Of a stretch of 35,243 bases of DNA, positions 1 to 35,243 are shown in pieces. Both the position numbers and the translations under genes were made by a program. This DNA is from a virus, in the IMG/VR virus record IMGVR_UViG_3300036046_000371, positions 1-35,243 of that record; one strand, given 5' to 3'. The notes beneath the pieces are model-generated. The model was not told the DNA's origin. It made no database searches and worked only from the letters and a program-made list of their open reading frames with translations. The first letter of the stretch is position 1, and every line of letters starts with the position of its first letter.

Positions 1-909
1 CACGTAGAGGGCTTGCGCCGTCGTGAACGCCAGCGTCAGCGTGCGGTTGAAGGTGTCGCCGGCACGCACCAGGGTGGCGCTCTGCTGGTTCATGCGGGCG
101 TCGGCAATCGGCGTCTCGACGCGGGTGCTGGGCACCAGCTGGGTGTAGATGCCGGTGGCGTTGATGCTGAAGTCGCCCAGCACCGCGGCGTCGCGCAGCG
201 GCACGACGCCGTAGTAGCGCGCCGCGTCGGCCACGATGGTGCTGGAGACCTTGGTCTTGCCGGTGTAGTTGATGCTGCTGTCGAAGCGCAGCGCGTCGAA
301 GCCGTTGAAGTCCTGCTGCAGCACGTCGCTGATGCCCAGCACCACCTGCCTGCGCTTGAAGTCGCCCTGGTTATCGGTGAAGGTGCGCTCCAGCGCGGTC
401 ACGTCGGTGGCGCGCACATACTGCTCGAACTGATTGATCTGGCCCTCGTTCTTGCGCAGCACCACGGTGTCGCCCACCACCGGCAGCGCCACCTCGGGCC
501 GCTGCAGCAGCATCACGCTCATCTGGCCCGCCAGGTGGTCGCCGAACAGATAGCCGGGGTACATCGGCCCGCGCGCCAGGTAGGCCTCCATGCGGGAGGC
601 GGCCGCGGCCCGCGTGTCGAAGGTGTCGCCGGTCGAGAAGAGCGTGACCGACACGCGCGGATCCTGCGGGGGCTCGGCCACGATCAGGTTCACGCCGAAG
701 AAGCCCTCGGTATCGGCGGTACGAACCGCGGCGTGCACCTTGCGCAGGTTGACGCGGCCGCCGGCGCGATCGAGCTCGGAGATGTCGTTGAACAGGCTGT
801 TGCTGGCCGCGTCCTCGACCACCTGGGCGGTCGGCGCGCCGCCGCCCTCGGGCACGTCGTCCATGACCTGGGATTTGAGCAACTTGATGTCGCCGGCTTG
901 AATGGGCAT
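1..909 (-). CDS. Large tail-region structural protein, N-terminal 303 residues only
   Basis: An open frame reads leftward from ATG at 909 and runs off the window edge, so only the first 303 codons are visible. It begins MPIQAGDIKLLKSQVMDD and has a polar, beta-rich composition without a signal peptide or membrane segment. I remember this N-terminal pattern (an xSDIKLLxS-like start followed by a GGG-containing segment) from large conserved tail-region proteins of B3/D3112-type transposable phages, whose exact role is not established. It follows the tape measure and a 134-aa gene in the same operon, which fits a distal tail protein. The start is supported by GGAG about nine bases upstream, inside the end of the preceding gene. 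Function is inferred from position only. Confidence 0.8.
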   Translation of the reverse strand, partial: MPIQAGDIKLLKSQVMDDVPEGGGAPTAQVVEDAASNSLFNDISELDRAGGRVNLRKVHAAVRTADTEGFFGVNLIVAEPPQDPRVSVTLFSTGDTFDTRAAAASRMEAYLARGPMYPGYLFGDHLAGQMSVMLLQRPEVALPVVGDTVVLRKNEGQINQFEQYVRATDVTALERTFTDNQGDFKRRQVVLGISDVLQQDFNGFDALRFDSSINYTGKTKVSSTIVADAARYYGVVPLRDAAVLGDFSINATGIYTQLVPSTRVETPIADARMNQQSATLVRAGDTFNRTLTLAFTTAQALYV

Positions 910-913
910 GGGT

Positions 914-1318
914 TCAGATCTCCATGAACTTGAGGGTGGCGGTGTAAGCGTCGTCGGGCAGCACGTCGGCGTAGTGCTGTACCGGCCGCGCGGTCATCAC
1001 CTCGCCGTCCTGGTGGCGCCAGATCACGGTGCGGGGCAGGCCGCGCAGGGTCAGCGTCATCTGTTGGCCAGGCGTATCCGCCCAGGCCTGCAGCTGCTCG
1101 ATGGCGGTGCGAGGCATCCAGGACGCCAGCTGCACCGGCGGCTCCAGCGTGATGGGCCGGCCGCCGCTGCGTGCCTGGCTGCTGACGATGACGGCGCCGG
1201 TCAGCGTGCGCTCGGCGCTCTGCGCCACCGGGTGCCAGGCGGTCTCGTCCGACCAGTACAGATCCGGGGGCAGCGCCACGGTGGTGGCGCCGACGGTGAG
1301 GGTGATGGTGCTGCTCAT
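914..1318 (-). CDS. Small tail protein of unknown function (134 aa)
   Basis: A 134-residue beta-rich protein whose start codon overlaps the stop of the tape measure gene (ATGA), so the two are translationally coupled. It has no membrane segment or signal peptide. The C-terminal half (VIWRHQDGEVMTARPVQHYA and following) looks like a compact beta barrel or sandwich. Its place directly after the tape measure and before a very large tail protein is where siphoviruses encode distal tail or hub components, so a distal tail adaptor is possible. I do not recognise a named family, so the role is inferred from context alone. Confidence 0.8.
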   Translation of the reverse strand: MSSTITLTVGATTVALPPDLYWSDETAWHPVAQSAERTLTGAVIVSSQARSGGRPITLEPPVQLASWMPRTAIEQLQAWADTPGQQMTLTLRGLPRTVIWRHQDGEVMTARPVQHYADVLPDDAYTATLKFMEI

Positions 1319-4020
1319 GGTTTGGTGACCGAGGCCGCAGCGGTCAGCTGGGCCAGCAGGTTCTGCAGGGCCTGGGCATCGGCCTGGCCGGCGACGTTGA
1401 TGCGCGTGCTGGTGCCGCCGGGCAGGTTGATGACGACGGGCGTGGGCGCTGCCGCTGCGGGCGCTGGCGCCGGGCTGGGTGATGGTGCCGGAGCCGTCTT
1501 GGGTGTGATCGCCACATCGTTCGGCTGCAGCGCCTCGAGCTGGTCGACGATGGATTGCAGGCGGCCGATCCAGACCTGGTCGTCCTGGCGACCCTCAAGC
1601 GACACCGAGCCAGGATTGCCGAGGCGGGCATTGCTGCGGGCCGTCTCCAGCGCCACCTTGGCGGCCGCCAGGTCATCGGCCGTCAGGGCGCCGGCCTTCT
1701 GCTTGGCATAGAGGCTGAAGGGCAGACTGAAGTCGACGGGGCCGCCAGTGAGGCCGGGGGTCTTCTTGACGCCGGCGGCGAAGGAGCTCATGCCGGAGGC
1801 GTCGAATCCGCTGGCGGCCGCTGCGGCGCTGCGTGCCGCCTTGGCCAGGTTGGCGTAGTGGTCAGCCGCATCCTTTGCTGCACGGCCAGCATCGCCGGTG
1901 GAGCGCGCCGCATTGTTCATGCTGACAACGGTGGCACGCCCGGCCTCGTCGACCTCGATGCGCAAACCGCGCATCGCGGCTTCAGACTTCAATGTCTCAG
2001 TCGCCACGCCGCCGTTCGCTGCGATGGCTTTCTCCGCATAGACCTGCCATGCGCTGCGCAGGTCCTGGGCGGAAGCCAAGCCCGAGTCGCGAATGATCTT
2101 GTAGTCGCGCTCGGCGGCATCGCGCTGCTTCTTGAGCTCTGCCGTGCTCGTCACGCCGAGACGGGTGAAGGCCTGCTCGACCTCCAGGACCTGCTCCTTC
2201 GTGGACTTGGCTGCGCCGGTTGTGTCATTCAACGCCTTGCGCAGGGTCTGCAACTTCTCCGCAGCGACCTGAACATTGCCGGCGGCCAGAGCTGCCTCGT
2301 ATTCCTTGCGCAGCTCGACGACGGCCGCCCGCGCCTGCTCAGCGGCTTCGCGCTGCGCAGCGGCGCCGGCCTGCGCCTTCTGGCCCGCCTCGACGGCCTT
2401 GTCGCCAACATCCTTGAGCGTGTTGGCCAGCCCTTGCATCACCTTCGTGCTGGTGGCGGCCTGGCGATCGGCCGCGGCGGCCGAGCCAGCCAAGCCTTCA
2501 AAGCCGCGCCGGGCAATGTCAGCGCCCTCGGCCGCTGCGTCGAAGGACTCGGCGGCCTTCTTGGCGAAGGCCTCGCTCACGGCCCAGGTGGCGCCGGCCG
2601 AGAGGCGCACTTCCTCGGCTGCCGCCTTGAATGAGGCCGAGATGCCGCCGAAGGTGATCTTCGACAGCCCGGTCAGCAGCATCGCCAGGCCCGACTGGAT
2701 GTTGCTGGCCACGCCGGCAAAGGCCTCGGCCAGGCTGTAGATCACGCCCTTGACCGTGTTGACGCCGGCCGACATCACGCCATAGGCCGTCTGCACGATG
2801 TTGCCGGCATTGGTGGCGTACTCGCCCACCTTGTCGAAGGTCTCGCCAGCCCGGTCGGCCCAGTCCTGGAGCTTGACGGTCAGGGCGGCAAAGTCCACCG
2901 TGCCCAGGAACTCGCGCGCCCACTTCAGGCCGGACTGGAAGGCTGTGGACAGGGCATCGCCGAACTTGCCGATGGTGCCGTTGGAGACCGCGCCCCGCAG
3001 GCTCTCGGCCAGCTGGGTCACGCCGTCCTTCAGCACCGGCAGGACCGGCGTGGCCAGCGTGTTCTTGACGGTGTCCCAGGCGCTGGCCAGGCTGTTGAAG
3101 GCGCCCGGCAGGTTGTCCTCCATCACCGCCGCGGCCGCCGCCGCGCTGCCGGCGGACTCCTGCAGCTTGCCCTTCAGATCGTCCAGGGCGCCGATGCCCT
3201 GGTTCAGCAGCGCGCGCAGGGCCGGCCCGGCTTCGGTGCCGACCGCCAGCACGGCCTTCTCGCCGGCTGGACCCGCTGCAGCCAGCTGGCGCAGCGCGTC
3301 CTCGAAGTTGTTGGTGATGATGCCGGAGGCGGCCAGCTCCTGGCGGAATTTGCTGGCCGGGTCGCTGAACTGGCTCAGGATCGCGTTCAGTGCCGTGCCG
3401 GCCCGGCTCGCATCAATGCCCGCATCGCTGAACTTGCCGATGATGGCGACCGTGGTCTCCAGGCTCAGGCCCAGGCTCTGCGCGACCGGCGCCGCGTAGC
3501 TGAGCGCCTGGGCCAGGCCGGTGACGCTAGCATTGCTGGCGTTCGCGCCCATGGCCAGCACATCGGCCACGCGGCCGGCGTCGCTGAACTGCAGGCCCAT
3601 GCCCTGCACGGCCTTGGTCACGTAATCCGAAGCCTCGCCCAGGCCGATGCCGCCTGCCTGCGCCAGGCTGAGCACGGCGGGCAGCGCGGCGATGGCATCC
3701 TTGGCCGAAAGACCGGCACGCGTGAGGTTGCCCAGCGCCTCGGCACCCTCGGTGGCAGTGAACTTGGTCGTGGCGCCGGCATCCTCGGCCGCCTTGCGCA
3801 GCTCGACCATCTCCTCGGCCGTGGCATTGCTGACCGCCTTGACCTCGGACAGCTTGGCCTCCAGCTCGGCCGCGCCTTTGACGGCACCGGCGAACGTCGC
3901 GATGCTGAAGTAGCCAACAAGTGCCGCGGCAACGGCTCCTGCTTTCTGCTTCAGGAAATCGAAGACGCCGGACGCTTCGTCGCGGGCCTTGATGAGGATT
4001 TCAACCGGCTTGATCGCCAT
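1315..4020 (-). CDS. Tail tape measure protein, TP901-type core
   Basis: At 901 residues this is the longest gene in the window. The N-terminal 30 residues lead into a hydrophobic stretch, and residues about 60-330 match the TP901-type tape measure core, including GNLTRAGLSAKDAIAALPAV and AGIDASRAGTALNAILSQF. A long alanine- and lysine-rich helical region follows, interrupted by hydrophobic segments around 380-470. The C-terminus has a Pro/Ala linker (PAPSPSPAPAP) and then a small beta/helical cap. Such proteins set tail length and are injected or line the tail tube during DNA ejection. A 901-residue tape measure implies a tail of roughly 130 nm by the usual 0.15 nm per residue rule. It lies downstream of the tail tube-like gene with an 81-base gap. 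Confidence 0.95.
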   Translation of the reverse strand: MAIKPVEILIKARDEASGVFDFLKQKAGAVAAALVGYFSIATFAGAVKGAAELEAKLSEVKAVSNATAEEMVELRKAAEDAGATTKFTATEGAEALGNLTRAGLSAKDAIAALPAVLSLAQAGGIGLGEASDYVTKAVQGMGLQFSDAGRVADVLAMGANASNASVTGLAQALSYAAPVAQSLGLSLETTVAIIGKFSDAGIDASRAGTALNAILSQFSDPASKFRQELAASGIITNNFEDALRQLAAAGPAGEKAVLAVGTEAGPALRALLNQGIGALDDLKGKLQESAGSAAAAAAVMEDNLPGAFNSLASAWDTVKNTLATPVLPVLKDGVTQLAESLRGAVSNGTIGKFGDALSTAFQSGLKWAREFLGTVDFAALTVKLQDWADRAGETFDKVGEYATNAGNIVQTAYGVMSAGVNTVKGVIYSLAEAFAGVASNIQSGLAMLLTGLSKITFGGISASFKAAAEEVRLSAGATWAVSEAFAKKAAESFDAAAEGADIARRGFEGLAGSAAAADRQAATSTKVMQGLANTLKDVGDKAVEAGQKAQAGAAAQREAAEQARAAVVELRKEYEAALAAGNVQVAAEKLQTLRKALNDTTGAAKSTKEQVLEVEQAFTRLGVTSTAELKKQRDAAERDYKIIRDSGLASAQDLRSAWQVYAEKAIAANGGVATETLKSEAAMRGLRIEVDEAGRATVVSMNNAARSTGDAGRAAKDAADHYANLAKAARSAAAAASGFDASGMSSFAAGVKKTPGLTGGPVDFSLPFSLYAKQKAGALTADDLAAAKVALETARSNARLGNPGSVSLEGRQDDQVWIGRLQSIVDQLEALQPNDVAITPKTAPAPSPSPAPAPAAAAPTPVVINLPGGTSTRINVAGQADAQALQNLLAQLTAAASVTKP

Positions 4021-4101
4021 GGGTCAAAGCTCTTGCTGAGAAAGAAACAGGCGGGGCGGACAAGCCGCGCCGCCTGTGGGGCGCCGAAGTGCGGCGCTGC
4101 G

Positions 4102-4851
4102 TCACACCATCGTGGTGCGGTAGTAGCGGCTGATCCCCGCGCCGGTCTTGGTCTGGTCGGCCAGCAGCGTGCCGGTCACGTCCAGCGCGCCGAAGGCACC
4201 GGTCAGCAGCCCGAGGCTCTGGGTCACGCCCTGCGACGCGCGCCAGATGTCCACCACCACCGGCTTGCCGTCGTCGGCCTCGTTCAGGCCACCCAGGCGC
4301 ATCTGCAGCTCGGCGGCCTTGGTGGTGAGCGCCTCCAGCACGGCCTGGCCGGCGTAGCTGTAGCTGAGGGTGGCGGCAGCGCCGTCGGTGATGCCGGCCG
4401 CGTTCTCGTAGATGAAGAGGCCTTCCGGGCGCACCTCGTAGTTGCCGGCCGCGGTCACCGGGGTGCCGCCCACCTCCAGCACGACGTTGGTGAGCACGAT
4501 GTGCGGCAGCGGGATCAGGCCGCCACGGTTCAGGGTGATGGGCTGGTCTTCCACGGTGCCGGCATCGGCTTCGGAGACGGTGGAGAGCGTGGCACGCGCC
4601 AGGTTGACCACGTTCAGGTCGGCCAGCTTCAGCACGATGTTGGCCTCGCTGACCCGGCGCACCTCGGCATAGGTGCCGCCGCCCAGGCGCGTCATGTCCG
4701 GCTGCTTGACCACGTCCTCGGTATGGGCGATTTCTGCCGACAGCACGTTGCCGACCGGCAGCATGACGCCGGCGCTGCCGTACACGCGGGCGTAGAGCTG
4801 GCCCACGTTATAGGACGGCTTGTAGATCTTCTTGGTGATGACTTGGGGCAT
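4102..4851 (-). CDS. Probable major tail tube protein (249 aa)
   Basis: The protein starts MPQVITKKIYKPSYNVG at ATG 4851, supported by AGGA about eight bases upstream; an in-frame extension further upstream overlaps the preceding gene and is non-coding in character. It is 249 residues, beta-rich and without Cys. It carries a segment RLGGGTYAEVRRVSEANI typical of tube proteins of B3/D3112-like phages as I recall them. Location immediately before the tape measure, after the terminator-like gene, is the usual place for the main tail subunit of a long flexible tail. No sheath gene accompanies it. The assignment rests on position, size and partial sequence memory, so it is likely but not proven. 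Confidence 0.78.
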   Translation of the reverse strand: MPQVITKKIYKPSYNVGQLYARVYGSAGVMLPVGNVLSAEIAHTEDVVKQPDMTRLGGGTYAEVRRVSEANIVLKLADLNVVNLARATLSTVSEADAGTVEDQPITLNRGGLIPLPHIVLTNVVLEVGGTPVTAAGNYEVRPEGLFIYENAAGITDGAAATLSYSYAGQAVLEALTTKAAELQMRLGGLNEADDGKPVVVDIWRASQGVTQSLGLLTGAFGALDVTGTLLADQTKTGAGISRYYRTTMV

Positions 4852-4874
4852 TGCGGATCCTCGGTTGGTGCGCC

Positions 4875-5327
4875 TCAGGCGCTGAAAATCGACTCGGTCT
4901 TGAAGGCCAGGGGCAGGTACATGAAACCGTTGCTGGCGCCGCCCTGCGGCGCGCCGGCCAAGCCCAGCGGCTTGGTGGTGTTGGGCAAGGTCAGGCCCAT
5001 CAGCGCGGCGCCAGCGCGGGCGATCAGCTCGCCAGCCTCTTGGCGCGCTGCCGCGCCGTGGCGGGCAGCGGCCACATTGCGCACCGCCGCCACGCAAAGC
5101 CAGGTGTGCTCCAGCCGGGCGCGGTCGCCGCGCGCGCTGGCTTCCAACACGCGAAAGCCGCCCCAGACCACATGCACGGCCGGCACGAGCTGGGCGCTTT
5201 CCTTCACGTCGGCCAGGTCGGCCATGGTGAACACGTGCACGGCCGGCTGAAGGCCTGCCAGCGCTTCCTTGAGCCGGGCCACGATGTGGGGCTCGGCGGC
5301 CATGAAGTTGTTGGGATGCGGGGCCAT
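4875..5327 (-). CDS. Tail terminator/neck-like protein (150 aa)
   Basis: A 150-residue protein between gp36 (DUF1320) and the tail tube-like gene. In Mu-like and lambda-like gene orders this slot holds the tail terminator or head-tail joining protein, and the size agrees. The sequence has an N-terminal helix (PHIVARLKEALAGLQPAVHV), a central beta strand pair (VPAVHVVWGGFRVLE), a helix rich in Ala/Arg and a C-terminal beta region, compatible with the alpha/beta fold of terminators. The start overlaps nothing: it lies 3 bases beyond the preceding stop, and a second in-frame ATG at codon 9 (MAAEPH) is an alternative. Function is inferred from order. Confidence 0.72.
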   Translation of the reverse strand: MAPHPNNFMAAEPHIVARLKEALAGLQPAVHVFTMADLADVKESAQLVPAVHVVWGGFRVLEASARGDRARLEHTWLCVAAVRNVAAARHGAAARQEAGELIARAGAALMGLTLPNTTKPLGLAGAPQGGASNGFMYLPLAFKTESIFSA

Positions 5328-5330
5328 GGC

Positions 5331-5831
5331 TCAGCGGAAGCCGGCGGTGCTGTCGTCGGTGATCTGGCGGCGCGCGAAGCCGTGAACGACCTCGCTCTCG
5401 CCCGGCTCGCTGCCCGCCAGCTGCACGCCGGGCTGGCCACCCCAGGGGCAGGCCAGCACCGCCTTGCCGGCGGCCAGGGCCTCCAGGTCGCGCTGGGCCG
5501 ACTTGAAGCGCACGAAGACTTCATGCTCGGGCGCGACCTGGTCGTGCAGGTAGTAGCGCGCCACGTCGCAGGCCCAGCGCACCAGCTGGGGCGGCGGCAC
5601 CAGCGCGACCGCGGCCGGGTTCTCCGGCGTGGATGCGGGCTTGGCGCAGCCGGCCAGCGGCAGGCGGTAGACCGCGCCGACGAAGCCATCCAGCCAGGCC
5701 TGCGCGTCGGCCAGCGCGCGCTCGACCTTGTCGGTGTCGATCACGGCGTCGGCTGCGGCGCCGGCGGTGAGCTGGATCAGCTCCAGCTCGCCGAAGCGGT
5801 CGACCATGTCCTGGACGGTGGCGTAGTTCAT
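5331..5831 (-). CDS. Mu gp36-like protein, DUF1320 family
   Basis: The 166-residue protein opens MNYATVQDMVDRFGE and continues with a helix ending in ALADAQAWLDGFVGAVYRLPL, the characteristic pattern of the DUF1320 family (Mu gp36). These are head-completion or connector proteins of long-tailed phages, similar in fold to HK97 gp6-like adaptors, that sit on the portal ring. A second signature, PPQLVRWACDVARYYLHDQ, corresponds to the conserved helix with an aromatic pair. The family is normally 130-170 residues, so the length is typical. It sits between the capsid decoration gene and the terminator-like gene, as in other Mu-like prophages. Confidence 0.9.
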   Translation of the reverse strand: MNYATVQDMVDRFGELELIQLTAGAAADAVIDTDKVERALADAQAWLDGFVGAVYRLPLAGCAKPASTPENPAAVALVPPPQLVRWACDVARYYLHDQVAPEHEVFVRFKSAQRDLEALAAGKAVLACPWGGQPGVQLAGSEPGESEVVHGFARRQITDDSTAGFR

Positions 5832-5850
5832 CGTGGCGGGTCCGGCGGCG

Positions 5851-6228
5851 TCAGGTGTTGCGGTGCGTCAGGATCTGCACCTCGACGAGCTGGCCCGCCG
5901 CAGCGGCGCCCAGCGCGCGACCGCAGTGCGCGGTGGCGGTGCCGACGGCGCCACGGCCGGAGCCGTCGACGGCCGGCTTGACGTAGTCGCCGAAGGCAAT
6001 GGTCTCGGACGCCTCGACCAGGTAGCTGTAGCGGGTCACGACCGGGAAGGCCTGGCCGATGTCGGCGGCCGTCTCGCTGACGCCCTGCGAGTCGCGCACG
6101 CCGCCCGCGGCCGTGGCGTACTGGCCGTCATAGCCGATGAAGCGGTGGGCGGCCACGGCCGCGATGGCCACGACGGTCAGCGCGTGCTGCTTGTCGTACT
6201 GGCGGCCGGCGTTGTTCTGGGAAGGCAT
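5851..6228 (-). CDS. Capsid decoration/cement protein, DUF2190-like
   Basis: A 125-residue protein with the DUF2190 pattern: an early AAVAAHRFIGYDG strand, a central YSYLVEASETIAFGDYVKP segment and a closing strand VEVQILTHRNT. DUF2190 proteins bind the outside of the capsid or form capsid fibres and stabilise the head in many phages. The gene is placed after the major capsid protein and the gp35-like gene. The start at 6228 is supported by AGGAG about nine bases upstream. Family membership comes from pattern recognition and position and could be confirmed by a profile search. Confidence 0.82.
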   Translation of the reverse strand: MPSQNNAGRQYDKQHALTVVAIAAVAAHRFIGYDGQYATAAGGVRDSQGVSETAADIGQAFPVVTRYSYLVEASETIAFGDYVKPAVDGSGRGAVGTATAHCGRALGAAAAGQLVEVQILTHRNT

Positions 6229-6258
6229 GTTGTGGTGCTCCTGCGTTGGCTAAGGGGG

Positions 6259-6612
6259 TCAGCTCTTCTTGGCGGTCTTGGCCGAGGTCTTGGCCGAGGT
6301 CTGCGTCGAAGCCGCAGCGCCGGTCGACTGCGACGGCTCCTGCTCGGCCTGCGTGGGCTGGGGTGCAATGGAAGCCGCTTCAGCCTGCACGCGTGCGCGC
6401 GCCGACTGGAAGTCGGCAGCTGCGGCCAGGGCGGCCTCCTCCGCGACCTGCATCGTCTCGGCATCCAGCTGCGGGTCCAGCGCCGCGCCACTGCGCTTCA
6501 GGGCCTCCGCGTCGTGCTCGCTGAGTTCGGGCAAAGGCTTGCCCGGCGGGATGACGATGCGCTCGCCATTCACGATCACGGCCGTGGCGACTACGGCAAT
6601 CAGTTGCGTCAT
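6259..6612 (-). CDS. gp35/FluMu-like head-region protein (117 aa)
   Basis: The first half reads as a small beta domain (VVATAVIVNGERIVIPPGKP) followed by a short helix (ELSEHDAEALKRSGA), similar to the N-terminal domain found in Mu gp35/FluMu head-region proteins. The second half is Ala/Gln-rich, probably helical and unstructured, ending in a basic Ser/Thr/Lys tail (SAKTSAKTAKKS). The position between major capsid and decoration gene matches gp35 in Mu-like gene orders. Its role is not known; a minor capsid or assembly factor is plausible. AAGGA eight bases upstream supports the start. Confidence 0.78.
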   Translation of the reverse strand: MTQLIAVVATAVIVNGERIVIPPGKPLPELSEHDAEALKRSGAALDPQLDAETMQVAEEAALAAAADFQSARARVQAEAASIAPQPTQAEQEPSQSTGAAASTQTSAKTSAKTAKKS

Positions 6613-6637
6613 TCCAAAGTCCTTTCTAGATCCCGAA

Positions 6638-6661
6638 CCCCGGCCGCCAATGCGGCCGGGG
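6638..6661 (-). terminator. GC-rich hairpin after major capsid gene, possible partial terminator
   Basis: A perfect 10-bp inverted repeat (CCCCGGCCGC / GCGGCCGGGG) with a 4-base loop lies in the 71-base gap downstream of the major capsid gene. It is not followed by a T tract on the minus strand, so it is not a classical intrinsic terminator. In several phages a weak terminator or RNA-stabilising hairpin after the capsid gene adjusts the excess of capsid message over the tail genes, and that is my preferred reading here. Confidence 0.55.
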
Positions 6662-6683
6662 GGCTACTTCGCTCTCGGGGGTG

Positions 6684-7646
6684 TTATTTCGGGTTGGTGA
6701 ACAGGAAGGCGGCGGTGTTGTAGGACACGTTGGCCTGGCGCTCGAAGGTGGCGCCATAGATCCAGCTCTTGGCACCGTTCTCGTAGTAAGGCGTCTCGGC
6801 GAAGGGGTGGCCCTCCAGCACATTGGTGAAGCCGAAGCCCGGTTCGGCCAGGCTGATGTCGCTGACGCCGCCCGCGCCGATCTTGGGCACATAAGCCAGG
6901 ATGGCGTTGTTACCCCAGACGTCGGAGCCCACGCCCGACGCATCCATCGAGACCGCGTCGCCGATCACGATGCGCTCGACTTTCAGGATGGTCTTGAGCT
7001 GCTCCAGCGTGGCCGGGCCCATCTGCGTGCTGGGCAGGTAGCTCTTCACCTCGGCATTGGTCTCCAGCGCCTGGGCAGCGTCCGCGCTCAGGGTCAGCGT
7101 GTTGGGGCGCTTGCCGATCTTCTTGCGGATGGTCTCGCTGGCGGCACGGATGTCGGTCACCGGCGTGCCGGTGGGAGCACTCCACTTGGTGGCGCCGGCC
7201 AGCGCCAGCACGTGGCCGGCGGCATAGCTGCCGACGGTGGTGGCCAGGCCCGCGACTTCCAGCTCGTAGTCCAGCAGCAGGATGTCGTTCGCGGTGGACA
7301 TGGCGATGCGCGAGATGTCCAGGTAGTTGCCCACGTTGAGCTTGCGGCTCTCGTCGGCCTCGCGGATCAGCTCGCGCGGGATCGGCACCTCCACGCTGTA
7401 CTGGTTGACCGTGTAGGTTTTGCCGTCGTAGCGGATGTCCACGCGCTTGGTGGCAGAGCCCGGCGCACGGCGCAGGTTGTAGCGGCGCAGGCGCTCGTCA
7501 CCCGCCTGAGCCAGCGTCACGGCGGACAGCGACTGCGGCAGGCGCGGGAACAGCGTTTCGGCGATGAAGGTGCCCTGACCCATGCCCAGCAACAGGTTGG
7601 TCAGGATGGGGTTTTGCTTGAGCCGGATTTCGGCGGCGGTCATCAT
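6684..7646 (-). CDS. Major capsid protein, HK97-type fold
   Basis: A 320-residue protein located directly after the protease/scaffold gene. It has features of capsid proteins of B3/D3112-type Mu-like phages: an N-terminal arm (TLFPRLPQSLSAVTLAQAG), a long E-loop-like beta region with VPIPRELIREAD, a spine-helix region and a C-terminal beta A-domain with WGNNAILAYVPKIGAGG and EPGFGFTNVLEGHPF. The family folds as HK97 gp5 and builds the icosahedral head. Two consecutive ATG codons open the frame, so the first residue may be either. A ribosome site, GAGAGGAC, lies upstream. A cleaved N-terminus is not needed because the scaffold is separate. Confidence 0.93.
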   Translation of the reverse strand: MMTAAEIRLKQNPILTNLLLGMGQGTFIAETLFPRLPQSLSAVTLAQAGDERLRRYNLRRAPGSATKRVDIRYDGKTYTVNQYSVEVPIPRELIREADESRKLNVGNYLDISRIAMSTANDILLLDYELEVAGLATTVGSYAAGHVLALAGATKWSAPTGTPVTDIRAASETIRKKIGKRPNTLTLSADAAQALETNAEVKSYLPSTQMGPATLEQLKTILKVERIVIGDAVSMDASGVGSDVWGNNAILAYVPKIGAGGVSDISLAEPGFGFTNVLEGHPFAETPYYENGAKSWIYGATFERQANVSYNTAAFLFTNPK

Positions 7647-7686
7647 GGTGTGGATGTCCTCTCGTGGTGGTGGGGATGGCGCGCGG

Positions 7687-8178
7687 TCAGGCGCTGAACG
7701 AGGTCACGGCGCCCAGGGCTTCCGCGTAGCTGACCTTGTGCTGGGCGGCATAGGCCCGGGCGGCCTGGTCGATCTCGGCGTCGCTCTTGCCCTTGGCGCC
7801 AGCCGCAACCGCGCCCGGCGCGAACTCGCCGAACTGCACCTTGGGCGCGGCGCCGGTGATCAGGTCTTGCAGCCACTGCAAGGGGCTCACCTTGCGGGTG
7901 GCGTCTCCTTCGCTGAACTCGACCGGGGCGGCCGCATCCAGCGCGACCAGGGTGGCAACAGCCATGTCTTTGTCCTTGGGCAGCAGGCGGCCCGCCTGGA
8001 TCTGCGCCTCGGCAAAGCTGACCAGCTGCGCCTTGCGCTCGGCCTTGGCCTGCTCAGCGAACTGGACGGCCTGGGCCTGCGCGTCCCTGGCTTGCTGCTG
8101 AGCCGCGGCGGCGTCGGCCTGGGCCTGGGCGAGCTTGGCGTTCGCTTCGTCGAGCTGCGCCTGGAGTTCCTTCGTCAT
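7687..8178 (-). CDS. Nested scaffold protein from internal start, Mu gpZ-like
   Basis: Inside the protease gene an in-frame ATG at 8178 (residue Met169, MTKELQAQLDEANAKLAQA) is preceded by a strong AGGAG with nine bases of spacing. It would give a 163-residue protein made only of the coiled-coil and C-terminal scaffold region. This is the same arrangement as Mu genes I and Z, where the scaffold is made in excess from an internal ribosome site in the protease gene. The ribosome site is visible in the sequence; expression is inferred from the family. Confidence 0.75.
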   Translation of the reverse strand: MTKELQAQLDEANAKLAQAQADAAAAQQQARDAQAQAVQFAEQAKAERKAQLVSFAEAQIQAGRLLPKDKDMAVATLVALDAAAPVEFSEGDATRKVSPLQWLQDLITGAAPKVQFGEFAPGAVAAGAKGKSDAEIDQAARAYAAQHKVSYAEALGAVTSFSA

Positions 8179-8682
8179 GTCGTCTTGCTCCTGGGTGGTT
8201 TGAGCGGTGTGCTCAGGGATAGGCTCGGAGAACGAGACGGCATCCGCCGGCTCGGAAAACTCGATGTCCTTCAGCCCCTTGACGGCCGGCGGCTGCGCGC
8301 CGAGGTAGGCAACGTGGCGCGGATACCAGACGCCCGGCTTCGGGTTGCTCGGATCGGTGGGGTGATAGAAGGCTGCGCTGCGCTTCTTGAAGCGCCCGGC
8401 ACGGACCATCTCGGCGAACTGCGGTTCGACCTGGTTGTGCGCAGCGATCTTGAGCACGCCGCCCTCGGCCACCAGGCGGCTGACCCAGCCATAGGCCGGG
8501 CGGTCACCCTCGGGGTGGCCGACGGTCAGCGGTGCTTCGTGGAGGGTGGGGTCGTAGGCCGCAGCGGCGGCGGCCACGTCGGCATCGGTGATGGTGTAGA
8601 CCTGACCGTTCTCGGCGGTGCGTGTGCCGGAGCGGAAGATCTCGATGCCGGTGGGTAGGAGCTGCTGCGTGGCGGTCGTCAT
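7687..8682 (-). CDS. Prohead protease with C-terminal scaffold, Mu gpI type
   Basis: This 331-residue protein is the Mu I-type prohead protease. Residues 1-145 hold the protease domain with the family signature LTVGHPEGDRPAYGWVSRL (52-70) and RFKKRSAAFYHP (97-108). From residue 169 it becomes a Gln/Ala-rich coiled coil followed by a C-terminal helical domain, which is the scaffold part. In Mu-like phages the protease matures the prohead by removing the scaffold, and the scaffold also exists as a separate product from an internal start (see the nested feature). It is the first gene of the leftward virion arm, preceded by the 17-bp late element. The start at 8682 is the first ATG after that element. 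Confidence 0.92.
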   Translation of the reverse strand: MTTATQQLLPTGIEIFRSGTRTAENGQVYTITDADVAAAAAAYDPTLHEAPLTVGHPEGDRPAYGWVSRLVAEGGVLKIAAHNQVEPQFAEMVRAGRFKKRSAAFYHPTDPSNPKPGVWYPRHVAYLGAQPPAVKGLKDIEFSEPADAVSFSEPIPEHTAQTTQEQDDMTKELQAQLDEANAKLAQAQADAAAAQQQARDAQAQAVQFAEQAKAERKAQLVSFAEAQIQAGRLLPKDKDMAVATLVALDAAAPVEFSEGDATRKVSPLQWLQDLITGAAPKVQFGEFAPGAVAAGAKGKSDAEIDQAARAYAAQHKVSYAEALGAVTSFSA

Positions 8683-8714
8683 GCCGCCACTGTCGGGCCC
8701 GGGCGGCGCCGGGG

Positions 8715-8731
8715 CCGAGTAAAACGCTTTA
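8715..8731 (-). promoter_or_regulatory. Late-arm element, left copy
   Basis: Read on the minus strand the element is TAAAGCGTTTTACTCGG. It begins 5 bases beyond the Mor-family stop codon and ends 32 bases before the protease start. It matches 15 of 17 bases with the element at 19914-19930 before the rightward lysis/head arm, in the same orientation relative to transcription. The inner TTTACT matches a -10 box at 4 of 6 positions, with no good -35 box, as expected of an activator-dependent promoter. It may be the core of a Mor-dependent promoter or an operator. Confidence 0.65.
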
Positions 8732-8736
8732 GTAAA

Positions 8737-9183
8737 TCAGTCCGAGTCCAGCCCGGGCAGGCGGCCCTGCCGCCGCTCGTACTGCTCGCGCTGCCAGGTG
8801 TCGACGATCTGGCGCACGCGCATCTCGGTCAGCCCATACTCGTGGGCCAGCTCGCGGTAGTTGTTGCCGCGGAACTTGGCGCACATCTCCCGGTCGCGCG
8901 CCGAGAGCTGGGCGACCAAGCCCTTGGCAATGTAGATACCGCCGCGGCCGCCCATCTCCTGCGCCAGGTGCTGCAGCTGGGCCAGCACCTGGCCGGCCCA
9001 GAGCTGGAGCTGGGCGAGCCATTCGTCCGCGGGGGCTGCGGTGCCGGCGCGCGGGTCGGCCAGCACCAGGGCTTCAAACAAGCACAGCGCCAGGTCGCGC
9101 ATGCCCTCGGCCAGGCCGATGGGCAGGCGCGGCTCCAGCTGGGCCATCTCGGCCTGGCTGACGAAGCGGCGCGGAGCGTTCAC
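8737..9183 (-). CDS. mor: Mor-family middle/late transcription activator
   Basis: A 148-residue protein with the Mor/C family C-terminal region: GGIYIAKG, then LSARDREMCAKFRGNNYREL, then a helix-turn-helix HEYGLTEMRVRQIVDTWQRE. Mor-family proteins are dimeric activators that recruit RNA polymerase to phage middle or late promoters lacking a -35 box. The start is GTG at 9183, overlapping the gp16 stop as GTGA, with a perfect GGAGG seven bases upstream; longer frames read into the preceding gene in a non-coding register. Only one Mor/C-type gene is visible, so it may combine the jobs of Mu Mor and C, firing both divergent late arms. Confidence 0.92.
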   Translation of the reverse strand: MNAPRRFVSQAEMAQLEPRLPIGLAEGMRDLALCLFEALVLADPRAGTAAPADEWLAQLQLWAGQVLAQLQHLAQEMGGRGGIYIAKGLVAQLSARDREMCAKFRGNNYRELAHEYGLTEMRVRQIVDTWQREQYERRQGRLPGLDSD

Positions 9184-9848
9184 GCCGAGGCCTCCGCGCT
9201 GGTGCTGGCCAGCGGGTCGGTCCGACGGGCGTTCAGCGCCTCGGTGAGCGCCTCCCAGGCATGCCAGTTCGCATCGAAGCCGCCGCCCGCGGCACGGTTC
9301 ACCGCCGCCTGCAGGGACATGGCCTGCGCCTGGCTGAAGCGCTGGCAGCGGTGGGTCTCGGCGATGTCGGCCTTCAGCTTCTCGATCACGGCGGGCAGGA
9401 AGCGCATGGCCCACTTCTTCAGCGTCTCGATCAGCAGCTGCATCTCATCGTGACCGGCCCAGTGCAGGTCATCGACCTTGGCAATGCGCTTGCAGTAGGC
9501 CGCCAGCGCTCGCTCCGAGGGATCGCGCAGCGCCCCCAGCTCGGCAAGGAACAGCCACAGCGCGCGCACCTTGCGAGCGCTCTCGCTGCTGTCCTGGCGG
9601 CGGTCCGGGCGTCGGCCTGCCGTGGGCTTGACGCCCGGCTTGGCAGCAGCGCGTACCTTGAAGCCCCTGGTCTTGAGGTGATCCACCACTGCCTTGAGCT
9701 GCCTCGGCTCCATGCTCGTGGTCGAGTCTGTGCCGCCGACGTTGCGCAGCATCAGGCGGTAGGTGTCTTCATCCATGCCCAGCTCGCGGCGGGCCACATG
9801 GATGAGCTTGACCAGGCGGGCGCGCTGGGTGCGGATGTCGGCTTTCAT
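9180..9848 (-). CDS. gemA: gp16/GemA family regulatory protein (DUF1018)
   Basis: The 222-residue sequence carries the signature of the GemA/gp16 family: an N-terminal basic helix (RARLVKLIHVARRELGMDED), then YRLMLRNVGGTDSTTSM and a Lys/Arg-rich helix, a basic linker about residues 75-95, and a C-terminal region with the ALAAYCKRI and LHWAGHDEMQLLIETLKKWA motifs. In Mu, GemA modulates host gene expression and DNA topology during the lytic cycle; the molecular mechanism is unclear. Its stop overlaps the Mor-family start and its own start overlaps the upstream 63-aa gene in reverse order (ATGA), so the three are coupled. Confidence 0.92.
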   Translation of the reverse strand: MKADIRTQRARLVKLIHVARRELGMDEDTYRLMLRNVGGTDSTTSMEPRQLKAVVDHLKTRGFKVRAAAKPGVKPTAGRRPDRRQDSSESARKVRALWLFLAELGALRDPSERALAAYCKRIAKVDDLHWAGHDEMQLLIETLKKWAMRFLPAVIEKLKADIAETHRCQRFSQAQAMSLQAAVNRAAGGGFDANWHAWEALTEALNARRTDPLASTSAEASA

Positions 9849-10036
9849 GGAAGCTCCTTGGCTGCGGGTGCGGCACTGGGAGTGGGAGCAGGTTCACTGG
9901 AGGGCTGCGGCGCCGGGGCATGGGCCGGCGCCTGGCCGCCCATCAGATCGGCGAGCATGCCGCTGAGGACGCGGGCATGCGCGCCGGTGAGGCGCACGGC
10001 GATGCCGCCACGCAGGTGTCGGACGGTGATGGTCAT
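9845..10036 (-). CDS. Small hypothetical protein (63 aa)
   Basis: A 63-residue protein starting MTITVRHLRGG at 10036, where ATG overlaps the stop of the upstream 68-aa gene. The first 40 residues look like a small alpha/beta unit (IAVRLTGAHARVLSGMLADL); the rest is a Pro/Ala-rich low-complexity tail. No family is recognised. Both ends overlap neighbours by four bases, which argues strongly for a real translated gene. It belongs to the middle cluster downstream of the terminator at 10507-10532. Confidence 0.7.
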   Translation of the reverse strand: MTITVRHLRGGIAVRLTGAHARVLSGMLADLMGGQAPAHAPAPQPSSEPAPTPSAAPAAKELP

Positions 10037-10239
10037 GCTGCGACCACTCCCACCGGCATGTCGGCCCAGGCCACCACGGGCTCGGCCACGATCCCGCCGC
10101 TCTCGCACCAGCGCCACTGCTCGCCATCGAAGAAGCCGGCATCGACACCGCCCACGGCGGTGTTGATGAGCACGGCGGTCTCGGCGTCCGGCATGCCGTC
10201 CTGCGGCAGCTCGCGCCAGGTGATGGTTTCGGTCTTCAT
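10033..10239 (-). CDS. Small protein similar to DUF551 (68 aa)
   Basis: A 68-residue protein with the pattern W-x-LPxDGxPD...VLI...GFFDGEQWRW...VVAWADMP, which resembles the DUF551 proteins common in phages. That family has no established function; it is a single compact beta-rich domain. Both start and stop overlap neighbouring genes by four bases. The length is typical for the family. Confidence 0.78.
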   Translation of the reverse strand: MKTETITWRELPQDGMPDAETAVLINTAVGGVDAGFFDGEQWRWCESGGIVAEPVVAWADMPVGVVAA

Positions 10240-10457
10240 GCCGACACCGCCACGGCCAGTTCGAACACCTGCAGCGCGCTCTCGCTGCTGACGCGCACCA
10301 GCGCCCAGTGCTGATCCGGGTGCAGCTTGCGGGCCAGCGCCAGTGCAGCGGCCTCGTAGCTGGATGTGGAGCTGGCGCGCTGGCCGCGCACCGTGTTGGT
10401 CTGGTGTGTGCCGTTGGAGTAGCGCACGCGGATGATGGTGGTGGTCTTGCTGTTCAT
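10236..10457 (-). CDS. Small hypothetical protein (73 aa)
   Basis: The chosen start is ATG at 10457 (MNSKTTTIIRVRYSNG), because AGGA lies nine bases upstream; an upstream in-frame ATG at 10496 has no ribosome site and lies inside the hairpin region. The product has a short beta hairpin, a Ser/Thr-rich turn, a helix (SYEAAALALARKL) and two strands. I do not recognise the family. It is the first gene after the terminator/hairpin pair, so its expression depends on read-through or a local promoter. Confidence 0.68.
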   Translation of the reverse strand: MNSKTTTIIRVRYSNGTHQTNTVRGQRASSTSSYEAAALALARKLHPDQHWALVRVSSESALQVFELAVAVSA

Positions 10458-10479
10458 GGGCTTGGTCCTTTGCAGCTTG

Positions 10480-10508
10480 TTCAAGCCGCCGCGCAACAGT
10501 GGCTTGAA
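10480..10508 (-). promoter_or_regulatory. Second stem-loop directly after the early-operon terminator
   Basis: Read on the minus strand, TTCAAGCC and GGCTTGAA form a perfect 8-bp stem around a 13-base loop. Its 5' arm starts at the last bases of the T tract of the terminator at 10507-10532. Two hairpins in series in front of the GemA-Mor cluster could form a read-through control point or be a protein-binding palindrome. The structure is visible; the role is inferred. Confidence 0.5.
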
Positions 10509-10532
10509 AAAACCCCGGCCGTCTGCGCCGGG
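10507..10532 (-). terminator. Intrinsic terminator inside the early operon
   Basis: On the minus strand CCCGGC and GCCGGG form a 6-bp stem around a 7-base loop and are followed by G and then six T. This is a classical Rho-independent terminator. It lies 31 bases downstream of the 56-aa gene and separates transposition/Gam genes from the GemA-Mor cluster, so it probably marks the early/middle boundary. Confidence 0.82.
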
Positions 10533-10563
10533 AAAGTCAGGCTTTCACCTGATCAGGGAGTAA

Positions 10564-10734
10564 TCAGACGTCGGTCGGGCCGATCTGGATCTTCTTGGGC
10601 TCGGGCGGCGGTAGCGGCTTGCACAGCTCGCAGGCGAACACCAGCAAGGTGCCGTGCTCGCAGCGCAGCGGGCCGTAGGCCCCAGTGATCACCGCGTAGG
10701 CTCCGATGGCCTCGTCATCGAAATGGCCGCTCAC
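10564..10734 (-). CDS. Small Cys-containing hypothetical protein (56 aa)
   Basis: The start is GTG at 10734, with AAAGGA about seven bases upstream; the longer open frame upstream overlaps the next gene with non-coding composition. The product (VSGHFDDEAIGAYAV...) has CEHG and CELC motifs, which could hold one metal ion as a small zinc-binding knuckle, then a proline-rich tail (PLPPPEPKK). It overlaps the preceding gene by 20 bases. Family and function are unknown. Confidence 0.62.
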   Translation of the reverse strand: MSGHFDDEAIGAYAVITGAYGPLRCEHGTLLVFACELCKPLPPPEPKKIQIGPTDV

Positions 10735-10918
10735 GGGAAGTCCTTTCAGCCTGAGTTCGCGCCAGGGTGACGGCGTGCCAAGAATTGAACCCTTTCGCCT
10801 TGGCGACCATCTCCAGCGCTGCATGGTGCGGGATGCCCGCTTCCCGCACCATGCGCTTGGCGGCGCGCTTCATTCCCTCGACGAGCGTCGCCGTTGCCTG
10901 AGGTGCAGCGGTGCTCAC
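10715..10918 (-). CDS. Small basic protein with glyoxalase-related N-terminal-like motif (67 aa)
   Basis: The GTG start at 10918 overlaps the Gam stop (GTGA), with GAGG upstream. The 67-residue product has the pattern KRAAKRMVREAGIPHHAALE followed by MVAKAKGFNSWHAVTL. The pattern basic helix, then ALE-hA-x-x-GF-x-SWxA, recurs in small phage/plasmid proteins and in a short glyoxalase-related domain of unknown function. The C-terminus is basic (RTQAERTSRERPFR). Function is not known; a nucleic-acid-binding accessory protein is possible. Confidence 0.66.
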   Translation of the reverse strand: MSTAAPQATATLVEGMKRAAKRMVREAGIPHHAALEMVAKAKGFNSWHAVTLARTQAERTSRERPFR

Positions 10919-11430
10919 GCCACCACCTCGGCCGCCGCCTCGAAGGGGGTGATCAGGAAGTCCTCGACGCCGCTGACGATGGCAATGCCGGCGATGCCCT
11001 TCACGGCCTCGGGCTCGTTCAGCATGGCTTCCTTGTTCGGCGCATTGGTGACGCGCACGAAGCGACCCAGGCCCATGCGCAGCAGCGTCTCCATCACCGC
11101 GTCGGCGCCGCGGATGCTGACGCTGGGCGGGCGCTGGCGCCAGGACACCTCGCCGGTGACCAGGTTGGCGGTCTTGCCCTTGCCGCAGAGCTCTTCGCGG
11201 TGGGCCTCGCAGTAGAGCTGCACGCCCTCCTGCAGAACCTGCAGGCGGCTTTGCAAGGCCTCCAGCGCCGGCTGGTGTTGCTGGGTGATCTGGGCGATCT
11301 TGTCGTTCATCTCGGCGCGCTGGCGCTCGAAATCGCGCTGCAGGTCGCCGATCAGCCTGATGTCTGCCGCGCAGTCCGTGCGGGTCTGCGGCACCTGGAC
11401 AGCGGCTTTGGCCTTGAGACGGGTTGCCAT
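10915..11430 (-). CDS. gam: Host-nuclease inhibitor Gam, Mu type
   Basis: A 171-residue protein with the Mu Gam pattern: an N-terminal helix, a long coiled coil (IRLIGDLQRDFERQRAEMND to LQVLQEGVQLYCEAHRE), then the beta region TANLVTGEVSWRQRPPSVSI and a C-terminal helix with KEAMLNEPEAVKGIAGI. Mu Gam is a Ku-like dimer that binds double-strand DNA ends and protects linear phage DNA from host exonucleases. The length equals that of Mu Gam (about 174). It follows the B/67-aa/80-aa cluster in the early operon. Confidence 0.93.
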   Translation of the reverse strand: MATRLKAKAAVQVPQTRTDCAADIRLIGDLQRDFERQRAEMNDKIAQITQQHQPALEALQSRLQVLQEGVQLYCEAHREELCGKGKTANLVTGEVSWRQRPPSVSIRGADAVMETLLRMGLGRFVRVTNAPNKEAMLNEPEAVKGIAGIAIVSGVEDFLITPFEAAAEVVA

Positions 11431-11459
11431 TGGGTCTTGCTCCTGTGGTGGGTTGGTGA

Positions 11460-11702
11460 TCAGTGGGTGGTGGGCGGTGCGCTGCTGGGCAACTCGCCCA
11501 GCTCGGCGGCCAGGCGGCGCAGCACGGCAGCGGTGCGTTCGGTGAGTTCGCCATCGCAGCGGGCCAGCGCCGCGGCATAGGACAGCGCGCCCAGGACTGC
11601 GACGACCGGCGGCGTGTCGTCGGGCGTGGCCTGCTCCAGCAGCAGCGCGAAGTCCACGATCTGCTGCTCCGAGATCTCGCGGGCATGGCTGCGGCGCTTC
11701 AT
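11460..11702 (-). CDS. Small hypothetical early protein (80 aa)
   Basis: An 80-residue, mostly helical protein (REISEQQIVDFALLLEQATP and LSYAAALARCDGELTERTAA), starting MKRRSHA and overlapping the upstream gene by four bases. The composition and good ribosome-coupled start indicate a real gene. No family recognised. It lies between the 67-aa gene and gam in the early transposition operon. Confidence 0.7.
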   Translation of the reverse strand: MKRRSHAREISEQQIVDFALLLEQATPDDTPPVVAVLGALSYAAALARCDGELTERTAAVLRRLAAELGELPSSAPPTTH

Positions 11703-11902
11703 GCCAGCACCTCCGCGGCGGCGATGGCGGCGGGGACCTCGGCCGCCTGCCTGGCGGCCACGGGCTCGACGTCGATCTTGGTGGCGCCGGGGAAGCGGTC
11801 GCGGGCGACTTCCAGCGCGTCGAAGATGTCGGCGTAGCTGCCGCGGTGCTGGCCCCGCGAACCGTCGGGCATGTGTATGGTGATGAGGAACAGGTTCGCC
11901 AT
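11699..11902 (-). CDS. Small hypothetical early protein (67 aa)
   Basis: ATG at 11902 (MANLFLITIHMPDGSRG) lies two bases beyond the B stop codon, with GGGGTG upstream. The product is an alpha/beta mini-domain: strand LFLITIHM, loop PDGSRGQHRG, helix SYADIFDALEVARDRF and strand TKIDVEPV, then an Ala-rich tail. Small proteins with this layout occur beside B in B3-like phages, with no established function. The stop overlaps the next start. Confidence 0.72.
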   Translation of the reverse strand: MANLFLITIHMPDGSRGQHRGSYADIFDALEVARDRFPGATKIDVEPVAARQAAEVPAAIAAAEVLA

Positions 11903-11904
11903 GC

Positions 11905-13134
11905 TCAGCACCCCGCGATGACCTGGGCGTCGACCTTGGGCCAGGCGGCGCGCGCGGCGGCGTTCATGGCGCGGGCGACCAGGTTGTTGACGACCAGCGG
12001 GTGGCAGATGCTGCGGGCGTCGGTGAGCTTGCCGCCGCGGGGCATGTCCACCAGGCGGGCGCGGATCGCGTCCACGGCATCGGGCGCGAACACATCCTCG
12101 AATTTCAGATCGAAGCGGGCGAACTTGTGACGCAGGTAGCCTTCCAGGTCGGCGTCCAGGGGGCTGAGTTCCACGAGCTCGCAACGCTGCATCACCTCGC
12201 GGACCTCCGGGTTCTGGCTGTTCAACCGCTCGCGCAGCTCGGGCTGGGCAATCAGGGCCACGCCGATCAGGCGCTGCATGCCGTCCTTCAGCTCCGTGAA
12301 GCGCTTCAGGTGCTTCAGCGTGGCGGTGGGCAGGCAGTGCGCCTCCTCGATCAGCAGCAGGTGGCGGCGGCCAGAGCGGCGGCTGGCCTTGAGCAAGGCA
12401 TGCACCTGGGCGAAGCGCGCCTGGGGGCTGCTCTTGACCTTGAGCTGCGGGTCCAGCGCATCGGCGATGGCTTCGGCGATATGGCTGGCCTTCAGGGTCT
12501 TGCCCTTCTGGTCGTTCTGCTCCATCGCCAGGGTGTACGGCCGGATGACCACCACCTCGCGGCCCTCGGCCTTGATGCGCTCCTCCAGGTCCTCGGCCAG
12601 GGTGCTCTTGCCGGCGCCCGACTGACCGACCACGGCAATGAAGCCGTGGTGGTTGGCGCAGTCCATCAGCGCGGCGCGGACGTAGCGAATGCTGGAGTTC
12701 TGGAACACATCGTCGGGCGTCTGCACGTCGTCGACGAAAGGGCTGCGCGGCAGGCCGAAGTGCTGGCGCGCTTCCAGGGACAGGGATTGGTTCTGCAGTA
12801 GCATCATGGTCAGGTCCTCCGGGTCAGGTTCGGTTCGGGCTTGGGGATCGGCCTCGTTGCGTTGCCGCGCATCGGGGCCTTCTTCTTTCAGGGCGGCCAC
12901 AGGGCCGTTTTGCGAGCCGGATGCGGCATCGGTACGGCCGGGCCGCGTTGAAGGCTTGCAGGGGGTTTTTCCCGCCGGGATAAAACCATTGCCGTGGCGG
13001 CCGGCCAATGCCTTGCGTACCGTCTCGCCAGCAACGCCCAGTTCGGCGCCCACCTGCTTGTGCGTCAGACCTTGCGCGCGCAGCTCGCTCATGCGCTCTA
13101 AAAGGGCTGGCGTGATCGTGATCGGACGGCTCAT
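11905..13134 (-). CDS. B: Transposition target-capture ATPase B with N-terminal HTH
   Basis: From ATG 13134, which overlaps the A stop (ATGA), the protein is 409 residues. Residues 1-48 form a helix-turn-helix (LRAQGLTHKQVGAELGVAGE), residues 50-108 are a polar linker, and from about 110 the AAA+ ATPase begins, with Walker A GQSGAGKST (170-178) and Walker B LLLIEEAH (259-266). MuB is an AAA+ protein with an N-terminal HTH that polymerises on DNA, delivers target DNA to A and gives target immunity, so the layout matches, though the linker makes it longer than MuB (312). A second start at 12807 or 12804 with GGAGG upstream would give an ATPase-only product of about 300 residues. Confidence 0.92.
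   Translation of the reverse strand: MSRPITITPALLERMSELRAQGLTHKQVGAELGVAGETVRKALAGRHGNGFIPAGKTPCKPSTRPGRTDAASGSQNGPVAALKEEGPDARQRNEADPQARTEPDPEDLTMMLLQNQSLSLEARQHFGLPRSPFVDDVQTPDDVFQNSSIRYVRAALMDCANHHGFIAVVGQSGAGKSTLAEDLEERIKAEGREVVVIRPYTLAMEQNDQKGKTLKASHIAEAIADALDPQLKVKSSPQARFAQVHALLKASRRSGRRHLLLIEEAHCLPTATLKHLKRFTELKDGMQRLIGVALIAQPELRERLNSQNPEVREVMQRCELVELSPLDADLEGYLRHKFARFDLKFEDVFAPDAVDAIRARLVDMPRGGKLTDARSICHPLVVNNLVARAMNAAARAAWPKVDAQVIAGC
12802..12820 (-). promoter_or_regulatory. Internal ribosome site and tandem ATG within B
   Basis: GGAGG followed by eight bases and two ATG codons in a row (12807 and 12804) lies in frame within B, exactly at the junction between the HTH-linker part and the ATPase part. 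It could produce a separate ATPase-only B protein of about 300 residues, the size usual for B in B3/D3112-type phages. Use of this start is inferred. Confidence 0.55.
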
Positions 13135-14903
13135 GCGCCACCTCCCGCCACCACACGCAGCCCTGCCCGGACGGTGAGGCGAGCCGCCAGCTCGTCGAGC
13201 TGGTCCTCGGGCACGCCGTCGGGGTGCCAGGCGCGGATCTGGGCGTGGCGCTCGGCGTTCAGCGCCAGGCCCTTGTCGGCGAGCAGGCGGGCCACCTCGA
13301 AGTGGGTGAGCACGCGGGCCGGCGCGGCCGTGGTGACGACGGTCGGCCGCAGCTCGGTGCCGCGGCGCGGCAGGAAGGTGCGCTCCGGCGCCTGCTCGAT
13401 GGGCTTGTAGGGGTCGATCCGGCCACCAAAGGGCACAGCCCCCTTGGCCTTCTTCTTGGCGGCGGCCTCCGCGTCGGTCTGGGCATCCCAGGCGAAGCGC
13501 TCCACCTCCTTGCGGTTGGTGTCGAGCAGGGTGTCGGCCGGGCGCCGGTAGTCCTCGCCGATGACATTGCCATCCATGCGGAAGCCGGCATCGTCGCGCT
13601 GCACGACGGGGACGCTGTGCAGCAGCTCGTTGCCATCGGCGTCGGTATCGATGATGGCGGCGGTGTCGGTGGCGTAGGGGCTGTAGGTCACCATCACCTT
13701 CTCGCCGACCATGGCGTTGGGCACGCCGCGCACGTCGAACTCGCGGCCCTTGAACTGGACGGTGAGCGTGTCGCTGACCTTGCGGGACTCGGGCTCGTGC
13801 GTCATCAGATCGCGGCAGAACTCGGGCGACGGCGCCAGGCGCAACTGCTCGGCGGTGATCGTCATCCACTGCTCGACGCGGGTGCGGCCGTGGCGGCTGT
13901 GCACTTTGTGGGTGTTGTACCAATCGGCCCAGCGACAGGCCTGTGCATTGAGCTCGGCCAGGTTGGCCACCGGCATCAGGCGCAATGCCGGCTCGAAGCT
14001 GCGCTCGATGATGTCGCGGGCCTTCTCGACCTGGCCGGTGGCGCGGGCGTTGCCCGGGGCGTGGGCGATGAGCTTGACCTGCAGACGGCGCGCCAGGTTC
14101 TTGAACAGGCCGCTGGTGTTGGCGGCGCCCATGTCCATCATCAGGATGAGAGGCACGCCGTGGATCAGCTGACCCTGCTGGACGAAGGAGATGAAGCTCT
14201 CAGCCAGGTTGGTGCCCGACTCGGCGCCCAGCACATAGTTGAGCTTGATGGCGCCGCTGTAGTGGTCGGTGTACTCGTAGCTCCAGACCCGGTCCTGCTC
14301 GATGGCCTTGAGGTTGGCGGGCTTGTTCTTGTAGAAGCGCTCGCGCTCCATCACCTGCAGGCCGGCCTCGCGTTCGCTCTCGGCGTGCAGGTAGTACAGC
14401 ACGCACAGGCTGGCGTCGATCAGGCCGACATGGTTGCTGTGCAGGCTCTTCAGCTCGACTGCCGGCGTGGGGCGGTTGAGCTGATCCGGGTGCATGCCGT
14501 ACACGCGCAGGGCCCGGGCGATGGCGCTGTCGGACAGCGGGCGCAGCTCGCCGCTGGCATCGTCCAGCGCCTCGGCGCGGATCTCGCCGTTGGCGCGCAG
14601 GATCTCCACGGCCTGGCCGATGGAGAGCAGGCGCTTGTTGTTCTTGCGCTGGCTGGTGATCAGCAGCGCGCTGATGGCCTTGGCTTCGTCCCGCGTGAGC
14701 GAGACGGTGCCGGCATCTGATCGTTGCTTGCGTTCCTTGGGCTTCATGGCGACCTTGTTGAGGTGGCGGTGCAGCGTGGCCAGGCTGACACCCAGCTCCG
14801 CGCAAGCCGCGCTGTAGATGGCCCCCTTCGCGCCGAGCCCGGCCGCGGCGGCGGCCTGAGCCACCTCGACCAGGCGTTGGGTGGTGACGGCGTTCAGAGC
14901 CAT
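13131..14903 (-). CDS. A: Transposase A (DDE recombinase, Mu type)
   Basis: From ATG 14903 the protein has 590 residues. The N-terminus holds helix-turn-helix segments (AELGVSLATLHRHLNK about 35-50; ISALLITSQRKNNKRLLSIG about 77-96). The catalytic core has D163 (HVGLIDASL), D257 (ILMMDMGAAN) and E293 (RATGQVEKARD), a classical D-x93-D-x35-E triad. A C-terminal beta barrel (VQFKGREFDVRGVP about 450) and a basic tail follow, as in MuA, where the tail contacts B and ClpX. MuA is 663 residues; this is a shorter B3-like version. A 59-codon longer frame upstream is non-coding in character. Its stop overlaps B. The function is replicative transposition of the phage DNA. Confidence 0.95.
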   Translation of the reverse strand: MALNAVTTQRLVEVAQAAAAAGLGAKGAIYSAACAELGVSLATLHRHLNKVAMKPKERKQRSDAGTVSLTRDEAKAISALLITSQRKNNKRLLSIGQAVEILRANGEIRAEALDDASGELRPLSDSAIARALRVYGMHPDQLNRPTPAVELKSLHSNHVGLIDASLCVLYYLHAESEREAGLQVMERERFYKNKPANLKAIEQDRVWSYEYTDHYSGAIKLNYVLGAESGTNLAESFISFVQQGQLIHGVPLILMMDMGAANTSGLFKNLARRLQVKLIAHAPGNARATGQVEKARDIIERSFEPALRLMPVANLAELNAQACRWADWYNTHKVHSRHGRTRVEQWMTITAEQLRLAPSPEFCRDLMTHEPESRKVSDTLTVQFKGREFDVRGVPNAMVGEKVMVTYSPYATDTAAIIDTDADGNELLHSVPVVQRDDAGFRMDGNVIGEDYRRPADTLLDTNRKEVERFAWDAQTDAEAAAKKKAKGAVPFGGRIDPYKPIEQAPERTFLPRRGTELRPTVVTTAAPARVLTHFEVARLLADKGLALNAERHAQIRAWHPDGVPEDQLDELAARLTVRAGLRVVAGGGA

Positions 14904-14910
14904 GGCGTGC

Positions 14911-15825
14911 TCAGTCCTTCTTGCCCGCAGGGAAGGCCCATTCGGACACCTCGGCCGCCAGCTCGCGCTGGGCCAGGGTGGAGGCGTCCGGCAACTTGAA
15001 CTCCTCGCGCAGCGCGGTGAGCTGGGCTTGCACCTGGCCGACCAGGCCGGCCATGAAGACGGCATGCTGGTCGCGCTCATCGCCGTGGTTGGCCAGGGCG
15101 ATCAGGGCCTGGCGAAGATTGCCGAGGATGGCGCCCTCGGCGTCGTTGGCGATGCTGGTGGCCTCTTTCTTCAGCCGCGCCAGGTCCTCGTCCGGCGTGA
15201 GCTTCTTGATGCGGAGCAGGTCGCGCTCCAGCTTCTCGATGCGCGCCTGCTTCTTGTCGGAGACTGCCTTGTCCGCCAGGCGCTCCTGGCGCTCTTCGCG
15301 GACGGCAGCGCGCAGCTGACGCACGGACATGGTGGCAACGTCGTCGAGGGCAAGCTCTCCCGTTTGACCAAGCTCCAGTAGCTCGTCGAGTTGCTCGTTG
15401 TCCAGGATCAGCATTTCGGTGAGCTTGGAAACGCCAAGGGCGTTCAAATCCGCAGACGTCTGCGTATTTGAGAATCGGCGCGTCACCTGCATGTACTGTT
15501 GCGCCGCACGCTGCTCCAGCTTCAGGCGGTCCAATGTCGGCAGGAATGCACCGTGCGCGCAAGCCTCTTTCAGCAGGAGCAAGTAGCCTCCCAACTCGAA
15601 GGTCGCCATGCCAATGCGCCGGATGGCATCTTTCGCCGAGTTCTCCAGAACGGCGGGGTCAGTGCTGCCCTGGTAGTTGAGCTGCTTGGCCAGCGCGGCG
15701 ACGCGCTCGTTCTGTTCCAGCCTGGCCACAGCCAGCTGATTGGCGGCGGCGGTGTCGGCCTCCAGCGTGCCGGGCACGAGCGTGGCTTCCTTGACTTGCG
15801 GGACGGGTGTGGGTTTGCGGGGCAT
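14911..15825 (-). CDS. Early DUF3102-like protein preceding transposase A (304 aa)
   Basis: This 304-residue protein directly precedes A (stop 7 bases before the A start). Residues about 60-125 show the pattern IGMATFELGGYLLLLKEAC then HGAFLPTLDRLKLEQRAAQQ and YMQVTRRF, similar to the DUF3102/KfrA-like family found in phages and plasmids. The middle (165-215) is a long charged coiled coil (AAVREERQERLADKAVSDKK), and the C-terminus is helical. Related genes sit in the same place in B3-like phages. A DNA-binding or partition-like accessory role in transposition or immunity is possible but not known. Confidence 0.82.
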   Translation of the reverse strand: MPRKPTPVPQVKEATLVPGTLEADTAAANQLAVARLEQNERVAALAKQLNYQGSTDPAVLENSAKDAIRRIGMATFELGGYLLLLKEACAHGAFLPTLDRLKLEQRAAQQYMQVTRRFSNTQTSADLNALGVSKLTEMLILDNEQLDELLELGQTGELALDDVATMSVRQLRAAVREERQERLADKAVSDKKQARIEKLERDLLRIKKLTPDEDLARLKKEATSIANDAEGAILGNLRQALIALANHGDERDQHAVFMAGLVGQVQAQLTALREEFKLPDASTLAQRELAAEVSEWAFPAGKKD

Positions 15826-15851
15826 GTGATCTTGTTCGGGCTGTCAGTCGG

Positions 15852-16175
15852 TCAGAGGGGCGTTGCGTAGCGACGGTTCAGGTCGTCGAGGTTCTGGCGG
15901 GCGGCGTTCAGCTCGGTGGCTACGGTGATGCCGATGCGAGCCAAGGCCGGGCCCAGGCGCCAGCGGTTGGTGCCGGGCACCTGCTCGACGAAGCCGGTCT
16001 CGGCCGCGATGGCGGGCAGGTTCACGGACACCCAGGACGGGCTCACGTCGATGGCCTTAGCGATCTCGCCCGGGGCCAGGCCCAGCAGCACGTGGCCGGC
16101 CAGCAGGCGGTAGAGGTCGCAGCTCTTGCGGATGGGGGCGGACAGGGTCTTGTCCGTGGCGGTGGTGGTGCTCAT
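15852..16175 (-). CDS. Winged-helix DNA-binding protein (107 aa)
   Basis: A 107-residue protein with a clear winged helix: LYRLLAGHVLLGLAPGEIAK then AIDVSPSWVSVNLPAIAAET and a wing FVEQVPGTNRWRLGPAL. The order is similar to the N-terminal domain of IclR-type regulators. Such proteins recur in the early operon of Mu-like phages. Its start overlaps the stop of the 81-aa gene. It probably binds phage or host DNA; the target is unknown. Confidence 0.84.
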   Translation of the reverse strand: MSTTTATDKTLSAPIRKSCDLYRLLAGHVLLGLAPGEIAKAIDVSPSWVSVNLPAIAAETGFVEQVPGTNRWRLGPALARIGITVATELNAARQNLDDLNRRYATPL

Positions 16176-16417
16176 GCCGCGGCCTCCCGCGGCAGGCTGG
16201 CCAGCACGCGCTGCAGCTCGGTGGCCAGGGCCTGAGCTTCAGCGCGGGTGAGTGTCAGCGAGCTGTAGCAGCCGGCGGCACCGGCGCACAGGGTCAGGTC
16301 ACCACTGCGCGGAAAGTAGGTGACCGTCATCATGCGGCCGCGATGGCTGAACATCTCGGCGCTGTCCGTCGACGTGGGCACGAAGGCCGGCGGCAGGGTC
16401 GGGTGGCTGGTGCTCAT
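16172..16417 (-). CDS. Small hypothetical early protein (81 aa)
   Basis: An 81-residue protein starting MSTSHPTLPPAFVP. The central part is a beta hairpin (MMTVTYFPRSGDLTLCAG) and the end a helix (TRAEAQALATELQRVLASLP). It lies between two early genes with a four-base overlap downstream and three bases upstream. No family recognised. Confidence 0.7.
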   Translation of the reverse strand: MSTSHPTLPPAFVPTSTDSAEMFSHRGRMMTVTYFPRSGDLTLCAGAAGCYSSLTLTRAEAQALATELQRVLASLPREAAA

Positions 16418-16420
16418 GCC

Positions 16421-16615
16421 TCAGGCTCCCGCGCGGCGGGCGCGCTGCTCGGCCAGGATGGCCAGATTGACGATGCGGGCCTCGGCTTGGCGTGCATGGT
16501 GCAGGCACTGGCGGCGGGTGAAGTGGATCGAACCACCCTTCGCGGCCTGACTGCGCCAGTGCTGACGGCCTTGCGCCGCGTTGACGGCATGGTTGAACAG
16601 CTCGATGTCGGTCAT
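16421..16615 (-). CDS. Small basic hypothetical protein (64 aa)
   Basis: A 64-residue, basic, helical protein (MTDIELFNHAVNAAQGRQHW...) with a start that overlaps the stop of the upstream gene by four bases. It contains several His and one Cys but no clear metal motif. Likely a small early regulator or accessory protein. Function unknown. Confidence 0.68.
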   Translation of the reverse strand: MTDIELFNHAVNAAQGRQHWRSQAAKGGSIHFTRRQCLHHARQAEARIVNLAILAEQRARRAGA

Positions 16616-17091
16616 TGCTCAAACTCCAGTTCGGGCGTGGCGAAGGCCGCCACGTTCTTGTGGTGGTAGGCCACCTGTTCGAGGTGGGTGCGGAGGGCTT
16701 CCAGCGTGGCGGCCGGATCGGCCTGGCCGTTGGCCGCGTAAAAGTCGGTGAGCAGCTGCAGGGCCTGGGCACAGCCGGCGTTCAGCGCCATCAGCTCGCC
16801 AGGCTGCGGGGCCTTGCCGCGCGGCATGTCCACCAGCAGCTTGTTGCCGGTGGCGGCCAGCCAGCGCGTGACGAAGCAGCAGCCACAGGCGTGCTCGTAG
16901 GCGTGCACGTTGACCAGCGGCATGCGGCCGTTGGCGATCCACTTGTAGAGGGCCCAGTGGTCCTCCAGGCCCATGCGGTCGGCAATGCGCTCGACGCTGA
17001 GGCTGTGGCGCTCCAGGGCGTAGTCCTTGCAGGCCTTCAGCGCGCAGCGCAGGCTCGCGGGCTGGTAGGTCTTCCAATTGCGGCGCGTCAT
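16612..17091 (-). CDS. Early regulatory-like protein with putative HTH (159 aa)
   Basis: Chosen start is ATG 17091 (MTRRNWKTYQPASLRCALKA) with GAGG about nine bases upstream; a longer open frame upstream is the shadow of the plus-strand gene. Residues 30-70 read as a helix-turn-helix-like segment: LSVERIADRMGLEDHWALYK followed by WIANGRMPLVNVHAYEHACG. Proteins with this layout occur near the start of the early operon in Mu-like prophages of beta- and gammaproteobacteria and are often described as CII-like or phage regulatory. The C-terminal half is helical with no known motif. An inverted repeat covers its start region. Confidence 0.75.
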   Translation of the reverse strand: MTRRNWKTYQPASLRCALKACKDYALERHSLSVERIADRMGLEDHWALYKWIANGRMPLVNVHAYEHACGCCFVTRWLAATGNKLLVDMPRGKAPQPGELMALNAGCAQALQLLTDFYAANGQADPAATLEALRTHLEQVAYHHKNVAAFATPELEFEQ

Positions 17092-17129
17092 TGGAAAGCC
17101 CTCGCAGCCAGGCCCGAACGGGCTTCCAA
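17091..17129. promoter_or_regulatory. Inverted repeat between divergent early genes
   Basis: TTGGAAAGCCC (17091-17101) and GGGCTTCCAA (17120-17129) are inverted copies with one unmatched base, 18 bases apart, and enclose a second small palindrome (GCCCGAACGGGC, 17113-17124). They lie directly at the start of the 159-aa minus-strand gene and 80 bases before the plus-strand gene at 17210. An operator or an mRNA hairpin masking the start is possible. Confidence 0.5.
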
Positions 17130-17209
17130 ACAAAAGCCGCGGCTGCATCTGGTCAGGGCCAGTGCCGGCTGACAGAGTGGATGCCACCACGACACCGAAG
17201 GAGCGGAGC

Positions 17210-17590
17210 ATGAGCACACCAGACCTGCAGCCCAAGCAAGTGGCATGGCTGCGCGAGCAGGTGCGCCAGGAAGTCGAGCAGCGCGTAGCACCGCTGCGGC
17301 GCGAGCTGGACGGACTGGACGATTGGGCGAACGGTGTGTTCGCGGCGCTGCTGGACCTGCTGTTGCCCCTGCTGAAGTCGCACCCCGAGCTGGCCGGCAC
17401 GCTGGAAGCGCTGTGGAGCCGGGCCGCCGAGCAGTACGCCGAGCTGGAGCGCAGCCCGCAGCGGCGCGCCGAACTCCAGACCACGCCCGAACTGCTGGAA
17501 GCGCGCAAGATGCTGTACTGGGTGCTGGGCCAGCTGGGCCAGTGGCCGAGCAGGAAGGCGAAGCGACCGCGGCGCAAGCCGGTTTCGTGA
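17210..17590 (+). CDS. Opposite-strand hypothetical protein in early region (126 aa)
   Basis: A 126-residue protein on the plus strand, facing the early operon. ATG 17210 has a perfect AAGGAG six bases upstream. The product is acidic to basic helical: WLREQVRQEVEQRVAPLRRE, then LDDWANGVFAALLDLLLPLL, then LEARKMLYWVLGQLGQWP, ending in a strongly basic tail KAKRPRRKP. The codon use is like that of neighbouring genes. It is convergent with the Ner-like gene and divergent from the 159-aa gene, so it must be expressed separately from the early operon, perhaps from the lysogen. No family recognised. It could be a moron or a control gene. Confidence 0.72.
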   Translation: MSTPDLQPKQVAWLREQVRQEVEQRVAPLRRELDGLDDWANGVFAALLDLLLPLLKSHPELAGTLEALWSRAAEQYAELERSPQRRAELQTTPELLEARKMLYWVLGQLGQWPSRKAKRPRRKPVS

Positions 17591-17694
17591 CGGCCTTGGC
17601 ACTCCGCTGGGCGCACATCGGTCGCAGCTGCGCCGAGGTCGGGGTGGCGAGGGGATTCATTGATAGGATGGGCGTGTAACCGTCTGTCAGCCGA

Positions 17695-17886
17695 TCAGGC
17701 TGCGCTATCGGAGCTGGGCTTCAGGCCGAGCTTCACGGCGATCTCATGGGCCTTGCCGTAGTGGCCCTTGTCGAAGCCGTTCAGCACGCGCAGCACCTGG
17801 TTGACTCGGTAGCCGTTGTCGCGAGCCCATTGGCTGAAGGTCTGGCCGCGCTGACGGAATCGTTGTTTCACTTGGTCGGGGGTCAT
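17695..17886 (-). CDS. ner: Ner-like DNA-binding protein (63 aa)
   Basis: ATG 17886 with AGGAG eight bases upstream gives a 63-residue protein; a GTG at 17940 would add 18 residues but lies in the promoter. The sequence (VKQRFRQRGQTFSQWARDNG, then YRVNQVLRVLNGFDKGHYGK) is the small DNA-binding family that stands in for Ner/Cro in Mu-like phages. It is the first gene of the early operon and divergent from the repressor, so it should damp both early transcription and repressor synthesis after induction. Confidence 0.86.
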   Translation of the reverse strand: MTPDQVKQRFRQRGQTFSQWARDNGYRVNQVLRVLNGFDKGHYGKAHEIAVKLGLKPSSDSAA

Positions 17887-17927
17887 TGCCGTGGCTCCTG
17901 TGCCAAAGTTCGTTAGCAGTTGTTGTG

Positions 17928-17956
17928 ATTGTTTATCCACTTGGCGAATTCGTCAA
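17928..17956 (-). promoter_or_regulatory. Early promoter candidate (minus strand)
   Basis: On the minus strand TTGACG (17956-17951, 5 of 6 to consensus) is followed after 17 bases by AACAAT (17933-17928, 4 of 6). The -35 box lies inside the operator-like palindrome at 17940-17957, so repressor bound there would block polymerase. Transcription would start near 17921, about 35 bases before the Ner-like ATG. Confidence 0.62.
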
Positions 17957-17966
17957 GTGGCGAATT
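17940..17966. promoter_or_regulatory. Immunity operator: palindrome plus repeated half-site
   Basis: CTTGGCGAATTCGTCAAG (17940-17957) is an 18-bp palindrome with a single mismatched pair. The word TGGCGAATT occurs at 17942 and again at 17958, 16 bases apart, giving a second half-site next to the repressor start at 17975. This lies between the divergent ner and repressor genes and is the best operator candidate in the window. A -35-like TTGGCG at 17941 would place the rightward transcript start near the repressor ATG itself, which also lacks a ribosome site, so the repressor message may be leaderless. Confidence 0.7.
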
Positions 17967-17974
17967 TATTGCGT

Positions 17975-18331
17975 ATGCCAAAGAAGCCCGAACTGTCAGA
18001 AGAGGACGAAGCCCTACGCAGGGAGTTCGGTGATCGAGTGCGGACCACGCGGGAGGGCTTGGGCCTGAAGCCGCTGGAGTTCGCGGCCATCGGCGGGGTC
18101 AGTCAGGCTCACCAGTACCGCATCGAAGCCGGTGATCGCACTGCCGAGGTGCTGTACGTGCAGCGGCTGCAGAAACGGTTTGGGGGGTTGATCGTCAGCA
18201 TGCTGTTCGGCGAGTCGCCCGTGGGCCAGCAACCGAAGAGCGGGGGCGGAATCAGCTTGGTCAATCACGCTGCTGGATCGGTGCAAGTCGGTTATGCAGG
18301 CGGCAAGGTGAAGGTGAAGAAGGGGCAGTAA
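17975..18331 (+). CDS. Phage repressor, XRE-type HTH with GSVQVG tail
   Basis: Start chosen at ATG 17975 (MPKKPELSEEDEALRREFGD), giving 118 residues; the upstream in-frame extension overlaps the operator. Residues 20-65 are a helix-turn-helix of the XRE type: RVRTTREGLGLKPLEFAAIG then GVSQAHQYRIEAGDRTAEVL. The C-terminal end lacks a peptidase domain and carries AGSVQVGYAGGKVKVKK (100-116), which recurs in the next gene. Divergent from ner and flanked by an operator-like palindrome, it is the immunity repressor. There is no ribosome site before the start. Without a LexA-like protease domain, induction must work by other means than RecA-stimulated cleavage. Confidence 0.84.
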   Translation: MPKKPELSEEDEALRREFGDRVRTTREGLGLKPLEFAAIGGVSQAHQYRIEAGDRTAEVLYVQRLQKRFGGLIVSMLFGESPVGQQPKSGGGISLVNHAAGSVQVGYAGGKVKVKKGQ

Positions 18332-18420
18332 GTGCGGGAGTTGTTAGGGAGGGCGCTCGCTGCGCTCAAGAGCCTGAAGCCACAGCTACAAAACGAAGGG
18401 GCAGGCTCGGTACAAGTCGG
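18272..18420 (+). repeat. Direct repeat shared by repressor and next gene
   Basis: A 20-base stretch at 18272-18291 (inside the repressor) recurs at 18401-18420 (inside the following gene) with 17 of 20 bases identical, 129 bases apart. Both encode AGSVQVG in the reading frame of their own gene. A weaker third copy (NLQVG, then GSV) starts near 18488. This indicates duplication of a short coding module across the gene border. Confidence 0.75.
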
Positions 18421-18877
18421 CAAGGCGGGTGGTTCCGTCAAGGTCGTGAACATCAACCAGGCGGCGCCATTGCCAAGCGGCGGTGATGGCAATCTGCAAG
18501 TCGGCCAGGTGCAGGGCTCCGTGACGCACACGCGTGTGGTGCAGCAGGTTGTGCATCAGCACTTCTATGCGGCTGCTCCACCGCCGGCATCAGTCGAGCG
18601 CACCGCAGTTGCGCCGCCTCCGGCATCTGCTCCGCCGCAGCAACCGGCGAAGCAACGGACGGCGCAGCATCTGAGCCCGCTCCACAAGGAAGTGCTGACG
18701 CTGATGGAGCCGCTGCCCAAGAAGGTCCGCGTCGGCGTTCTGGAGTTCATGCGGCGAGAGTTCGGCACCGCGATGGTCAAGGAACTGCTGCCCCAAGAGG
18801 TGTACAGGGTGAAGCTGTACGTGCAGCAGGTCATCGCGAACCGGAAGCGCGAAGCTGCCACACACGAGTTTCTATAG
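18332..18877 (+). CDS. Repressor-partner protein with repeated GSVQVG motif (181 aa)
   Basis: GTG at 18332 follows the repressor stop with no gap, so translation is coupled. The 181-residue product has GAGSVQVGKAGGSVKVVNIN (23-42) and NLQVGQVQGSVTHTRVVQQ (54-72), both akin to the repressor C-terminus, then a Pro/Ala-rich linker (80-105) and a C-terminal helical domain (LHKEVLTLMEPLPKKVRVGV, then LEFMRREFGTAMVKELLPQE). The last domain faintly resembles the ORF6C-like domain of phage antirepressors. The shared beta motif suggests that the two proteins pair through it. A modulator, co-repressor or antirepressor of immunity is an inference. Confidence 0.75.
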   Translation: MRELLGRALAALKSLKPQLQNEGAGSVQVGKAGGSVKVVNINQAAPLPSGGDGNLQVGQVQGSVTHTRVVQQVVHQHFYAAAPPPASVERTAVAPPPASAPPQQPAKQRTAQHLSPLHKEVLTLMEPLPKKVRVGVLEFMRREFGTAMVKELLPQEVYRVKLYVQQVIANRKREAATHEFL

Positions 18878-18901
18878 GAAGCACCAGGGAGGTGAGTCAC
18901 T

Positions 18902-19351
18902 ATGCAAACAGCTTGCATCAAATGCGGCCATGTCAACCATCAGGCCAGCGGCTCGACCGATGAAGCCTGCCCACGATGCCATGTGATCTATGCGAAGGCG
19001 CGTCCGCGTCAGAGCGCCGAGGGGCGCGCGTCGGGCTTCGCGCCGACGACGATGTTCGGCGGCGATAGCGCCGACTATGTGCGACAACTGCGGACCGAGA
19101 GCCAGTACCCCGCATTTCGAACGGTCGCGGGCGTGCTGGCGCTGCTGGGCTATTTGCTGGGTATTTTGGTGCTGATTGCTGGCCTCGTGGCTGGGTGGCG
19201 CATGGGCAGTGCGGGAACGATGGTCGGTGGCCTGGTTGGTGGCTGCTTGATCGTGCTGTTGGCAAAGGCGGCCAAGGAGGCGGCACAGATGCTGGCCGAC
19301 TTGAGTGATGCCACCTTGCGCACGGCGCAACGACAGGAGCGCGGCGCATGA
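18902..19351 (+). CDS. Zinc-ribbon two-TM membrane protein (149 aa)
   Basis: The N-terminus has CIKCGHV and CPRCHVIY (C5, C8, C23, C26), a zinc ribbon. Residues about 70-120 give two membrane helices (VAGVLALLGYLLGILVLIAG and MVGGLVGGCLIVLLA), and the C-terminus is a soluble helix. GGGAGGTGAG lies upstream of the start. Bacterial membrane proteins of this shape are common and uncharacterised. It lies between the immunity genes and the lysis arm and overlaps the DUF4124 gene by four bases. It is probably a lysogen-expressed accessory gene; superinfection exclusion is possible but unproven. Confidence 0.8.
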   Translation: MQTACIKCGHVNHQASGSTDEACPRCHVIYAKARPRQSAEGRASGFAPTTMFGGDSADYVRQLRTESQYPAFRTVAGVLALLGYLLGILVLIAGLVAGWRMGSAGTMVGGLVGGCLIVLLAKAAKEAAQMLADLSDATLRTAQRQERGA

Positions 19352-19854
19352 AGTTTGGCCTCCTACCAGTTGCCTGCATGCTGGCCGCGCTGCACACGCC
19401 GGCAATCGCGATCAGTAAGTGCACTGGCCCTGACGGCAAGACCGTTTTCCAGGATGCGCCGTGTGCCGGCAAGGGCGAGAAGGTGGTGGTGAAGCCAGCC
19501 TCCGGCGAGGCTCCGCAGCAGGCAACTGCTGCCGGCGCGTCGTCAGAAGGCCAGCGCCTGCAGCAACAACTCAACCAGATGCAGTCCGAGCGACGGCGTC
19601 GCGACCTTGAGATCGCCCTGCCCAACGCTTATGCGGAACGGGCAAGCCACAGCGCAGCCTGCGATCAGGAGCTGAGCGCACTCCGGGCGAAGAAGGCGAT
19701 GGCCAACAACAACTTGGCCGGTGCGACCTGGCAGCAGTCGCTGTCGACCGAGATGGCAGCGGTTGCCTCGCGCTGCGAGACGCGCAACAACAACATCACC
19801 ACCAACATCGAAGCGCTGCGTAAGGAATGCCAGGCGTTGGGTGGGTGCAAGTAG
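19348..19854 (+). CDS. Secreted DUF4124-domain protein (168 aa)
   Basis: A signal peptide (MKFGLLPVACMLAALHTPAI, cleavage near residue 21) is followed by KCTGPDGKTVFQDAPCAGKG (24-43), the DUF4124 signature, and a helical, Gln/Asn-rich C-terminal region with three further Cys residues. DUF4124 proteins are periplasmic proteins frequent in proteobacteria, with no known activity. The start overlaps the membrane protein stop (ATGA), so the two are cotranslated and may act together in the envelope. Probable lysogenic accessory gene. Confidence 0.85.
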   Translation: MKFGLLPVACMLAALHTPAIAISKCTGPDGKTVFQDAPCAGKGEKVVVKPASGEAPQQATAAGASSEGQRLQQQLNQMQSERRRRDLEIALPNAYAERASHSAACDQELSALRAKKAMANNNLAGATWQQSLSTEMAAVASRCETRNNNITTNIEALRKECQALGGCK

Positions 19855-19913
19855 TCCAGCTCCGTCCGCTCGCCCTCGCGTGCGCGGGGGCGGGGGCGGT
19901 CGCTCTCTCGTTG

Positions 19914-19930
19914 TAAAGCGCTTTATTCGG
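19914..19930 (+). promoter_or_regulatory. Late-arm element, right copy
   Basis: TAAAGCGCTTTATTCGG, containing the perfect palindrome TAAAGCGCTTTA, ends 33 bases before the holin ATG at 19964. It matches 15 of 17 bases with the left copy at 8715-8731. TTTATT could serve as -10 box (4 of 6) without a good -35 box. It precedes the rightward lysis/packaging arm and is probably activated by the same regulator as the left arm. Confidence 0.65.
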
Positions 19931-19963
19931 TAGCACCGCACCCTGCTCGGCACAGTGGGGTGC

Positions 19964-20380
19964 ATGAGCCAAGCCCACACCCCCACTTCTCCCAAGTCGC
20001 TCGCTCGGCGCTGTGCCGCCAGGCTGAAGCGCCCGCCGCGCTTGAGCGGCTGGTTCCTGATCGCGCTGCTGCTGGCCGCGCTGGTCTGGGCCACCGCGCC
20101 GCAGCAGCTGCCGGTGAGCTTGTACAAGCTCAGCTTGGTGACGCTGGCCGGGGTGGTGGGCTATTGGCTGGACCGCAGCATGTTCCCCTACGCGCGGCCG
20201 GATGCCTTCTTGCCGGACATGCGCGAAGCCGGCGACTTCCTGGATCTGCCCCCCGGCGATTCCGCCTGCACGCTGCTGGTCGCACCGGATGAATCGCAGC
20301 TTCGGCTGGCCGGCACGGCGATGATCCGTCGCGCCCTGATCGTGGCGGCCACGATGTTGGCCATGGGGCTGGGCGCATGA
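19964..20380 (+). CDS. Putative holin (138 aa, three membrane helices)
   Basis: ATG 19964 begins MSQAHTPTSPKSLARR; a GTG nine bases upstream is an alternative. Predicted membrane segments lie at about 29-45 (GWFLIALLLAALVWATA), 53-69 (LYKLSLVTLAGVVGYW) and 121-137 (ALIVAATMLAMGLGA). It is the first gene of the rightward late arm and overlaps the transglycosylase gene by four bases. The pattern, with RSMFPYARPDAF after the second helix, is familiar from putative holins of B3-like phages. It would time endolysin release. Confidence 0.82.
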   Translation: MSQAHTPTSPKSLARRCAARLKRPPRLSGWFLIALLLAALVWATAPQQLPVSLYKLSLVTLAGVVGYWLDRSMFPYARPDAFLPDMREAGDFLDLPPGDSACTLLVAPDESQLRLAGTAMIRRALIVAATMLAMGLGA

Positions 20381-21048
20381 ACAGCGCCGCTACCGACTGG
20401 CGCCGGGTGCGCCGCTGCCGGCTCGAAAGGCTGGCGCGCTGGGTGGTGGCTGTCATGGCCACGGTGTTGGTGACGCTTCTGGCGATCGACGCCGCTCGTG
20501 CCGCCCCGGCCGATGTGCCACCCGCCGCCGTGCCGTACCGCGCGATGCTGGTCCGCGCGGCGCACTCGCAGTGGGGACTCAACGCACCGATTGCCGCGCT
20601 GGCGGCGCAGGTGCATCAGGAAAGCGGCTGGCGCCCCGCGGCGGTGAGCCGTGTCGGTGCGCGCGGCCTGGCGCAGTTCATGCCGGCGACGGCCAGCTGG
20701 TGGTGCGAGCTCAACGGCCTGGCCGCGGCCGACTGCCAACCGGAGAACCCGACCTGGGCGCTGCGTGCGCTGGTGGGCTTCGACAAGTACCTGTTCGACA
20801 GAACGCCCCGGCACTACTCGGACCATGACCGCCTGTGGGTGGCGCTGCGTGGCTACAACGGCGGGCTCGGCCACTGGAACGCGGAGGCACGCGCGTCGGG
20901 CGTGCGCCAGCCCTCGCGTGAACAGGTGGATGCAGCCTGCGGCATGGCCCGCCGCGCGGCCGTCCACTGCGCCGAGAACCTGGGCTACCCCCGCCGCATC
21001 CTCATTGAGCTGCAGCCGCGCTATCTGAAGTGGGGAGCCGCGCTGTGA
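20377..21048 (+). CDS. Lytic transglycosylase endolysin (SLT domain)
   Basis: A 223-residue protein with an N-terminal basic/hydrophobic signal or signal-anchor segment (WVVAVMATVLVTLLAIDAA, 22-40) and an SLT-type lytic transglycosylase domain. The catalytic Glu82 lies in QVHQESGWRP, followed by GARGLAQFMPATASWW (94-109) and the family motif ALRGYNGGLGHWN. It cleaves the peptidoglycan glycan strand during lysis. An ARA-AP site near residue 42 may allow signal peptidase cleavage. It is flanked by holin and spanin genes with short overlaps. Confidence 0.93.
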   Translation: MNSAATDWRRVRRCRLERLARWVVAVMATVLVTLLAIDAARAAPADVPPAAVPYRAMLVRAAHSQWGLNAPIAALAAQVHQESGWRPAAVSRVGARGLAQFMPATASWWCELNGLAAADCQPENPTWALRALVGFDKYLFDRTPRHYSDHDRLWVALRGYNGGLGHWNAEARASGVRQPSREQVDAACGMARRAAVHCAENLGYPRRILIELQPRYLKWGAAL

Positions 21049-21560
21049 ACAACAACCGCCGCCTGGCCATCGCTGTCTTCCTGCTTGTCGGCGGAGGCAT
21101 GTTGATCGGCTTGCAGATGGAGCGGGGCCGACACCGCGCCGAGGTGGCCGAGCTGCGCGCCAGCACGGCCGAGGACCAGCGCCTGGCCGCGGGCGCCGCG
21201 ATGCAGCGACTGCAGGAGGCCCAAGCCCGCGGCGACCAGCTCACCCTGCAGGTCGCCGAGCGCGAGCGGCAGATCACGACCTTGACCAAGGAGAAGCGCG
21301 ATGCGCTCAGACAAGCCACTTCTGGCCGGGCTTGCCTCGGCACTGCTGCTCTGCGCGTGCTCGACGGCGCCGCGGGGCTCCGAGTTGCCGACATGCCCGA
21401 AGCCGCCAGCAGCGCTGTTGCTGCCGATGCCCGCATTGCCACCGATTCCGACATCGGCGGCTGGGCCCTCGACGCCGGCGCCCAGTACGAAAGCTGCCGC
21501 GAGCGGCTCGACGCTTTGATCCAGTGGCATCTGAAACCCCAGGGGGCTAGACAGGAATGA
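21045..21560 (+). CDS. Rz-like inner-membrane spanin (171 aa)
   Basis: GTG 21045 overlaps the transglycosylase stop (GTGA). The product has one N-terminal membrane helix (LAIAVFLLVGGGMLIGL, 7-23) followed by a long coiled coil (about 25-90) and a periplasmic C-terminus with DAGAQYESCRERLDALI. This is the topology of the i-spanin Rz, which with Rz1 fuses inner and outer membranes at lysis. The Rz1 frame is nested inside it. The order holin, endolysin, Rz/Rz1 is the classical lysis cassette. Confidence 0.88.
   Translation: MNNNRRLAIAVFLLVGGGMLIGLQMERGRHRAEVAELRASTAEDQRLAAGAAMQRLQEAQARGDQLTLQVAERERQITTLTKEKRDALRQATSGRACLGTAALRVLDGAAGLRVADMPEAASSAVAADARIATDSDIGGWALDAGAQYESCRERLDALIQWHLKPQGARQE
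21301..21519 (+). CDS. Rz1-like outer-membrane lipoprotein spanin, nested
   Basis: A 72-residue frame lies wholly within Rz in the +1 register. ATG 21301 has AAGGAG seven bases upstream. The N-terminus is a lipoprotein signal (PLLAGLASALLLCACS) with the lipid-accepting Cys20 in L-C-A-C, and the rest is proline-rich (PKPPAALLLPMPALPPIP), as in Rz1 proteins. The embedded arrangement is the same as in lambda Rz/Rz1. Confidence 0.9.
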   Translation: MRSDKPLLAGLASALLLCACSTAPRGSELPTCPKPPAALLLPMPALPPIPTSAAGPSTPAPSTKAAASGSTL

Positions 21561-21907
21561 CGACGGTGCAGTTTCAGGTATGGCAGCTGGTGACGCTGGC
21601 GGTGACGTTGATCGGGGCGTTCTGGGCGGTGCTGAAGATGCTGCTGGTTCAGCACCAGCGGCACCAGGACCGGCGCTTCGATTCGATCGAGGCGTCGGCC
21701 GAGAAGGAAGCGGGGCAATGGCTGCGCGTGGAGCGCGAGCTGCTGGACCTGAAGGCCGAGCTGCCCATGAACTATGTGCGCCGCGAGGACTACATCCGCG
21801 GGCAATCGGTGATCGAGGCCAAGCTGGATGGGCTGGCCACCAAGATCGAGAACGCCCAGCTTCGAGGCGTGCTTTCCGGAGGAGGAAGGAATCATCATGC
21901 AGATTGA
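21557..21907 (+). CDS. Small membrane/coiled-coil protein, gp25 position (116 aa)
   Basis: A 116-residue protein with an N-terminal membrane helix (VWQLVTLAVTLIGAFWAVL) and a coiled coil (FDSIEASAEKEAGQWLRVER to AKLDGLATKIE) including NYVRREDYIRG. The start overlaps the Rz stop by four bases. Proteins of this layout occur in the Mu gp25 position after the lysis cassette (DUF2730-like). The function is not established. Confidence 0.8.
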   Translation: MTTVQFQVWQLVTLAVTLIGAFWAVLKMLLVQHQRHQDRRFDSIEASAEKEAGQWLRVERELLDLKAELPMNYVRREDYIRGQSVIEAKLDGLATKIENAQLRGVLSGGGRNHHAD

Positions 21908-22211
21908 TCTGGCACGCGCGCGGCGCGAGGCATTGCGCTGGCTGATCTTGCTGACGCTGAACAATGCGCGCCCCATCGGGGCCTTCGAGGGACCGGTGCT
22001 GGCGGTGGCGCAGAGCGAGTATCCGGACGCGACGCCGCTGGAGCTGCGCCGCGAGCTGGACTATCTGGCCGACCGCCAGCTGGTGACGCTGGACAAGCAG
22101 CCCAGCGGCAAGTGGTTCGCCGATCTGACGCGACACGGCGTCGACCTGGCCGAGTACACGGTCGACTGCGAGCCTGGCATTGCGCGGCCCACGAAGTACT
22201 GGGCGGGCTGA
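21897..22211 (+). CDS. Mu gp26-position winged-helix-like protein (104 aa)
   Basis: ATG 21897 with GGAGGAAGGA upstream gives MQIDLARARREALRWLILLT, the start of a conserved 100-residue phage family (VpaChn25_0724 type, as I recall it). The region LELRRELDYLADRQLVTLDK followed by WFADLTRHGVDLAEY looks like a winged helix. It precedes the terminase genes in Mu-like phages. A role in packaging or regulation is not established. It overlaps the previous gene by 11 bases. Confidence 0.85.
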   Translation: MQIDLARARREALRWLILLTLNNARPIGAFEGPVLAVAQSEYPDATPLELRRELDYLADRQLVTLDKQPSGKWFADLTRHGVDLAEYTVDCEPGIARPTKYWAG

Positions 22212-22215
22212 GCGC

Positions 22216-22407
22216 ATGCGCTGTGCCGTCTGCCAGCGCGATGAGATGCGCGTGAACAGCGCCCAGGCCGAGTGCAGCGTCAGCCAATGCCCGCATCGGC
22301 GGCCGTTGACGGCATCGGCACCGCAGGCCGGGAGCAGCCGGACGGCCTATGTGCCTCTTCATCAACAGGGCGGCTGCTTTCGCGCCGCCCCAACCTCCAA
22401 GGAATGA
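22216..22407 (+). CDS. Possible small Cys-rich protein (63 aa)
   Basis: An open frame from ATG 22216 reads [15 protein letters not shown], with a C-x2-C pair and a CSVSQC pair (positions 3, 6 and about 22, 27) that may bind zinc. The second half is low in structure. The frame ends six bases before the gp49 start. There is no convincing ribosome site. Mu has a small zinc-finger protein, Com, but similarity beyond Cys spacing is not visible. It fills the 200-base gap between gp26-like and gp49 and is marginal. Confidence 0.38.
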
Positions 22408-22412
22408 AGTCC

Positions 22413-22883
22413 ATGAACAAGGACCAGATCGAAGCCGAGATCCAGGCCAAGGGGCTGACCGCAGCGCGCGTCACGCCGGCCGACATTGAAGCCAACATCG
22501 TCGGCGAGCACTACTTCACCGCTGCCGATGGCATCCATGGCGCGCATCTCGAATCGGACGGGATCTACCATGTGCCGTACCAGGCGGATCTGCTGACCCT
22601 GTGCGTCCTGGTGCTGGGCAATGGCTTCACCGTCACCGGCGAATCGGCCTGCGCCAGCCCGGAGAACTTCAATGCCGAGCTGGGCCGCAAGATTGCCCGT
22701 GCGAATGCGGTGAACAAGATCTGGCCGCTGATGGGCTATGAGCTGCGCAGCAAGCTGGCCGCCGCCGAAGCGGCAACGGTCTGCGCCCAGCGGCCCAGCG
22801 ATTGCCCGCATGCCGCGCCGTTCCGCTACTGCCCCGAGTGCGTCGCGGACCCGTGCCCCATCGGCCTGGGCAAGAAGGGCTGA
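22413..22883 (+). CDS. Gp49-family phage protein (156 aa)
   Basis: Start at ATG 22413 ([14 protein letters not shown]) with AAGGA nine bases upstream; another in-frame ATG at 22404 is less well placed. The protein shows the Gp49-like signature: [12 protein letters not shown], then [20 protein letters not shown], then [21 protein letters not shown] Cys-rich end ([18 protein letters not shown]) may bind metal. The family occurs widely in Mu-like and other temperate phages ahead of or near terminase and has no known function. Confidence 0.87.
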
Positions 22884-22886
22884 GCC

Positions 22887-23459
22887 TTGGGCCGCAAGAG
22901 CACCATTTCCCGCTTGCCGGATGAGCAGAAGGCTTTCATCGAAAGCCGCCTGGCCGCGGGCCGCTGCACGCTGGATGAGCTGATCGCCGAGCTGCGCGAG
23001 CGCTGGCCGGCCGCCGACCAGGCGGGTGAGCTGCCCAGCCGCACAGCGGTGCACCGCTACGGCCAGAAGCTGGAGCGCCGGCTGGCTGCGATCCGCGCCA
23101 GCACCGAGGCGGCCAAGCTGATCCAGGCGCAAGCCGGTGACGACAAGGACGCGCGCAGCGAGGCGCTGACGGCGCTGGTGCAGACCGAGCTGTTCGAAGC
23201 CATCCTGGCCCTGCAGGAGGCTGACGACCCGGAGGCCGATGCGGGCGAACGTGTCTCGATGCTCTCGGCCGCAGCGAAGAATATCGCGACGCTCACACGC
23301 AGCTCGGTGAACCTGAAGCAGTTCCAGGCCAAGGTTGAGGCCGAGGCGCGCAAGGCCCTGCTGGAGGAGCAGCGCGCCAAGCTGGAGGCGCTGGGCAGCA
23401 AGGGCGGCGTGACCGAGGACACGAAGCGCGCGATCCGCGAGGCGCTGGGGATCGTGTGA
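22887..23459 (+). CDS. Small terminase subunit, DUF3486/Mu gp27-like
   Basis: The frame starts at TTG 22887 (MGRKSTISRLPDEQKAFIES), with AAGGG upstream. The N-terminal part is a helix-turn-helix that recognises packaging DNA (FIESRLAAGRCTLDELIAEL, SRTAVHRYGQKLERRLAAI); the middle contains a helical oligomerisation region with SMLSAAAKNIATLTRSSVNL, and the end is a coiled coil. This is the DUF3486 family (Mu gp27), the small terminase. It overlaps the large subunit start. The rare TTG start may lower its yield. Confidence 0.92.
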   Translation: MGRKSTISRLPDEQKAFIESRLAAGRCTLDELIAELRERWPAADQAGELPSRTAVHRYGQKLERRLAAIRASTEAAKLIQAQAGDDKDARSEALTALVQTELFEAILALQEADDPEADAGERVSMLSAAAKNIATLTRSSVNLKQFQAKVEAEARKALLEEQRAKLEALGSKGGVTEDTKRAIREALGIV

Positions 23460-24874
23460 TGGCCAAGATCAAGGGGCGCGCCAAGTGCATCCCGGCGGAT
23501 CGCGATGCGATCTTCCTGCCGTTCCAGGCTCGCTGGATCAAGGACAACTCGCGCATCAAGCTGATGGAGAAGAGCCGCCAGATCGGCATCAGCTGGAGCA
23601 CGGCCTACGGCGCGGACGAGCGGGCCGCAGCGCAGGGCGCGCGCTTCGATGAGTGGGTGTCGTCGCGCGACGACATCCAGGCACGGCTGTTCATCGAAGA
23701 CTGCAAGCTCTGGGCCGGCATCATGGGCATGGCGGCCAAGGACCTGGGCGAGCAGGTGCTGGACGTGGAGCGGAAGATCAGCGCCTATGTGCTGCAGTTC
23801 GCCAGCGGACGGCGCATCCACAGCATGAGCTCGAACCCGGACGCGCAGGCGGGCAAGCGCGGATCGCGCATCCTCGACGAGTTCGCTTTGCACCGCGACC
23901 AGCGCAAGATGTGGGCCATTGCCTACCCCGGCATCACCTGGGGCGGCAGCATGGAGCTGGTGAGCACGCATCGCGGCTCGCACAGCTTCTTCAACAGCCT
24001 GGTGCGCGAGGCACGGCACGGCGGCAACCCGAAGCGCATCAGCCTGCACCGCGTGACGCTGCAGGAGGCGCTGGAACAGGGCTTCCTGTTCAAGCTGCAG
24101 CAGGCGCTGCCGGCCGACGCCGAGCAGCAGGACATGGATGAGGCGGCCTACTTCGACTTCATCAAGCGAGGCGCGGCCGACGAAGAGTCTTTCGATCAGG
24201 AATACCAGTGCATTCCAGCCGACGATGACTCCAAGTTCCTGGAGTACGGGCTGATCACGGCCTGTGAGTACAGCGGCGGCGAGCGCTGGCGGCGCGAGCT
24301 CGAAGGGCCTTTCCAGGGCCGCCTGTTCGCTGGCGTCGATATCGGCCGCAAGAAGGACCTGACGGTGCTGTGGGTGGTGGAGCAGCTGGGCGATGTGTTC
24401 TACACGCGGCACGTGGAGGCGATGGAGAAGATGCGCAAGAGCGCCCAGGAGGCCATCTTGTGGCCCTGGTTTGAGCGCTGCGACCGCATCTGTATTGACT
24501 CAACGGGCTTGGGCATCGGCTGGTCTGACGACGCGCAAGACAGGTTCGGCGAACACCGCGTCGAGGCGGTCAACTTCACAGCCCCGGTGAAGGAAGCCTT
24601 GGCCTACCCGCTGCGCGGCGCCATGGAGGACCGAAAGGTTCGCATTCCTGATGACCCCAAGATCCGGGCTGATCTGCGCAAGGTGCAGAAGGTGACCACT
24701 TCGGCCGGAAATATCCGCTTCGTGGCCGAGAGCACGCCTGATGGTCACGCGGACCGCTTCTGGGCGCTGGCGCTGGCCCTGCACGCGGGCAGCAACCCCG
24801 CGGCCCCCATTGAATACCAGAGCGGCGGCCGACGTGACTCGGCCGGCTCGATGTCGGAGTTTGTCCATGGCTGA
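23459..24874 (+). CDS. Large terminase subunit, Mu gp28-like
   Basis: From ATG 23459 the protein has 471 residues (GTG one codon earlier is an alternative). The ATPase has a Walker A-like EKSRQIGISWS (37-47) and Walker B RILDEFA (137-143). The nuclease domain has GVDIGRKKD (292-300) and ICIDSTGLG (344-352), giving acidic residues D294, D300 and D347. The linker motif FDQEYQCIPADD is typical of Mu gp28 relatives. It packages DNA into the prohead and cuts it, by headful in Mu-like phages. Its end overlaps the portal start by eight bases. Confidence 0.95.
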   Translation: MAKIKGRAKCIPADRDAIFLPFQARWIKDNSRIKLMEKSRQIGISWSTAYGADERAAAQGARFDEWVSSRDDIQARLFIEDCKLWAGIMGMAAKDLGEQVLDVERKISAYVLQFASGRRIHSMSSNPDAQAGKRGSRILDEFALHRDQRKMWAIAYPGITWGGSMELVSTHRGSHSFFNSLVREARHGGNPKRISLHRVTLQEALEQGFLFKLQQALPADAEQQDMDEAAYFDFIKRGAADEESFDQEYQCIPADDDSKFLEYGLITACEYSGGERWRRELEGPFQGRLFAGVDIGRKKDLTVLWVVEQLGDVFYTRHVEAMEKMRKSAQEAILWPWFERCDRICIDSTGLGIGWSDDAQDRFGEHRVEAVNFTAPVKEALAYPLRGAMEDRKVRIPDDPKIRADLRKVQKVTTSAGNIRFVAESTPDGHADRFWALALALHAGSNPAAPIEYQSGGRRDSAGSMSEFVHG

Positions 24875-26714
24875 GTCCATCACCAAGATCGCGCAGCCGG
24901 AACTGAACTCCGAGTTCGCCAACCGGCTGCGCGACCCCTTCGAAGCGCTCTTCATGGGCGTGATCCAGACCAACGACCCGCTGCTGATGGAGCGTGGGGC
25001 CGGGCCGGAGATCTATCGCGACCTCAAGCGTGACGGCAAGGTGTTCGACGGCCTGCAGAAGCGCCAGCTGGCGCTGATCGGCAAGCCCTGGCAGGTGGAG
25101 CCGCGCGTGAAGTCGGCCAAGGGCACCAGCGATGCCGAGTCGGTCACCGCGATCTTGAAGGGGTGCAACTTCGACCGTCTGTGCGCCGAACTGCTGGAGG
25201 CGCTGATCGCCGGCTTCGTGACCAGCGAGATCGTCTGGACGGTGCGCGATGGCCTGGTGGTGCCTGAGCGGGTGGTCAAGCGCGCCCAGCGCCGCTTCAA
25301 GTTTGTCCAGCGCGACGAGAACAGTCCGCCACGGCTGCACATGCTGACCCGCGAGAGCATGCTCACGGGTATTCCGGTACCGGACCGAAAGTTCATCGTG
25401 CACCGCGTGAACGCGGAGGACGACAATCCCTACGGCACGGGCCTCGGTCTGCAGCTGTACTGGCCCGTTTTCTTCAAGCGCAAGGCCGTGGTGAGCTGGA
25501 ACAAGCTCAACGACCGGGTGGGCGGCCCGACATTGCATGGCGAGTACCCGCGCAACGCCACGAAGAAGGAGAAGGACACGCTGGCCGACGCGCTGCGGGC
25601 CTTCAGCAGCGATGGCTTCGTGATCACGCCCGAGGGCATGAAGGTGGCCTTGATCGAGAGCAAGCTCTCGGGCAATGTGACGATGCAGCAGGCCCTGTGC
25701 GAGTACATGGATGACTGGATCGGCGCGGTGCTGACGGGCCAGGAAGCGCGCTCCAGCAGCGGCGGTGCGCTGGCCGCCGCGAGCAAGGAGCGGGCGGATG
25801 TGCGCGAGGACCTGACGCAGGCCGACAGCGACCTGCTCAGCGAGACGCTGAACTCGACGCTGCTGGCCTGGATCTGCGAGCTGAACGGCCTGGAGCCTTG
25901 CCATGTGTGGCGGCAGGTCAAGCAGGAGGACGACACGAAGTCGATGGCCGAGACGGACAAGATCGTTTCGGACATGGGCTTCGAGCTGTCGCTGGATGCG
26001 GTGCGCGCGCGCTATGGCGAGGGCTGGGAGAAGAAGGCCGAGCCGACCGTCGTGCCGCCGCAGCTGCAGCCGATGGTGAAGCCTGGCCAGCCCGGTCTGG
26101 CCGCCAACTTCGCCGAGCCGGACACAGCCGAGACCGATGCGCTGGATGCGCTGGCCGAGCAGGACTGGGAGCCGCTGGTGGACTCGCTGGTGTCGCCGCT
26201 GCAGGCGGTCATTGACGAGAGCGTTCAGCGCGGCGAGTCGGCGGCCCAGTTGCTTGATCGACTGCCAGGGCTGCTGGACATGCTGGGTGACCAGGCCCTA
26301 CACCGTGCTTTGACGAAGTCGACTTTCGCGGCCCGCCTCGGTGCTGTTGCGGGTCTGGCTTCGGATGGCAGCGGCTCGGCGGCCGCAGCCTTCGCAGAGC
26401 CGCGGGCTCATGCCGATGCCGCGGCAGCGCCGGCACCGACCATTGAGGTGCATGTGCATCCCACCATCCAGATGCCCGAGCAGCCGGCGCCGCAGGTGAC
26501 GGTGACCAACCAGGTCGCGCCGACGCCGGTGAGCGTCGAGGTGCAGGTTCCTGAGCAGGCTGCGCCCGCCGTCCAGGTGGTGAACCAGGTGCAGCCAGCA
26601 GCAGTGACGGTGATCGACAACCACCCGACCCGCGCCGAGCAGGTTGTTCAGCGCGATGAGAACGACGAGATCGTCAAGACGGTCACGACCTACACCAGGA
26701 CGCCCGCAGCATGA
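24867..26714 (+). CDS. Portal protein, DUF935/Mu gp29-like, with C-terminal repeats
   Basis: The 615-residue protein is the DUF935 portal family. Visible signatures include FMGVIQTNDPLLMERGAG, WQVEPRVKSAKG, the channel-side region WNKLNDRVGGPTLHGEYP and VLTGQEARSSSGGALAAAS near residue 290. Portals form a dodecameric ring through which DNA is packaged. From about residue 510 it has an extension not needed by the family core (usual length about 500): a His/Val/Pro-rich segment with two copies of a 25-residue repeat and a charged end (QVVQRDENDEIVKTVTTYTR). The extension may bind neighbouring head proteins. It overlaps the next gene by four bases. Confidence 0.94.
   Translation: MAESITKIAQPELNSEFANRLRDPFEALFMGVIQTNDPLLMERGAGPEIYRDLKRDGKVFDGLQKRQLALIGKPWQVEPRVKSAKGTSDAESVTAILKGCNFDRLCAELLEALIAGFVTSEIVWTVRDGLVVPERVVKRAQRRFKFVQRDENSPPRLHMLTRESMLTGIPVPDRKFIVHRVNAEDDNPYGTGLGLQLYWPVFFKRKAVVSWNKLNDRVGGPTLHGEYPRNATKKEKDTLADALRAFSSDGFVITPEGMKVALIESKLSGNVTMQQALCEYMDDWIGAVLTGQEARSSSGGALAAASKERADVREDLTQADSDLLSETLNSTLLAWICELNGLEPCHVWRQVKQEDDTKSMAETDKIVSDMGFELSLDAVRARYGEGWEKKAEPTVVPPQLQPMVKPGQPGLAANFAEPDTAETDALDALAEQDWEPLVDSLVSPLQAVIDESVQRGESAAQLLDRLPGLLDMLGDQALHRALTKSTFAARLGAVAGLASDGSGSAAAAFAEPRAHADAAAAPAPTIEVHVHPTIQMPEQPAPQVTVTNQVAPTPVSVEVQVPEQAAPAVQVVNQVQPAAVTVIDNHPTRAEQVVQRDENDEIVKTVTTYTRTPAA
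26472..26618 (+). repeat. Tandem coding repeat in the portal C-terminus
   Basis: Two adjacent copies of about 75 bases encode MPEQPAPQVTVTNQVAPTPV and VPEQAAPAVQVVNQVQPAAV with the shared pattern PEQ-x-AP-x-V-x-V-x-NQV-x-P-x-x-V-x-V. They correspond to residues 536-560 and 561-584. The beta-strand-forming Val alternation suggests a flexible or fibrous extension outside the portal core. Confidence 0.75.
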
Positions 26715-27085
26715 AGACCTATGCCGTCATCCTCAAGGCCTCGGGTGCCGAGGTTCACCGCTACCAGCACGACGGCGGGCCTGTCGCTTGGCACGGCATG
26801 GAGTTCGACACGCATGACCATGTGGAGCTATCCCCGCCACCGCCGCAGCCCATGCCGACGCGCGTCTGGACGCCGGCCGAGTTCTTGCGCCGCCTCACGC
26901 AGGAGGAGCGCATCGCAGCGCGGCGTCTCGCCCTGACCGACGAGCTGGTGCAGGACTTCATGCACCTGCTCGACCGCGTGGAGGACGTGCGCAACGATGA
27001 CCCCGACACCGTCAGGGGCCTTGCCTACCTGACCCAGGTTGGCGTGCTGGCGGGTGGCCGCGCTGAGGAGATCCTGCATGGCTGA
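26711..27085 (+). CDS. Small hypothetical virion-region protein (124 aa)
   Basis: A 124-residue protein starting MKTYAVILKASGAEVHRYQH, with a beta-rich first half, a proline linker (SPPPPQPMPTRVWTP) and a helical C-terminus (EERIAARRLALTDELVQDFM then HLLDRVEDVRNDDP). The C-terminal helical part looks like the short assembly-type proteins found near tail-fibre genes in many phages. It overlaps both neighbours. It opens the unusual block between portal and MuF; function unknown. Confidence 0.78.
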   Translation: MKTYAVILKASGAEVHRYQHDGGPVAWHGMEFDTHDHVELSPPPPQPMPTRVWTPAEFLRRLTQEERIAARRLALTDELVQDFMHLLDRVEDVRNDDPDTVRGLAYLTQVGVLAGGRAEEILHG

Positions 27086-28976
27086 GTACTTCCTGGATGT
27101 GTCTGCCGTCGGGGCCGAGTACCAGGCCTACGCGGACACCCCGGCGAGCTGGGCGGTGCCGCAGGATGGCAATGGCAAGGCGGGCCCGGGCCATGCCGCG
27201 GCGGTCGCTATCGCGACGATCGATGTGGCGGGCTGCAGCGCTTCGGGCACCGGCATGATCGGTGTGCTCGGGGTCACCGTCAGCAGCACGCTGAATGCCT
27301 CGGGCGCGGCCCTGGCCACGGCCATTGCAGCGGCCATCAATGCCAGCAGCACGGCGGTGTCGGCGATCCACAGCGCCAACCTGCTGCCGCTGAATCGGCT
27401 GGTGTTCGCGCGCGTCAACCCGGGTTTGGCCACCCAGGTGCAGATCATGCTGCGCATCGCCGGCACCGACTGGAACGGCATGCCGCCGACGCAGGCCAAC
27501 ATCACCCCGGCGGCCACCATTGGCGCCTTCAGCGGTGGCGCGGATGGGCCATTCGCCTACCTGCTGAATGTGGGCGGCGCCGTCTTCGGCCGGGCGCAGA
27601 TGGCCTATGGCATGTTCCGCGCGGCCGCCCCCGGCGTGAGCGAGCCGACCTTCGCCGACTGCATCCATGTTCGAACGGCACGAGGTGGGGTCGGCCTGCT
27701 GGTTGCTCTCGTCGGCAGCCCAGGATTCTCCTGGGCGACCAGCCGCAGCTTCCTGTTTGACGATGGGACGGTGTGGGTAGGTGAGCCGACCGCGGGTCAG
27801 TTGACCCTCCGTCTCCTGAACAACTACAACGGATCAGGCACTTCCGGAGGCGCGAGTGCAGGCGGCTCGCGCTTGTCCTTCGAATCCCGCAGTTTCGGCA
27901 ACTTCAAGGTCGAGATCGGGTCAATCGGAAACGCCAGCAACACGACGACGTTCTTCTCGTCGAGTCATGACACCTTCTTCAGCTTCCGAAACTCGATCTG
28001 CGAGCGGGTGTCCAATGCGATCGGCGGAGGAAGCTTGTTGGCGAGCTCCGTCATTGCCAACGTGGACCTGAGTGGTTCTCTGTACCGCAATGCGGGCAAC
28101 ATCAATCCGGCCTATCAGGCGATCAGCGTCTCGGCCGGGTCTGCGCACTTCCGACTCAATGGCTTCTCGGTCGAGTATGTTGCGGCTGCGGCGCCGATTC
28201 CGGAGTTCATCAACTGGAAGCCGAACAACGCAGCGGGCTCCACCTTCGAGTGGATCGGCGGCAAGGTCTATGACACCAACGGCATCTATTCCTGCGCGAA
28301 CCCGCTGCTGACGGCGTCGCCATCGGTCCCCATGGACCTCGTGATCGACGGCGTCGCCGGCATCACCAACCCCAGCATCGCGCCAGCGATCAGCACGCGC
28401 TCGCATGTGCGGCTCTGGTGGAACCAGACCGAGGGCGTCACGCGAGGTTTCCGGCTGAACACCGGGCGGTACAGCGTGGACTGGCGCGGCGATGGGACCT
28501 TCCCGCACTGCGGTGCGAGGAACCTGCAGGGCGAGTACTGGTCGCACCGGCTGACCTGGCACGCGGGCACAAGCTTCGCGGCACCGGCAACGCCGTTGCG
28601 GTTCGCACATTTCTTCCGTGAGGCCGCAGCTGTCAAGACCTTCACGGTGGAGCTCTATGTGCCTGACTCGATCACCGTCTATGGCGACGAGCTGGAGTTC
28701 TCGATCAGCTACTTGGACGCGAGCAATGTGTGGCGGACCGAGTCAGCCGGGGCGCCGGCGCTGATGCAGTTGGCGAGCAGGGCGCCCGCCATCGCGGCGA
28801 GCGCAATGGTCTGGAGCCCCAATGGCGTTGCCGGCCATTCAGCCAGGAAGTTGAGCATCACGACCGGCCACCCGGTGGCGCAGAACACCGAGGTCCTCGG
28901 CCGGCTGACCCTGGTCTCCGAGCGCGCGTCAGCCGCCGCCATCTACGTCAGCCCGACGCTGACCGTCAGCGCATGA
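27078..28976 (+). CDS. Large beta-rich virion protein, possible receptor-binding (632 aa)
   Basis: ATG 27078 has GAGGAG seven bases upstream. The 632-residue product begins MAEYFLDVSAVGAEYQAYAD, then an Ala/Thr/Ser-rich domain (to about 170), followed by a long run of short strands with many Asn, Gly and Ser residues (about 200-450, for example LRLLNNYNGSGTSGGASAGG), typical of a right-handed beta-helix or spike, and a C-terminal beta domain (SITVYGDELEFSISYLD). The composition fits an adhesin-like virion protein. GC falls visibly in 27.8-28.7 kb, a sign of exchange. Its place between portal and MuF is not a usual one for tail fibres in Mu-like phages. Confidence 0.75.
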   Translation: MAEYFLDVSAVGAEYQAYADTPASWAVPQDGNGKAGPGHAAAVAIATIDVAGCSASGTGMIGVLGVTVSSTLNASGAALATAIAAAINASSTAVSAIHSANLLPLNRLVFARVNPGLATQVQIMLRIAGTDWNGMPPTQANITPAATIGAFSGGADGPFAYLLNVGGAVFGRAQMAYGMFRAAAPGVSEPTFADCIHVRTARGGVGLLVALVGSPGFSWATSRSFLFDDGTVWVGEPTAGQLTLRLLNNYNGSGTSGGASAGGSRLSFESRSFGNFKVEIGSIGNASNTTTFFSSSHDTFFSFRNSICERVSNAIGGGSLLASSVIANVDLSGSLYRNAGNINPAYQAISVSAGSAHFRLNGFSVEYVAAAAPIPEFINWKPNNAAGSTFEWIGGKVYDTNGIYSCANPLLTASPSVPMDLVIDGVAGITNPSIAPAISTRSHVRLWWNQTEGVTRGFRLNTGRYSVDWRGDGTFPHCGARNLQGEYWSHRLTWHAGTSFAAPATPLRFAHFFREAAAVKTFTVELYVPDSITVYGDELEFSISYLDASNVWRTESAGAPALMQLASRAPAIAASAMVWSPNGVAGHSARKLSITTGHPVAQNTEVLGRLTLVSERASAAAIYVSPTLTVSA

Positions 28977-29365
28977 GCGCCGTCTGGTACCCGTTCGGCA
29001 TGATGGCGGCCGCGCGCGATATCGGCGTGCCGGACGATCTGTTTGCCGCCCCGGGCTATGTGCTCACGGTGCAGCGCCTGCCGGGCGAGAGCATCGGCAC
29101 TTTCACGCTGGAGCTGGCGAACCTGGTGGTCGGCTCGGCCATCCAGATCGAGACGCAGGCGGGTAGCGCCGTGGCCAACCGCACGGCCGCGACGCCGACA
29201 GAGACCTTCCTGCTGCCAGCCTATGCGGCCGGCACTGCGCCGAACTCGCTGCGCATCAAGGTGCGCAAGGGCTCGGCTCCGCCTTTCTATCAGCCCTACG
29301 AGACGCAGGCCACGGCCTTCGTCGGCTCGCAGTCCATCTTCGTTTCCCAGAACCTCGACGAGTAG
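28973..29365 (+). CDS. Hypothetical virion-region protein (130 aa)
   Basis: Starting MSAVWYPFGMMAAARDIGVP at ATG 28973, which overlaps the preceding stop, the protein has 130 residues and is mainly beta (YVLTVQRLPGESIGTFTLEL, then SAIQIETQAGSAVANRT). It looks like an Ig-like or jelly-roll domain. It belongs to the block of virion-type proteins between portal and MuF. No family recognised. Confidence 0.75.
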   Translation: MSAVWYPFGMMAAARDIGVPDDLFAAPGYVLTVQRLPGESIGTFTLELANLVVGSAIQIETQAGSAVANRTAATPTETFLLPAYAAGTAPNSLRIKVRKGSAPPFYQPYETQATAFVGSQSIFVSQNLDE

Positions 29366-29372
29366 GTGACCC

Positions 29373-30818
29373 ATGGCTATTGGCGACGACTTCACCATTG
29401 CAACAAACGGCGACCTTCGCCAGGTGGCGGCCTTCGTGCCCGGCACCAATCTGCGCTACACCACCCTGCAGCTGCACGCCTGGCTGCAGGACCTGGCGGA
29501 CAACCCGGCGCCCAGCGGCGACGATGTGGTCAGCATCTTGGGCAGCAACCCCTCGGAGCTGGCCGGCAAGCGCAATGCCGCTCGACCAATGGCCCTGACG
29601 CTGCTGCCGAACGTCAACATCAACGATGCGACGAGCCAGTGGTTCAAGTTCGGCTCCATCGAGCAGGCCGCCGGCAGCGACCTCTACACGGGCCTGAAGG
29701 TGCTCGGCACCAACCCGTCGAACACGCCCGTCTATCTGGTGCAGAGCAATGCCAAGCTGCCGAAGTACTGGGCGGACGCGGACATCGCCGACTTCCAGAT
29801 CCTCGTGAAGGCCAAGGCCGGCGGCGCACTGATCGACAGCGGCGCCATCTCGGTCTACAGCCGCAAGTACGGCCAGAGCTACTCGCACTTCGACGCCAAC
29901 CTGGCCGCGGGCGGTGAGCAGGTGGCGGCCATCTCCACGGCCGTGGATTCCAACATCACCCGCACGGCCAGCGAAGCCGAGGCGATCTTCGGGGCCATCA
30001 CGGTCAGCACCGGAGACACGAACCAGGACCTGGGCAACGGCAACGGCGCCAAGCTCTACAAGGGCACGATCACCCTCGACGGCACGACCTCGCTGGCGGA
30101 CGCCTATCAGGCCCTGATGTGGGCTTGCAGCGAGTCCAGCACGGCCACGCTGGCAGGCGTGCCCGGCTGGCGGTACCGCAAGCTGAACGCGGCTTATCCG
30201 GAGAACGCTGCGGCACCGTTCGGCAGCTTTGCCGGTGGCAAGTTCTTCTTGGCCCAGGGCTGGTGGATCACCGGCGTCATGGCGGCGGACTCGAAGAACT
30301 ATCAGTTGGTGGCTCACGACGGCAGCGTGCAGAACCCGCCGACCTCGGTGCAGGTGCAGGTGGCCGGCCTGGTGGCGGGCGACTATATCCTGGCGGCGCG
30401 TGACAACGGCGGCGGCGGCTTCGCCAGCGACACGACGCTGGCCAGCGCGGCGAGCGCTGGCGCGACCTCGGTGACCCTCGCTGCTGCACCTGGCGACACG
30501 CCGACTGGCGCGGGTTTCATCCGCATCGCCGGGAACCGCCACACCTACGCGGGTCGTGCGGGCAACGTGGTCAGCGGCCTGATCCCGGCCGTGCCTGCGG
30601 GCGGCTATGCCTCGGGCCTCGCGGTGTTCTTGCCCTTCATCGATGCCGTGGCGACCGGCTCCAGCATCAGCAGTGGCGCGTTCCAGTTCGCCAGCAATGT
30701 CACGGTGCGCTACCGCGTGCGCAATGGCGGCGGCGCTCCCATCGTGCCTTTCGAGTCCACGCTCGCGCTGACCGAGACCGGCGGCTCCGGGCAGGCCGTG
30801 CGCAACGCCGACGCCTGA
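29373..30818 (+). CDS. Conserved phage structural protein (481 aa)
   Basis: A 481-residue protein starting MAIGDDFTIATNGDLRQVAA. Motifs such as YTTLQLHAWLQDLADNPAP, LLPNVNINDATSQWFKFGSI and RKYGQSYSHFDANLAAGGEQ are familiar to me from a structural protein found in many unrelated podo- and siphophages (a TFTI-start, FHRWLxDLxDD, YxIDDxAxxxxYxGSI pattern). In those phages it is a virion protein, usually encoded with the small proteins seen next here. The C-terminal part has an extra beta domain (LASAASAGATSVTLAAAPGD). A surface or tail-associated structural role is likely. Confidence 0.82.
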   Translation: MAIGDDFTIATNGDLRQVAAFVPGTNLRYTTLQLHAWLQDLADNPAPSGDDVVSILGSNPSELAGKRNAARPMALTLLPNVNINDATSQWFKFGSIEQAAGSDLYTGLKVLGTNPSNTPVYLVQSNAKLPKYWADADIADFQILVKAKAGGALIDSGAISVYSRKYGQSYSHFDANLAAGGEQVAAISTAVDSNITRTASEAEAIFGAITVSTGDTNQDLGNGNGAKLYKGTITLDGTTSLADAYQALMWACSESSTATLAGVPGWRYRKLNAAYPENAAAPFGSFAGGKFFLAQGWWITGVMAADSKNYQLVAHDGSVQNPPTSVQVQVAGLVAGDYILAARDNGGGGFASDTTLASAASAGATSVTLAAAPGDTPTGAGFIRIAGNRHTYAGRAGNVVSGLIPAVPAGGYASGLAVFLPFIDAVATGSSISSGAFQFASNVTVRYRVRNGGGAPIVPFESTLALTETGGSGQAVRNADA

Positions 30819-31348
30819 TGGCTCTGACCTTTCTCCCTGGCGCTCTGGTGATCGAGTCGGACAGCTCGATCCCAGACTTGCCGGCCTTCCATGCCGCACT
30901 GCGCGACTGGGAGGACAGCGCCGAGGCGGCCGTGCATCCGGTGACGCACACCTGGAAGGCGGTCGACCTGGGCGGTGGGGCCTTCTTCTACGCCCTCGAC
31001 CTGGTGAACGGCTGGCGTCTGCGCTTTCCGGTGCCCGGCAGCTATGTCATCCAAGGCAACCTGGGCGGCGAGATCCTGCCGGTTGCCGGTGTCTACGTGG
31101 AGCGCAAGACCAGCGCGGCCTACGCCACCACCGCCGTGGGTGGCAACGGGCCGAGCGCCGCGGACATCGCGGTGGCCGTGCGCGGCGTCCTCAATGCCGA
31201 GCTGGTGCGGATCGTCGAGCTGGCCAAGGTGCACGGCCTCGTCGAGAGCTCGCCGCTGGTGGTGACGCCCACCAGCCGCAGCGCTGGCGATGTGGCCCAG
31301 ACGATCAGCCAGGTCGGTGAAACCGTGACGGTGGAGCGAGCGGGTTGA
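30818..31348 (+). CDS. Conserved phage virion-associated protein (176 aa)
   Basis: Start ATG 30818 overlaps the preceding stop. The N-terminal 105 residues (DLPAFHAALRDWEDSAEAAV, then VTHTWKAVDLGGGAFFYALD and LVNGWRLRFPVPGSYVIQGN) follow a pattern seen in a widespread phage protein that accompanies the structural protein above (a NGWRIRP motif, then a GNLxxE strand). The remaining part has a Ser/Ala linker and a helix (ADIAVAVRGVLNAELVRIVE). It probably forms part of the tail or capsid surface. The pairing of these two genes supports a transferred module. Confidence 0.78.
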   Translation: MALTFLPGALVIESDSSIPDLPAFHAALRDWEDSAEAAVHPVTHTWKAVDLGGGAFFYALDLVNGWRLRFPVPGSYVIQGNLGGEILPVAGVYVERKTSAAYATTAVGGNGPSAADIAVAVRGVLNAELVRIVELAKVHGLVESSPLVVTPTSRSAGDVAQTISQVGETVTVERAG

Positions 31349-31566
31349 TGCTCAACTCGCGCGCCATCGCCGTCCAGGGGCTGGGCTTCGGGCCGGCTGC
31401 GGCCGCTCTGCAGGGATTCTGGCCGTCTGCCGGCGAACCCGTGCAGCCGCCACACCCAGGCCCCGGCTCTGGCGGCCGGCTGATGGGCTTGCACTTCCGA
31501 TCCCCGCGGCCGGATGCCAGGCTTCGCCGCGGTCGCAAAGACGAGATTCTGTTTCTGAAGGCCTGA
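31348..31566 (+). CDS. Small hypothetical protein of the virion block (72 aa)
   Basis: ATG 31348 overlaps the preceding stop (TGATG). The 72-residue product has a short hydrophobic beta start (AIAVQGLGFGPAAAALQGF), a proline/glycine-rich centre and a basic end (RSPRPDARLRRGRKDEILFL). Small proteins of this shape regularly follow the two structural genes upstream in other phages, as I remember. Function unknown. Confidence 0.66.
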   Translation: MLNSRAIAVQGLGFGPAAAALQGFWPSAGEPVQPPHPGPGSGGRLMGLHFRSPRPDARLRRGRKDEILFLKA

Positions 31567-31594
31567 CTTTCCATCCCCTCCGCGAGATCACCTC

Positions 31595-32035
31595 ATGAGA
31601 GTTCCCTCCTTCTTCCGCCGGATTGCTTGCCGGCATCTGGCCGTCTCGTTCGTGCGCAACATCTATGGTGACGAGATCAATGCCTGCGGTGGTCGACGCT
31701 CTGTCTGGCGGTGCGACTCGTGCGGTGCGGCCGTGTACCGGGACGAGCTGCACCGACCCTCGGTGGTTCCTGCTGCCCCGGCCGCCCCGAGCCACTCTTA
31801 CACCTCGCAGCCCACCGCTTCGAGCGATTCCTACTCGTCCAGCGACATGCCTATGTCGATGTACGGGCTGACCTCGCACCACAACGATCCGGAACCTGAC
31901 CGCTTTGTCAGCGGCGGCGGCGGGGACTTCGGCGGTGGTGGAGCTGCCAGTTCCTGGGGCGACTCGTCGTCGAGCTGCAGCGACAGCGGCTCCAGCAGCT
32001 CGGACAGCAGCTCTTCCAGCTGCAGCAGCGACTGA
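31595..32035 (+). CDS. Zinc-ribbon protein with Ser-rich tail (146 aa)
   Basis: The N-terminus (FVRNIYGDEINACGGRRSVW then RCDSCGAAVYRDELH) is a small zinc-ribbon-like domain with CDSC and a further Cys; similar 60-residue proteins are frequent near virion genes of phages. The C-terminal 60 residues change to a Gly-rich then Ser-rich region (SGGGGDFGGGGAASSW, then runs of Ser with scattered Cys and Asp). The Ser/Cys/Asp tail is low-complexity and unusual for a phage protein. Function unknown; a virion linker or host-interaction protein is conceivable. Confidence 0.72.
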   Translation: MRVPSFFRRIACRHLAVSFVRNIYGDEINACGGRRSVWRCDSCGAAVYRDELHRPSVVPAAPAAPSHSYTSQPTASSDSYSSSDMPMSMYGLTSHHNDPEPDRFVSGGGGDFGGGGAASSWGDSSSSCSDSGSSSSDSSSSSCSSD

Positions 32036-32065
32036 TTTCCCATCACCTGCCGGTGAGGCTCCCCG

Positions 32066-33370
32066 ATGACAGACGCCCAAGAATTCGCGCAGCTGCAGAA
32101 ACTGACGCCGGCCGAGGCTGTGGCCTACCTGCAGCGCCGTGGCCGGCTTGCCGTGACCTATGGGTGGCAAGACCTCTGGCAGGAGGAGAACGCCCAGCAG
32201 TTCACCATCAGTCGGCTGACAAAGGCCGATCTGCTGCAAAGCCTGCAGGAGATGATCACGCGCAGCGTCGAGGGTGATCTGAGTAGGCGCGACTTCGAGC
32301 GGGACGCCCGGGCGGCGCTGCAGAAAGCGGGCTGGTGGGGCACGAAGGAGGTGATCGAACCGAGCACCGGCGAGATCCTGAGGACCACCTTCGACGCTCG
32401 ACGCCTGCAGGTGATCTTCGATACGAACACGCGCCAGGCCTATGCAGCGGGCCAGTGGGATCGGCTGCAGCAGACCAAGCGCACGCACCCTTATCTGCGC
32501 TACATCACCAAGCGCGATGAGCGCGTGCGCGCGACGCATCGGGCCTGGGACAACGTGACGCTGCCAGTCGACGACGCCTTCTGGGCCACCCACTACCCGC
32601 CGAACGGCTGGCGCTGCCGCTGCCGCGTGGTCGCCGTCAATCAGGCCGACTATGACAAGGGCGTGGCGCCGGGCGGTCAGGCCGTGAAGAAGGCCGCGCC
32701 GCAGTTGGTCGAGCGTGAATGGCTCAACCGGCGCACCGGTGAAGTTCAGCGCGTGCCGGCCGGCATTGATCCCGGCTTTGGCTACAACGCGGGCATGGCG
32801 CGCCAGCGCCTGATGCAGCGCCTGGTGCAGGACAAGCTGGTGGCGCTGGACGCGCCCATCGGTGCGGAGCTGTGGCGCGAGCTGCGCAGCAGCATGGCGC
32901 CGGAGCAGCGACAGGCCTGGCGCGAATTGGTCGACAAGGTGGTGCGGACAAAGCGGGCCAGCGGCGCCACGGCGCTGGTGCACGTGGTCGATGCGGCCAC
33001 TCAGCAGGCACTGCGCGAGCAGAACGTGAGTCTGGCCAGCTCGGCCGTGCTGATGCGCGACTCAGAACTGCTGCACGCGGTCCGCGACACAAAACTGGCT
33101 CGCGGCGCCGCGCTCGAACCGGAGCAATGGGCTCAGCTGCCTGACCTGCTGGACACCGCCACGCCCTACCTCGACACGCAGGACCAAGCTCTGGTCTATG
33201 CCATCGAACTGCCAGAGCGCGCGGGCAAGGTGGTGATCAGGCTGAACTACACCGAGAAGGCGCGCTTCGGCAGCCAGCGCGCTCGCGTGACGGCAAACTT
33301 CGTGCAGACGGGTGGAGTCGTCGATGCTGACAACACGCTGGAGCAGCGCTACATCGAGCTGAAGAAGTGA
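32066..33370 (+). CDS. MuF head morphogenesis protein with extra C-terminal domain
   Basis: A 434-residue MuF (Mu gp30) protein. The conserved core lies at 110-195: FDTNTRQAYAAGQWDRLQQT, then YITKRDERVRATHRAWDNVT and THYPPNGWRCRCRVVAV, with His/Cys residues of the family. The GIDPGFGYNAG motif (233-243) follows. From about 325 there is an additional domain (LLHAVRDTKLARGAALEPEQ, then LPDLLDTATPYLDTQDQALV and a final NFVQTGGVVDADNTLEQRY) that resembles the PBECR/barnase-EndoU-like nuclease domains often fused to MuF. MuF is a minor capsid protein at the portal vertex; the fused domain would be delivered with the DNA. GAGG eight bases upstream supports the start. Confidence 0.9.
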   Translation: MTDAQEFAQLQKLTPAEAVAYLQRRGRLAVTYGWQDLWQEENAQQFTISRLTKADLLQSLQEMITRSVEGDLSRRDFERDARAALQKAGWWGTKEVIEPSTGEILRTTFDARRLQVIFDTNTRQAYAAGQWDRLQQTKRTHPYLRYITKRDERVRATHRAWDNVTLPVDDAFWATHYPPNGWRCRCRVVAVNQADYDKGVAPGGQAVKKAAPQLVEREWLNRRTGEVQRVPAGIDPGFGYNAGMARQRLMQRLVQDKLVALDAPIGAELWRELRSSMAPEQRQAWRELVDKVVRTKRASGATALVHVVDAATQQALREQNVSLASSAVLMRDSELLHAVRDTKLARGAALEPEQWAQLPDLLDTATPYLDTQDQALVYAIELPERAGKVVIRLNYTEKARFGSQRARVTANFVQTGGVVDADNTLEQRYIELKK

Positions 33371-33450
33371 GCGGCGCCGGACTCGAACCGGATCATAGTT
33401 GCCCGCAGAACGCAGACCCCTAACCCTTCCCGTTGGAAACTACCGCTCAC
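33367..33450 (-). ncRNA. tRNA-like sequence between MuF and gpG
   Basis: On the minus strand, GTGAGCGG (33450-33443) and CCGCTCAC (33374-33367) form a perfect 8-bp terminal stem, and CCGG-TTCGAGT-CCGG (33391-33377) forms a T-arm with a canonical loop. The 49-base inner part does not fold into a convincing anticodon arm with T33: the best 5-bp stem has a CGTTCTG loop. It therefore looks like a degenerate or non-standard tRNA, on the strand opposite the phage genes, overlapping the MuF stop codon. Whether it is transcribed cannot be told. Confidence 0.5.
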
Positions 33451-33473
33451 CGCCCGGATTGTAGGAGCCCAGG

Positions 33474-33917
33474 ATGCTGACTGTCACCGTCCAGAACAAG
33501 CAGGTCTCCGACGTGCTTTCCAAGCTGCTGCGGCGCTTGGAAGACCTCTCGCCGGCCATGGCCAGCATCGGCCAGGAATTGGAAAGCAGAGTCAGCGGGC
33601 GCTTCGAAACCGAGGCAGATCCTTTCGGGCGTCCCTGGGCGCCGTGGGCGCCGGCCACTGTGGAGAGCTACCCGGCGGGCGGCAACCGCCGCATCCTGGA
33701 CCGCTACGGTGACATGCTGGCGAGCCTGAACCATCAGGCCACCAAGGCCAGCGTCCGCATCGGCTTCGGTCAGCCCTACGCCGCCTTCCACGAGTGGGGC
33801 ACCGAGACCATGCCGCGCCGCGGCATGCTGATGGGTGATCCCGATGCCGGCACGCTGGCGCCCGACGACGAGCAAGCGGTGCTTGATGTCCTTGAGACCT
33901 TCCTGGCGCCGACATAG
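33474..33917 (+). CDS. Virion morphogenesis protein, Mu gpG-like (Phage_tail_S)
   Basis: A 147-residue protein of the Mu gpG / phage virion morphogenesis family. Signatures are LLRRLEDLSPAMASIGQELE, SRVSGRFETEADPFGRPWAP, RILDRYGDMLASLNHQA and PYAAFHEWGTETMPRRGMLM. P2 gpS and Mu G are needed to complete tails or join heads and tails. The family length is about 150. It is the last gene of the rightward arm and is followed by a strong terminator; in Mu the protease/scaffold gene would come next, but here that lies at the head of the leftward arm. Confidence 0.93.
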   Translation: MLTVTVQNKQVSDVLSKLLRRLEDLSPAMASIGQELESRVSGRFETEADPFGRPWAPWAPATVESYPAGGNRRILDRYGDMLASLNHQATKASVRIGFGQPYAAFHEWGTETMPRRGMLMGDPDAGTLAPDDEQAVLDVLETFLAPT

Positions 33918-33930
33918 CGTGCCGAGATGC

Positions 33931-33956
33931 AAAAGGGGCGCCGACGCACCCCTTTT
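33931..33956 (+). terminator. Bidirectional intrinsic terminator at end of right arm
   Basis: AAAAGGGG (33931-33938) and CCCCTTTT (33949-33956) form a perfect 8-bp stem around a 10-base loop, ending in a T tract on both strands. It lies 14 bases after the gpG stop and would end the rightward late transcript and protect the phage from transcription entering from the aroG side. Confidence 0.85.
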
Positions 33957-33977
33957 CTTCCCAGGAAACAGTTTTTT

Positions 33978-34041
33978 GCCGGCCGTCCCGTTTTGTCATG
34001 GCCTGTTCCGTTGAATCCCGGATTTATCGCGCCGGCCCACC
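33978..34041. other. Candidate right prophage end with repeats
   Basis: Two related words, GGCCGTCCCGTT (33981-33992) and GGCCTGTTCCGTT (34000-34012), are direct repeats with a 20-base period, reminiscent of adjacent transposase-binding sites at Mu-type ends. If these are phage sequence, the end is to their right. The alternative is an end at the CA of 33969-33970 (minus strand TGTTTCC), leaving this as host DNA before aroG. The left end would decide and is outside the window. Confidence 0.35.
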
Positions 34042-34109
34042 TGTGGATATCTCACCTTCGTTCATCATCGCCGCCGGGACGATAATCCGGGCAAACGAGG
34101 ATGCCAGCC

Positions 34110-35243
34110 ATGAAGCCATTGGACGACCCCCAGCACGACCGCGAGGTCGGCTCCCGCGATGCCACCCAGGACACCACCCGCACCGACGACACCCGCATCG
34201 GCGCGGTGCGTCCGCTGATCTCGCCGGCCCTGCTGCTGGACGAACTGCCCATCCCCGCTGCGGCGCTGGAACTGGTGGAACGCGCCCGCCAGGAAATCGG
34301 CGATGTGCTGCATGGCCGGGACGACCGCCTGCTGGTGGTCGTCGGCCCCTGCTCGATCCACGACCACGACCAGGCGATGGACTATGCCCGCCTGCTGAAG
34401 CAGACCCGTGACGAGCTGCAGCAGGACCTGCTGATCGTGATGCGGGTCTATTTCGAGAAGCCGCGCACCACGGTGGGCTGGAAGGGCTATATCAACGACC
34501 CGCGCCTGGACGGCACGTTCCACATGAACGAGGGCCTGCGCCTGGCGCGCCAGCTGCTGCTGGATGTCACCGCCCTGGGCCTGCCGGCCGGCACCGAGTT
34601 CCTGGACCTGCTGTCGCCGCAGTACATCTCCGACCTGATCGCCTGGGGCGCGATCGGCGCGCGCACCACGGAAAGCCAGAGCCACCGCCAGCTGGCCTCG
34701 GGCCTGTCCTGCCCCGTGGGCTTCAAGAACGGCACCGACGGCGGCATCAAGGTCGCCTCGGATGCGGTGCTGGCCGCCAGCGCCAGTCATGCCTTCATGG
34801 GCATGACCAAGATGGGCGCAGCGGCGATCTTCGAGACCCGCGGCAATGCCGATTGCCACATCATCCTGCGCGGCGGCAAGGCGCCCAACTATGACGCGGC
34901 CAGCGTGCAGGCCGCTTGCGACGCGCTGAAGGGCTCGGGCCTGCGCGAGCAGGTGATGATCGACTTCTCGCATGCCAACAGCAGCAAGAAGTACGAGCGC
35001 CAGATCGAGGTCGGCCGCGATGTGGCCGCGCAGATGGCCGCCGGTGACGCACGCATCACCGGCGTGATGATCGAGAGCCATCTGCAGCCCGGCCGCCAGG
35101 ATCTGGCCGAGGGTCAGACCAAGCGCGACCTGAAACCCGGCGTTTCCATCACCGACGCCTGCCTGGGCTGGGCCCAGACCGAGCCGCTGCTGCAGGAGCT
35201 GGCAGCCGCCGTGCGTGCCCGCCGCAGCAAGAAGAATTCCTGA
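34110..35243 (+). CDS. aroG: 3-deoxy-7-phosphoheptulonate (DAHP) synthase, class I
   Basis: This 377-residue protein condenses phosphoenolpyruvate and erythrose 4-phosphate to DAHP, the first step of the shikimate pathway for aromatic amino acids. Class I (AroFGH) motifs are plain: VVGPCSIHDHDQAMDYARLL, MRVYFEKPRTTVGWKGYIND, PQYISDLIAWGAIGARTTES, GLSCPVGFKNGTDG, IILRGGKAPNYD and VMIDFSHANSSKK; the metal-binding Cys, His, Glu and Asp positions appear present. The start at 34110 fits GAGG nine bases upstream better than ATG 34101, which lies directly against it. A GATAAT at 34076-34081 or nearby may be the -10 box. This is a host gene; the stop codon coincides with the window end. Feedback specificity (Phe, Tyr or Trp) cannot be assigned. 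Confidence 0.95.
   Translation: MKPLDDPQHDREVGSRDATQDTTRTDDTRIGAVRPLISPALLLDELPIPAAALELVERARQEIGDVLHGRDDRLLVVVGPCSIHDHDQAMDYARLLKQTRDELQQDLLIVMRVYFEKPRTTVGWKGYINDPRLDGTFHMNEGLRLARQLLLDVTALGLPAGTEFLDLLSPQYISDLIAWGAIGARTTESQSHRQLASGLSCPVGFKNGTDGGIKVASDAVLAASASHAFMGMTKMGAAAIFETRGNADCHIILRGGKAPNYDAASVQAACDALKGSGLREQVMIDFSHANSSKKYERQIEVGRDVAAQMAAGDARITGVMIESHLQPGRQDLAEGQTKRDLKPGVSITDACLGWAQTEPLLQELAAAVRARRSKKNS

Follow-up and report, generated by a model that had tools for sequence, protein, structure and literature searches.

How does a phage whose late genes lie in two oppositely directed arms switch both on, and what is the 17-base element that stands before each of them? The question is raised by a viral record (IMG/VR IMGVR_UViG_3300036046_000371), of which the whole stretch of 35,243 nucleotides, here called the window, was analysed. 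Based on the sequence, we suggest that each 17-mer very probably forms the upstream half of a class-II Mor-dependent late promoter, and that both promoters would produce leaderless mRNAs and include an AUG-hiding hairpin.

The window phage is B3-like, with about 74% DNA similarity to Pseudomonas phage B3 in the lysis-terminase region. It is a transposable phage, probably of Comamonadaceae or other Burkholderiales; the sequenced genomes with relatives of its Mor-family protein come mainly from these groups (Roseateles, Acidovorax, Simplicispira, Giesbergeria). The left arm carries the protease-head-tail genes leftward, and the right arm carries the lysis and packaging genes rightward, starting with holin and continuing with endolysin, spanin and terminase genes. 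Three genes border the element:

8737..9183, minus strand: mor-family activator gene, 148 aa, GTG start (Pfam Mor and PHROG late transcriptional activator)
7687..8682, minus strand: head maturation protease, first gene of the left late arm (PHROG 976, 1.2e-87)
19964..20380, plus strand: holin, first gene of the right late arm (PHROG 1528, 7e-35; Pfam Holin_2-3, 2.7e-30)

There was no Rfam match anywhere in the window. When the promoter DNA was compared with annotated phages, the sole match of interest covered 28 bases of Curvibacter phage TJ1, and a plasmid search with the same DNA gave nothing useful.

The earlier note had described a 17-mer repeated before both arms, oriented with transcription and agreeing at 15 of 17 bases, and this was confirmed in the sequence. 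The left copy, TAAAGCGTTTTACTCGG, is located at 8731-8715 (minus), ending 32 bases short of the ATG at 8682 (minus), and the right copy, TAAAGCGCTTTATTCGG, at 19914-19930 (plus), ending 33 bases short of the ATG at 19964 (plus). The window was scanned with a degenerate 17-mer allowing up to 3 mismatches. Only these two sites matched (a third row was the right site read backwards), compared with a mean of 0.04 matches in 100 dinucleotide shuffles, and the same scan found no copy at the immunity switch. Of the two copies of the palindrome reported in the core, the right one is exact and the left one differs by one change. The Mor-family gene does adjoin the left copy, with the end of its ORF at 8737, 5 bp away. 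The 12-bp palindrome, TAAAGCGYTTTA, is well supported as a predicted activator dyad and not as a -10 box. The promoter elements are placed as follows:

8720..8731, minus strand: left activator dyad (predicted), TAAAGCGTTTTA, centre at about -43 with the ATG as +1
19914..19925, plus strand: right activator dyad (predicted), TAAAGCGCTTTA, a perfect palindrome (17-mer scan, relatives)
8689..8694, minus strand: left -10-like hexamer, GACAGT
19951..19956, plus strand: right -10-like hexamer, CACAGT, the hexamer conserved in relatives
8682-8680, minus strand: ATG, predicted leaderless start of the protease (sequence geometry)
19964, plus strand: ATG, predicted leaderless start of the holin (sequence geometry)

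A search of relatives found the motif upstream of the same genes. In total, 77 distinct copies (less than about 85% alike) were collected upstream of about 14 gene families, namely 45 before proteases, 8 before holins, 6 before peptidase-type endolysins and others before genes that are tape measure, lysozyme-like or baseplate genes by sequence. It should be noted that these copies are related by descent and are not 77 independent events, the 45 proteases being homologous. Since about 14 unrelated gene groups lie downstream, the shared promoter sequence is not explained by coding homology alone. Mor-anchored loci were fetched by the Mor protein and not by the motif, and in most of them the dyad and the hexamer follow directly after mor. 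Among 30 whole phage records, 23 contained 1-4 copies with an ATG at the set distance, while the controls gave one match in total; Pseudomonas phage Bise has four copies. Chance two-mismatch palindromes were dropped ahead of counting. Over all loci, the offset from dyad to ATG was 36, 37 or 38 nt in 28, 33 and 30 cases, so that these offsets account for 91/91 of the ATGs in the 34-43 nt range. A smaller group of ATGs at 28-29 nt consists mostly of ATGs within the hexamer region, and scrambled palindromes gave no comparable offset peak. Matches to the 17-mer only, in unrelated contigs of the viral collection (L085, L086, L090, L092-L095), were set aside as chance.

The earlier note had found the flanks of the 17-mer not to be conserved, which proved wrong: the hexamer, the spacing and the C preceding the ATG are strongly conserved in relatives. 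Downstream of both window sites there is GCACAGT or CGACAGT, separated from the ATG by 6 or 7 nt of which the last is C; the hexamer within it lies 25 nt past the dyad. The hexamer, NANNNT, begins 24-25 nt past the dyad in the 77 distinct copies, A-11 and T-7 are present in 76 of them, and the base before the ATG is C in 73. A pyrimidine followed by a purine, as in this C and the A of the ATG, is a typical transcription start. Leadered copies (such as L117, L047 and L183) keep the hexamer with no ATG after it, which indicates that the hexamer is an independent element. In both the relatives and the window, 33-34 bp separate the centres of the dyad and the hexamer; taking the hexamer as the -10 would put the centre of the dyad at about -42.5 to -43.5. 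The putative -10 agrees with TATAAT at only about 3-4 positions, and several positions immediately preceding the dyad are rich in A (0.51-0.77 A). The lack of a -35 box, seen earlier, holds: the dyad would replace it, and no consensus sigma-70 promoter was found near either window copy. Both sites thus have the arrangement of a Mor-type promoter, a dyad near -43.5 and no -35, with the +1 position resting on the inferred start. Several records contain pairs of divergent promoters that share a single symmetric dyad but have separate hexamers and ATGs (for example, the dyads at G006 24825-24836, G013 7538-7549, G010 29369-29380 and G012 21730-21741).

Only 6-7 nt separate the hexamer from the ATG, too few for a leader. 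A Shine-Dalgarno tetramer was present in 3/77 promoter-proximal genes vs 256/467 operon-internal genes of the same phages (Fisher 1e-19), and at the set position ATG dominates over GTG and TTG. An AUG start with no Shine-Dalgarno, the sequence signature of leaderless mRNAs, is found here. These data argue strongly that the late mRNAs would start at the AUG or within a base or two of it and would be leaderless. The open literature searched contained no report of leaderless late mRNAs from Mu-like phages.

A second feature surrounds the -10. In both window copies, the six bases preceding the ATG complement bases just upstream of the -10, forming GCCGCC-N13-GGCGGC on the left and GCACCC-N14-GGGTGC on the right:

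8702..8707, minus strand: left 5' arm, GCCGCC
8683..8688, minus strand: left 3' arm, GGCGGC, which is the discriminator and abuts the ATG
19938..19943, plus strand: right 5' arm, GCACCC
19958..19963, plus strand: right 3' arm, GGGTGC, which abuts the ATG

Perfect 6-bp arms occur in 21/77 copies vs 2.6 expected when arms are swapped between promoters; other controls gave 4 with the upstream part reversed and 1/467 at internal starts. There are 11 distinct arm pairs among the promoters, and an independent set without the TAAA dyad had perfect arms in 4/16 vs 0.9 (p 0.006). G-U pairs are in small excess over A-C mismatches in the arms (7 vs 2). According to folding, the AUG is paired to a mean of 0.55 in read-through RNA vs 0.28 in RNA starting at the AUG. 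For the right arm of the window, the predicted read-through fold has a 10-bp stem abutting the AUG; for the left, GGCGGC pairs with downstream coding bases and not with the upstream arm, the AUG lying in a loop. These window folds are not extreme relative to dinucleotide shuffles (z -0.69 and -1.34), and both predicted structures are lost in RNA starting at the AUG. According to a scan, neither window site has a nearby terminator oriented in the relevant direction. The layout is that of a promoter within a hairpin, with the start region sequestered and the predicted promoter start downstream of the 5' arm. The hairpin may hide the AUG in read-through RNA, by analogy with T4 gene e.

The same repeat could instead act in the DNA, as a cruciform or single-strand hairpin aiding melting, or as the operator of a second protein. 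That it encloses the -10 and that its arms covary would agree with such a role as well. However, its loop varies from 3 to more than 18 nt, unlike a protein operator, and the position of the 3' arm is fixed relative to the AUG. Moreover, when each strand is compared with shuffles of itself, the fold of the sense strand is better than that of the antisense strand (z -1.12 vs -0.63, p 1.5e-5), a difference that is absent at internal starts. We consider a role in the DNA unlikely, though deserving of attention, and prefer the hairpin in read-through RNA.

As for the protein bound at the dyad, the Mor-family product of the window matches Pfam PF08765 (3.7e-16, score 59.5 with a cut-off of 24.9) and the PHROG late transcriptional activator (8.5e-18), and its profile matches the solved structures of Mu Mor (1rr7, 1.2e-10) and Mu C (9l0x, 5.7e-12). 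It has the Mor domain and the C-terminal helix-turn-helix of the Mor/C family, and no second ORF of this family was found in the window. The dyads appear to vary together with the activator. Copies within one phage are more alike than copies from different phages, beyond chance (p 0.0016), and phages with a divergent Mor keep the hexamer and ATG with another palindrome at the same centre. Where protease-anchored loci lack TAAA dyads, the peak of palindromicity lies 44 nt upstream of the ATG (4.11 vs a mean of 2.45, sd 0.43). On the indirect evidence of the Pm-like position, the adjacency of mor, the single Mor/C ORF and this co-variation, the Mor-family protein is well supported as the predicted activator at the dyad. 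The proposal that one such activator serves both arms is likewise well supported as a prediction, the site recurring before protease and holin in relatives.

A 12-bp perfect palindrome is also typical of a dimeric operator, and among the proteins of the phage there are a CII-like one and an HTH protein resembling a repressor. Another regulator (the immunity repressor, a Ner/CII-like protein or a host LacI/GntR-type protein) might accordingly repress both late arms from this site. We regard this as improbable: the sites follow mor in the Mor-anchored loci of many phages, share the centre of the Mor site in Mu Pm and stand in for a missing -35, and the immunity switch is without a copy. Highly improbable is the original reading, by which the A+T-rich core within G+C-rich DNA holds a -10 box (TTTACT/TTTATT), the activator binds further upstream and a normal leader of about 30 nt follows, since the conserved part is a symmetric dyad and not an asymmetric -10, the A-11/T-7 hexamer 24-25 nt downstream is kept even without an ATG (L117, L047), other clades have unrelated palindromes at the same centre, and such leaders would lack a Shine-Dalgarno in 74/77 cases. 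The earlier interpretation is partly supported, being correct in its central proposal but mistaken in how it labelled the parts, and it missed both the leaderless geometry and the inverted repeat that encloses the -10.

The dyad, the hexamer, the fixed ATG spacing, the missing Shine-Dalgarno, the inverted repeat and the recurrence in relatives are read directly in the sequence. Based on them, we suggest the following pathway for late expression, in which Mor binding, the start site, leaderless translation and the function of the hairpin are predicted. The Mor-family protein would be made from the end of the early operon. Its dimer would then bind TAAAGCGYTTTA, substituting for the -35 element, and bring the host sigma-70 polymerase to the poor -10 (GACAGT or CACAGT). 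Both late arms, protease-head-tail leftward and holin-lysis-packaging rightward, would thereby be fired together. The inverted repeat would place the -10 in the loop of a hairpin whose 3' arm abuts the AUG. In RNA reading through from upstream, which on the left could be the early mor transcript and on the right that of the immunity operon, the AUG would be hidden, while the authentic late transcript would be without the hairpin.

In the Pm promoter of phage Mu, the Mor dimer site is centred at -43.5, in place of the -35 (PMC4390567, PMC4287176). The window promoters resemble Pm/Mor in the predicted Mor-family dimer, in the dyad at about -43.5 instead of a -35, in the weak or plain -10 and in an activator gene that ends the early operon (PMC4390567, PMC4287176). 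The A-rich positions preceding the dyad in the promoter set lie where Pm has its proximal UP subsite and may be a putative UP element for alpha CTD. The Pm site differs in having 5-bp repeats with a 6-bp G/C spacer, whereas the window dyad is a compact 12 bp. In addition, Pm serves one middle operon that makes C, which fires the late promoters, while the window sites stand directly before the late arms; Mu has Mor plus a separate C, and the window phage one Mor-family gene. A base-by-base comparison with Pm was dropped, as a strict 5-N6-5 repeat search of the Mu mor region did not place it. The Mu late promoters Plys, PI, PP and Pmom resemble the arrangement predicted for the window sites, with one phage activator of the Mor/C fold serving several late operons through related dyads. 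Leaderless starts were not found described in the literature for them, whereas those of the window are predicted to be leaderless. The motif is unlabelled for this phage group in the open literature, where no description of Mor sites outside Mu was found, but the Mor/C kind of promoter is known from Mu.

Closer relatives show the same geometry. In B3, the holin, protease and tape measure genes are each preceded by TTTTCGN6CGAAAA; in the B3-like phage Fc02, a variant of the dyad particular to that phage lies upstream of the same three genes. RNA-Seq of Fc02 after induction revealed three forward late transcript clusters, the first beginning at holin (PMC9936078); at low resolution, this fits three such promoters. 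In both phages, the gene content of the arms is similar to that of the window and the centre of the protease dyad is 43 nt from the ATG. They differ in the TTTTCG..CGAAAA type of dyad and in that their holin and tape measure genes have a leader.

For the hairpin, the precedent is T4, where the late promoters of gene e and I-TevI lie inside an inhibitory hairpin, so that late mRNAs are translatable and read-through RNA is silent (PMC3014915). Here too, the start region would be hidden in read-through RNA and late transcripts would start inside the hairpin. However, T4 late mRNAs retain a Shine-Dalgarno, whereas the window transcript is predicted to start at the AUG, and T4 late promoters use gp55 instead of the predicted activator of sigma-70.

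Taken across dozens of related transposable phages, this layout appears to be previously undescribed in the open literature. It would identify the late promoters and correct start codons of a large and poorly annotated group, reaching from phages of Burkholderiales to Pseudomonas phages such as Bise, and to B3 by geometry. The broadest reading is of a widespread clade of transposable phages with leaderless Mor-driven late mRNAs, each with its -10 in a covarying hairpin, in which only activator-started RNA is translatable; we offer it tentatively, holding it just short of an even chance. If it is true, a single stretch of DNA would be activator site, promoter, setter of the start codon and translational lock, the lock acting against read-through from the early or lysogenic operon. 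Operators are predicted to diversify with their activator while the spacing stays fixed. Leaderless late mRNAs would be unexpected in sigma-70 phages and, if confirmed, would provide a natural system for high-expression leaderless translation in Proteobacteria, as well as a compact timing device by which holin and protease stay off until the phage has produced the activator.

In phage B3 (NC_006548, locus L097), the annotated start of the protease gene B3ORF36 is a CTG at 19857. The same reading frame contains an ATG at 19887, with GCCGCCTCACTCTGGGCGGC 5′ of it. Based on the promoter geometry and this in-frame ATG preceded by GCCGCCTCACTCTGGGCGGC, the sequence suggests that the true start of B3ORF36 is 19887 rather than the annotated CTG, and translation from this ATG would probably be leaderless.

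A further conserved element, GCGTTTATAAAC or a near variant, occurs among B3-like phages and their relatives in the stretch that separates the protease promoter from mor or whichever gene lies before the promoter. The positions of this element among the relatives' loci, and a gene at the window's right end, are as follows:

L120, L159, L173 and L181: GCGTTTATAAAC-type element directly after mor
L097/L098: GCGTTTATAAAC-type element upstream of the protease gene
34101-35243, plus strand, reaching the window's right end: DAHP synthase gene (PHROG 5045, 9e-128)

The DAHP synthase gene may represent host DNA beside the prophage or a cargo gene.

A subclade (L155, L158 and L154; phage records G016, G017 and G030) carries TCAAGCGCTTGA before the protease gene in place of TAAAGCGCTTTA. 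Only one TCAAGCGCTTGA site was found in each of these records, and therefore the second arm may be served by a diverged site.

Pseudomonas phage Bise (L099) contains four dyad-hexamer-ATG elements, at 7040 (minus strand), 15740, 19223 and 29284. Its arms are in swapped order relative to the window, with the lysis-packaging arm following Mor and the protease on the opposite side.

Four phage records (G006, G010, G012 and G013, corresponding to L133, L143, L145 and L147) possess one symmetric dyad flanked on either side by a hexamer and an ATG at the set distance. Judging by this arrangement, these single-dyad sites are apparently bidirectional late promoters, both directions using one activator site.
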